A stretch of DNA of 64,000 nt. It comes from Tricholoma matsutake (Eukaryota; Basidiomycota; Agaricomycetes; Agaricales; Tricholomataceae). The position numbers were made by a program, and so were the translations under genes. Every line of letters begins with the position of its first letter. Positions within the stretch are counted from its first letter, which is position 1. The notes below the pieces were generated by a model, which did no database searches, was not told the DNA's origin, and saw only the letters and a program-made list of their open reading frames with translations. Shown in pieces: positions 1 through 64,000 of this stretch. The stretch covers positions 3,472,001 through 3,536,000 of the forward strand of contig AP026543.1 in the NCBI GenBank assembly GCA_026075535.2, given 5' to 3'.

Positions 1-2877
1 CATTTAAATCATGCATCGCCTCCAGCTCTTGGTTGTCCTGCTCCATCCGTGTCACGTTCCCAGTCATCTGACCCGACGGCGGGCGAGAAACAGGTGCTTC
101 TGGCCTTCCAGGTGCGCGATTGACCGGGAACGAATGATTCGAAGACTCGAGGAAGGCATTGTACCGCGACCCACTGGCGCTAGCGCTAGCGCTTGCCGGA
201 CGAGCAGAAGTCGGCGACGTCTTGGAAATCGAGCTAGAACTGACACCCGATTTCATCTGGAGGTCTTGTGTCTGAAGTGGGTAAAAGCCACGCCCAAAAG
301 CTTTCGACGGATGCGTGAGTACATCCGTCCTTGGGTCGTGGCGTTTGACCTCAGACATATAGGCATTAGGGTCTGGCGAGAATGGCGCAAACTGCGACTG
401 TGAACGATGGATCTCTGGATGTGCTGGGAAGGCGTTCGACGAAAATGAATCGTAGCTTGAAGGTCGCTCATCTCTCCTCGCCGTTAAAAGGGCTGGATGG
501 ATCTTGTGCTCCCCGAGCGCCGCATTGCTATATCCAGCAGGCGCCGTCGAATTTTCGCCTTCATGGACATTGGTGTTAGATCCCCCTGCCGCGGTATCGC
601 CAAGGTATCCTTGAAGATTCAACTTCTGGAGAAGTTGGATGGCCTGTTCTTGCGTCATCATGTTGGAGCTGGGCAGAGCTGCTGACACCGAAAACTGTGG
701 CTGAAGAGAAGCCGCTTGTGCCGCTTGTGCAGCAGCCTGAGCAGCTTTGTCTATATCAACGACATCAGCATACTATCATAGGGGCGGTCGGAGGATACGG
801 ACATTGACTGCGTCCCCAACTCAAACGGATTCTGCTGCCTCCAACAGGGAAGCCTTGCATCTTCTCGATGGCCCGTTCAGCATCAGCCTTGCGAACGAAC
901 TGCACAAAACCGCAGTGTTTTCCGACGGGCACTTTGACCTGAGAAAGTATTATTAGAAATAACGTCACTCGTAGACGCCTATGACGTACGTAATGGATAT
1001 CTCCGAAAGGCGCAAAGAACGTTCGCAGCGTTTCTTCTGAAATTAGCGGAGATAAGCCACCAACGAAAACAGTCGTGTTGTACGGATCCGTAGATGTGAG
1101 CTGCTCTCCATTCGGCCCAATCAGGTTGCCTAAAATCGCTCGAGCTTGTGCATGATGCTTCCAAGATTCTTCAGAGATGGTGTACCGAGGAGCGCCGCCC
1201 TGGAATGATTGCCTAATCGGTGCATCCTGTACGTAAGGCGGGGTGATAGAGTTTGTTCCGTTGTGGACCTTAATAGGGGTAACTTCGCCATTCGCATATT
1301 GCTGCGCAATCTGTGCAAGGACGCTATTAGGTAAATTCATCATCTCCTCCGATGACACGGAGCCGCCAGGTGCTGATGAGAGACTGGAGCTTGAGCCGGT
1401 GCCTGAGCTAAACGAGTTGGATGAGTTGGACGCCCCAATAGATGTGCCTGAGTGCGAGTTCGAGACACTATCGTTGGCTGTGCTGAGAGAAGTATTGGAA
1501 GTAGTAGTGGCGATCGGAACGGAAACGCTCTTGGTCTGATTTGCGTGTGGCAGAGGAAGAGCGATTGTGACGGGCTGGGGCTGCTGCTCAAGTCCACTGC
1601 CGTTTTGGGGTGGAAACTGAACCTGTGGAAGATCCATCGAAGGTGGAACTGGTGGAGGTTTGAATTTAGCCGTAGCGGGAGAAATACGCACTAGACGGAA
1701 TAGAAAGTTAGTATATGCGCGATCTGTGGTTGAGTAGAGGTATACTTGGACGTGAAAGGCAATACAGCCCATGCATTTCAATCAATGCGCGCTGTTGATC
1801 AGCTTCATCGGTAAATCTAACAATCTCGTGAGTATAATAACGACAACAGATGGGTAGATCTGACCGAACAAAGCCATAGCCCCGGGAGACACCCGTAACA
1901 GGGTCTAACATAATCTTAGCGCTCTTGCAACTTAAGAATGGACGGATGAACTTTGGCTCCCTGTCATTCCGTAGGCCGAGAACGGGATTACGAAATACTG
2001 CCACTAGATCGGAGTTGGATGTTTCGGGCGCAAGGTCACCTACAAAGATGCTGTATTCCTTGGGATACTGCTGTAGAGGCCCGGTGGCGGGCCCCGCTGC
2101 AGGTGAATACGTGATCACGGGCGAGACAGACGGCACGGCAGACGCCCAGTTCAGAACGAAGGGCTTTGCAGAGTTGGGCATTGTGATGGGATTGCCGGTC
2201 CCGCTGTTGTTGAATTGAGCGAGGACAGACGCAGCATGTGCTGGCGTGCCAAACGTGAGGAAGCAGTACCCAGGATTGTTAGCCTGCTGGCCAGTTACAG
2301 GGTCGGGGGCAGGGTGTGGGACCTTGACACTGACTGGATCCCATCCCATGAGCGTACAAACTTGTTTAGCGTATTCTTCGTCCATCCAAGGTTCTATTTC
2401 GCCCCACCAGAGAGTGCAGCGAGAAGCGTGTGAGTTGGGGGGTAGCGGCGGGGTGTTTGCGGTAGGATTATGAGGGGCGTGACGATAGATGTGGGCGTCT
2501 CTGTCGTTATTGAAGGTCGTTGAGCTGTATACAGTGTTCTCAGGAGAAGGAGGGAGGGAGGGAGGAGAAGGACGGCGGGGATGGTTGTGGTTGAAGGAAG
2601 TGAAGGATTGACTTGGAATCGGTGCGTTGGAATTGGGATTGTGTCTGTTTGGTCCAAAATCTATCCCGTACCCAAATTCTTTCTCCTGCAGACCCAGTGA
2701 CCGCGACACATTCGAAGCATACATGTTATGACTCAGGATTGCTCCCGATTGTAGGCGATCCCGCGGTGATAAAACGACATTGGGGTAGTGGCCTGGTTGT
2801 ATTTCATTACTGTGGGTCCGAAGCCCATTCAAGCCAGATGGGTAATCGAATTCGCGTGAATCGCTGCGTGACATCAT
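1..2877 (-). CDS. Nam8/Csx1-like RNA-binding protein with three RRMs (3' end beyond window)
   Basis: The start is the first of two adjacent ATGs at 2877 and 2874. The first 150 residues are disordered, rich in Asn, Pro and Ser. RRM1 begins near residue 154 (RNP2-like TLWWGEIEPW, RNP1-like YCFLTF). RRM2 begins near residue 275 (YSIFVGDLAP, later RGYGFV). RRM3 begins near 1080 (TTVFVGGLSP, later HCGFVQFV) and ends RLSWGR at about 785. A first RRM starting with a Trp-rich strand and a last one ending LSWGR are typical of the Nam8/Ngr1/Csx1/TIA family, which acts in splicing or mRNA turnover. Introns split RRM2 and RRM3. After an intron ending near 753 the frame continues as an Ala/Gln-rich then Ser-rich tail through position 1 with no stop, so the C-terminus lies outside the window. 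Exact intron borders and the family member are less certain than the RRMs. Confidence 0.88.
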
Positions 2878-5431
2878 TGGCAGAACCAGTCCAGATACAC
2901 AAGGTTACTCAGGCAGAAAAAATGAAGGGGAATAGGTGAATCTAGACGGGGAAAAAAAAGAGCAAGATCAACGTATCAAGAGGAAAGCAGTTGGAACGAA
3001 AACGGTAAAGAAGCTGTGATTTTTCCTATTGGCTGGGTGATAACAAAAGCTCAGCAGCGTGAAGCACGGAAATTTGAGACAGAGCAAACGGGAGGGTGAG
3101 GTGTAGAGACGAAACAAGCGAAGAACTGGTTTGCAACGACTAGAGAGCGACCGAACGAGGCGACAGCGAGAAGAGAGGGGAAGTATGGATAAAGGGAAGC
3201 GGATAGAGGGTTCCAGGACGGAAGGAACGGATAGCTGGCTTAAGGAATACCGGAGATCGTTTCAAATTAGCGGAGTACCAAGGTAGCGGATTTCCCGCGC
3301 CTCCTGAGTCTCACTCACAGGTTATAAACGAATTCCAAGAGCCACATCGAGACATCCAACCTACATCCGAACCACCTTTAAGTGACCAAACCACGCTGTC
3401 CTGCCTCGCCGGTGACTCTCTGTTCGAAACCCATTGTCCTACAAGTCTAAAAATGGGCGAATTGTCAACAGATGCCTTTCATGGCGAACAATGAATGTTT
3501 GACGTCAAGAATCTGGCCAGTGATACTCTACGCCCAACCAAAAAGGGATATGTTCAAATTTGTCACAGAACGGGATTTGTGTGTCCAGTGGCTGTGTAAC
3601 TTCTCTTCCCTATTGCCTTATGATGTTCGCGCCGTGGTCTGTGGTAACCAAATCCTATTGGCTTGACCTCTACTTTTCCTTTCTTTTCTTTTGCAAAATT
3701 CAAGGCCAATCTCACTAAACTAGCCCGATTTCGGGTGGACACGATTCAGATGTGAGGTGAGGATCTATCTATCCCCCAAAATCTCAAGCACCTTTTTGGT
3801 GCTTGTTCAATTCTTGTGTCTTATGACAATATTCATCGTCAGCTTGACTCACCAATCTGCGAGGAGTCGGCCTTGTGTGACGCTAATATTCTCCATTGTT
3901 CTGTCACGTTGCGAATCTCGACGGGACTTAGTACGCGACTCCGGTTTCTATAATAGGTACATCCCTATATCCAGGTTCCTCGCTGGCAGTATTCAGAATA
4001 AACCTTTTTTATTCTTTTGGTAAATGATTGAAACCGTGCAACAACAGGGTCCAATTTTTTGGGTGCAGTGGGCAAGCAGTGGGACGTATCAGGTTGACTC
4101 AGAGATCTAGAGGCGGCCTTGCAATTGATTGTGACGCCCATTGCTTTGTCACATCGCATCGGATACATCGCAGCATGATCGATCATTGATCGATGAATCG
4201 ATGACATCAAGCCGGTCCGGACTTGTAGACAAATATTTATTTATATGATAGGATATAGCTTTGTACAGGCTCTATGATACATGACATTCTGAAACAGATG
4301 TTCTCTCTGTACTGTCTCTTTAATCAAAACTGCGTTGACCGGCCGTCCTGTGTATGCTGTAAACATACTGAGCTATGCTCCTTGTATGTGATAGAACCAA
4401 GTGCAATATGGTTGACGCGCGTTCCTAGTTTTTGCCATTGGTATTATTTTCTCTACTGCTCCTAACATTGCATCTGGCTAACAAACAATGTAACATCCAC
4501 GTAATCTCTGTATTTGTATCAGTCAGGCACTGGTCCATGACTTGTACTGGCTCTTGTTGACTTCATCATGAGACATGCAGCAGTGGACTTTTTGAGAATG
4601 TTGTACAGTAGCTATTCCTGTGCTCTCAAAGTCGTTGACAATATCTTTCTCACATCACTCACTCAATTCTCTCACAGGCGTTTACATGACTCAACTAGAC
4701 GCTTGACCCATTAATTCATGTGGTTGTGGGTATGGACTCAGATATTACCATGCTGTTGATGCTGCTGGTCGTGCTGGCTTACTGACCCGGGACTCTGGCC
4801 TGTTGTGTAGTATATGATCTATGAAATCGCAAAGCTTCGTACGTTAGTATCCAGCTTACGGATAAAAGGAAATATGGCGCATGCTATAGAAAACTCCGGC
4901 GGCGGCCATATTGAGGTTGCTGTCACTTGTTCATTTCTCTAGCACTTCAACGTCACCTAAATACTAGTTGTGTACTTGTTTTGCAGCTACTAGGCTCGCG
5001 ACTACTTATTACTTATTTTTTTAAATGCAAATCGAGACTGTGTGAGAACCTAGCAACTATTCCAAACCTACAATTTTTCGTCCATCCTCTTACCTCGGGA
5101 CTAGTCACCATGGAGAGCATAAAAATCTGCATGCTGCCTATACTTACTGCCGCTGCTGATATCGATGATCAAAAAAATCAAGACAACGTGGGAGCTCTGG
5201 GAGCTTATTCAGCATCACGCTATTATTTCCTGCCCTCGTCGACTTCTGAGTTTGACCTTCGTTTTCTTGGTCTGATCCTCTCCTTGATTTCTGGATTCCC
5301 CAAGATCTCGTTGCTCTTACTGGGTTGTCGACATTGACGTCCAGAACGTACTCATTTAAGAGATACACGGGACGTGGACCGTGAAAGTTCTTGGCCATCA
5401 TTTACACAATTCAAATCTACCCAAAATTATT
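2878..5431. other. Intergenic region without a recognisable gene
   Basis: This separates the divergent RRM-protein and RasGAP genes. Open frames here (for example 4927-5337 plus) are short, have no domain-like pattern and no convincing splice connections. The first ~450 bases upstream of the RRM gene are purine-rich on the plus strand and probably hold its promoter and 5' UTR. A small dyad built of repeated ATCGAT words lies at about 4175-4205. I see no RNA gene or mobile element. Confidence 0.5.
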
Positions 5432-8400
5432 ATGCCCGTTCGCAGACCGTCTGCCTCTGCTGGGTCTGTTCCGAATTCTTCCTCACGCGCACATAGGAGC
5501 AATGACTCTCACCATGCGTTTGTTGGCATGGGACCCTCTCAGCTACACTCACTTCACTATCTTGGTGCATCAGCGACACCTCAGCAAAGGGTTGTGCATG
5601 TTTTGGTAAATAGGTTGAAACACAAGGTACATAAATGTTCTGTAGTTTCATCGTGCTTGGCCCTCATCCATACCTTTTAGCTCCCTTGTAATTCTGGGGT
5701 TTCGCTCGATCGTTTAGAAGCGGACACAGCGACCCAACAAGCCATAGAAACACTTGCAGAGTTGTCGCATGATTCTCTTGATGTCATTGCGTGGGCCTTG
5801 AGTGAATTGTTGGAGCGGCTGGCCAAAGTGAGCGCTCTACGACCCATCACATGAGTCAGATCATCTTACCTCCATACAGCAAACTGACCCTGCGGGGCTC
5901 TTGTCCATTGAGGTTTTACAATCTCAACTTTTCGTTCTGAAGGTTCTATCCACGACAATGGCTGCTCGCTGGAGTAACCACTCTCGTTCAAGTTCTCGCT
6001 CAAGCAACAACCATTTCACATCTCCGGATTCCCCTCCGATGGCTGCACCCGGTAAACGGAGTCGCCAGCCAAGTTCAGACCATTCTGTGCCCCCTCCCAC
6101 ATTCCAGGATCCTCAACCGCTGGATGATAGCTGTGCCAAATACGTCCTCAGTGTTATGGTGTTATACCTGCGACAGACATCATCGCCTGAATTTCCGTTG
6201 ATGCTACCAAATCGCTTTTCTGATCTATCGTTTCAAAATTTTGACCTTGTGAACGAAGTAGGGGGCACTTCAGATAGCTTAACAGTGGCTACCCCTCCCT
6301 CCGAAATCAGTGGCTCGCATGCATCTGCCCTCCGGAATCAGGCTTCGTCCAGTTCAGTCAGATCGGCCAAAAACAGCGTCGCCACTTCGACAATACAGAT
6401 CCCCCCAACAAAGACAATGTACGAGAAGACCCACATGTCTTTGGTCAAATCTGCACTTCCGGTCAATGATCTGATTGCCAAATACGCCGCTCGCATCATA
6501 TTTCATTTATCTGCTTCCAATTGGTCTAGCGTTTATAACCGTCTACGTACCAAAATTCATTTTCTTGCGAGCAATTCTTCCGAGAATCCAGATGTTACTG
6601 ATCTGCAACTGATGGCACACCTTGCGCTAGATAAGCAACGTCTCGTCCAGCTTCTCAACGGTATGTAATTGTTCATGGAATGGTTGCGTAACATGACTCA
6701 ATGGACCAAATAGAATTGTCCTCTTTGCTCGTTAGCATGAACCGTGAATCACAAATCGCAATCGCGGTTCCCCTTCGCTCGGCGGTGTGGAGCTGGATCA
6801 TCACGTTCCCATTAGAATTTAACGAGGCGATCCGAGTTAGGGGCAGAACTGAGGGAGCGCCTGAACGTGTTTTTGACCTGCTATACGCGATGAACCTCAC
6901 CAGTGAGGAACGAATATTCTGGCCCACGCTCACTATTCTCAATTGCGTGAGCCCTGAGCGGATGTCTGAATTCCATTCTGGCCCTACCAAGACCTCCAGA
7001 AAAGTAAATATTTTTGGTTTTGCTTGACAATTTTTTGCGAATTTACTTTTCTCTCCAGGAACTGAAATTCGGAGAGGACATTCTTAAGCATGCGACTGGA
7101 GGTTCTAAGCTGTCAGAAGTAGCTTTAGTCTGCCTTCTAGACGTGTGCCGAGCAGCCACCTACGTGAAGCCAGAAGGAGAAGTTCCCCTGCGCATGGTTG
7201 CGTTCGACATCGCACATGAGATTAAGGTTTGTTCACATCATTTATAAATCATCAGTGTTAACGTAAGTTTTTCCACCAGAGCATCCTATCATCGTCCCAC
7301 ACCCCGAAGCCGTTCTGGGAATCCAGCGACGCGATCGACGTTGCAATGTATGCTGAAGCCTTGGTTGTGATGTATCGATTTTTGTCGGTGGAGGACGCCC
7401 TTCCTTTGTTTGTCGTTTGTGTGGAACCGGAACGATCGGCGGCTGTTAAGACGTGTGCTGTGCGCGCGTGTCTGACGTTGGCTGAGGAAGCAAGCCGTAT
7501 CAAGTGGCAGAAGCCCTTGGATAAGCTGGAAGATGCTATGCGTGTTCGCTTTCGGAACATCTTCCACAGTGTGGGTCGTCGTCGTCCTGAAGTCGATCAG
7601 TATGGCGCCATGAAGCGGCCTGCTACTCATCCGAAGGCCATGCGGACAAGTCCTCAAACGCTCCCTGATCATGAGGTTCTGTTGCTCGGTATTCTGTCCC
7701 TTTGGCGGGTACATTCGCCGTTCCATTTTAAAGACATGACTGAGCAAGAGGTGGAGGAGTGGATAATAGCAGCGAACAGTGTATGGGACGGATCGGCTGA
7801 TGTTATGGTTAAGCTGTCAGGTACAGGCACTTTTCGGGCGGTGACCGAGATCCCATTTGCTGCGATATCAACAGATATGGCGCCCCCAGACACGTTCAAG
7901 TTTGTCAAGGCTGCAATGTCAGTGCAAATATCCTTCGTATGGATTGTTTCTGAATTGCATACTATTTTTGTAGCCCGACAGCACTCGTTTGCACTGTGAT
8001 GCATGTGTTGAACACGAGGGCAGACGTTGACGCACAGCGGATCTGGGTTGGCTTCGCATATCAACAAGTCGAGTTGTTTGTGAAGAAGACGGAAGTAAGT
8101 TAACTTACCAATCCCTTCCTTTCGATGTTGACTTTCTGCTGAAGTCTCCGGCTCTGAGGGAGATTCAACTAAACCCGAAGCGTGTGCCGGGTTTTATTTT
8201 GGCTGAGATCGGCTTCCTTGTATCCCTCACTTCAGCAGATAGTCACGTGTCTCATCTGGCTGCCAAAGGCCTTCGCCTACTTTCGCACGCGGAACGCCAA
8301 CCAGATGCACCTGTCAACAAGGCTGTAACAGATGAGGTTCGTTCCAAACGGAATCCGATATACGAACAGCTTGGGGATCCAAAAGTCATGATTGTTGGTG

Positions 8401-11400
8401 TGTACACGTTTTCGACTGTGATCTTCTATTGAACCTTCATATACAGGGCGAGTGGGTCATCAGAAACGTATCCGGAAGCTTGTACGCTTGATCTCATATC
8501 CGTCGGCGGTACACGTTGCAGTGTGGGAGGAGTGTTATTGGAGGTGGCGGGCACTTTCGGAAATCCCATTTGACGGTGTGAATGACAACGCGGATGTGGC
8601 GGAGAGTTCTCGACCTCTAGTATGGCAGGAGGTGCGCTTCGTACAGTCACTCAACTCATTACGTCAATCCCTGAACATTCGTCTTGTTCGTAGGATGATC
8701 GTTTTCATTGGCAAAATCTTACGCTATTTTTAGCCGCCCTTGGTGGTGCTTGTGTCCAGGAGAATGTCGATTTGACATCGTTGGCAAATGCGATTCCAGC
8801 GCACGCCCTCCCAGACAAAATGCGTGTTATACAGAATCCTGTACCACTTGTTACAACATTCATCACGGATTTGACGAATCTATTGGTATCCCCGGATACG
8901 AACGTTCGCGATGTTGCGAGAGATGCCCTTGGTGCGGAGCTGAGTCCGAGGCTATATTCTAAACTTTTGAAACACTTGGATGAGTGAGTATCTGACCTTG
9001 TACTTCTCGTGGACCTCAACTTAAGGATGGTAGGACGATACGAAATATTGAAGACGGTGCTGGACAAGGATTGACCGAAAGGTATCGTCTCTTGTTCCTT
9101 GATCAGGTCGGTTCATATTCTCGGTTTTGCAGCTACCTGGGTTACTCATTCTTGGTAGTTTATCGCCGTGCTAAAGCTCTTGGTTGAAAACACCCAAGCC
9201 ACTTTGGAAGACGTAATCGCCATTGACATAAGTCCGACCATGCTCACGTTAGCTTCTTTTATGGCACGTTTTCATGATTCGGAGTCCTTCCGACTGAAGA
9301 TCAAGTTCTGTGTCATGTGTGACAACGTGTGCGATCGCACTGACACTCTGACATTGCGAAAGGATAGTTGTGCACGGCATCGTATACTTGATATGGTAAT
9401 GGATTGGATACAGCCTACTGCTGTGCGTGTTAACATTTGCTAGCTCTGGTTATAATGTCAGACTAACGCTCATGCTATTCTCAGGGCAGCGATGTGGACC
9501 AAGCTGAAATTCAGGCCGAATTAAATATGGCGTGTATACGCACCGCGGTGAAGCTTTTGGATCGTCTACAGCTTCGCTCGGTGGATATATCAAATACTGG
9601 CGATGACTCTGTTCACGTCCTCTCCAGGCTGTTCAACAGATATTCTGGGGTTTTGCTGCAGGGACTTGAGGCTTGTCGGATAGAAAATCTCGTAGGTCCG
9701 AACTAATTTCCTTGAAGATTTATTCACAATTTCAGTAGACTTCTGACAGTGTTTCAGACATCGGCTCAACACATAAGGTGAGCTGGATATCCACTTATTT
9801 GATCAGAATTAAACTTGGTATGGGTTTCCAGAAAAAGCGAGATTCACAACGAGAAGCAGAGCTTAGAGAGCTTGTGATAATGGGATTAGCCCACCTGGTC
9901 AGCGCGAACACTGAGAGCGGTTTCAAACAATGCCTGCCTCTTGCCTATGATCAAGACAAACGGAAGCGGACCATTTTCGCTCATGTTTTCGCACGTGTCC
10001 TTAGTCAGGGAACCAAATTTGATCCAGAAGACCGTTCGGCCACCCTTGTTCGTCACACTCGTCTTTCTGAGGTATGTTGTTTCAATCAATGTGTACACTA
10101 GTGCAATTGCTAATTAGACCACTGCACTCGGGTAGCTCGTTAAAGGATCAGAAGTAAGGCTTACATTTACCCCTGTCATGAGTATTTGTTCAAACGGGCC
10201 CAGATGGTTCTGGCTCTGACGATCTGCGAGATATGCCCCCCCTCTGAGGTTGAAATGATGATTTCGGTCTTGCTGAATGTCTTCGATACACGCGCCTCGC
10301 TGTTGAGCCTTATCAAAGCTATGATCGAAAGGGAAGTTTCGCACACAGGTATTAGAGTCATATCACTATCCTTGCATGAACTCAGTGATTTGGCAGATAC
10401 CGAGGCCAACCTGTTCCGAAGTAATTCGACTTGCACTCGATTTTTATCTGCCTTCGCGAAAATCCACGGTTATAACTACTTACGGGATCTAGTCCAGCCT
10501 CTGATCAAGACCATGGTGGACATGCCTCCAGGTCACGGGTACGAACTAGATCCAGGAAAAGTCGGTGAAGATGTGGCTACGAGTAACCAGAGGAACGTTG
10601 AGATAGTTGCGACGTCCTTCCTTAAAATTGTTACGTCGTCAGTACCAGCTATTCCAGGGTAAGTCACCTTCTTATCTCTACAAAGTGACGGTAATCAGTT
10701 CCTTTCAGTATGTTCCGCGAAATTTGCGCACACATTGCAAAAACAGTGTCAGTAATAAATTTAACACCCTATCATTTTGACTTACCTGAAACAACAGGGT
10801 AGGAGTATGGCCGGAATCTAAGTTTGCTGCTACGGGCGCTTTTATATTTTTGCGGTTGGCACATTTGATTCCAATATTAGAGTGACACTCAAACTGTGTA
10901 GGTTTATTTCTCCGGCTGTTGTTTCACCTGAGACCGTAGACGTGGAAGTGCCAGACGACAATATAACAATACGGCGTGGACTTATGGTGGTCGCGAAGAT
11001 CATTCAGAATCTGGCGAACAACATTTTCTTCGGGAAAGAAGCTCATATGGTCGCTCTTAATCCCTTTCTGAAGGAAAATATCTCCAATGTGACACGTTTT
11101 CTGAGCGAAATCAGCGTAGGTTTATGCTTTTTATGACTGTCTGCTCGGCTTAATTTCACTGACGAGAAAAGAAGCTTCCGCCGACATCAACGACCGCGGA
11201 TGACGAGAACGATCAATGGCTTGGGACAACTTCTGACGATACGGATCTCATTGTGCTCCACCGTTTCTTTGACAAGCATGCAGACAAGATTGGCAAGGAA
11301 CTTCTTAGTTTATCAAAACCTTCGGGTGAAGGAGATCCATCTGCGATCAATGGTAAACGTGCTTGGGATGGACTTTGTGCATTGCTTGTGGACCTTGGGT

Positions 11401-14400
11401 CCCCGTTGGAAGTCCCGCGACCGTCTTCGTTGCCCTGCTCCGATCATAAGGAGTACCTTGACCTCATGGCTCGCTATGCTAGAAGAGATACGGCGTCTGT
11501 TGAGGAGATATTTTTGGAAACTGCTGTCCCCCCTGTATGCTCTGTTGTTGCGGAGGGAACATGTTACTCATATATTTTGTAGGGGCAACCAGCCGTTTTT
11601 GTCTTTCAATTATCGAAGGTGGATGTGGAGGCCCTTGATATACACCTCCTCATGTTCCACATACTCAAGGTATGTATCGATATCGCCATGGCATATGGAC
11701 CGGGCTAGAATGTGTAACACGCACAGACCCTCAATCTTCCTGCTTATCAAGATCGCTCGTTTGACGTCATAGTGGACTGTACCTTGTTCACGTCCATTTC
11801 CGAAGTACCCCTTCAATGGCTAAAGTATTGTGCCCAGTTGATACCATCCGATATTCGTTCTCGCTTTGCAACGACTCACATCCTGAACCCAAACGCGCTA
11901 ACACAGAAATACCTTCGGCGATTGTACAATGTCACGGCAGGTTTGTCCTTTCGTTTTTTACGCTTTGTTTCTTTATCTGATTGTTGTTCCAGGAACTCCA
12001 TTTTGTGGCGCAGTGCGCGCTTATTCCTCAGTGGTGGAACTTATAGAACATGTTTCTGATACAGTTCTATCCCAACTCGTCTACCCAGGTCAGTTGGTCT
12101 TCTTCACACTTCACTTCACGATGCAATCCGCACTGCAGTTACTCTGGAGCAGGAACCTAATGAGGAATTCCCGCTTGTGAGGATGAAATCGCCTCAACTA
12201 CGGCCTATCATCCTTGAAGTCGGCACGACCCACCTTCGAATCACCTCTGTAAGCGCCTTCATCTTGTTACTGACGCCATCCTAATTTGATATAGATCAAA
12301 ACACAACCTATATCCCCTGGATTGTCTTGTAAAGCAACCGAGATCATTCCTCTCGCAGATATCAGCGATATTTACAATGTTTCTACGGGCATTGAGCATG
12401 AATTCATTATTCGGCGTACTCGGCATGGTGTCACAGTGTACTTTTCTTCCCCATCAAGGGAAGCAATTGTCAAGGTCTGTTTCCGCAACGTCCCATCCTC
12501 CTTGTCTTACGTTTTATTGACAGACTATTCGATCCGCGAAAGGCCGGCTAAAAGAAGTCCCGATCCCCCTGACTGAGCGCTTTTCACGTTTCTCTAACGT
12601 TCCTGCAACATTACTTCATATCGGTCTACTTAGCGTCGATTTATACGATGAAGAGCTGCGCGGTGCTGCTTACGATCTCCTAGGTGCTGTATGTGCTTAC
12701 CTCAACTACGACAAGAGCCCCATTGTTGCTCCGAAAGGTTCGTAGGACTTTGCATGTTTGTTCGCGGCATCTCTAACCGTTTCTTCTGCAGCTGGTTTCA
12801 TTCCGGGAGATCCTAGTGAATTCGTTGTTCAGCTTAGTGGACGGATCGCAGACTTTGCACCGGAGCTAACTCTTGACTTCATCAGTGAGGTGTCAGCAGC
12901 GATGGCCGGGATGGCCAAAGATTCTCAACGCATCGGCTGCATACATTACATGAGCCCGTGGATCAAGAACCTTTCCGTTTTTTCCAATGCGACGAGCCCT
13001 CACTTTGAGCGTTCGGAGTCAAGATTACGTGACTGCATTCGAACAATATCGGAACTTTGTGTGAAATACCCAGATGTTTGTACGCTTCGCGCTGTAATGT
13101 ATGCCCGCTAAAACCCCTTTCTCAGATTGCATCAACTATCCAGAAGTATATCTGGGGTGAAGTAGGCAACCTTGACTCGGTCATCATGGACGTCATCTTG
13201 GACGAATTAATACGGAGTGCAACAGACAGTGGTATCGAAACCGATCGATGTGAGGCGATCGCCAATATCATTTCCTCGTTATCATCGATTAGTGTTCGAG
13301 GACGTATATATTCCAAACTACGGAAGGTAGATTCCATATTTGCATTGAATGTTGTTGCAAACTCACACGTGCTACAGGCTCTGAGTAAAACGTACCAGAC
13401 GATTTCGAATTCCCTCACTGATCACCCTAATTGGCACGAAATCTCTACACTTATTCGGCTTGCCCTCTTCGCTGGACCTTCATCGGCGCATCCAACGTCT
13501 AACCAACTTTATGTCCCAGAAATTATCCACCTTGTCACCATCGTCGCTGGCTTCGGTCCCGCACTTGTTCGAAAATCTGTTTATGGTATCATCATGAACC
13601 TGTTACAATCGCTATACGTATCCCAGACCGAAGGGTGCCGCATTCGACTTCTACAACTCATTACAGAGTGTACCCAGCCCGCAACTCTGTGTTTGTTTGG
13701 ACTGCGACGAGAGACTCCAACAAGCGAGTATACAAATATTGATCCAGCGAACGACAAGGACGCGTTGGAAACTCAGGAACATCTGGTAGGTTTTCTTGTC
13801 CAGATATTGGAGGTCACGTCAGGTTCCAAGGGTGTGTCAAGGCTAGTTCCTGTCCGTGTCTAGATTGATAGTTTTCTTTTAGGTCTGTTGAATGTATGGC
13901 GTGCTCGGTGGATGAGTCTCGTCACATCAACTGCATTCCAAGTTTCTCCGGCTGTCCAGACACGCTCTTTCGTTGTACTTGGCACTCTTGCCACTACGGA
14001 CGTGGACGATGATTTTCTATATCAGATACTTGTCGCATTTAACACTGCACTGGGAAAGGCGAACGAAACACATACGATGTCAGTCGTCAGTATGCTCCGC
14101 TGTATGTGCAAGATTGTACCAGCGCTGACAGAGAGCTCGAGATATGTCCCGCTCTTGTTCTGGCTGGCCGTTTCCCTCCTGCAAGCCAGCCATTTCGCGT
14201 TCTATGTGGAATCGACACGTTTGGTGCGGGTAACGTTGGAGACCATGGAACAGCGAGGCATGTTCAAGAAGGAGGGTGTTCAGTCTGTGTTGCTGGAGAG
14301 CCGAATTCAACTTGAGCAGATCACATCCCAGTTGGATGATATTCTCAAGATATCTTTCGAATCCAGTTTTTCCTTTTCCTTGGCCTCTATCATTTTCAAA

Positions 14401-15208
14401 GGCATCCGTCATTCAGGGTTGAAGGATTCTGCTGAGGCGGTGTTACGGAGTCTACTCTCCGTTGCAGTGCGCTCTCAAGCGAACGACGATCTGCCCAGTG
14501 GATTCAGGGACAGTATCTCAGCCGATGCTCTGGGCTATTTCCTAGCGCTTTTGCCACTTTCCACGACGCATCCTTCTTATCGTCGTTTGTTGGATGACTG
14601 CAACATTGACGATGCTTGGTTGCCGGACGCTGGTCTCGAGTCAATTGACGAGGATGAATATGGAACGCCTCGAATATCACCAGCTTTCCTGGGTATCAAT
14701 GATTCGAGCACTGCACTCCTTGTGACCACATTCGTGGGTACTATGCTCACAACCGCACAAGGAGACGACAAGGAGACCGAAATCCTTTGCTCTCTGTTAT
14801 CGGATATCGCAAGTTATTTCCCGCAGACTGTGGCGATGGCGTATGTGTCTGCGGTTTTCCTCTTCTGCCTTTGCTTAAGACTTACCGGTTTCGTCCAGGT
14901 ACGAAGGTCTGCAAGATCGAATCAAGGACACGTTCGCCAACTCGGCCAACGCATCCATCATTCGATCTATGTCAAACATTTTCCGAGTCGCGCTGCAAGA
15001 AAACTCTCGACTGGGTATGCTGAGGAACTCGGCATCCACGCTCACAGAGGATGTAGCCTCCGGGCCAAGTCGTACCCACCTGAATGCCCTCGATGAGTTA
15101 GGCTTGCAAGGACTGGCCAGTAATTTCCAGTTCCTGCCCCCAAACCGCGGACATGCGACTAAAATGATTAATTGGATTCCCGCGCTGGTTACTCTCATAA
15201 TTGCATAA
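5432..15208 (+). CDS. Neurofibromin/Ira-type Ras GTPase-activating protein
   Basis: A very large multi-exon gene. The likely start is the ATG at 5432 (MPVRRPSASAG); the last codons are ...ALVTLIIA before the stop at 15206-15208. The catalytic RasGAP domain spans about 9780-11130. It contains the arginine-finger block LFRSNS (Arg at 10417-10419), then the hallmark FISPAVVSP (about 10905) and RRGLMVVAKIIQNLAN (about 10970). Downstream, 11600-12480 matches the Sec14-PH module of neurofibromin: a CRAL-TRIO-like stretch (YLRRLYNVTAG) followed by a PH-like part. The long helical-repeat flanks before and after fit the size of NF1 and yeast Ira1/Ira2, which stimulate GTP hydrolysis by Ras and so restrain Ras-cAMP signalling. 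Many introns of ~45-60 nt break the frame; I did not resolve every junction. Family assignment is firm. Confidence 0.93.
10349..10396 (+). other. 48-nt stop-free intron just before the RasGAP arginine finger
   Basis: The 48-nt stretch is a multiple of three and contains no in-frame stop, so it can be misread as coding. It starts GTATTAG and ends TTGGCAG. Removing it joins ...EREVSHT to DTEANLFRSNS through a split Asp codon, giving the spacing known from human neurofibromin (EVELADSMQTLFRGNS). Keeping it would insert 16 residues between the preceding helix and the finger loop. Confidence 0.75.
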
Positions 15209-15517
15209 TTCTTGGTATAATCTCTACGCTCCTATGATCTGGCCAGATGTCCGTTCAGCCGTTTATACAGGTTTTCGAGTCGCTGCTCCGGATTATCGCT
15301 TTCATATCACGGTTATTCGTAATGTTGTCTTTGTCCACGTATAGTATGCTATTGTATGTCCTTAATGAGTTCCTTGCCTCTTTCCGGCGGCCCGCCAAAA
15401 GTTGATCAGGGTCACGTGTCGTAGCTCAGACTTGTAGTGTTAATTTATTGACTTCAAATTGACTTTGCCCATTCCTTCCATTATACCACGAAGACGATAC
15501 TCATCACCTTGTCACTT
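15209..15517. other. Short intergenic region between RasGAP and coiled-coil genes
   Basis: These 309 bases separate two genes on the same strand. They must hold the 3' end of the RasGAP transcript and the promoter of the next gene. I see no motif strong enough to name. Confidence 0.5.
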
Positions 15518-18500
15518 ATGCATGAACGAGAATCTAGTAACTTTCGTCCGGAAACCCCAGGTTCTCCGCGTCCGAACAGTCTCTACAATGTGATGACGAC
15601 CATCGACGACCTTACTCTCGCCTTGGCCAACTTCTCTAGGGTACCATCTCCGGAACCCCCTACTGTCCTGGAGTGTTGTTGTGGGAAGGAGGACTGTGCG
15701 AATCTAGCTGGGTGGCTGGATTTAAAGTCTCGCTTGGAGAGCCGACTGATATTGAGTGCAGGTGAGGAGGATTTGCTCGTCTTTCGCGTAGCTTAACGGC
15801 TTTCTTCAGAAGTGGGGCAGGCTTTACTGCAGCGGCATGAGGCGTACGTGCGGTGCCACGAAGTACGTCGTTGCGCCGCAGTCCGGAACGTTCTTCCCAA
15901 TTGATTGGCTCTGGCAGACTCAGGTTCAGCACACACGGAATCTTTCTGGGAAAGTGCAAGGGATTGACGCAGATGCTGCTCCGATGATTGAATCAGCAGA
16001 GTCTGAAATCTTAGCACTTGTCAAAGAAAAGGCCCTTTTGGAGAAGGTAATTTATGTCCTTCATTGGTCTCGGTTACGCATCTCATACCTAGTTCTTCAG
16101 CGCTTGAATCAAGCGTTGATCAATAATGAGGTGACAGAAGCTTCAAGTAAGATCATCCTCAATGAACTTCAAGAAGCACGGGCAACAATATCTCGTCTTA
16201 CGGCAAACCACGCTCGTTCAGTTGGTTTGGAAAACCGGTTATCTGCTGCCTTGAAAGAGAAGGACGATATGCAGCAAGAACGCGACAGTGAGTCGAATAA
16301 GGCGAAGTTGGCGGAATCTAGGTTTGCAGCAATGAAGGACAAAACAGGTTTGACCCCATCTTTTTTGCATTATTCAAACTGATGTCAGACGTCAGCAAAA
16401 TTGCAATCTGAGGTCCGGCGGCTGCAGGACGTGCTGGAAGAACGAAGATTATACCGCTTGGAATCTTCAGAATCAATACTGCAAGACGCTCGTGCTCGCC
16501 TTGACCTATTGAACAAGTCGGTAAGCTATGCTAGCATTATCAACGCTGACGAACTTTTAGCTCAAACTTAGGCTGACTAGCAAATAGGCCAGACTGCCAT
16601 GGCCGAACAAGCTGCCCTTACCAATGTCCTCGAGTCTCTGGTCAACGACAATGATGCATTGAAACAAGACAATGCAGAATTGCGAAATCTTCTGGCAGAA
16701 TCTCGTGAAGGAATTCATCTCCTACAGCAAGAAGTAGAGGAACATCGGGCGAACCCACCATCACGAACTGGCAGTAAGTATTATTGTTTTTCCGACTTTT
16801 CTTTTACTCACAACCGGTAAGCTGGCACGCCTTATCTACTACCACAAACATTTTCAGGCAATGCTCCCTCATCCTTGTTAAAGGAGCATACGGCAAGTTC
16901 CGCTCTTCTTCTCTCTACTTTTTCCATAATAGTCATATGTAGATGCGTACCTCTAGCCCCCGGAGCTCAAGCATGGAACAAAGGTCTCGTTGTTCTTTTG
17001 TAAGTTCACGACAGTTGCATTGTACGCTGCGTCCCGTTCATGACCTTCTAAGGAACCATTAACTCCTGAAACAAGTGGACGTCCTCTGTCTCCATCCGAT
17101 TCATTGGCGCCCTCAGAAATAAAGTGGACAGCATTCAGCCAGCCACAGCCCCGGTATCCGTCCTCTCACATCAGTATCGAAATAGAGGGATTCGTCGATA
17201 ATGATCCTCGCCTATCATCATCTCCAGAGAAGGCCCATACCCACGAGACATCCTTCTCTCGCTCGCGTGGCGTGCAAACCGAGGCTTGGTCTGGCTTGGC
17301 TTCGTTATACCCTGTGCAATCCTACTTACCCCCCTCTTCTCCACATGAACCTCGATCTGAGTCCTCGTCGTTCTCCGACTCCTCATCATCCAACCTCTCT
17401 GTCCTGTTGGAACGTATGGCGATTTTACACAACCGGCTAGTGCAGGCAGATGCGCTCACCCTCACAAATCGCCTAAAACGACAACACCTCAAAGGTGCTG
17501 ACGTTGGACACCTGTCCCGCAGTACCGTCAGCAACATCCTTGCTGAGGTAACTGGCCTGCGAACACAGTTCCGATTCCTAATGGAGGACGACAGGATAAT
17601 CACGCCTTGCACACGCAAGGATTTCCGTGTGTTCTTCAAGTTGTTCAAAGATATCTTTACGGAGATGGGTGAAATGCGTGTGACTCTCAACGATGTTGTA
17701 CTTGATCCTGCGATTGCTTCACGGGTCAGTGAGCAAGTTTTACATCCCAGCAAAGTAGAAGCTGAAAGAAGAGAGAAAGAGCAAGATAATACAGGTTCAG
17801 CAGCTGTTAGTGCTTGGATGGCTCCAATCTCTAAACTGTTCCAAACAAGAGGGGATAATTCTGGGGGGCAGTCAGGTATCGTTCGCTCTGCGAGCACTCG
17901 GGGGAGGACGCGCAGATTCGTCCCTAAATTAGGACCTGCGCTTTCAGCTTCAGCAACGACTGTCAATGTTGAGTTCTCGGGGACTGGAGTCGGCCGACCG
18001 ACGACAAGTACTGTTGCGTCCCAAGCGTTGCATGACCCCTGTGTGCCCTCCGAGAATGCGTCAACTTCTCAGGGCATCTCTCTTGGTGTAATGGACATAT
18101 TTGCAGGGGCACCCCGGGCACCTGCTGATCCATGGGTTGTCCTTGCGAAAGCTCCTCGCCGAGTGCACTCGTTTATGCAACTAGCAAATGAGCTCAGCCC
18201 CCCACCCCCCAGAAGGTCAGCGAATAGCGGAAGTATGCTCTCTCGCGAGGTAGATGCCGTGATTGATGGCGAGGGACCGCTACAACACGACGAAGAATCT
18301 GACCACGTAGCACCTCTCCTGCAGCGTACGCTGCGCCATCGTGGATTGTCTGATTCGTCCATCCACTCGACATTCTCGAGCCATGCTGATGAAACCTGGT
18401 CTCCTGCTTCAGGCGCTGTTATAAATAGCAAAATCTCACCTCGACAAGACCGTACTTCTGTCTTCCGTGCTTTCAGCAAGACAATGCAGAACTTTGGCAT

Positions 18501-18780
18501 AACTGCAGGCACAACATCTGGAGCCGAAAGTAGAGGAAGCATCCCCTCCTTCTCACCTCAGCGACCATCTTCCCATTCCAGATCCCAACCAAGGCAAGCT
18601 CGGGCGCCGAGCCCTGGGCACCTTCATAGCCTTCTCCCGACTTTGTCGGCCTGGGCGGCTGCTGGCTCTGTTCTTGATATCAATGCAGGGAATGATCCAT
18701 TCCTACCTTCCAGTTTTAGGGACCCTTCTCTTTTGCAGAGGACACGACTTGACGCCAGGGCGCATCATGATTTTTTCTAA
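15518..18780 (+). CDS. Coiled-coil, Ser-rich protein of unknown function
   Basis: The ATG at 15518 opens MHERESSNFRPETPGSP. Short introns follow at about 15763-15809, 15861-15915, 16048-16100, 16346-16389 and further on. Spliced, the N-terminus has a small CCCGKEDC cluster and then a long heptad-rich coiled coil (about 15930-16760; for example VRRLQDVLEERR and LRNLLAESREGIHLLQQEVEEH). The last exon is open from about 17104 to the stop at 18780. It holds a conserved-looking helical block at 17400-17760 (LKRQHLKGADVGHLSRSTVS...), then a disordered Ser/Pro/Arg-rich tail ending HHDFF. I recognise no enzyme motif. A cytoskeletal, septal or scaffold role is conceivable but is inference only. Confidence 0.75.
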
Positions 18781-19754
18781 AAGCATTGCTTATATCTCAT
18801 CCCTATGTATTCATTCTATTTATTGTATCATGTTCTCATCGCAATCGCTTACTATTCCTGAACTTGCAAACACGTCGCGTGCATCTTCTGTACTGTTATA
18901 TACAACAGATTCTGCGAGTTCCGTTCGCTTGGCTGGCCGCAAAACTGTTGACGACTCGTCAATAATGAAGAATGAAAGAAGAGGTAATATATAGGAAATA
19001 TCGTCAAGGATATCAATTGTTATACATGCAGTAAGCAGACACCCTCCCGCTATCCTAAGCGTACTCCCTTATGAGTTACGATCTTCCCGCGCCCTTCATA
19101 CCATACACTAGAGCACATGGACGATGTGGAGCAGCGCCACATTATTCAGACGTTCGTCAGGCTCAGAGGGCAGGGTACTCATGTGAGCAGCGTGATATAG
19201 TCAGTATTCTAATCGAATGTGCCAAGGATATGTCATTGACAGTAGCGTGTCACCCAGACACGCACATTGCCGGATATTCTGACAAAGGCAAGTTTATTAT
19301 CATCGGTGCTTCACAATAAGCGCCCACAAAAGGTTAAATATTTTTTTGCCCTATGTTCAGAATTTAGGATGTATGTGATAATTGAAACAGTCCGTACACT
19401 CGGCCACTATCACTATGACAATCATTCTATGAAAGTCTCCAAGCATTCCTGAACAGCCATGTTGAAAGTAAAGTCCATTAGTTTCTAAGTCTCTGCCTTT
19501 GCCATGGAGCTAGATACTTCAAACAGCTCTCCGGGCGTTCGCCGTTGAGGCCTCAGACTCGATCCCATATTGCTGGGAAACACATGGTTAATGACAGCCG
19601 ACCCTGAAATAGCATCTCATCGAGACAGACCCTTACCACGATGATGTTCCCAGAGACTCAGACCAAAGCATCCGGTCCTTTGAAGAATTATATGACCCAT
19701 GGATTCTGGTGATCTACCGTAGCGTCTTTCTCCGAGTCTCCCACCTGGTGACAG
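18781..19754. other. Intergenic region
   Basis: About 970 bases between two plus-strand genes. Small open frames such as 19071-19319 show no recognisable domain, and I could not splice them onto the RGS gene. I see no repeats or RNA genes. An upstream non-coding exon of the next gene cannot be excluded. Confidence 0.4.
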
Positions 19755-21584
19755 ATGCTAGCTTCCTATCTCGATAACGAGACTAGCAGTCGCCAATCTG
19801 CTCTCATCATGCTAGCAAGAACTTCTGGACCAAGACTCCATCCTTGGGCTGCGAAATTGAACTGGAAAGCCGAGCTTTCGAGTATCACTCTTGGTAAATC
19901 TTTGTATTTCCACGTTTTATGTCGAGATGATACGATTCAACCTCTTCTTATCCAGCCAATGTCCTTTCTGGTGATACCTGTTCTCCGATCAGGTAGTGAA
20001 ATACATTTTGTATCGTGTGCCACCCTGAACACAAATCTGGTTTATTTCCTATTTACAGTTTGGAGGATTTCGAGAGGTACCTCACATACAATGTATGTCT
20101 ATTTTTCCTCACGAAAAAAAAAACATCATTCCGCAGCCGTGAAACTCATGCTACTATACAGGAACACTCGGTAGAGACTCTCCAGTTTCTCGTATGGTTC
20201 CAGGTGACAGCCGTTAACCACCACTTACTATTGACGTACGACTCAACATAGAGCGATACCAGGATTATCGGGAACGTTTTCCCAAGGTTCATTCAGCGAA
20301 ACATGATTTCGCGTTAGGCACGTCCTGTCATGCGGAAATTGAGCGACGCGCTACGGAGAGCATCAGGAAGATGGAGGAGATGGAATATATCCAAAAGTAT
20401 CCCACGGCTGCAACGGCAGATGTGAACTCACTTGGGCCCTCTTCGATCACTTCAACCCCCACCGCCGAAGATGCTCTTCTGAGAACAGCATGTTCTCGGG
20501 CTGTTGCTACGTTTCTCAGTCCGAATGCCTCGAAGGAGTTGCCGGTCGATGCATTAGTGCGAGATACAGTCATCCGCACTTTGGCGTATGACTGTCATCC
20601 TGATGTCGTGAGTTTTCTAATTGATATGTTTTCACAATGTTCAAGTTGTCTGCACAGTTTTTGCCTGTTTATGAAGAAGTGTACAACCTTCTGGAAAGAC
20701 ATAGTCTCCCCACATTTCTTGCAAGGTCAAGCTCAAACACTGATAGAAGAATTCAGATGATCTTGTGCGATATCCTGTCCGCCGTCAACTTACGTGTTGG
20801 CATTTACTGCTGATCATAATCAGATACTGCGTTGGTTATCTTACACTTGTCCTTGGACTTATTACCACAATTATATTAACAATGCTATTACCGACTCCTC
20901 CGGAAACCAACCGTTGTTGGAGACTACTCACCGCAGTCCTTTTCTCACTAGGGTCCATGCAGTGCTATGCCGCTTGGAGGGGGTACATATTCTAACACTA
21001 CAACATCGTAAATCTTTACGCTTACTTCACCCCCCAACAGATTTTGCGGCGTACTATGCATCCGAGGAGTTAAACAGTTGAACGAGTGGGACATGCAAGA
21101 AATGAGCGAGGACACAATGATCTTCATAGGGAGCATACTGGGACCTCGAGCAGTGCAATTGATGCACACAAGCCCAAAGGACGAGAACTGCAACAGGACC
21201 GACTCTCAGTGCTGTTCTGGAGATGACGTCAAACGAGGTTCCCATGCGTCGCTCGCGGTTTTTCCCAGCAGAAATGCCCAGGACATTGTTACCATTGCAC
21301 CGTTCACGAATCTGGAGCCTAGTGACATCACTTCTTCGCGCGCCACCTCAAAGAGGCCGCCACGCAGTCTCAGTGGGCCTTTTGGGCCGGTGACTGCGGT
21401 GCTAGATCCAAGGATTAAGGCAGTTCATCGTCAGGTGTTTGGTGAGACGATAATGGTTGGGTTAATCGTTATGTTGGTGAGCTGCCTTTGTGTACGTTGA
21501 CGTAGTTGATGATCAAACTTGGTCTGTGCTTAGGTCTTTTCGTCAGTTGTTTTGTCGATTCCTGGTCGACCTCAAGTTGGTTAG
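19755..21584 (+). CDS. RGS-domain membrane protein, Rax1-like
   Basis: Exon 1 is 19755-19893 and exon 2 is 19956-19992. Exon 3 starts at 20059, and introns follow at about 20093, 20205 and later. Splicing gives ITLANVLSGDTCSPISLEDF then ERYLTYNEHSVETLQFLVWF and RYQDYRERFP, a typical start of a fungal RGS fold. It continues through a helical stretch (AVATFLSPNASKELPVDALV) to 20750. After the RGS part come two hydrophobic segments near 20820-20990 (LTLVLGLITTIILTML; LLTAVLFSLGSM) and a third near 21445-21480 (TIMVGLIVMLV), then a short tail ending at the stop 21582-21584. RGS followed by membrane helices is the layout of the yeast bud-site protein Rax1 and its fungal relatives. A 5' exon upstream is possible; function in this species is inferred. 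Confidence 0.8.
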
Positions 21585-21799
21585 AATTGGATCATTGTCA
21601 TTGTTGCTAAGATGCAAATTTTGTGTATTATTATCCGCATTCTACATGTTGCTGTACATAGGTGACCGGCGGTGATCCGAGGTTATTTACGTCTGTTGTC
21701 GTCCCTTCTTGACGCAAGATTTAGTAAACAGCTGAGTTCCTTCAAAGCAATCCTTTCTTGACTAAATCGCAATCAAATCGTGGTGGCCCATTGACCTCC
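21585..21799. other. Short intergenic spacer
   Basis: About 215 bases between two same-strand genes, T-rich near the left end. It presumably holds the 3' UTR of the RGS gene and the promoter of the next gene. No specific motif is visible. Confidence 0.4.
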
Positions 21800-24154
21800 A
21801 TGATGCTCACCGCAACAGCTAGGGAATTCCGGTCCGATGCTGCAATCGCATCCTCACATACTGAAGATCTACAACCTAACGAAACTATCAACAAACGCCA
21901 GCGTGCTGCACCCCCGACAGTTCTATCGGCTTCTGTTAAACCACCAACACCATACAATCGATGGAGGCATAGTAGTAGAGGAGGACACGCAGGGAGTCGT
22001 GGTAACGGGATCAAACAGGGTGGCGACTCCTCGCGCGGGTCCGGTGGCTGGACTCAGCATGCCATGCGTGGAAACAAGCCCTGGCGAGGTAAATATGTGA
22101 GTGGCCGTGGCCGCGGTGCAAACAACTTGGCTTGGAGTCGTCCATCGTTCCGCCCAGAAAACCGGCAAACCAGCCGCACCCCAGCCCTCCCAGTCGTGAT
22201 GAAGCCTCCGAAAAAACCCAAAGAATCTTTGTTGTCGCGTTCTGAGTTCCCACCACTTCCTATGCCCCCCGTAGCCTCACCGCCTATGACGAAGCGTCTT
22301 GCGATTAAGCTCGAATCTCATTCTCAGCCTGCTGTTACCCCGTCCCCGACAATAAAGCCTCTCACGGCCACAAGCCACCTATCTAGACCCAATCCAATAT
22401 ACCAGCCAATTTCCGATTCCCCGGCTTCTTTGAATACATACCAGGAAACTGCGCAACCCCCCGCATCACCTGAGCAGCTGCTAAGATTTAAACCCAATCA
22501 GACGTTTATGGATGAAACTATATCTTCACCATGTATATTCAAACGCTCTACCTCACCGACGTTCAAACGCAGGAAACTTGCTCACAGTCCTGAGCCTTCA
22601 ATCAATGTGAAGGTTGAGGAAGTTGAGCCAGTAGCCTCATCCCAAATCTTCCAATCTCACTCATATGCAATTCCGGACACTATTAAAATTGAAAAACGGA
22701 GCTCATCACCGCCTCCTCGTCACCTAGTTAAAGAATCCTGCAGCTTCTACCCCCTCCCTGAAGATTGTCGGAAATCGAACCCAGAATACATGAAGAACCG
22801 ACAAGCTTTCTTCTCCAGAGAATACAACGTTCTTAAATATCTGGGATTGAAAAGGAAGAAAGTCATATTTAGGCTCGTTTGTTCATCCTTCCTTCCCGCT
22901 GGGATACTTATTATACAGCTAGGGATGACGGCATGGTTATAGAATGGACAAGCAATACACCAGTGTGGTCCGATACACTCCGCCCAGAACCCCCGAATAT
23001 TTCATCCGTGATTGAGGAAGCACTGCAATCAAACAGCAGCAACCATTCCGGTAAGCGAAAGTCCACAACTCCTCGGAGATCAACTAGTCGCAGCGTCCAG
23101 AGTCGTACTATTGTAGCTGCAGACTCCAGTTCATCTCGACAAGCTACTTTTTCTGTTGAGTCCACATCTCCGCCTCGATCTGGTCCTCCTGAGCAGAAAT
23201 CTGTATTTTCACCGTCGTCGATCCCTCTCCCGCGACGACGTAAACTTCCTATTTATAAGCCACGGCTACCAAAGGCTGGTGATGAAAATCTTAACACCAC
23301 AACTTCACCCTTGACTGTGAGGGAAGACACTCACATAGGAATGCTACCGGAATTGGAGCATGACAGGATCAGCGCAATTGACAGGGAAAATGACAGTCTC
23401 ACGTCGACATCTACCTCCAGTAATATTGCAACCGAAACCAAGACAAATGGCGTCGCTTCGAATGTCCGATGGCCTATCGAGGAACTAGGCAGGGTTGAGC
23501 CACTGGTAGTCGACTACCTTCAAAGGTCCGAAACACTCCTTCACACTATTGGTCTCAACTCAGCAGTTGGATAGATACATCCGAGCATTTGACACTGGTC
23601 GCACTGCGCTTCAGAACGCCTACTCAGAAGACGCGCTGTTCTCTTATAGAATGACATTGGTTACTCCATCGTCGTCGGCATCTCAGTCTTCAAGTTTCAT
23701 AAGCTATCGCCTACCCCAAGTTACTTCTGCAGTATCCTCCATTCTGCCGCTATACAGATTCCGTCTGCGCGAAGAGGCAGGTGAGGTGCACTACGACGTG
23801 GTATCGCTAGGCGGCCAGGCAGGTGGTGGGATTCTGCTAACTGTGCATGGTGCGCTGGCGCGTGCAGATCCTAATGTTGAACTTGCTAAGAGGAGTGAGT
23901 ACGATCATGTGATGGCAGTGGACCAGAGCTTTGTTTTGCATCGGAATATGTCGGTGGATGGCGTTGACGAGCATGGAGGGGGAGATCAAGATACGAGCGG
24001 GATGGAGGGAAAAGAAACACTGGCGCCTTGGCCGCTAGTTGCTGTGTCTCATCAAATGATCGTGAGGGATATCGACGTGAGGAGTGGGAGGACAAAATTT
24101 CCGCTGCCTATCGTGTCAGTGTCATTGGAGCAATTCCCTTGGTTGGTGTGCTAG
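21800..24154 (+). CDS. RG-rich protein with C-terminal NTF2-like domain
   Basis: Starts at ATG 21800 or the adjacent ATG 21803 (MLTATAREFRSDAA). The first 150 residues are rich in Arg/Gly (SSRGGHAGSRGNGIKQGG, VSGRGRGANN), typical of disordered RNA-binding tails. A long Ser/Pro-rich region follows. An intron with acceptor near 22920 precedes DDGMVIEW. A second intron, with donor after 23535 and acceptor ending ...TTGGATAG near 23573, joins VVDYLQ to RYIRAFDTGRTALQNAYS. This last part (to 24154, ...EQFPWLVC) looks like the NTF2-like fold of Mex67/NXF export factors: a start of the form YLxRYxxxFDxxR, VDQSFVLHRN, and PLVAVSHQMIVRD near the end. The RG tail plus NTF2 fold suggests an RNA or RNP role, but no leucine-rich repeats or UBA domain are seen, so it is not a standard Mex67. 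Confidence 0.72.
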
Positions 24155-24854
24155 GTCGGTCTGGTAGTGTTTTCGTTTTCGTTTCTTGATCCTCGCAATA
24201 ATTGGATGGACGTGGTTTGTCGAGCTACTTGTTTGTATAGGTTTTCTTATTGTATCTTGACGTCGATGTCGACCGCACTAGATACAGAGCGCATCGTGCA
24301 CCGCTCATCTTTGGCGTTTATGTATGCGGTCAGGACCGTGCCTTTATTCTACATAAGCGTAGCTTCGGTTGAGATCTGCTTCTATGGGTGTCCTCTACCT
24401 TACTTCTTACTAATTTCTCACACTGGCTGAACGACGTCTTCAAAGACAGGCTATTCTCACACAGGCGTGTAATCTCCTGATATTGCCCGGCACTGCTACC
24501 CCGGACTGTCGATATGAGCAGCGTGAGATGTTGGAAAGCTGGCTAGGCCATTGGAGTAGCTCCGGATCCACACTACTGTACAGAGTTATGTAAAAGATGT
24601 TTAGCTTGATCTGAATAGGCGAATTCGGTGCTTATTAGGTATACAAATTAAGCCATGCAGCGAAAAACAGAATACAAGTCATCACAGAACGTAGGATGGC
24701 GTCGTAAGATATTGACCTACCTCGAAAAGAAAGTCTATAGATAAGTAAATACTGCAGTAGATGGTATCGGAGTCAGCAGCATTCGAATTTCATGCGAAGC
24801 ATATGGATGAGGGAAAATGATATAAGAACAAAATGACACACGAGGCGGTGGGAA
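24155..24854. other. Intergenic region between convergent genes
   Basis: About 700 bases separating the 3' ends of the NTF2-like gene (plus) and the stomatin gene (minus). No coding pattern, repeat or RNA gene is visible; it presumably holds both 3' UTRs. Confidence 0.45.
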
Positions 24855-26269
24855 TTAAATTTGGGCAACGCTATTCAAAAGGCCAGCGCGGCCGGCCGGG
24901 CCAATTCCGCCTTCTCCGGATTCGCTCTGGGACCCGACGGCTTGGCTGGCCATTTGACCGACCACGTCGCTTTGGAGCTGCATCGGCACGAATATCACCT
25001 TGCTGCCAGCTGATTTGGCCATGGTTTGCACTGCGGAAGGAATAATCAAAATCACACATAGGGGTATACACGGCGTTAAATATAACTCACAGGCTTCGAG
25101 TTGCCGAATCTGCATAGCAGCCGGTGACGCAAGGATATCAGCTGCCTGGCGCATGAGTCTCGCTGAGTCGACTTCTGCGCGTGCGGCGATGACTTTCGAC
25201 TCTCCGATACGCTTCTGTTGAGCAGCTGATGAAAGGGAGGCCGAGACTTCGGGGCTGAAGATGATATCCTTGATTAAGATGCCCTCGATCGCCACGCCCC
25301 ACTTATCGGCGACGTCACCAACAATCTCGGCAATTTCAAAGGCAATGGCCTCACGCTCCGTGACAACACTTTGGACGGCGCGTGCACCGACCACGTGGCG
25401 GAGCGTCGTCTGTGCACGTTCCACGAGTGCTTGGCGGAGGTCTGTAATACCGAATGCAGCACGATAGGGGTTGCAGATTTGGAAGTAAATCACAGAGTCA
25501 CTGGTATCGAGAGTGAGTGAACCATTAGTGAATTCCGTCATTACAGGATGAATGATGGACATACATTTCGACGTTAACATTGTCACGAGTACTGTACAGA
25601 GGATATTTAGGGAATTGGATCGAATCGTGTGACGAGAAATACGCACATGACAGTTTGTCTTCCGATCGGACTGATCTGGATCTTGACGTCGACAATACGA
25701 AGGGACTCTGTGCAGACGTTGACTTGGACAAGGCCAGGGTCGACAGACTTGTAGAACTGTCCAAAACGTGACACAAGACCCACGGAACCTTGGGACAAGG
25801 CAAGGTCAGATGCAGGCTAAGGTCGTAAGACTGCAAGTGGTACCTTGGTGGACGTTGCGGAATGGATTGGGGCATGGACAACAGGGAACAGCTCCGAAGA
25901 ATCCAACGCATGAACCTAAACCTTGCAAGAGAGAGCCATAGACTCCATGCGTAACTTCTCCTGTTCCAAGGTCTTGGGCGTAAGACGGCTGAAATTTTGT
26001 TGGAGGACAAAGAAAGTTAAGGAAACATATGGCGAACCTGCATCTCACTTCGCTTCAACGGCTGAACATTGATCAACTTTGAGGTATCTCCAGCCCTCTT
26101 TGGACCCGCTGGATCCTCTTCGGTTACTAGTCGAAGAGAAATGAGCGCTAAGGGGGATCAAAGCTCACTCAACCGGCATACCGTGAGCAGCGTGATGGTC
26201 GACCACATTCGATGTAGAAGAGGTGGGAGAGGATGGGCGTGCCTTAGAATCCATTCCGTTGCGATCCAT
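24855..26269 (-). CDS. Stomatin-like SPFH/band 7 membrane protein
   Basis: Exon 1 starts at 26269 (MDRNGMDSKARPSSPTSSTS). An intron with donor near 26195 follows, then the exon ending RSEMQ, joined to PSYAQDLGTGEVTHGVYGSL. Next comes a short hydrophobic hairpin-like stretch (LGSCVGFFGAVPCCPCPNPF) with several Cys, probable lipid-attachment sites. The SPFH core follows: QGSVGLVSRFGQFYKSVDPG, a strand block (LRIVDVKIQISPIGRQTVM), ICNPYRAAFGITDLRQALVE, then the Ala/Glu-rich helix (SAAQQKRIGESKVIAARAEV). It ends SKVIFVPMQLQ...LLNSVAQI at 24855. Stomatins form oligomeric scaffolds in membranes and modulate channels; the hairpin plus SPFH order is the family hallmark. Three to five introns interrupt the core. 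Mitochondrial versus plasma-membrane location cannot be settled; the Cys-rich hairpin favours the plasma-membrane type. Confidence 0.88.
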
Positions 26270-27907
26270 AATTCAATATAGGAGAGTGAGAACTTTTGAA
26301 GAATGGATGGCGACAAGAGTTGTAGAGCGTGAAGCCGCCTTTTTATACTTAAGCGTGAAAGAATCCACTAAATTAGAAATTGAGCCAGGTGGCCTCAATA
26401 TTCCGTCTCCGCGGCATCAACGTTCCTTGCACAGGTTTCAGATCCTCGAACTGTCAAACGTCGCATTGCAACAGGTCATCTGTAGACGTTCCATTTCTCT
26501 TTCTGATTTGTTGCACGATAGCAACCTTGTCACAAACTTTTGGAATTCATCCGGAATAGGATCTTGCTATGGCATGCACGTCGATAAGACGCACTTATAA
26601 TTCAATATCAAAACTACTAAATTGTCGTCCGCAGTTCCAAAGCAAGGATGATGCAGCACCACCACACGGAAGTACGAGCCGTATTAATTAGTACTTATCA
26701 GCGCTACTAGTATTTCATGAGGCGCATATTTGGGTATCATGTGTGAGAGCATAGCCATGAGTACGGGGACATCGGAGAGGCCCGGGTGGACACATCGCAT
26801 TTTTAACCCTCAGCGTGTCGCTGCAAGGAAAGTTAAACCGATTCAAAGGAAAGCTAAACGACAAGAGTGACCTTGGAATATCTATTTTTGTAGAAGCTTA
26901 AATGTATATCAAGTGCGTTACATGTCGACTCGGAGATACTTCCAATCGTTACATCGTTTCGAATTTAAATTCTGAACGGCGAGCCCAGGCAATCTGGATT
27001 CGGGCGCACGATGACCATGAAAACTTGCTTCAAACTATGAAAACCGATCGCGACTCTTAAAACTAGCACGTTATGAAAGACACAGCATTAGTAAGTTCGA
27101 ATATTTGCGATGACAGGGCGGGGCATAGCCTTACAGGAACACACTCTCACCAATACACAAAAGTGTTGGATGCCCGTAAGTAATAGGAGGTGCAGATCTC
27201 CTACCGTTGTTAGCTAGTCACAAATTCTTCACTGCTGGAGAGTACAAGATCTTACACGCGACTTACTTCAACGCTCACAGCTCAGGAAAAAATAATGGTT
27301 GGTGATTAAAAGATGATGTATGGCCCACCAATCTACATATTGCTGCTGCGCATTTATCATAGGGGCACGCAACACCGCTCATAAAGTGTGAATGTTCGGA
27401 ACTAATGCAGGTGTTTCCAAATCGCGGGTACTTGCGTCCAGTTAGATGATGAACGTTCCCAATCCAAAAAAGAAGCTTTTGAAAGAGTGTGCCACAAGCC
27501 GAACCCAAGCTCAACCCAGTGACAGTGCAGGCCCGAGGTATTATATGCCAGCACTAGGAGCATCTGCTATGGCTGGCACCTTGGAGTCAAATACCACTTG
27601 GGTCAAATAGCGCTCCGGCATTCACGCCGGAGTCAGGTAAAAAGCGTGCAAAGGTGTATCGAATTGAGGGACATAGCCATGACGTTGACGAGGACATGCG
27701 ACTATGTCGGGATAAGGCTATTATTCGTGGATGTATATTAGTGTGATCCATTTTTACAGCCGTTTTTCATCCTCAGTTGCTGGAATTGGACGCGACGATG
27801 TATAATAGGCTTTTCACATAGCTGCGCAAGACGTCAGTTGTCAAATATTGTACACTGGGCCTGGTACCTTTCTTGAAAATACTCCAAAAATGATAGGAAT
27901 GCTCTGG
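26270..27907. other. Intergenic region left of the nested transposons
   Basis: About 1.6 kb upstream of the stomatin gene, up to the target-site duplication of the MULE-like element. Open frames are short and lack domain patterns (for example 27275-27514 minus). No LTR, inverted repeat or tRNA-like fold is evident. Confidence 0.4.
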
Positions 27908-27917
27908 AATATAGTTA
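27908..27917. repeat. Left 10-bp target-site duplication of MULE-like element
   Basis: AATATAGTTA at 27908-27917 is repeated exactly at 56982-56991. Just inside both copies lies the terminal inverted repeat. Confidence 0.75.
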
Positions 27918-28155
27918 AGGCTCCAACCGTTCTATCTATATAACCGTTTTACACGGTTAAACCGTATATGTTTACGTTGATGTATACCCCCTTGTCACGA
28001 GGTACTACAACTTTAGTACTATTCGAACTATTCCTTTTCCAGCCAAGGTGGGCTAGGATGACTAATTTTTCAGCGGTATGAAAAAGATGCAACCTTTGTG
28101 GGAGGGACATCTCGTTTCCTGCCTTCTGAACTACACAATGGTTGGCCAGCATGTC

Positions 28156-28570
28156 TAGTGAATAGCAGGGGTTACCCGCGGGTAAGTGACGGGTATGGGG
28201 TAATCAGCATGTAGCCTTTGTTTTTGTGATTCTAACGCACTAATTTTTATACCAAATGGTCAAGAATTGGCCTAGATATGCTCATTCTAAATTTTAGCAC
28301 TAGCACAACATCTGATCTCACCCTGCCCAATCTTTCCAAAATATTATCCAAAATCCGAGGTTTTGGAGTTTTGGGGTGACTTTTTGGAAAGATTGGAGCA
28401 GGGTGAGATCAGATATTGTGCTATGGTGCTAAAATTTAGAATGAGCATATCTAGGCCAATTCTTGACCATTTGGTATAAAAATTAGTGCATTAGAATCAC
28501 AAAAACAAAGGCTACATGCTGATTACCACATACCCATCACTTACCCATGGGTAACCCCTGCTATTCACTA
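28156..28570. mobile_element. 415-bp hAT-like foldback element (MITE)
   Basis: Two arms of about 185 bp (28156-28343 and about 28382-28570) are near-perfect inverted copies around a ~40-bp centre. The ends are TAGTGAATAGCAGGGGTTAC and its complement. The element is bounded by the exact 8-bp direct repeat AGCATGTC (28148-28155 and 28571-28578). An 8-bp duplication is the size made by hAT transposases. There is no coding capacity, so it must be moved in trans. It sits in the 5' subterminal part of the MULE-like element. Confidence 0.88.
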
Positions 28571-28578
28571 AGCATGTC

Positions 28579-29183
28579 CAGAGAATTCTCCAAAGAGCAA
28601 CAGAAAAAAACTTGATGTCCTACAAGTTGGACTTCTTATGTGAGTACCACCATTTTACCAGTCAACTAAACAGATCTCCAAGTCTAGTTTAAACTAATGC
28701 AAGAATTGTAGACATGTCACCTGAGTTTGCAAAGCAACCTTTCTTCAGTGCTTCCAATGCAAAAAATTCTGTAAACATGGAACACAATGAGGAATATTTG
28801 TGTGCATTGATTGGGCAGTCTGGACGGTGTGTATCTGACTGATTCTGACATTGTTCATCATCAGCTCAACTTTGTGCATGCACTCAAATCTTCCCCACAT
28901 AGCATGGTGGCAGCTTCCAACTCAGTAGCTGGTGGTCCAAATGCACTGCCCCCATGTGAGATTTCATTAGCATGTGGTGATGACAACACTTAGGGTCCTC
29001 TGCTTTTGCCACACACTTCTTGGCCTTCAAGTTCCACATGTGACACTGATTCTTGACATTGTCGTCCACAATTCAGACAACAATGTTGGGGTTGCTCTGG
29101 CTGTGCAGTTGTGGGGGGGTGGCTGGTGATGCACCAGATATGGTGACAGCCGACCTACCAAGTGCCATGCTTCTAATACTAGT
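28579..29183. other. 5' non-coding part of MULE-like element
   Basis: About 600 bases between the foldback element and the first recognised transposase exon. It may hold the transposase promoter or further 5' exons. A 61-codon minus-strand frame (28884-29069) is Cys/His-rich, but I find no support for it. Confidence 0.35.
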
Positions 29184-29567
29184 ATGGGCCTCAAGATCAT
29201 TGAGATCTACAACTCCAGTGAGGATGAAAAGCCAAGCATCAAAGCTGAGCTTTGTCATGCCAATACTGTGACTCAAACACATGTTGACACCAAGTCCGAG
29301 GATCCTCTTCAAAACCTACCATCAGGTTCTCCCAGCCACCATGACAACTTAAAGGAGCCCCAAAAAGATGCTTCTGGCCAATTTATTGTGACCAGAAAGG
29401 TAAAAGTAGATGCTGTGGAGCATCTTGATGGCATTCCCACTCACTGGCCAATCCCCAAAGTTGAGACTGCATATGTTCTGGACTTCAATAAAGATACAAG
29501 GCTCTCGAAGGATACTGAAACCCTGAAGGGGAAGCCAAAAGGCCTTGATTTATTCCTGAAGGCTGAA

Positions 29568-29626
29568 GTAAGTGATTATCACATCAAGTTGACTTCTAGT
29601 GACTCACTCAGATGTTGTCACCATAG
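29568..29626 (+). other. Intron in MULE-like transposase
   Basis: 59 nt, GTAAGTG...CACCATAG. Removal keeps the frame, joining LFLKAE to DQDSWGKG. It shows the transposase gene used the host's short-intron splicing. Confidence 0.7.
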
Positions 29627-29866
29627 GATCAAGATTCATGGGGAAAAGGGACAAATGGCAGTACATCTCAGGAAGTATTGTTGACACTTCTGGATGGAAT
29701 TCCTGCTCATTGTTCAATCCACCAATGTAATGGGGGCCTCCAATGTGACTAAGGCATGACATGGGTATGGGTAAACCCATGATAATATGGTTATGGGTAT
29801 GGGTCGGAAGTTGCCGTACCCGGGCAATACCGTACCCATTTCCACAGTGTTACGGGTATGATGTGG

Positions 29867-30406
29867 GTATCTTTTGTTCTTGTTTTTTCCTAACAAACTA
29901 ATGTTTTTATTTGACTTTTAGGTTCTAATGGTGCTATAACCAGCCCAAACAATGTCTATCATCGTTTGGGCCCTAGGTATTTTTTTCTATCTTTCATTCT
30001 TGTTTTTTCATAACTAACTAATGTTTTTATTCAACTTTTAGGTTCTAATGGTGCTATAACTGGCCCAAACGACGTCTATCGTCGTTTGGGCCCTAGGTAT
30101 TTTTTTCTGTCTTTGGTTCTTGTTTTTTCCTAACTAACTAATGTTTTTATTTGACTTTTAGGTTCTAATGGTGCTATAACCGGTCCAAACGACGTCTATA
30201 ACCAGCCCAAACGACGTCTATCGTCGTTTGGGCCCTAGGTATTTTTTTCTGTCTTTGGTTCTTGTTTTTTCCTAACTAATTAATGTTTTTATTTGACTTT
30301 TAGGTTCTAATGGTGCTATAACCGGTCCAAACGACGTCTATAACTGGCCCAAACGACGTCTATTGTTGTTTGGGCCCTAGGTATTTTTTCCTGTCTTTTA
30401 TTCTTA
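29867..30406 (+). repeat. Tandem array of four 120-142 bp units
   Basis: Units begin at about 29867, 29977, 30097 and 30239, with a truncated fifth at 30381. Each has a GTATTTTT start, a T-rich stretch with CTAACTAACTAATG, TTTGACTTTTAG, GTTCTAATGGTGCTATAACC, then the dyad CCCAAACGACG/CGTCGTTTGGG closed by CCCTAG. Units three and four carry an extra ~22-bp duplication of the dyad half. Confidence 0.9.
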
Positions 30407-30690
30407 CCACCCCCCCTCGCTCGCAAATGCGAGGTGGGGTCGTTCTCTGTTCGTTTCACTCGGGAGCACCGCCACGTCACCACTACCACCCCCTCTCACT
30501 CGCAAATGCGAGTTGGGGGTGGTTCTTCATCTGTTTCTCTCACAACGGCTGCCAAGTCATGACTACCACCCCCTCTTGCTCACAAACGTGAGGTGGGGGT
30601 GTTTCTTAGTTTGCTAACTCACGATGGCTGGTACATCACCGCTACCACCCCCCCTCGCTCACAATTGCAAGTTGGGGGTGGTTCTTCATT
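30406..30690. repeat. Tandem array of four ~80-bp hairpin units
   Basis: Units start at about 30406, 30485, 30565 and 30644. Each carries ACCACCCCC, then CTCGC-AAAT-GCGAG or a variant, then GGGGGTGG, a strong stem-loop. Compensating changes are seen (CTCGC/GCGAG versus CTTGC-type variants), and the spacers between hairpins are less conserved. Confidence 0.88.
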
Positions 30691-32139
30691 GTATTTAGAT
30701 ATATTTAGAATTATAATGAATTATTAATGTCATACCCATGGGTTTCGACCAAAACCCCCCCGTACCCACAGTAAAACCACACCCATAACCGTAACGGGTA
30801 CGGTGTTCATGGGTACGGGTACGGGTACATGAAATTATACCCAGGGGTTAACTGAGTCACACCCTAGATGTGACATGTTTGATGAAAAACTTCTTGAGGG
30901 TTACAGGCATGAAGATCCTACTGATATGACCAAGACAAAGGAGATTTTTCAAGTGGAGCAGGCTCAAAATGAGGCAGATGGTGCAACCTTAGTGGCTGCA
31001 ACTGAGACATACGACTTATCAGATGTCCATTGTTATCTCCTTTCTCAACTGATATCATATCCAGTTTTTTTCGCATGGTCAAGGGATTGAAGTGTAACAA
31101 AGAGATCTGCTTGGGTGAAGCTGTGCTGAAACCATTAAAAAATGTGGGTAAATGTTATGCAACAGTCAAAGACTAGATATACTGACATCCAGCAGCCCCC
31201 TTCTACCCATGGAAAGAGCCATTTTATTGATTGTGGTGACTGGTGCAGGGCTGAGGAGTGGGAGCATATCTACATGCCAATTCCATCTATGGTCAGTGAG
31301 ACTATCCCCCCGATGCATTTTTAGCCCAGCTGATGAAAAATCAGCCTGTCAACTCCTCAGATTGGTTAATTACAAAGGAAGCTGCTCTACTTTCATTCAT
31401 CCTTGACATGGGAAACAGAAGTTCTGTAGTCAGTAATTCAGTTTTGTTCTTATCAATTACAACACCATTTTTGTTAACGCCACCAAACATTGGACAGAGC
31501 ATACACATTTTTGGCAAGGATATTCAGTAGTCGGGAAATTGATTCTACATGAATGTCTTGCTAAAAAAATTGTTTACACATTGAAGGATTTAAAAGTTCC
31601 CAAGGTTGTTGTGTTATTTCAAGGTTGACATTCTCACCCTCCATGGCCCGAGGAGAAACCAACGCAAGAGGCAAAGAATGACCTTACTCAATGCCTAGCT
31701 GTGTTTGGAATTTTGGGTGCAACAGCAGGAAGACTTGACAATGGTATGTTCTCATAACACAATACTTCAGGTAGTTCAGATTCAAGTTTACATGTAATAG
31801 CACCAACTACTCTCGCATTTCTGGGATCTTCCTTAAGTGCCAAACACAATGCCTTCAGGAACAGGAAGCTTCTGCAGGAGAAGATATGGGAGAAAAAGGA
31901 CAAGAAGGCACCAGCAGGCTATAGCTGGCAAGGTGTGTAACAATATTTCTATCCCTAGCAATTAGGATGGTGATGAGTGAGTAGGAATTGTGGACCAATA
32001 TGAACAAGACCAGAAGCTCCCTCCAGATCAGAGATATTTGTGGCATCTTCAGATGGAGGGAGATATCAAACTAGTGATCATGATGAATCTGACACTTGCT
32101 GCATTATTACACATGGCCCTTTACCTTGTTGGAGATTAT

Positions 32140-32846
32140 TGTTAAGAACTGATCCTTTAGGCCACTTCAGAATCTGACCGGACACTGTGGGTGATGATAG
32201 CGGGAGATTGTCGGGTCGATGCGGATTCTGCAGGAGGGGAAACGGAAAGGACTTGGCTTCAGCTTGTAAGAAGCTGCGCCCTTCACCTCGTCTGGTGTCC
32301 TAATTTCAAGTCGAGGGTTTAGAGGTAGGAGCGGGAAAGTGTGGGTAAATGTGGGGAGGAGTACGGAGGGACTTAGGTTAAGTTCAGATGAGACTAGAAC
32401 TTCAGAGGGAGACTAGAGGTTGAGTCGAATGGAGTTCAGACTCTTAGAGGACAGGGGTTGGAGCAGAAGGAGGTTTTAGATTGGCAGGGTAAAGTCGAGT
32501 CTATGTCGATATACGAACTGAGGAATACAAGGCAAAACTAACTAAGCTTAAATCCTGTAGTCCAGAATAATGCGGAACAGGAACGAAGACTGTGGCAGTG
32601 TCTCAACTGCATAGATAAATTATCTAGTGGGAGCCGCACAGGAATCCATAGTCGAATTTGCAATAGAGACGGCAGCCTTGGGAAGGCAGCTGTGGATGCT
32701 GTACAAGGTGGCCTGGTGCACAGCAGTGTGGGCAGTGCAAGGCAGCCGGGAACAAAATTGGGAGGTGTAGGCAAAAGTCATGTTCGACGTGCGGGAAAGG
32801 GTCGGATGGATGTGGGTTCCGATCGGGCGAGGAACGGTTCTTGACA
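32140..32846 (-). repeat. 3' LTR of gypsy A
   Basis: 707 bp, about 96% identical by eye to the copy at 45312-46018, bounded by the ATTAT duplication on the outside and the polypurine tract on the inside. Confidence 0.93.
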
Positions 32847-32984
32847 GTATTTCCCCCTTAGTGCCGAGCCTATGAGGCACGTGAGGGTTTGAGTCCAAAT
32901 GAGGAAGTTGGTTGAATTTTCTGAATGCAGTAATTGGTTGAAAAAAATTTTCACGTTCTTTCCTTCTCCCATCAACTATCAATT

Positions 32985-33985
32985 ATGTCCCCTCCAGCAG
33001 TATCCGCGCAGATCAAATTGGCCACGATGAGGGCCCAACACGAACAGAGGGAGCGGGCAATGAAGGAGCAGATGGAATGGGAGATGAAGGAGCTGGAGGA
33101 AGTGGCAAGGGAGGAGGAGCGCCGGGCGCAGGAGGTGCAGAAGGCAGCAGAGGAGGCTGCAAAGGCTGAGGAGGTGCGCCAGGCAGAGGCGTGGAAAAAA
33201 GAGGTATCAGCCGCAAGATGAGCGGAGAAGAAGCGGGCGGCTGCGGCCGCAGGTTTGGAGGATGAGGCCGAGGGGAGCAAGTCCCCAAAGAAAAAGAAAG
33301 TCGCCAAGTCAAAGGTGCGAGTGGGGTCAGAGGGGTCAGAGGGTCCAGTGCGGGTGCAGGCTGCGTTGCCTTGCAAAAGGTGCATACTTGTTTCCCTTTT
33401 CAGTCTCTTTTTACTGACAAGTGGCCTAGATGCAAATATCAAAAGATCGCTTGTTTCAAGATGGGTGCGAAGGGACGGGTGTGCAACAACTGCATGCGCA
33501 TCAAACATAAGTGCGAGGAGGTAGTGTGGGAGGGGCAGGAAGCCCCTGCGGCAAAACTGGCAGGAATGATGGGGGCGACCGGGGAAAACCCGGAATTAAT
33601 GCAACAAATGATGAAGTTAATAAGGAAGGGGTTTGCTGAGGTGGCTACTGTGGTGCGGGAGTCGATGGGGGAGATTCGGGACGCTTTGGACCCAGAGTGG
33701 GTGGAGGAAGAAAGTGCCAGGGAGGAGGAGGAGAGCAACAAGGGTGACAAAGAGGTGGAGTGGGCGGTGCGAGAGTCCCGGTGGGAAAGACGTGGGATCC
33801 GAAAATCCGGAGATGACTGGGAGGCCTTCCAGAGATATCTGGAGAAAAGGCGAGCTGATGACAAGGAGGAGAGTGAGGATGAAGAAGAGGGTGAGGAGGG
33901 TGAAGAGAAAGATGAGGGCGGAGATGGAGGCAAAGTTGGGGGAGAGGGAGATGAAGATGGAGAGGGAGAAGCGGTGGTAGTGTAG
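32985..33985 (+). pseudogene. Antisense third gene of gypsy A: coiled-coil, Zn2Cys6, acidic tail
   Basis: Runs opposite to gag-pol, starting 138 bp inside the 3' LTR and ending 86 bp from the pol end. Exon 1 is 32985-33379, the intron 33380-33429 (50 nt, GTGCAT...CTGAC...CCTAG), exon 2 is 33430-33985. Together they make 317 codons including the final stop. Residues ~20-75 are a Glu/Lys/Ala coiled coil. A basic SPKKKKVAK stretch follows, then Cys at 130, 133, 140, 150, 153 and 160 (CX2CX6CX9CX2CX6C), the fungal Zn(II)2Cys6 spacing. The C-terminal ~60 residues are mostly Glu, Asp and Gly. Codon 79 is TGA (33219-33221), a probable CGA to TGA change, so this copy is broken. DNA binding is inferred from the motif. 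Confidence 0.8.
33380..33429 (+). other. Intron inside the Zn2Cys6 codons of the gypsy A antisense gene
   Basis: Splits an AGA Arg codon as AG/A in CKRC. Contains TACTGAC as a branch-point-like sequence and ends CCTAG. The same codon is split in element B at 52742-52789. Confidence 0.78.
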
Positions 33986-34407
33986 GGACCCGGTCGGGTT
34001 CAAAAAAAAATCTTTTTTCAATAAAATTTGTTCTGAGTTTGGACTGAGTGAACAAGTAATGTGAATAGTCTTTAAGCGGGTAATGGTCTGGGTTTCTGCG
34101 GGTAGCGGGTGTGAAAATCCGCAAGGAGTTCTTGGGCATGGTCAAGTTCCATAACAGGTAGCCAGGAAGTCTCTTCGTCGGTTCCCTGGTAACCTTCCCA
34201 TCGGACGAGGTAGAGAATCTTGCAGTGACGTCAGTTGTCGACTTTGGAGTTGAGGACTTCGGCGATCTCATATTTGAGCTCGTCATCGATGGTGATTGGA
34301 GGAGGTGGAGGTTGTACTCGATTTGGAATTGTGTTTGGGGAGTGTTTCTCTAGTTGAGAGACATGGAAAACAGGGTGAATGGCCCGCATGTGATCCGGGA
34401 GCCGCAG

Positions 34408-34794
34408 CACTATCTGCTAGCTAAGACCGTGCAGGTTCTCTCTACAAGAAGGGGGTGGGATCCGTGCTCGTGATGGGGGAATTGATGGTTTTGATGCGAG
34501 GGGTTATTAATAGGTGAGTTTGTTGAGATAGGCCTTTCACACCGAAAACATAGGTGGAATACCTAAGAGAACACAACTGGGGTCCCCTAGGCATATATTT
34601 AGGGTTTATATACTATGTTACACATATTGTACATTGTTGTTACCGATGCACTCGTACATGCACATACATTTTGATGCGTGCAAAATAAAATTCTCACGCT
34701 ATCAAAGTGTAGCGTAATTTGGCGTCATGTAGCATAATTTGACATAATAAAATGAAAATGAAATTTTATTAAGTAATGGGGTGGTTTCCTAACA
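34408..34794 (-). repeat. 3' LTR of gypsy C
   Basis: 387 bp shared with the right copy. Its outer end, next to element A, seems to lack about 15 bases that would complete a CTAACA terminus. Confidence 0.85.
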
Positions 34795-34805
34795 TTACCC
34801 CCCTT

Positions 34806-37800
34806 TTATGCCTCGACTTCCAGGCAAGAAAATATTACGTCTGTCCCCTCTGTGAAATTTTGGTAAGGCCGGAATCTCATCCCCTCATACACCATTCTCG
34901 CAATGTGACATGGAGCATTCGGATTACATTTAAAGAATTGGGCGATCGCGTTACACACTTGCTTACAATTCTCTTCGGGTTCCCACGAATTATTTTTGTC
35001 GGTATAGTTTTTCCACTTTATTAAGAACTCCAATTTGTTCCGTTGAAGACATGAGTCTAGAATTTCTTCAACTATGTATTCTGGAGCACCTTCTACTATT
35101 ATCGGAGGTTGCAGAGTAGTTTGTTGGCCAGGAATAGTGGGTGGGCAGTAAGGGCGTAGGCGGGATACATTAATCTCAGGATCAATCTTGAATGATCGGG
35201 GTAATTTTAGCACTACTGCATTAGGTGAGATCACTTTAGAGATCGCATATGGGCCAACTTGTTTCTCCGTAAGTTTCCTCGAAGGTTGTGGAATATTCAG
35301 GTCCCTGGTACTTAGCCATACCAAGTCACCAACTTTGTACTCTGGAGCGCATGCTCAAGTACAATCCGCATGTCGCATCATGTCATCACGTGCTTTCTTC
35401 AATGCCGCCTCTGCTTCCTTTTGTACCTTTTGCATCTTAGATACAAAGTCTTCTACCGACTGTACTTTGACTTCCCTTCTGGGTTCTACTCCCATGCGAG
35501 GATGATATCCATAATTCGTGAAAAAGGGTGACATACGAGTAGCTGAATGGAATTTGTTATTGTGGGAAAATTTGGCAATTGCCAACCATTTGGGCCAGTC
35601 GGTTTGTCGGTATACGTAGGTACTGCTCCAACTCCTGATTCATTCTCTCTGTCTGCCCATCAGTCTGCGGGTGATATGCCGTAGATAATTTAGTTTGAAT
35701 TCCCAATATGTTGTTTAGTTCTCGCATAAACATGGAAGCAAATTGTGGTCTGCGATCGGAGATAACGGTATCGGGTAACCCATGTAACCGCCATACCTGA
35801 TTTAGATAGAGGCGCGCCAAGCCCAATGATGAGGTTTCTGTAGTAGTAGGAATAATATGGACCTCCTTTGTAAAGCGGTCGCATACTATGAATATTGCAT
35901 CGTACCCTTGAGCCTCGGGTGATCCAGTAATAAAATCCACAGATATATCTCGCCATGGCGCTTTAGGTATAGGGTTCAGCATTAATTTTCCTGCAGGTTT
36001 CTCTGGAAATTTCTTCCCCCTCATGCACGTATCACATCCATCCACATACCCCAACACATACTTCGAAATTCCGGGCCACCAATAATTTCTCATTACTAAT
36101 TCCAACGTCTTCCATCTTCCTGGGTGTCCAGCAATTGGCATATTGTGATGTAACTGGATGATCTCCCTTCGCAAATCCTGATCCTTCAGTACATACACTT
36201 TTCCTTGAAACAACACCAACCCTTGTTCCTCAGCCCATTCATCTCCTTTGATATTTCCTTTCTTTTCTCCCTTCAGAGCTTTCACGGCTTCCACTACTTC
36301 ATCGTCCATTTCCGAACATTGTCTAATTTTAGACAACATTTCCATTTCCGAGCTATCTATTGATAGATGCCCTTGATGCATAGCGCAAATGTGAAAGTAT
36401 TTGGGTTTGAGTAAGGTAACATTTTTATTGTCCTCCTCCACCCCCCTTTTATGATCAATACATCTGGATAATGCATCTGCTTTCCTCATTAAGCTTCCTG
36501 CTTTGTGGACCAAGTGAAAGTTGAAACGCGATAGGAATAGTGCCCAATGTGCTTGCCTGTGATTAAGCTTTTTAGTGGACATGAAGTATTGCAGATTTTG
36601 ATGATCCGTCCAGATCTCAATCTCATGCGTACATCCCTCCAAATAATGCCTCCATGCCTCCAATGCTTGTATTATCCCCAACATCTCTTTGTCATGCACA
36701 TCATAATTCCTCTCCACATCATTCAACCCTTTTGACAAGTATGCACAAGGATGCCATTTGTCATCTTTGCACAGCATTGATAATACCGCTCCAGTAGCAA
36801 AATTGGATGCATCGGATTCCACTCACAAAGGGCATGTGAAATCTACTGGGGCTAATATTGGTCCCTCCACAAACTTCCTCTTCAACTCCTCAAACACTGT
36901 CTGCTGCTGCTCTTCCCACCTCCATACTACTCCCTTTCGCATAAGGTTCTGTAAGGGTGTGGCAATTTTGGAAAAATTGTGCACAAAGCGACGATAATAA
37001 TTTGCGAGTCCCAAGAAGGCTTGAACCTCCTTGACATGGGTGGGCGCAGGCCAATCTGTGACCGCCTGTACCTTGATCGGATCCATTTTGATCCCGTCAG
37101 GGCCGATCAATAATCCTAGGAACTCAATCTCGCTTGCCCCAAACACACACTTCTCTGGTTTCAAAAATAGATCATTCTCCGCCAACCTCCGTAACACCTC
37201 CTGCACTATCGCCTCATGATTTTCTTCATCCTCCATGAATATCAGAATGTCGTCAATAAATATTATTACCACGCCTTTGTCTATTACGTCCTTGAAAATG
37301 TTGTTCATCATATTTTGAAAGGTTGGGGGACTATTAGTCATCCCAAAAAACATGACAAGTGGCTCGAAGGATCCTCGATGCGTGGCAAATGCTGCCTTCC
37401 ACTCATCTCCTTTCTTTATTCGTACATTGTTGTATCCCCATCGTAAATCCAATTTTGTAAAGACCTTGGCTTTTCCCACCTTGTCAATTATTTCTGAGAT
37501 CAACGGCAGGGGGTACACATTCTTCACTGTCCACTCATTCAAATACCTATAATTGGTACACATCCTCTTCCTTTGGTCTTTCTTTGGCATGAAGAATATT
37601 GGTGACATCTGCGGTGATTTCGAAGGTCATATGTATCCTTTGCGCAATTGCTCCTTCAGGAATGCATCCACTTCTTCTTGCCATCGGAGATAACAGATAT
37701 ACCTTCGACTTCTTCGGCACAAACCCTGGCTTCATCTCAATCGCATGATCCCATGGCTTCCGCACTGGCATTTGCTCAGACTCCTTCTTCTGGAACACTG

Positions 37801-38650
37801 ACAGATGTTCATGATACACTTTTGGCACCCATTCCTCCACTGGCTTCTCCACCTTCATGATATTCTTGTCCCATGACTGTCCTCCACGAATTGTTCTAAA
37901 GGTTTGCTTCTGCTCTTCTTTCTCGATCATGATTGGAACTTCCCCATTTGGCATTTCCTCATCCTCCACTTCCTCCATTGTAACAGAATACTTTCTTGGA
38001 CATTCTTTCTCTTTCTTTTTCCTTTTTTCCTTCTTCACTTCTTCATCTTCCTCCCATACACATTACATTCCTTAGGACAATGAGTCATTTGTACTTTCCC
38101 AGTTTTCCAATCAATTTCGGGATTATGCTTCCATAACCATGGACATCCTATTATTAGATTGGTTTTCCCAAGATCGCACACTTCAAATACGGCTCGCTCC
38201 TGATGCTCCTGATACTTTAGTACCATAGTCACCTCCTCCTTGATAGTTCCTCCACGATTGACTGTTCCGTCAATATTGTACACCATTATAGGTTGTGCCA
38301 GCTTGTGTGTGTTAATACCATTTCCGGTAATTAAGGATCAATTAATAAATAATCCTGTAGCACCACTATCAAGCAATGCTTCCACATCAATAGCTGCATG
38401 TGTGTCCACTGTCTTCAATTCCACAGTCAAGGTGATTTCTGGTTCTATTCACGCAGAGCAAATAAAGAATTTAGGGGTTTTCGGAAATAGTGCTCAGCAA
38501 TTTTCTTGGTCACATGATTCGTAACAGTTGTACTCCTCCTCGATTTCCTTTTCTGATTTACTCTCGGATACTAATACATTGTAACAATTCTGGGTCACCA
38601 ATGGGGAAACCTTCACTGGGACTCTTCCACAAAATTCTTCTGCCTGCCTT
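34806..38650 (-). pseudogene. Pol of gypsy C
   Basis: Protease LLDSGATGLFIN is followed at once by an in-frame TGA. Reverse transcriptase has intact catalytic blocks (VFTKLDLRWGYNNVRI, IIFIDDILIF). RNase H: ESDASNFATGAVLS, reached through one stop at about 36823. Integrase zinc module: HHNMPIAGHPG...CDTCMRGKK. Core: DFITGSPEAQGYDAIF, VISDRRPQFAS, STAYHPQTDGQTERMNQELE. A break occurs near 35585, another stop near 35355, then a C-terminal chromodomain (EYIVEEILDSCLQRNKLEF, KWKNYTDKNNSWEPEENC). The stop is at 34806. Several frameshifts and stops make it inactive. Confidence 0.9.
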
Positions 38651-39710
38651 CCTCTGGCTTTACTTCCTCGATTGTAGCTTCCCTTATCTTTCTTTTCTGC
38701 CTACAATTCCTAGAAATGTGTCCTAACTGCCCACAGTTAAAACATTTAAGTGGGGCTCGTCTCCCTGCTTGATCAACCTCCATTGCCTCTGCTGGTGCTG
38801 CTGACTCCATAACTATAGGTGTCACCACCATGGCCGGTGGCTGTGCCCTTGGAGCTTGCGCCTGAGGTGCCTTTCCTTTCTCAGACTTTCCTCCAGATGA
38901 CTTTCCAAATTTACTACTTCCATACATCAACTTTGACTCCGCCTGTTCCTGCCGATATTGCCAGTCAAGGCGCATTGCCCAATTATACCACTCGTCCAAC
39001 TTCTCTGGCATAGAAGGTAGTCGGTAGATAGACTTGAATAAGGAGGGATTTAATCCTGCTTCCAAAAACTCTACCAATGCGGCTTCTCCCATGTCCATTT
39101 GCGAAGCTTCTGCTTTGAACTGCAAAATAAATTCATCCGCCATTAGGGAACCTTGGCGCATGGTTTTTAATTTAGCATTGGCTGTCGCCTTTGGATTAGG
39201 GTCTCCAAACTGTGCCTCCAATCTCTCCAGAAATTCCTTGAAGGTTGCAAAAGGTTTATTTCCCACGGCAATTTGATTAATAGCCTCATTTCTCCAGAAC
39301 TGTGCTTTCCCCCCCTGAATATATGAGAGAGCAAACATAAACCTAGACTCGGCTGTATGAAACTCTGGCTTCCTCCCATGGATGTACAATACTATAGAGC
39401 TGATGAAGGATTTTGTATTCTCCATGGTACCGTCAAAGATTTGTGGGGGCGCATACTTAGGTAAGCACACTTTTCCATTTCTGGATTTCTCCACCATCTC
39501 ATCCTCCTGCGATACCCACTCCACCATCTCCACCATCTCATCATCTTTTTCTCCTATCGTCTCTGGCTGTACTTCCGCTTGTCTGGGCTGTGATGCTGCC
39601 AATACTGACACTAATTGCAACATTTGTGCTGTGAGCGCATCAATGTTTGCCTCTAGTGCTGGTATGGGAACAGGATTAGGACCAGGATTAGAAGTTGAAG
39701 GTTCAGACAT
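38613..39710 (-). CDS. Gag of gypsy C, intact
   Basis: 365 codons without interruption. Starts MSEPSTSNPGPNPVP, has a capsid-type block (FMFALSYIQGGKAQFWRNE, FKEFLERLEAQFGDP, LKTMRQGSLMADEFILQF), a Lys/Gly/Pro linker and one zinc knuckle CFNCGQLGHISRNC, and ends KNFVEESQ. The pol frame overlaps the end of gag and reads on as CGRVPVKVSP, as expected for frameshift-fused Gag-Pol. It is the only uninterrupted gag in the window. Confidence 0.9.
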   Translation of the reverse strand: MSEPSTSNPGPNPVPIPALEANIDALTAQMLQLVSVLAASQPRQAEVQPETIGEKDDEMVEMVEWVSQEDEMVEKSRNGKVCLPKYAPPQIFDGTMENTKSFISSIVLYIHGRKPEFHTAESRFMFALSYIQGGKAQFWRNEAINQIAVGNKPFATFKEFLERLEAQFGDPNPKATANAKLKTMRQGSLMADEFILQFKAEASQMDMGEAALVEFLEAGLNPSLFKSIYRLPSMPEKLDEWYNWAMRLDWQYRQEQAESKLMYGSSKFGKSSGGKSEKGKAPQAQAPRAQPPAMVVTPIVMESAAPAEAMEVDQAGRRAPLKCFNCGQLGHISRNCRQKRKIREATIEEVKPEEGRQKNFVEESQ

Positions 39711-40197
39711 AATTGTAGAATCTGTGATGAATCACTTCTTCGACAAATTCAAAATTTTTTCTTCGAGACCTCTCCAAACGTTTATGGGTCACGTGATAAG
39801 GTTCATCGAGGTTCATCAATCGTTCGTCGTTCGTCGGGCGCCTATTTTGACACTTCGGATCAATAACCCTTCCAACAGTGCCTGATCTTGGAGATATCGC
39901 TGAATTTGGCTTGTAACTAAAATAGTTGTCCGAATAGAGTAATGTAAATCGTAACTAAACCAGATCTGATCGGTTGTCTGGTTGCAGCTGTCCTAATGAT
40001 GAGCGCTGCCTCTCGATCACTGGTGGTTGCAATGTAAGGCAAGGCCTGGCGTCGGCTTACAAAAGAAAAGGTAGATTACATATATACAAGTACTTCCGGC
40101 TCGTGCCGAAAGGATGAGTAATCGGATGTGGCGCAGTGAAACAATGATGTATGCGCAAGTAAGAGAAGGCACACTGATATGGGTAGTTGTGTTCTTC

Positions 40198-40599
40198 TGT
40201 TAGGGCGACACCCACTATCTGCTAGCTAAGACCGTGCGGGTTCTCTCTACAAGAAGGGGGCAGGATCTGCGCTTGTGATGGGGGAATTGATGGTTTTGAT
40301 GCGAGGGGTTATTAATAGGTGAGTTTGTTGAGATAGGCCTTTCACACCGAAAACATAGGTGGAATACCTAAGAGAACACAACTGGGGTCCCCTAGGCATA
40401 TATTTAGGGTTTATATACTATGTTACACATATTGTACACTGTTGTTACTGATGCACTCGTACATGCGCATACATTTTGATGTGTGCGAAATAAAATTCTC
40501 ACCCTATCAAAGTGTAGCATAATTTGGCGTCATGTAGCATAATTCGACATAATAAAATAAAAATGAAATTTTATTAGGTAATGGGGTGGTTTCCTAACA
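40198..40599 (-). repeat. 5' LTR of gypsy C
   Basis: The shared part is 40213-40599. Extending to 40198 gives a terminus CTAACA that mirrors the TGTTAG start, as LTR ends usually do, so the true LTR may be 402 bp. Confidence 0.8.
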
Positions 40600-43500
40600 G
40601 TGACTGAGTGAGTGCCTGGGCAGGCGATGATTTCAAAGGGGCCATGGTGCTTTTCGGAAAGTTTCTTGGAAGGACATGTGGTGCGGATATTTTCCGCAGT
40701 GACATAGGCAGAATCACCAATGTTGAAGTCAGGTGTGGGTGCCCGATGTTTGTCCGCAGGACCTTGATAATGCTCTTGAGCGGCCGCAAGTTGTTTCCGA
40801 AGCTCCTGATGAAGGTCATCTAAGTCGACGATGAACTTGTGGGCGCGCTGTGAAGCTAAGTCACATTCTGGAAAGACAGAAATGTTTGGGTGATAGCCTT
40901 TGTTGGCAAAGAAAGGGAATACACCTGTAGAGGCGGAAGGAGCATTGTTGTAGGCAAATTTGCCCAAGGGTAAGAGGTGAGACCAGTCATCCTGCTGATA
41001 GTTGCAGAAGATCTGGAGGTACTGCTCCAAGGTCTGATTAAGTCATTCTGTCTGACCATCACCTTGTGGGTGATAACCGGAAGTGAAGTGGATCCGCATG
41101 TCAAGTGCTTTTCCGAGGGAGCAGAAAAAATGGGAGACAAACTCGGATCCCCGGTTGCAAGTGACGTGCGATGGAATGCCATGCTTGGAGAAGACATGGA
41201 GGACGAACAGGATGGCTAGTTCTTGGGCTGTGATCTCATTGACAGTTGGGATGAAGATGCCTTGCTTGGTGAGGCGGTCAACGATGACCAGGATAGCAGT
41301 GTGACCGTCGGAGTCGGGTAGTTGTTCAATGAAGTCCATGGAGATGGAGTTCCAAGGTTGTTCTGGAACCAGAAGTTGCTTTAGAAACCCGTAGGGCTTG
41401 TGTCAAGGTGACTTGGATCATTTGCAAGTGGTACAGGTTTTGCAGAATTCCTGCACAAAGGTGCAGAGGTTTGGCCAAACATATTCCTGGTGGACAAGCT
41501 GCTGGGTTTTGTTTTGTCCAAAGTGGCCAGAGAGGATGTGATCGTGTTTGTACTGAAGGACCTTGAGGCGAAGATCCACAATGTCTGGAACATAAATCCG
41601 GTCGAAGTGGTGGAGAAGACCTGCCTTGTCTATGGTCCAGTTGGGGTCGACAGGTGTCAGAAGATGTGTGCAGATGTCATGGTGGAGTTTCTCAACATCC
41701 ATGATTACTGCTTGTTGAAGAATGGGTGTGGCGAAATAGGTGGCGCAGAGGGAAGAGGTGAGCTGTTCCTGTGTGAATACAGGTTGGAAGTTGGTTGGGT
41801 TTATGGAGGCGAAGTTGCTATTTCCCCCTTTGCGGTAGACGTCCCAACATCTAGTGAGTGCATCTGGCTTGGCCCCTAGTTTTCTGGGGCGGAAGCAGAT
41901 GATGAGATTGAATTGGGAAAGGTACTCAGACCAACGGGCCTGGCAGCGGGTGAGCAACTTGGTAGTGCTGAAGTACTCAAGATTTTTGTGGTTGGTGACC
42001 ACATCAACCGGGTTTGTGGAACCCTCGAAATACTGCCACCAGTGTTTGAAGGCCTCGAAAATGGCCAAGAGTTCCTTATCATGGGTGTCATAATTTAGTT
42101 CAGCAGGATTGAAGGAGCAGGAATGAAAGGCGACCGGATGGATTTCTCCATCCACAGTGTAAACCGAAAGGATAGCTGCTAGGGCATAGTCGGAAGCGTT
42201 GGTTTCGAGTACCATCTGTGAGTCAGGTACCCATTGTGTTAAGACGGGGGCATGGGTGAATTCTTGTTTGAGCTTTTCAAAAGCATCATGGCACTTCTTG
42301 TTGAAGTCCCAGGGTGCGGATTTCTGCATTAAGCGGGTAAGTGGGACAACAATGTCTGAATAGCTGTTAATGAAGCGGTGGTAAAAGTTGCAAAAGCCTA
42401 AGAAGGATTGAATATCCTTAACTTTCCTAGGCTCGGGCCAGTCAAGCACAGTTTTGACTTTATCCTCGGACATCTGCAGTCCATCCGGTGAAAGGATGAA
42501 ACCCAAATATTTGACAGTGTCTTTGTGGAACTCACATTTCTGTGGAGAGGCATAAAGTCCATTTTTCCAGAGATGGTGGAGGACTTCTTTGACGTGAGCC
42601 CCATGCTGGGACTTGTCATCGGAATAGATTAGGATGTTGTTGAGGTATACAATGACACAAACATCCAGCATGTCACTGAAGATGTTGTTCATAAACCGCT
42701 GGAAAGCTGCGGGTGCATTAGTGAGCCCAAAGGAGACCACCAACCACTCGAAGGATCCGTAGCGGGTGTGGAAAGTAGCTTTCCACTCATCACCATCAGC
42801 GATGCAGACTAGGTGATAAGCGTGCCACAAGTCTATTTTGGTGAACAAGCAGGCTTTGCGGGGAGAGTCAAGTAGGTCGGAAATGAGAGGAAGTGGGTAG
42901 CAGTCTTTCTTTGTAAGATGGTTAAGTCCTCGGTAGTCGACACAAAGTCGGAGACTACCATCCTTCTTCTTGACAAAGAGAATCGGAGTGCCATGCGGAG
43001 ACTTGGATGGGCAGATGAAACCTGAGCAGACATTTTTGTCAATAAAGACTCATAAGGCTTCTAATTCAGAGGGGGAGAGAGAATACATTTGGCCTGGAGG
43101 CAGAGGAGTATTATCTTCTGTCTCTATCTTGAGGTCATAAGACCGATGCGGAGGAAGGGTATCCACTTTAGTCTTATTAAAGACATTAGCAAATTCGTGA
43201 TACTCGGGCGGAATATCAGAGAGGTTGGAGGAGTTAGCAGAATGGGTGGAGCAGGCAGATAACCCTTCTGGAGCGAAGGTCATCTGAAAAGCTATTGCCC
43301 CAGGAAGTTTGCTAGCATGCACATAAGCGGCAGCATTGATGAAGGAGATGTTGGGAGGTGTAAACTTAGGAGGAATGGGGGGTTCAGGAAGTGCGGAAGA
43401 GTCAAGGATTTCTACCAGAAGATTCGGGGACAAAGGTGACATCAGGGGTGCTGGACCTCTATGATCTGCAGAGCGGAAAGCGAGTTGGCTTGAAGACCAG

Positions 43501-43918
43501 TCAATCAACGGATTGTATTGCTTCAGCCAGTTATGACTGAGTATGGTGGAACAGGAAGAGTCAAGCGAGGTTACATAAAATGACAAATTGAATAATTCAC
43601 CGGCAGGGAAGGTGACCGGAAGTTTGACGATCTGAGTTATGGAGGAGTTGCAAGTTCCATCAAAGAGTCGTAAACTGATCGGGTTAATGGATTCTGTGCT
43701 GAGTTGGTTATTCAACACGAAAGAGGAGTCAAGGAAGCAGTGGGAGGAGCCAGAGTCGATAAGGGTTCGGAAAGGGGCAGAAGAGTCAGGAAAGGTTAAA
43801 AGAATGGTTAGGGAGTCAGGGTTGGAAAGAGCAGACATGTTGAGACAAACATAGGCAGCCAACTGGGTAAGGTCAACACAACCCCCAGCCCCAATGGCTG
43901 TATCCTGAGGGTTGCGGA

Positions 43919-45271
43919 CTATTTTTCCGAGTCTGTAGTCTCAGAAACGACAGTGGATGCACAGGCTTTTGTGGCTTTGGATTTTGGGCAGTTTCCTGCT
44001 ACATGTCCTTCTTCACCACAGTAGAGGCAGAGTCTTTCTCTCATGCAGCGTTCTCATTCCTCCCCAGTAAGCTTGCCATTCTTCCCCAGCTTATCAGAGA
44101 TGGACGACTTGGGCTTGTCCTGGGGAGTGTTCTTTGTCATGGAAGACTTCTGGTTTGATGGTGGGGAAGGACCTTTGGAAGAGTCTTTCCGACTAGAGTT
44201 AGTGATGTTACTGGAATTCTTTGTTTTGAAATGGGATTCATCTTCTTGCATCCAGTAGATGTCGTCGCTGTCTTGTGCTTTCAAGCGCAACTCTGCAAGA
44301 GTGTTGGGTTTACCACCCCAGAGAACTTCTATGCAAAGCCGGAGTGGAAGACCGCAGAAATAGCGGTCACGAAGGGCTGCTTCGTTCCAGTTGACCCTAG
44401 AAGCTAATTCCCAGAAGTCAACATTATATTTCGTGATACAACCACCTTTCTTCATTGCTAAGTCAGAGAGAGCCTTTTCCGCATCTCTGACCGGGTTGTG
44501 TGGACCGAAGTTACTTTCCAGCTCGGCGAGGAAAGCCTCATAGTCCCACATCCAGTGTGCGGAATCTGTTGGGTCATTAAGACCAGGTTCAAACCAACTG
44601 AGAGCTGATCCTTTAAGATAAGAAAGGATAAATATGATCTTTTTCTCATCAGAGGAAAATACGTGTGGGCGGTCGCGGAAATGAAGATTACACAAGACTA
44701 GAAAGTCTCTAAGTTTCTTTGGGTTGGAGCCATCAAAAGTGTTGGGGTCGTGAACTTTTATTTTCTTGGTCTTGGGTGCATTGTTTTGTCGGAGGGTGCA
44801 GATACTCTCCGAGAGGTTGTAAAGAACATCTATGAATCTATCCCCTGGATCAGGGTTTCCCCCTGTGGGAGGTTGATTGTCAGGATCATTGGGATCGGGG
44901 TCACCCCCAGGGCTGTCCGGACCGCTAGGGTCATCGGGTCCACCAGGAGGTCCGTCCTCTAGACCACGATCTTCCAACCCATAGGGTTCAGGCTGGTTGA
45001 TGCCCCCTACGTACTCAAGGGGAGTTCTTGATCAAAAACCTTCTGGGTTGCCGGAAGGTTGCGGGGCATGGGTGGACATGAGATTGGCACTGATTGAGGG
45101 GGCTCCTGAGCCGATTTGTTGGAAGATGTTTGAGGGTCTGGAAGACACTCCAAATGTAGTAGCGGGTTGAGGGTCAGAAAGGGTGGATCGCTGGATTGCA
45201 GACATCCCTGGAATAGTACCGGCACATTGGGAATTCCTGGTTGTGTGCTGGCGAGTTTTGGTTGGGGTCAT
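43919..45271 (-). pseudogene. Gag of gypsy A
   Basis: Starts MTPTKTRQHTTRNS at 45271, matching the start of element B gag. A stop at 45032-45034 interrupts the N-terminal part. An Asp/Pro/Gly-rich stretch then leads into the capsid-like region (ILSYLKGSALSWFEPGLND, KYNVDFWELASRVNWN). A TGA at 44054-44056 precedes the zinc knuckle CLYCGEEGHVAGNC. The final stop is at 43919. Confidence 0.88.
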
Positions 45272-45311
45272 AAGAGGAGAAGAGATGAGTGAAGTGAGAG
45301 TTCATATATAC

Positions 45312-46018
45312 TGTTAAGAACTGATCCTTTAGGCTGCTTCAGAATCCGACCGGACACTGCAGGTGATGATAGCGGGAGATTGTCAGGTCGATGCGAATTC
45401 TGCGGGAGGGGAAACGGAAAGGACTTGGCTTCAGCTTGTAAGAAGCTGTGCCCTTCACCTCGTCTGGTGTCCTAATTTCAAGTCGAGGGTTTAGAGGTAG
45501 GAGCAGGAAAGTGTGGGTAAATGCGGGGAGGAGTACGGAGGGACTTAGGTTAAGTTCAGATAAGACTAGAACTTCAGAGGGAGACTAGAGGTTGAGTCGA
45601 ATGGAGTTCAGACTCTTAGAGGACAGGGGTTGGAGTAGAAGGAGGTTTTAGATTGGCAGGGTAAAGTCGAGTCTATGTCGATATACGAACTGAGGAATAC
45701 AAGGTGAAACTAACTAAGCTTAAATACTGTAGTCCAGAATAATGCGGAACAGGAATGAAGACTGTGGCAGTGTCTCGACTGCATAGATAAATTATCTAGC
45801 GGGAGCCGCACAGGAATCCATAGTCGAATTTGCAATAGAGATGGCAGCCTTGGGAAGGCAGCTGTGGATGCTGTACAAGGCGGCCTGGTGCACAGCAGTG
45901 TGGGCAGTGCAAGGCAGCTGGGAACGAAATTGGGAGGCGTAGGCAAAAGTCATGTTCGATGTGTGGGAAAGGGTCGGATGGATGTGGGTTCCGATTGGGC
46001 GAGGAACAGTTCTTGACA
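45312..46018 (-). repeat. 5' LTR of gypsy A
   Basis: 707 bp. Downstream in the sense direction the internal region begins GTATATATGAACTCTCACTT. This is similar to the first bases inside element B (GTATTTACAAACTCTCACTT) and not of the TGG... type expected for a standard tRNA primer site, so another primer or self-priming may be used. Confidence 0.93.
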
Positions 46019-46509
46019 ATTATACATTCAAGCGGGTTCATGGTGATTTGGACAAGTGCAAGTTTGTTGTTTGGAATTGTGCAACTAATGAACGTGAGTT
46101 TGCTGTAGGACATCAGTCCTTGATTGTGATAGATAATCTACTTGAAGGTATCACTGTTGCACAGCTCTACTGTAATTCTGCAACTCATGAAGCATTTGCC
46201 TATGCATTTGAGGCATTATTTACATCTGTCGAGAAGGTGACAGGACACAAGTTGAAGTTCAAAGTATTTGATAGTTCTGGAAATATCCTAGCTATCATTC
46301 TCGACATGGAAGCCCCTCAAGTGCAAGGTCTTGGTGATGCCATTCTTCATCTTTGAATGAGCGACTCACCTAAGAGTGGGATTTCCACAACTGATCCTGA
46401 CAAATTGGTCCAGTATCTCCTAAAGCTGTGTGTGGTTCACTTTGAGAGGTGAGTGGTGTCAAACAGTTTCTCCTAGTAACAGTTTACTGATAGTTACTTC
46501 ATGCATCAT

Positions 46510-47081
46510 TGTCAAGACCGATTCTTCTGACCAGACTTCCAATTGTTTTCTGCCCCCCTTCCCAGCCGCCTTACATCACAGCCCACCTCCTATCAGCAGC
46601 ACTGCCTAGAGGTGAAATTCCCTCATTTCCAATTAGGTGAAACGGTTTCAGGATTTGCCTCGGAAGCCGGTTTTCATATTAACCACAGCCTCGGAAACTC
46701 TGACCTTAGTATTTAAGCTAGCTACTTTCATTTTGTATCACCAGTTTGTAAATCAACCAAGTCTCCCACTTAATCCTATCCTCTTTAAACTCCAATTACA
46801 TTCTCGAACTCTTACTCATCCTCTCTGGAAATTCTCTGGACCTCTGGTCATCTTCCTTACCCTTGCCTTGAAATTAGGACACTTGACGAGGAGAAGGACA
46901 CAACTTCTTATAAGTTGAAGCCAAGTCCTTTCTGCTCCCCCACTTGGTACGACACATCAAGTAAACCCTGCCCCAGATTTCCATAGGATTCCCTGTCTTA
47001 CTCGATCCATCCTCTACAACTTCTATCGTCCAGGTACAACTGGAATTCCAACAACTTCCCCTTCAAGTTCAGTACTTAACA
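46510..47081 (+). repeat. 5' LTR of gypsy B
   Basis: 572 bp, starting TGTCAAGACC after ATCAT and ending ACTTAACA. Confidence 0.93.
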
Positions 47082-47129
47082 GTATTTACAAACTCTCACT
47101 TCTCTTGTCAACCCATCCCATCTTTCCTT

Positions 47130-48536
47130 ATGACTCCTACTGAGTCACAAACCCAACAAACTACAAGAAACTCCCACCATGCTGGTGTGGTACCAGGATT
47201 ATCAGCAATATGCTGATCCATACTTCCTTCCCCTAGACATGCTTCGACTTTTGGTGCATCCACCAGACCATCCAACATCTTCAGGCAAATTGGTTCTGGA
47301 GCACCCTCCATCAGTGCTAATGTCATGTCTCAACCTCCAGAGACCCCTTGGAATACGACTCCACTTGAGTACGTAGAGAATGTTGGGCAACCTAACCCCT
47401 TTGACACAGAAGGTCCAGGTAAAGAGGATGGACTTACTGGTGGTCCTGATGACCCTAGCGGTCCTGACGGCCCTGGGGATGACCCCGATCCTGACGACCC
47501 TGATGACCCTCTACCTCCCATTGGCAGAAATCCTGATCCAGGAGATAGGTTTCTCAATGCTCTCTTCAAGCTCTTGGATAGTCTCCGAATCCTCTGGCAG
47601 AACCAAGCACCCAAGACCGAGAAGATCAAAGTTTGTGATCCTGACACTTTTGATGGGGCTAATCCCCAGAAACTTTGGGACTTCCTAGTCTCGTGCAACC
47701 TTCACTTCTGCAATTGTCCTCAGGTATTCACCTCTGACAAAAAGAAAATTCTATTCATCCTTTCCTACCTCAAAGGGTCAGCTCTTAGCTGGTTTGAACC
47801 TGGACTCAATGACCCAACAAATTCTGCCCATTGGATGTGGAACTACAAGGTATTCCTTAGTGAGTTGGAAAGTAATTTTGGTCCTCATGACCCTGTCGGG
47901 GATGCAGGAAAGGCTCTTTCAGAACTCACAATGAAGAAAGGTGGAAGAATAGTGAAGTATAATGTGGACTTCTGGGAACTGGCTTCCCGGGTCAACTGGA
48001 ATGAGGCTGCTCTTCATGACTGGTATTTCCATGGTCTTCTGCTCCATCTCCGCATAGAAGTCTTATGGAGGGGACGACCCAAAACTCTAGCATCCCTAAA
48101 TCTTAAAGCCTAGGATGCTGACAACATCTATTGGATGCAGGAAGAAGAAACCCACTTAGAAACAAAGACCCCCGGAAATTCCGCTCACACCAGAAAGAAG
48201 GAAATTAAAGGTTCTCCTAGCTCCAATTCCAACACTCAGTCCAAACCCCAGCCCTCATCCAGCACCAACTGCACAAACCAATCCTCATCCAGCAGCTCCT
48301 CTGGGTCAAAGAACAACTTCCAGAAGGACAAGCCAAAAAACTCTATTTCTGACAAGTTGGGGAAAGATGGTAAACTAACCAGAGATGAGCGTGAACGCCG
48401 CATGAAGGAAGGACTTTGCCTCTACTGTGGCGAGAAAGGACATGGAGCCAGGAATTGTCTGAAGTCCAAAGCAGCCAAAGCCCATGCTGCAGCAGTCACT
48501 GAGTCCAAGCCAGACTCTGTGGACCCAAAAAAATAG
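47130..48536 (+). pseudogene. Gag of gypsy B
   Basis: Starts MTPTESQTQQTTRNS. A TGA at 47214-47216 sits where element A has Arg. After an Asp/Pro-rich stretch comes the capsid-like region (ILSYLKGSALSWFEPGLND, KYNVDFWELASRVNWN). A TAG at 48111-48113 sits where A has Gln (LKAQD). The C-terminal part has a Ser/Gln linker and the zinc knuckle CLYCGEKGHGARNC. It ends at TAG 48534-48536, immediately after a run of seven A. Confidence 0.9.
48527..48533 (+). promoter_or_regulatory. Putative -1 frameshift site at gag/pol junction of gypsy B
   Basis: Seven A residues sit in gag phase as A AAA AAA directly before the TAG. A -1 slip reads on as KIVCNPQEHAIGAEGC, which matches the protein in the pol frame of element A (CNPQ, then GCVDL). 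The heptamer has the classical X XXY YYZ form. In element A the corresponding site is shortened to G GAA AAA. Confidence 0.55.
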
Positions 48537-51500
48537 TCTGCAACCCTCAGGAACATGCCATTGGGGCTGAGGGTTGCATTGACCTTTTCCAACTGGCTGC
48601 TTACATCTGTCTCAACATGTCCGCTCTTTCTGATGCTGAATCCCTTACCATCCTGTTATCCCTTTCAAACAATCCCTAAAAATCAAAACTCTTATCGACT
48701 CTGGTTCCTCACATTGTTTCCTTGATTCATCATTTGTGCGGGACAACCAACTTAGTACCAAAACCATTCCTCCGATCGGACTCCAACTATTTGATGGAAC
48801 TTGTAACTCCACCATAACTCAAGTCATGGAACTCCCAGTCACTTTTCTGTCTGGTGAAGTGTTCAATCTGACATTTTATGTAACCTCACTGGACTCTTCC
48901 TGTTCTGCAGTACTTGGTCATAACTGGCTGAAGCAATACAATCCATTGATTGACTGGTCTTCAGGCCAAATAAATTTCCGTTCCGCAGCTCAAAGAGGTC
49001 CTGCCCCCTTGACGTCCTCCAACTCTCCTATCTTATGTGAGTCACCTTCACCTTTGAACCTTCCAGCGGAAACCCGTGAAAACCCCATAATCACTAAACC
49101 CTTGAAACTTGTACCTCCTGAGATCTCTTTCATCAATGCTGCCACTTACATGCATGCAAGCAAACTTCCTGGGGCTGTTGCTTTTCAGATGACATTCTCC
49201 CTGGAAGGACTGGTGGCTAAATCCTCAGCATTGTCCAGGAATCCCCTGGACCTTTCTGATGTTCCAGAAGAATATCATGAATTTGCAGATGTTTTCAACA
49301 AACAAAAAGCCAACACCCTTCCTCCACACTGTCCCTACGACCTCAAGATAGAGACGGAGGATAATGCTCCCCCACCTCCAGGTCGCATGTACTCCCTCTC
49401 TCCCTCTGAGCTCGAGGCTCTCCAAATATTCATTGAAGAAAATGTTCATTCAGGCTTCATCTGCCCCTCCAAATCCCCTCACGGCGCTCCTATACTCTTT
49501 GTCAAGAAAAAGGATGGGAGTCTCCAACTTTGCGTCGACTACCGGGGACTCAATTGCATCTCAAAAAAGGACTGCTACCCACTTCCTCTAATCTCGGATC
49601 TCATGGACTCTCTGGGAAAGGCATGTGTGTTCACAAAAATTGACCTCCGGCATGCTTATCACTTAGTCTGCATTGCTGAGGGAGATGAATGGAAGACCAC
49701 TTTCTGCACGTGCTATGGTTCTTTTGAGTGGCTGGTAGTTCCTTTCGGACTCACCAATGAACCTGCTGCCTTCCAGCACCTCATGAACAACATCTTCAGT
49801 GACCTATTAGATGTCAGCGTCATTGTCTATCTCAACGATATCCTAATCTACTCCAATGACATGAGTCAACACAAAGGCTCACATCAAGGAAGTCCTCCGG
49901 AGACTCCAGAAGAATGGCCTCTATGCTGCTCCACAGAAATGTGAGTGCCATAAAGACAGCATGGAATACTTGGGGTTCATCCTCTCTCCAGATGGGCTCT
50001 GGATGTCCAAAGATAAAGTCAAAACCATCCTTGACTGGCCCAAACCTCGAAAGGTTAAGGATATCCAATCCTTCCTGGGATTCTGCAACTTCTACCGACA
50101 GTTCATCCACAGATATTCCGACATCGTCATTCCACTCACCAGACTCACCCGGAAACATATGCCTTGGGACTTTGGCAAGAAATGTCAAGGAGCCTTCAAC
50201 AAACTAAAAGAAGAATTCACTCATGCCCCAATACTCACTCAATAGCTACCAGATTCCCACATTATCTTGGAGACAGACACCTCAGATTATGCCTTAGTGG
50301 CAATCCTTTCCATCTATACCTCAGATGGAGAAATCCACCCAGTTGCATTCCACTCTCGTTCCTTCAACCCAGCTGAATTTGACTATGACACCCACAATAA
50401 GGAACTTCTTGCTATCTTTGAAGCTTTCAAACACTGGCGACAGTACCTCAAAGGTTCCGGAAATCCAATAGATGGGGTCATGGATCACAAAAACTTGGAA
50501 TACTTCAGTACCACAAAACTCCTTACTCATTGTCAAGCTCAGTGGTCAGAATACCTTTCACAGTTCAACCTTGCCATCCGCTTCCGCCCTGGTAAACTAG
50601 GGGCTAAACCCAATGCGCTCACTAGACGCTGGGACATCTACCGCAAAGGGGGAAATAGTGACTTTGCCTCAGTAAATCTGAGCAACTTCCATCCAGTCTT
50701 TACTCAAGAACAACTCACATCCTCCCTCCGAGCCACTTTCCTTGCTACTCCTATCCTCCATCAAGCCATTCTCATGGATGTTGAAAGACTCCACAATGAT
50801 ATTCAATCTTCACTTCCTCTTGATCCCATCTCCTCCTCACACATTCCTTCACCATCCACCCCAAATTGGTCTCTAGATGACAGCAGACTTCTCTGCCACT
50901 TTGACCAGATTTACATTCCAGATGTTGTGAACCTCTGTCTTAAAGTCTTACAATACAAGCATGACCACATCCTCTCAGGTCACTATGGGCAAAACAAGAC
51001 TCTTCAGCTTATCTGATGGGAATACATCTGGCCCAATCTCTGCACCTTTGTGCAGGACTTTTGCAAGTCTTGTACTACCTGCAAACACTCCAAATCTCAC
51101 AAACCCTACAGATTTCTGAAGCAACTTCCAGTCCCAGAAAGGCCTTGGAACTCAATTTCCATGGACTTCATTGAACAGTTACCAGACTCCAATGGTCACA
51201 CTGCCATCCTAGTCATTGTAGACTGACTCTCCAAACAGGGTATCTTCATCCCCACAGTAAACAAAATCACAGCACAAGAACTCACTAATCTCTTTGTCAT
51301 GCACGTCTTCTCCAAACACGGTGTTCCATCCCACGTCACCTGCGACCGGGGTTCCAAGTTCATTTCCCTTTTCTTCCACTCTCTTGGGCAAGCCCTGGAC
51401 ATGAAAATCCATTTCACTTTGGGTTACCATCCAGAAGGCGATGGACAAACTGAACGCCTCAACCAGACCCTCAAACAGTACTTGCAGATCTTCTGCAACT

Positions 51501-52237
51501 ACCAACAGGACAACTGGTCCCAGCTTTTACCCTTGGGGGAATTTGTGTACAACAATGCTCCCTCAGCTTCCACCAGAGTTTCACCCTTCTTTGCCAACAA
51601 GGGTTACCACCCAAACATCACGGTTTTCCTGGAGCGTGAACTAGCCTCGCAACATGCACACCATTTTGTGGTTGACCTTGATGATCTCCACCAGGAACTC
51701 CGGAAGCAACTCTCAGAAGCACAGAAGTGCTATCAAGGTCCTGCAGACAAATGCTGGGCACCCGCTCCTGACTTCAAAATCAGTGATTACACTTTTGTCA
51801 AAGGCGAGCACCTACGCACTACAAGACCCTCCAAGAAGCTCTCAGAAAAGTTCTATGGCCCTTTCAAGATCATTGCCCATCCAGGTACTCACTCAGTTAC
51901 CCTTCGACTTCCAGATCACCTCGGGGGTGTCCACCCAGTATTCCATCTCTCCCAACTAGAAGAAGACACTCCCAACACAATTCCTAATCGTATTCAACCT
52001 CCACCTCCTCTGGTCATTATAGACAATGAACTGGAGTACGAGATTGCGGAAATCCTCGATTCAAAGATTGACAACCGCTGTCGATGCAAGTTACTCTATT
52101 TTGTATGGTGGGAAGGTTACCAAGGAACCGACGAAGAAACCTCCTGGCTTCCAGCTACAGAACTTGATCATGCCCAGGAACTTGTTATGGACTTTCACAC
52201 TCGTTACCCAGGGAAACCCGGACCTCTTTCCACTTAA
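48534..52237 (+). pseudogene. Pol of gypsy B
   Basis: Protease TLIDSGSSHCFLDSSF follows a frame break near 48660. Reverse transcriptase: VFTKIDLRHAYHLV and VYLNDILIYS, with the first Asp of YxDD replaced by Asn. A frameshift lies near 49875. RNase H: ETDTSDYALVAIL, after a TAG. Integrase zinc module: HDHILSGHYG...CKSCTTC. Integrase core: MDFIEQLPDSNGH, a TGA near 51224, CDRGSKFIS, GYHPEGDGQTERLNQ. C-terminal chromodomain: about 52035-52200 (YEIAEILDSKIDN, WEGYQGTDEETSWLP). Stop at 52235-52237. Related to A throughout; non-functional as it stands. Confidence 0.92.
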
Positions 52238-52317
52238 CACCCTTCTTTTCAAAACAAGATCCTCAAAAATTATTATTAGAAAATTTAAAAGAAAACTCCA
52301 GATTCCCCGCCCATTCC

Positions 52318-53148
52318 CTACTCCTCCCCTACTCCCTCACCCCCTGCTTCATCAGCGAGTCCTGGCAGCTCCCCTTGTACCTCCAACTCCTCCTCCTTTT
52401 CACCCTCTTCTTCTTCATCTTCTTCCTCCTCTTCCTCCTGGTTCCACTCCAGATCCAATGCCACTAGGATATCCAACATCATTTCTTGGATGCTGATCAC
52501 ACCCTCGCTTATCACCTGGAGCTCCTGGAGTTCCTGCATTTCTTTCTTCACCCCCTTTACCGCCCCCACCAACTCCTTAAGCAACTCCATCACTCCCTTG
52601 TTCTCCCCTAGCCCAGGTCCTGCCTGCAACACCTGGCCCTCCCACACCACCTCTTTGCACTTGTGCTTCGCTTTTGTGCAGGGCTCGCAGGCCTGACCCC
52701 GGGTTCCCGTCCGGAAACACGACAACTTTTGATTTAAACATCTACTAGAAGTCAGCATACAAGGGCAACAAGAATAAAAAGTGACTCACCTTTTGCACAA
52801 AATAGTGGCTTGTAGCTGCAAGGGGACTTCATTCTCAGGCACCTCTGCTCTCGCCTTTCCTTTTGCCTTCTTCTTGGGGGGGGAGCTCCCTTCAGCCTCT
52901 TCAGGCTCCACTTCTCTGGCTTTCCGCTTCTTTTCCACCCTCTTAGTGGCAGCAGTCTTCTTCTGTTCCTCCTCTGCAGCCTTTTTCTTGGCCTCCACCC
53001 TAGCCGCCTCCACTTTGGCAGCCTCCTCAGCTGCTCGGCGCTCCTCAGCTTCCCTGGCCTCTTCTTCCAACTGGAGCTCTTCCATCAATTGCTCCTGCTG
53101 GGCCTTGATGGCCGCTATCTTTTCCGCATATGAGGGGACAGTGGACAT
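52318..53148 (-). CDS. Antisense third gene of gypsy B: coiled-coil, Zn2Cys6, acidic tail
   Basis: On the strand opposite to gag-pol, tail-to-tail with pol (80 bp apart) and starting 138 bp inside the 3' LTR. Exon 1 is 53148-52790, the intron 52789-52742 (48 nt, GTGAGTC...GCTGAC...TAG), exon 2 is 52741-52318. Together they give 260 residues with no stop. Start MSTVPSYAEKIAAIKAQQEQ; residues ~10-80 are a Glu/Ala/Lys coiled coil; a basic stretch PPKKKAKGKAR; Cys at 118, 121, 128, 138, 141 and 148 (CX2CX6CX9CX2CX6C, Zn(II)2Cys6 type); a helical part; an acidic run of Glu; end EGVGEE. Same layout as the copy in A. Open although gag and pol of its host element are broken. A DNA-binding regulator is the obvious reading, unproven. 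Confidence 0.82.
52742..52789 (-). other. Intron inside the Zn2Cys6 codons of the gypsy B antisense gene
   Basis: 48 nt, GTGAGTCA...GCTGACTTCTAGTAG, splitting the AGA Arg codon of CKRC as AG/A, exactly as in element A. Without splicing, the first two Cys are cut off from the other four. Confidence 0.8.
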
Positions 53149-53231
53149 CTTGGTCGAAGGGAGTGAAGGGGTGTGGTGGTGGTTGAAAAAAAAACCCTGG
53201 GAACCCATCAACATCAAAATCAACATACCCA

Positions 53232-53285
53232 ATTTGGATTTGAACCTTCACGTGCCTCGTAGGCTCAGCACTAAGGGGGAAATAC
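53232..53285. promoter_or_regulatory. Conserved block at the pol-distal edge of the 3' LTR, element B
   Basis: About 54 bp including the polypurine tract are nearly the same as 32847-32900 of element A, while the rest of the leader up to the antisense ATG has diverged. On the minus strand it holds GGTTCAAATCC, which fits a Pol III B-box consensus. In A the matching word is GGTTTGAGTCC. Role unknown; it could serve plus-strand priming, the antisense promoter or both. Confidence 0.5.
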
Positions 53286-53868
53286 TGTCAAGACTGATTC
53301 TTCTGACCAGACTTCTGATCGCTTTCTGCCCCCCTTCCCGGCCACCTTACATCACAGCCCACCTCCTATCAGCAGCACTGCCTAGAGGCGAAATTCCCTC
53401 ATTTCCAATTAGGTGAAATGGTTTCAGGATTTGCCTCGGAAGCTGGTTTTCATATTAACCACAGCCTTGGAAACTCCCACCTTAGTATTTAAGCTAGCTA
53501 CTTTCATTTTGTATCACCAGTTTGTAAATCAACCAAGTCTCCCACTTAATCCTATCCTCTTTAAACTCCAATTACATTCTTAAGTTATTCTCAAACTCTT
53601 ACTCATCCTCTCCGGAAATTCTCCAAACCTCTGGTCATCTTCCTTACCCTTGCCTTGAAATTAAGACACTTGACAAGGAGAAGGACACAACTTCTTATAA
53701 GTTGAAGCCAAGTCCTTTCTGCTCCCCCACTTGGTATGACACATCAAGTAAACCCTGCCCCAGATTTCCATAGGATTCCCTGTCTTACTCGATCCATCCT
53801 CTACAACTTCTATTGTCCAGGTACAACTGGAATTCCGACGACTTCCCCTTCAAGTTCAGTACTTAACA
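53286..53868 (+). repeat. 3' LTR of gypsy B
   Basis: 583 bp. Differs from the 5' LTR by about 25 substitutions by eye, mostly transitions, and by a short insertion near 53580. Confidence 0.93.
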
Positions 53869-55162
53869 ATCATGCAGACACAGTGATGATCTCATAACAG
53901 CTGTTGGCATTGAAGCAGTCCAGTATCTCAACAAATTTTGTGCTCTTGAAACACCAGAGGATATCGCAGCATGGCATCAGTTCTGTAAGGCGCATCCATG
54001 TGAGAAACTGAGAAGTATGTTCAGTTCCAGATCTTGCAAGCTCAGGCCAACACTGATCATGATTCTGCATGCTACAAACTTCAGACTGGTACACGCACAA
54101 GATTAGCTATCCTTGGCTATTACAAGGTTTCAACAAAACACTCTCTTGCATTCTCAGTAACTTTTGGAACCAAACACCAAATCATACCAACCTTGTCAAA
54201 ACTGCTCATGCTGCCACAAACCGAACCACTCAGATAAATCTTCTGCCACTCGAGGCCATTCAAAAGTTAGTTTGCTCATTTCAATGGTATGCCAGGTCAT
54301 AACATGGATTTCTCTCACCAGAGCATGAAGTCTTGATGCTGCTGTTGCAGCTTTGCTCATTGGAGCTGGAGAAACATGCATTCTTTGTAACCCCCATAAT
54401 AGTGAACTTGCAAGAATGACTCGCACTATTGGTCGACATACTTACAATGCCCAACACTGTGTCACCCACAACACTATTGACCGAGACATTGAGGAACTTT
54501 GAGACAACATCACAAATATGTTGCAAACACAAAAGGAACTTAAATCAAAGCTCAAGGACCTGACAGAAAAGAAGAAGGAAGCTGGTTGAACACCGAGGCA
54601 CAATCAAAGTGGGATGCATAAGTTCAACAACATCGTCATACCACCTATTAGTGGCTTACAAGTGGAATGAGGTAAGAATTATATTCTCATGTTCTTCAAT
54701 CTGATGAATGACCGTCTATCCAGCCTTTGACTCTCTCGAAGGGCATGCAGAATCCATGCAAGGACTTAGAGGAGACATTGAGTCCTGCCAGTGGGGTGAC
54801 AACAAGGGTTCTTCAATGTTTCCAGCAATATCAACAATGTTGAATTTGCTTCTGGTTTGTGAGAGAATGCTGGAACTACTGGTCAGATTCAGTCAGCTTT
54901 CGAGCCCCCTATACTGTATACAGGCCTCGCACCTCTTCCTTTTTATGTCCCATCCAATGCTCCACCTTGACAACCAGTCCAGCATCTGACTACTGATCAA
55001 TTTACTCCTAACTTCAACCAGTACTTTGAGTCCAACACAGTTCCTGTCTGGGACTCAGACACCATGGCTGGTCATCCAGCTTCACATCCTGGATATGCTT
55101 TGCCACCTATAGATCTCAACCTTTTGAATGCTCACTTGGAGGAGATGTACCCATCTACATAA

Positions 55163-56981
55163 GTGCTCTGAGTCATGTTAGCTAGCAAAATACCACTTCA
55201 TTGTTCACAGCAGTGTCTGCTTACAAAATAAGAATACTACAAGCTAGAACTCGACAAGCTGAAGTGACTCAAGTGCACTTTGATGCTGACGCTAAGCATC
55301 AGTGCTGCCACACGTTCACTCAGAGAACAATGGGCGTTCTCAGACAGTTTCGTTCAACTTGACCAAACAATGGTCTAATTATATCCCTCCCTTTCCACAA
55401 TGGGATGTGGCTATGATATTACTGCTGATTTCATAAAGCTGTTCACAATAGTTATTCAACTCATAGGTAGTGATTCAGAGGACACAGGTGCACTGGTATA
55501 GTTATTCAGATGTCTGGGCCATATAACTAAATAGCTGAATCTTACTAAAGTTAGTAGTACTCCCTTGTCACCAAAGTCACATATACAGTAGTTAAATGGC
55601 ATATAGATGGTTACACAGTTTAAGTAGAAGTAGTGGTCTGACACACTACTTGCTACATACTACCTACAAATGGCTTAAATATATCTAGGGAATGCTCAAT
55701 AGAGTCAATACACACAAAAAATGCAACATGTTGAGACCGTGGGAATGCGACTAATGATGATTGACTCCTCGATGATCATTGTTATTACACCGTGACACTT
55801 GCCATAGTAAGGATTCTTTTAATAGGTAATTCTTACTCCTTTTCTTGTTCTTTTCACTACTAATAATATTCTTTTTCTTTTCTATCATAACTTGTATTCT
55901 CATAAGTCACCAGAGCTACCATGACGACTTCCACCACTGAAATAGTGAGTTTTTTGTTTATTTCTCTCTAACTATAAATAGCCAAATGTTCTTTTCCCAG
56001 TGTTTTCAGCTTGACAACAGCCAACAATGCACGTAACAACCCTCTCCATCCAAATGGGATGTGAAGCTCTCGTTTGGGCATTGGAGACCATGGAGGGGTG
56101 TCAGGAGACCCAAGGAGTGGGATATCTGCTAGGTATACCCCTTATTCCCATCTCCACCCACCCTAATTCACATCCACCCCCAGATCAACCACAAACCCAG
56201 CACCCCATTACCTGGTAATGACAGACAAAAATGATGATGATGGGAAGGACAATGATGGCAACAGGGAGGACAATGAGGAGGACAACTACCACTAGGATGA
56301 GCCCAACAAACTGACACTGCAGAACATGACAGGAAGACAACAACCAGGAAGACCATACAGTCACGGCCACCACCACCACCACAGCACCCCCAACTGCTGC
56401 CACAAGCAACTGCTCATGGGGTGGAAATGGGGAGCAACAAGGGATGGGTGACAAGGATTGTGAGGTGACAGAAACCGTGAGGATGAGGAGGACGATGGCA
56501 ATCAAGACATCCAGGACCAAGGCAGGGACCAGATGACAATGGGGATGACAGGGACTTGGATGATGACAACGACAAATGAAGGGGACAAACCACGAACAGT
56601 GGAGGGAAACCAGCAAGGGTGAACAACTAGAAGAGGAGGGCACCACCACTGCGAGCAGATGAAGGGTGCTAATGCAGGACAGGGATGATGGGGACAAGAG
56701 ACATGGAAGCAACCACCTCCATGAGCAACCGCTCATTGGGTGGCCTCCCCTGCACAAAATGCAAGGTTTTTTGTTTCTATCAGTAATTACTTTTGTGGAC
56801 CCTCACCTCATGCCACGGTTAGTTAGCTCAATAAAATTCTCCAATGCTTTCATCAAATACTAATATTTTAACTGTATATACTGTTTATTAAATGGTATAT
56901 AGATGGTTATACTGTTTAGACTACTGTTTATGTATACTTGACCTTGGTCAAGTAAACATAAACTAAACGGTTGGAGCTTTA
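55163..56981. other. 3' non-coding part of MULE-like element with purine-rich tract
   Basis: Holds AT-rich subterminal motifs at 55565-55620 and 56880-56940 that resemble each other and the left terminus. A strongly purine-rich plus-strand tract runs at about 56220-56720 (repeated GATGAC/GGGGAC-like words). Its complement gives a 190-codon hydrophobic frame that I regard as compositional. A short ATGACGACTTCCACC frame at 55921 has a splice-like continuation but stops quickly. Confidence 0.45.
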
Positions 56982-56991
56982 AATATAGTTA
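56982..56991. repeat. Right 10-bp target-site duplication of MULE-like element
   Basis: Exact copy of the 10 bases at 27908-27917. It lies only about 220 bp upstream of the succinate-semialdehyde dehydrogenase start codon. Confidence 0.75.
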
Positions 56992-57209
56992 CGCACGAAC
57001 TTTCGAGTGACACTTATATAAGATGTGATTAGACTATCTGATAAGATAAACGGATCACGAGGACGAGATTTGCACTTGGTGCCGAGATTTAATTGCCAAC
57101 TCGGGCTGACGGTCCCCCGATGCGTCTGCCATCACTCATAAGCCTTCCGCGAACCCTCCTTCAACAAAAGACTAAGATATATTGGAGACCAGCACCAAAA
57201 TTCTACAGA

Positions 57210-59456
57210 ATGGCCAGTACACAGGCTGCCTTGGTCAGGATCTCGCTTTTTAGGCGAATTTAGGTCTCACCTGATGCTATAGTTTGGACTGAAAGACATG
57301 TCGCTGGTGAAAAGCCAGGGGATCATCGATGGTAAATGGGTCGATGCGAAGAACGGACAGAGATTCGCTGTTACGAGTGAGTGTATCGAGGCCAAATGGC
57401 GTAAGGAGAACAAGCTCGACGTTGTGTGCTAGATCCCGCAACCCTTGAGGAGCTGGGAACAGTCCCCGATATGGGCTTAGATGAGGTGAAGGAAGCTATT
57501 GATGCTGCCTCACGGGCTTTCCCCGCCTGGAGCACAACTACGGCCAAGGTCTACTCATATTCACTTTTGTTGAACACTAACCGATGAATGTCATTACTAT
57601 TCTTGATCTAGCACCGCCATGATATTCTGCAGAAATTCTTCGGCCTCATGCAAGAGTACAGTGATGACCTGAGTCGATTGATTGTGAGTCCTATGTTATT
57701 ATTATTGTGACATCTTTGACCCTTTCTGACATGATGATGGTAGACTATCGAAAATGGAAAGCCATTACACGAGGGAAAAGTACTGTGATTTTATTGTGGC
57801 AATATTTCAAACACTCATTCATGTTCATAGGCAGAACACGTGTACAGCGCGTCATTCATCGAGGTATGTGAAAGCAAGTCCTTTCACAGCTTTCATCTCA
57901 TTCATACACTGTAACAGTGGTTTGGTACGCGGGCGCTGTATTTCCAGTCCCATGATACTAAAAGTTGTTGCAGCCGAGGAAGCCGTTCGAACTTATGGAG
58001 GTCGGTGTTTCCAGATCATATAGGTCATACTTGGATTACAATTGTTACTAGAGCATATACCTTCTCCATTTCCTAACTCTCGCAATGTCGTCATCAAACA
58101 GCCCATCGGTAAGCCTACTACTCCACGGGGTTATCTGCTACTGGCTGAATGAATCATCAGGTGTCGTGTATGTATAGAGGTTCCGTTATATGGTCCCTGA
58201 AATTTTGACATGGGACTAGGTCTATTCTTACACCGTGGAATTTTCCCTCTGCGATGATAACGCGAAAGTTAGGCGCAGCACTCGCTGCCGGGTGCACGGC
58301 AGTCATCAAGCCACCACCGGAAACCCCATACTCTGCATTCGCGCTCGCTGAGGTGAGATACGAATGACTTGTCTGTTGACCGATATCTTACCGCTCAATA
58401 GTTGGCACACCGAGCCGGTGTACCAGACGGTGTTATCAATGTTGTCCCTACTCTGAAACATGTCATCGAAGTCGGAAAAGAAATGTGCGAGAATAAGGTT
58501 GTCAAGAAAGTGACCTTTACTGGTTCAACACCTGTTGCCAAGTTGCTATATGGGATGGCATCGTCTACGTTGAAGAAGTTAGTTCTTGTCACGCGATTCG
58601 ATGCTTGTCTTGACGCCTCCTCCTTCTCCCTAGAGTATCTATCGAAGCTGGCGGAAATGCCCCATTCATCATATTTGATGATGCCAATATTGAAGAAGCT
58701 GTCGATGGTACGTCCGGGGTCGGCGTATATCATCTTGTATTCATAAGTGCTCACACCATACTCCAGGCGCCATTTTCTGTAAATTCCGCTCAAGCGGGCA
58801 AACGTGTGTCTGCGCGAATAGGATATACGTACACTCCTCTGTGTACGCTGATTTCACCTCCCGTCTCATTGAACGAGTCCAGAAATTTAAGGTCGGAAAC
58901 GGCGTTGAAGAAGGAGTGTAGGTCATCTTTCCGTCCGTTCTATTATCCCCTGTGTCAACAATCTGAATCCCTCAGCACGCACGGGCCCGTCATCCATGAT
59001 CGGGCCGTAGCGAAGGTCGCGCGACACGTGGAAGATGCGGTCGCCAAGGGCGCGCAGGTGCTCGCCGGTGGCAAAGCCATACCTAACAGCAACTTTTTCA
59101 TGCCGACCGTGCTCTCTGATGTCCCCGTGGATGCTCAAGTCAACCACGAAGAAACATTTGGCCCCTTAGCGGCCATCGTTAAATTCGAGACAGAAGATGA
59201 GGTGATAAAGCTCGCAAATGACACAGAGGTAGGACTTGCTGGTTACTTTTTCTCGAGGGATGTAGGTAGAATATGGAGGGTGGCCGAGAGGCTTGAGGTG
59301 GGTATGGTGGGCGCTAATACCGGCGTAATTAGCCAGACAACGATTCCGTTTGGCGGGGTCAAGGAGAGTGGCCTTGGAAGGGAGGGGGGACACGGTATCG
59401 AGGAATACATGAACACAAAGTTGATCGTCTTCGGTGGTTTAGGGATTCACCAGTAG
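57210..59456 (+). CDS. Succinate-semialdehyde dehydrogenase, NAD(P)+
   Basis: Exon 1 starts MASTQAAL at 57210. The intron 57234-57282 joins it to [20 protein letters not shown]; a later ATG at 57298 is in frame. Spliced order: [58 protein letters not shown], then the general-base block [16 protein letters not shown], the nucleophile [13 protein letters not shown] (Cys at 58805-58807), ETFGPLAAI, and a C-terminal [14 protein letters not shown]. The PWNFP, GSTPV and EAGGNAPF blocks are those of GabD-type enzymes, which oxidise succinate semialdehyde to succinate in the GABA shunt. Usual LELGG is IEAGG here, with the Glu kept. At least seven short introns. A MULE-like element ends ~220 bp upstream, so the promoter may be altered. 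Substrate is inferred from family. Confidence 0.88.
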
Positions 59457-59635
59457 ACATCGCATTGGGTGAGTTAGCTACATTTCGTAGTAATTTACAT
59501 AGGTGCATTGTTAACATTTTTTGCCTTTCGATATGGATCGGATGGAATACATATGACTCTTTTGTCCGTTGTCGTACAGGATACGCCAGGAGTCACAGAA
59601 TCCAGATTCTGAAACCGCCGACCATTCTCCCATAT

Positions 59636-60937
59636 TTACAACTTGCCTGCAACCGCGTCTTTCTCTTCGATAACTTCGTTGGCAAGTGTGCCGATGCCAC
59701 AGCCCAGCCACACGCTTACATTGTCCCCGTGCTTCAAGTATATAGGTGGCTTCCTCGCGAATCCGACTCCTTTGGGTGTCCCTGTCAAGATGATTGATCC
59801 CGGCTCAAGTGTCGTCCCCTGGGACAAAAACGAGATAGTCTGTCGGACGTTGAATATCTGGTCACTGATCGAATGAAAGATAGTCAAGGCACTATGACCG
59901 GATGATTGCAGGGAATACATACGCGGTGGTGCCGTCTTGAAGAACTGTTCCATTGACCGCACACTTGAGAGGTACTTGTTGCGGGTCACGGAGTACGGCG
60001 GAGGAGACCAAGCAAGGCCCTATAGGATTGGTGTTGTCTGATATCAAGTATAATGAGAGGAAAACATTGGAGAAATAAGGAAAACGGGACCTACCAAATC
60101 CTTTGGAGAAACCCCATTGAGAGACCGCGAATTGATGTTTTCGGAACGACACCTGGAGGTATTTATGTCACATGTTATACAATGATCCTATCCAGTTGTT
60201 CGTACATCGTTGGCGCCCGTGTAGGCAAGCACGTAATCCAATGCGTCAGCCTCGGAGACATTCTTCGCTGCCTTGCCCATGACGATGACTAGCTCGACTT
60301 CATAGTCTGGTATATGCTCGTGAGCTGGCTGAGCTACCTTGGGGATGACTACGGGGGCAAATGGTCCAATGATAGATGCCAAGGGTTTGTAAAAGAGGAT
60401 AGGGAAGCTAGTTTTACTTTGATGAGGGCAAAGCGAGCCTTTCAAGAACAGGATAAACATACGGGGGTTTGGCCAGATTTGATTCTGCCTGAATGGAGGT
60501 TATACTACGTATTGCATAAGGGAGAGAATTGAATTCATACCGCATGGTCAGAATAGTTCAGCCCCAAGCAACGTACGATTTTGATTTCCTCCTTGGAGAG
60601 GGGGGCCAGCAACGTCTTGACGGTCAAAACGTTAGACGTCACCTGCGCCCCTGGATCGAGAGCGGACCCTGTAATTTCAGAAGCTTGGATAGTTTTCCCT
60701 TGTTGTGCAGCCAGTCCAACTATGTCGTGGAAATAAATGTGTTAAACGTGCAGAAGGATGAAACAATTATACCCGTACCATCAAGAGCACCGTCGATGGG
60801 CTGGCCGATGTGAACCAGCGAAGTCTCCTTTGCCACGAAGCGTATAAGGCGGGACCATGCCTACGACAACATAAATTCGATATTTCAGTGCCCAGCTCAA
60901 CGATAATTTGCGCGTGAATCGTTCTCACAGGCGACAT
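59636..60937 (-). CDS. Fumarylacetoacetase (FAH) family hydrolase/decarboxylase
   Basis: Start MSP at 60937, then an intron to about 60859, then AWSRLIRFVAKETSLVHIGQ. Later: LFYKPLASIIGPFAPVVIPK, the metal-binding stretch DYEVELVIVMGKAAKN (Glu-x-Glu), DALDYVLAYTGAND, HQFAVSQWGFSKGF, NPIGPCLVSSAVLRDP. The C-terminal block DQIFNVRQTISFLSQGTTLE is followed by PGSIILTGTPKGVGFARKPP and ends GKL at 59636. This is the single-domain FAH family (FAHD1/2-like, 2-hydroxyhepta-2,4-diene-1,7-dioate isomerase-like), acting on acylpyruvates or oxaloacetate. The exact substrate cannot be set. Multiple ~50-nt introns. Convergent with the dehydrogenase gene and divergent from the Cdc14 gene across 275 bp. Confidence 0.85.
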
Positions 60938-61212
60938 TGTGGTAGTTGGGTGAGTCAAAGATGCATCTTGCCCTCTCAGCACCCGCACATCATCTTGCCG
61001 AATTGCATACGACCCAGGGAGATTTCGGAGTCGGACAATCTTTGGACAAATCTTGGACAAATCTTCCAGTTCGCTCACGGTGCTCGGCCCGAGTAAAGCG
61101 GCGAAATCTGTTTCGGTCACGTGGACAAACACGTTCCCAAAATAGACTAGCTGGTTCAACTTTTGATCTTAGCAACAAACGCTCAATTCCTGTGGTGACC
61201 GTTTTGTTTCTC
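60938..61212. promoter_or_regulatory. Shared divergent promoter region, FAH-family gene and Cdc14 homolog
   Basis: 275 bp between two divergent start codons, so it must contain both promoters. No clear TATA word is seen. Confidence 0.5.
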
Positions 61213-62883
61213 ATGAAGGCCCCGCTTGAAGCATCGAGAGAGACTCTGCAGAATGCTCTGGACGACGTGAGTTGGTTAGATTTTTTTTTTTTTTTCGTCT
61301 TCCGAAGGGGATTAAAAATGACATATGTTCCGCTGCGCAGCTCTCGTCACCTCGCTCGTCTTCCGAGGTGAAAACTCGAGCATTGGAAACACTCGAGCGG
61401 CTTCTTGCATTTGCATGTGTGTCTAAAGACTCTTCAGAGGACCTCCATAATTTTACTGCTCTGCAGTATACGTTTGAATGCAATGGTGTGTGCATTTCCA
61501 TTTCCTACGTGTTATGGCGATATTATGTTCTTTTAGTACCTTTAAGATTATTGGCGTGGATCAATATGTCTACTTTGACCTTGGAGGTCTTGACAAACAA
61601 GGGAACGATGGATCGTCAGTTACTTTGCGACGACTTGAGTATTTGCAGTTAGTTGATTTTGTGCTAGACGAGCAAGAAACGCAGGCTTCCAAATTATCCT
61701 CTCAGTTGTCGCTATCACTATCGTTAATACAAGGTGCTGCACTGAACCATGTCGTAAGTAAAAATTTTCTGGGTCGAAAATATGCCTTAGAGGTGCGTGC
61801 TTTGCACGGATTGGTGACGTGTTCCTTATGACATATTGCACTGTTATGCAGGTACTGCTCGACCTTCTTCTGGCTTCCCGCCATTTATCATCAATACCTC
61901 CAGTCTTGCCAACTAGGACGAAGAGTTCGAGTTCAAACCGCGGTCAGGAAAGTGCTCCACAATCTCTGTCATCAATCGTCCTAGATACTCTGTTATGTAT
62001 CCTGGTAGATTCTCCTTCCGCTCTCCGTTCATTTGAGGAGTCAAATGGTGTGCAAGCGGTAGTGAAGATTTTGAAAAGAGCAGGTACTCCACGAGAAGTT
62101 AGGTCAGTCGACCAGTAGCCCTCCACGTTGCCCACAGAATGAACCATTCTTTCTAGGATGAAATGTCTCGAGTTTCTTTACTTTTATCTTCTTGATGAAA
62201 CCTCATCATCCCGCGATGGACCTCAACTAGAAACCATCCCTGTGCCAAAGACTCCTCCACCGACAGCACCTTCCACCCCACACCATATCTTCAAGCGGTC
62301 GTCATCTAGCAAATCCCTATACCCTTCGTCACGATACCCCTCGACATCATCATTAGTGTCGGGGTCGTCTACATCCTCACGTTCGACATCAGGCAGCTCC
62401 TCGCAATCTTTATCCTCCACATCATCCAACACCACACTATCCTCCATCGCCTCGTCACCCGAGAAACCGTACCCGATACCACCACCGAAGACGCCTCCAA
62501 ATTTGCCTCGGGCTCTGGGACGCCCATCACATCTACAGTTGCAACCACGGTCGTTAATGATGTTGAGGAAAGATGTCGAATATACACCACTCAGTCCCAA
62601 GAAACCGCAGACGACACGGTTGGGAGTGAGTGGGTCTTCATCACGGTACATCTCAAGGTCGAGGTTGGCATCTGAATCAGAAGATGATAGTCAGCAGTGG
62701 AGTCAGATGTCGCATAATGATAATCTGGAGAATACAGATGTAGAAGAACATCAAAAGCTCCGTCCGCGGCAGGAGCACATTAGAACAACGGAGGAGAAAA
62801 AGGAACTGCTAGGAACTATGCTAGGAAATGTAGATGCACTGGTGGAGGGCGTCAGAAGAGCAGGGATATGGGGGCTGGGGTAG
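61213..62883 (+). CDS. cdc14: Cdc14 septation-initiation-network protein homolog (S. pombe type)
   Basis: Start MKAPLEASRETLQNALDD at 61213, then an intron with a poly-T run (about 61283-61297) to LSSPRSSSEVKTRALETLE. Continues FTALQYTFECN, VPLRLLAWINMSTLT, LVDFVLDEQETQAS, SLIQGAALNHVVSKNFLGRK, VLLDLLLASRHL, KRAGTPREVR, MKCLEFLYFYLLDE. Several introns of 50-70 nt separate these. The KxxEFLYFYL motif and the early LSSPRSS block are those of the fission-yeast Cdc14/SIN component, which binds the kinase Sid1 to start septation. It is not the Cdc14 phosphatase. The rest is a Ser/Pro-rich tail, with KPYPIPPPKTPPNLPRALGR and TPLSPKKPQTT as possible CDK sites. Stop at 62881-62883. Confidence 0.87.
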
Positions 62884-63026
62884 GCAACGAAGTGTATATT
62901 CGACTGTGATGATCTAGGGATATCCATTGGCTGATCGCACCTATGAATAGCACGCAGGCTTGAGAGATGAACAGCGTAGTAGTATTTCTGAACAAATCCA
63001 TAACAGAGATGCACCTCACTTCCATG

Positions 63027-63566
63027 TTATACCCGCATCATCATTTTCCCAATATTATCCACTGGTGGCGCACCCCATATTAATGTTTTCCGTTGTGGAT
63101 CCAACAGCCACGGATATCGACTGTCCAGCCGTTGTAGCAACCCTCTCGCTGGTGCAATAGGAACAGATGGCGTCACTGCAGCATTCGACGAAGCAAACGC
63201 TGAGGACTTCGATGGCACAGCAACGGCCTCCTTCTCTTCTTTCATGCTCAACATCGCCAGCCGCTGCTGTTGCTGTTGTAGTTGCTGCTGTTGTTGTTGC
63301 TCCATCACTTCGGCATCAACATCGTCAAAGACGTCTTGTTTGACAGCGCTTATCGAGTAAGCCCATATGCCGACTGCAAACGCGCCCAGCGCTAGGCCTG
63401 TCACGGCGTTTTTGAGGCGGTAGGGCTCGCGTGCACGTTTGAGCCCTGGGGACATCATCTATGGGGATTACAGTCAATACAAACAGGAAAATAAGGACTA
63501 GAGGCATACCCCGCTCTTCGGACGATATGAATCATAGACAGTCTTTCTGTCGATATATTGCGACAT
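63027..63566 (-). CDS. COA3: Cytochrome c oxidase assembly factor 3 (Coa3-like)
   Basis: Exon 1 from 63566: MSQYIDRKTVYDSYRPKSG. A 51-nt intron (GTATGCC...CCCATAG) follows, then MMSPGLKRAREPYRLKNAVT and one membrane segment GLALGAFAVGIWAYSISAV, then KQDVFDDVD. Start, Pro-Gly-Leu-Lys-Arg motif and single helix are typical of Coa3/CCDC56, the small inner mitochondrial membrane protein that regulates Cox1 translation and assembly. The C-terminus is extended: a Gln-rich run (EQQQQQQLQQQQQ), a Ser/Ala stretch and RYPWLLDPQRKTLIWGAPPV. Such tails vary in basidiomycetes. Convergent with the Cdc14 homolog, 143 bp apart. Confidence 0.88.
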
Positions 63567-63813
63567 TGTATGAACAAGTCGTTTGACCTCATTCACGTGA
63601 TTTGAAGGGACCCGAGGTTGCGGAAGTTGCCGTAATTACGTGACCTCTGAGTCCGATGTGGGATGTGTTGAGAGGGATCTTGGAGTCGCCACCCTGAAGG
63701 CCACGTCGAGGAGTGCCGGCGCTTACTTTGACGAGTCTCTAGGAATCCGTTCTCTATCATAACTCCGAGTTACTGCGGTAAGGACCATCTAGAATTTGAC
63801 TGCAGGCGATGGA

Positions 63814-63821
63814 TATAAATA
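63814..63821 (+). promoter_or_regulatory. TATA-box-like element
   Basis: TATAAATA, about 110 bp before the ATG at 63931, a usual distance for a fungal core promoter. Confidence 0.5.
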
Positions 63822-63930
63822 TGGCTTACCCCCACGACCCACTCTAACCCGCACTGGTCCCCAACGAATTGGCTGGTATGTCTGACCTCGCTTCATCGCA
63901 CCTTGACACAGGCCTGACACGCGTATAGCA

Positions 63931-64000
63931 ATGTTCTATTCACTGTTCACCGTTATTTCAGTCGCGGTGACCGCCGCTTCGGCTTTGTATGTTACAATCC
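63931..64000 (+). CDS. Secreted protein, N-terminal fragment
   Basis: ATG at 63931 begins MFYSLFTVISVAVTAASALY and runs off the window after VTI. The first 18 residues have a hydrophobic core and Ala-x-Ala-like end, a plausible signal peptide. The ALYVT that follows recalls fungal cell-wall proteins with a Kre9/Knh1-type N-terminus, but 23 residues are too few to decide. Confidence 0.5.
   Translation, partial: MFYSLFTVISVAVTAASALYVTI

Follow-up and report, generated by a model that had tools for sequence, protein, structure and literature searches.

Do the Ty3/gypsy retrotransposons of the mushroom Tricholoma matsutake carry a third gene, antisense to gag and pol, and what would its protein do? 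The question is raised by two elements, termed A and B, in a 64,000-nt window of contig AP026543.1 (positions 3472001-3536000; "the window" is this whole stretch), which were followed through a genome of 161,040,721 bases on 13 contigs. An earlier sequence-only reading had claimed that these two diverged elements each hold, between pol and the 3' LTR, an antisense gene for a protein of the Zn(II)2Cys6 type.

Elements A and B and their antisense genes

The elements and genes are placed as follows, in window coordinates.

46510-53868, plus strand: element B, Ty3/gypsy with chromodomain, 7359 bp, flanking repeat ATCAT
46510-47081, plus strand: 5' LTR of B, 572 bp
51299-52237, plus strand: 3' end of B pol with SH3_Tf2-1 and chromodomain (Pfam)
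53286-53868, plus strand: 3' LTR of B, 583 bp
52790-53148, minus strand: gene B exon 1, with E/A/K-rich coiled-coil-like part, PPKKKAKGK basic stretch and first cysteine of the cluster
52742-52789, minus strand: gene B intron, 48 nt, GT..AG, between CKR and C of the cluster
52318-52741, minus strand: gene B exon 2, with five cysteines, predicted long helix and acidic tail
52657-52797, minus strand: gene B zinc cluster CX2CX6CX9CX2CX6C, intron included
32140-46018, minus strand: element A, Ty3/gypsy, split by a nested element, flanking repeat ATTAT
32140-32846, minus strand: 3' LTR of A, 707 bp
45312-46018, minus strand: 5' LTR of A, 707 bp
32985-33379, plus strand: gene A exon 1, in-frame TGA at 33219-33221
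33380-33429, plus strand: gene A intron, 50 nt, GT..AG, position same as in B
33430-33985, plus strand: gene A exon 2

LTRs, a 5-base flanking repeat and a polypurine tract are all present, as in Ty3/gypsy elements; the flanking repeats and the exact TG starts of the A and B LTRs were read by eye from the flanks. The LTR pair of B is 94% alike over 583 columns and that of A 96% alike. In B, gag and pol are broken into five open pieces (47325-48113, 48135-48536, 48736-49944, 50267-51016 and 51299-52237), with RVT_1, RT_RNaseH, SH3_Tf2-1 and Chromo above the Pfam cut-offs, as in a chromovirus, Integrase_H2C2 and the gag zinc knuckle below them, and a Pfam match of gag to DUF4939. CCHC spacing is found in the gag of both elements, and A was classed as Ty3/gypsy through its DNA similarity to B. 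Element A is interrupted in the 3' end of its pol by a nested element with a chromodomain (34408-40599; LTR matches at 34408-34794 and 40213-40599, 96% alike). The pol frame of this nested element stops about 11 bp before its LTR, so that there is no room for an antisense gene, and none is present.

Both A and B contain, between pol and the 3' LTR, a two-exon gene on the strand opposite to the element. The gene of B runs from an ATG at 53148 to 52318 on the minus strand and gives a stop-free spliced product of 260 aa, while its counterpart in A (32985-33985, plus strand) is built alike except for one TGA in exon 1. By eye, both proteins have an E/A/K-rich N-terminal part, a basic stretch of the PKKKxK type and an acidic tail, and the motif CX2CX6CX9CX2CX6C is read in both after predicted splicing. 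The shared plan claimed earlier (coiled coil, basic stretch, six-cysteine motif and acidic tail) is thus confirmed from the spliced translations, at an exon-2 identity between A and B of about 41%.

Several further features of the window were observed. The spacer by the polypurine tract is alike in A and B (32847-32900 and 53236-53285), and on its antisense strand in B it holds a tRNA B-box-like sequence, GGTTCAAATCC, together with CACGTG, a possible promoter or priming feature; a tRNA scan of the 64-kb window found no tRNA. A near-perfect inverted repeat with 151-nt arms, 95% complementary and spaced by 125 nt, lies at 28150-28576, and tandem arrays with units of 142 nt and 80 nt occupy 29814-30674.

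Copies in the genome and their linkage to gypsy elements

Searching the genome with exon 2 gave at least 150 matches for B (the best 150 of 710 first-look candidates) and at least 150 for A (the best 150 of 747 candidates). The two sets are without overlap and hold at least 300 matches in total, on all 13 contigs. Stops occur in 46 of the 150 B-type and 4 of the 150 A-type matches listed, leaving 104 and 146 respectively free of them.

Sixty B-like copies (L012-L071), picked by similarity to B, were fetched with their surroundings. Exon 1 was matched in 58 of them, and gypsy pol or LTR/spacer sequence adjoins the gene in all 60. The 3' end of pol lies near the gene on the opposite strand in 58; the two exceptions are L021, in which the gene is joined to an internal stretch of pol, and L060, in which LTR and spacer lie next to it. 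LTR or spacer sequence on the fitting strand is found in 53 copies, and the other 7 have the pol 3' end. Homologs standing alone as host genes, an outcome that had been named as speaking against the earlier claim, account for 0 of the 60, a set picked by similarity to B in which distant host genes could be missed.

Linkage was also seen from the side of the chromodomain. Among 150 chromodomain matches listed, 106 pair with a listed match of the gene, with starts 363-966 bp apart and opposite strands in every pair (106/106). Eight of the remaining 44 were sampled, and all eight hold at least part of the gene: the full extent in three (L080, L084 and L085, with frame breaks in L080 and L085), and a gene lacking its zinc part in five (L078, L079, L081, L082 and L083), a proportion biased toward zinc-part loss because these loci came from those missed by the zinc-based search. 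Together, the linkage and the eight partial or full genes indicate that this gypsy lineage carries the gene regularly and has done so since before A and B split. The coordinates, the linkage and the many matches bear out the claim of two diverged elements with an antisense gene between pol and the 3' LTR.

Three of the eight sampled loci had been picked for long open pol frames, of which two (L082 and L083; 939 and 839 aa) are without the zinc part and the third (1237 aa) has it. The existence of open-pol elements without this part means that not every recently open element requires the gene in cis. Some elements have lost the zinc core of the gene and perhaps rely on other copies. As stop-free pol frames with the zinc part lost, L082 and L083 may be deletion derivatives that transposed using the help of others.

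A conserved intron inside the cluster

The intron falls between the first two cysteines, and the motif is therefore complete in neither exon alone. Exon 1 could be placed in 54 of the 60 B-like copies (6 were not placeable), and of these 52 have the donor GT, 53 an intron of 45-50 nt, and 50 all six cysteines. The acceptor AG is found in 57 of the 60, and the same junction in all nine A-like copies examined (the A of the window and 8 fetched). An alignment of 28 exon-2 sequences shows no variation at four of the five cysteines, at K25 or in WEGQ, and the remaining cysteine is present in at least 90% of them. Since genomic RNA is the sense strand, splicing should leave the antisense intron in place there, and the intron would hence survive retrotransposition.

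One relative outside this genome was found when a 28-row exon-2 profile was compared with 5.8 billion proteins and the best 7980 candidates were scored. This protein, P0001 (218 aa, on a contig of 970 bp), bears the source label lgn, which we take to denote a collection of assembled public reads. It is contiguous across the predicted junction, as would be expected of an mRNA, which is indirect evidence that an antisense mRNA is spliced, although the alternative of an intron-less genomic copy stands. P0001 was rejected as a transcript of the genome studied here: its partial identity to that genome is at most 72% (best 150 of 1217 candidates), and it is therefore likelier to come from another species or strain. 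With P0001 as the query, only P0001 itself was recovered among 58 candidates, and residues 100-215 of spliced B gave 51 candidates among the 5.8 billion proteins, none at E 0.001. Fungi may be poorly represented in these protein collections, and little weight can be given to the lack of further relatives. Scans of viral and prokaryote contigs produced 72 and 12 pattern matches respectively, none of them confirmed, and a search of PDB sequences returned one chance match (E 0.99).

Purifying selection on the antisense protein

The gene of B is open beside a broken gag and pol, and the sequence-only reading took this as a hint that it had stayed useful. The observation stands, but by itself it says little; that the gene is useful is argued instead from a comparison of dN/dS among copies. 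This was computed by NG86 for up to 61 copies (59 with exon 1, 61 with exon 2 and 59 with pol), with values of 0.225 for exon 1, 0.206 for exon 2 (first 98 codons) and 0.30 for the 3' end of pol. In pairs with dS above 0.8 the exon-2 value drops to 0.156; such a fall with depth is expected where young pairs differ mostly through decay after insertion. The pol value also falls with depth, to 0.235, but is 0.329 in the 79 deepest pairs. Pairs are non-independent and CpG decay lies outside the model, neither of which accounts for the frame-specific, fourfold effect seen in a six-frame control (54 and 61 copies). There, the gene's own frame is the lowest, at 0.21 in both exons, against 0.79-1.34 in four other frames and 0.36 and 0.30 in the mirror frame that shares third positions. 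The gene is under purifying selection as a protein, and the neutral value near 1 that would have told against the earlier claim was not seen (0.21-0.23 in its own frame across copies). The frame-specific selection and the matches in the genome, at least 300, lie well beyond what chance would give.

The antisense protein diverges faster than pol. Once within-clade decay is subtracted, net dN/dS between clades (for the 48 copies in which every part is present; the smaller clades have only 4-6 members) is 0.08-0.16 for exon 1 and 0.09-0.21 for exon 2, compared with 0.07-0.08 for pol where defined, so that constraint on pol is the stronger on this measure. Stops per 100 codons number 0.30 in exon 1, 0.16 in exon 2 and 0.44 in the 3' end of pol, a comparison biased by the picking of copies through exon-2 similarity. 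Mean dS is 0.63-0.84 for the gene versus 0.36 for pol, for which recombination is the only explanation offered. Distances in exon 1 correlate with those in exon 2 and pol at rho 0.42-0.43, whereas exon 2 and pol correlate at 0.76, which suggests recombination, possibly by template switching, near exon 1.

Positions with arginine in some of the copies L012-L071 hold tryptophan, glutamine or histidine in others, as CpG decay gives. DNA methylation or a RIP-like process may lie behind this pattern.

Nature of the zinc cluster

The Zn_clus family (PF00172) has the spacing CX2CX6CX5-12CX2CX6-8C, into which the CX2CX6CX9CX2CX6C of A and B fits. However, at E 1 neither spliced B nor the exon-2 frame of A, from which the first cysteine is missing, matched Pfam Zn_clus, and P0001, with all six cysteines, did not match it either. 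The same model finds 21 clusters elsewhere in the genome, none of which, compared by eye, is at a locus among the antisense-gene matches listed.

The half-motifs of the cluster were scored against nine host clusters taken from 10 of the 21 PF00172 loci, one duplicate being dropped, with one second half of odd length also left out. On this small training set, first halves resembled canonical second halves in 15 of 16 distinct cases and second halves resembled canonical first halves in 14 of 15, the first half of A being ambiguous (+0.9). The order typical of PF00172, with the basic half first, was not found. The cluster thus looks swapped or convergent, Zn2Cys6-like rather than a proven member of Zn_clus, and of the Zn(II)2Cys6 identity claimed earlier the six-cysteine spacing holds while the family match and the order of the halves do not. 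Agaric genomes hold other small proteins with a cluster of reversed plan. To our knowledge, a binuclear zinc-cluster topology of reversed order has not been described.

AlphaFold, run with exon 2 alone, predicted one long helix at residues 48-112 after the cluster (pLDDT about 80), and pLDDT below 50 for the cluster region, in a model that lacks the first cysteine. Like fungal Zn(II)2Cys6 (PF00172) factors, the antisense protein has matching six-cysteine spacing, a helix after the cluster and an acidic region; unlike them, it has no HMM match, its half-motifs are seemingly exchanged and it is encoded by a retrotransposon.

A symmetric site in the LTRs

One stretch of 74 bp, 84% alike, is common to the LTRs of both elements and contains a 17-bp inverted repeat.

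53688-53704 and 46901-46917: CAACTT-N5-AAGTTG, B LTRs
32260-32276 and 45432-45448: CAGCTT-N5-AAGCTG, A LTRs

Four exact copies of the repeat occur in the window, one per LTR of A and B. Allowing at most one mismatch, 5 matches were found against 0.72 expected, and none of 100 shuffles reached five, for a pattern derived from these same LTRs. The 74-bp block is present in 52 of 68 loci searched, with perfect arms in 46 of the 52: 31 of the version CAACTT/AAGTTG and 15 of CAGCTT/AAGCTG. One half-changed form was also seen. B-like copies carry both versions (31 and 13), unsorted by pol distance, and one double change spread by recombination would do to account for both. The site is symmetric and is being maintained, through paired changes.

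This inverted repeat is a candidate target of the antisense protein, but it may instead act as RNA or for another protein. A hairpin formed by the RNA of the LTR block was considered and found unconvincing (z-scores -0.67 to -1.50). The repeat is without a CGG triplet, and no conserved CGG..CCG pair occurs in the LTR or spacer of B, leaving recognition of the Gal4 type unsupported; CGG pairs were rejected as an LTR operator, the single pair lying inside the gene.

What the antisense protein may do

The simplest role for a protein of this plan would be to regulate the expression or silencing of the element that encodes it. The gene would give rise, from its place between pol and the 3' LTR, to a spliced antisense mRNA, whose protein would enter the nucleus through the PKKKxK stretch, dimerise through its coiled coils and bind DNA through the binuclear zinc cluster. 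Its acidic tail would then act in trans on the transcription or chromatin of the LTRs of its own family, most likely as an activator or anti-silencer, since selection on copies rewards activation or anti-silencing more directly than a brake. Taken as a whole, this account of a nuclear, dimeric, DNA-binding self-regulator is judged to have slightly better than an even chance of being right. Against it, a protein acting in trans should be only weakly selected per copy. A more specific version, in which the reversed-order cluster recognises CARCTT-N5-AAGYTG and thereby activates or de-silences sister copies, is speculative and on balance improbable; if true, it would give fungi a counterpart of HBZ or of the anti-silencing proteins of plants.

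The opposite sign is possible but unlikely. Here, the antisense transcript or protein would lower sense transcription from the 5' LTR in the manner of HBZ, which would keep copy number or damage to the host in check. The layout resembles that of retroviral antisense genes near the 3' LTR, as the available text on these describes them (PMC10186651), but Pfam gave no bZIP row for the protein and a brake is harder to maintain by selection between copies.

It is rather doubtful that the protein acts after transcription, as a nucleic-acid or chromatin protein in packaging, nuclear import or the choice of integration site. A basic zinc protein with a coiled coil and a dN/dS within the range of pol would suit such work; however, both elements already have a CCHC knuckle in gag, the pol of B has a chromodomain, and antisense mRNA would be an odd supply route for a structural protein. 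Replacement of the nucleocapsid was set aside because gag has its own CCHC.

The cysteine spacing also fits host zinc-cluster proteins, as if a captured host transcription factor gene were carried as a passenger with no role in the element. This is very improbable given a dN/dS far below 1 across diverged copies, the location of all 60 fetched copies in elements and the 0 of 21 PF00172 matches at loci listed for the gene. That the frame is open by chance, facing a conserved feature of the sense strand or lying in low-complexity DNA such as the acidic and E/K/A-rich parts, has a negligible probability, as dN/dS is lowest in the gene's own frame with no sense-strand frame lower, and the splice sites and cysteines are conserved.

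Relation to known systems and significance

The layout of the self-regulator's gene matches that of antisense genes in plant Retand elements and retroviruses, with no shared domains found. HBZ is a bZIP protein, with the basic plus coiled-coil plan of a regulator. Antisense genes near the 3' LTR are described for HTLV-1 (HBZ) and other retroviruses in the available text of PMC10186651, and the matsutake gene likewise lies antisense near the 3' LTR of a retroelement. Unlike HBZ, it encodes a zinc cluster with no bZIP row in Pfam and belongs to a mushroom retrotransposon, known here from sequence alone.

Retand elements are non-chromovirus Ty3/gypsy elements of flowering plants, nearly all of which carry an antisense TRP28 ORF between pol and the 3' LTR, according to the part of the report available (PMC11963269). 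DNA binding is predicted there for the Retand antisense ORFs, and the author found no relatives of them outside transposable elements (PMC11963269). As far as that text allows comparison, A and B have the antisense ORF at the same place, whereas they gave no TRP28 (PF04195) row and a chromodomain is present; the matsutake gene also differs in being fungal, in its zinc cluster, in the intron inside that cluster and in having its selection measured.

Among fungal elements, marY1 (AB028236), a gypsy element of T. matsutake, is given as 6047 bp with a 426-bp LTR in the available text of PMC10211490. By these lengths alone it is set apart from B (7359 bp, LTRs of 572 and 583 bp) and from A (LTRs of 707 bp). 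In a survey that covers agarics, the Fig. 3 legend names an 'add. ORF' whose function is unknown, in a gypsy element either of a fungus or of a spikemoss (PMC2864245). This is likewise an extra gypsy ORF, whose element, strand and sequence are not given in the text available, from which the words 'antisense' and 'zinc' are also absent. A literature search, its scope short on subscription papers, found no fungal antisense zinc gene described. The antisense-gene layout is thus already known, and a conserved, spliced antisense zinc gene in fungal gypsy elements was not found described and appears to be new.

LTR elements make up 37% of the T. matsutake genome (PMC10211490, available text). Many small 'zinc-cluster' genes of this genome are genes of transposons and not host regulators, which calls for caution in annotation. 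A conserved spliced antisense gene in a fungal gypsy lineage would extend the layout to a third kingdom, with another putative nucleic-acid-binding domain, and offers an accessible system, through yeast reporters and DNA-binding assays, for how a retrotransposon may act on its own copies.
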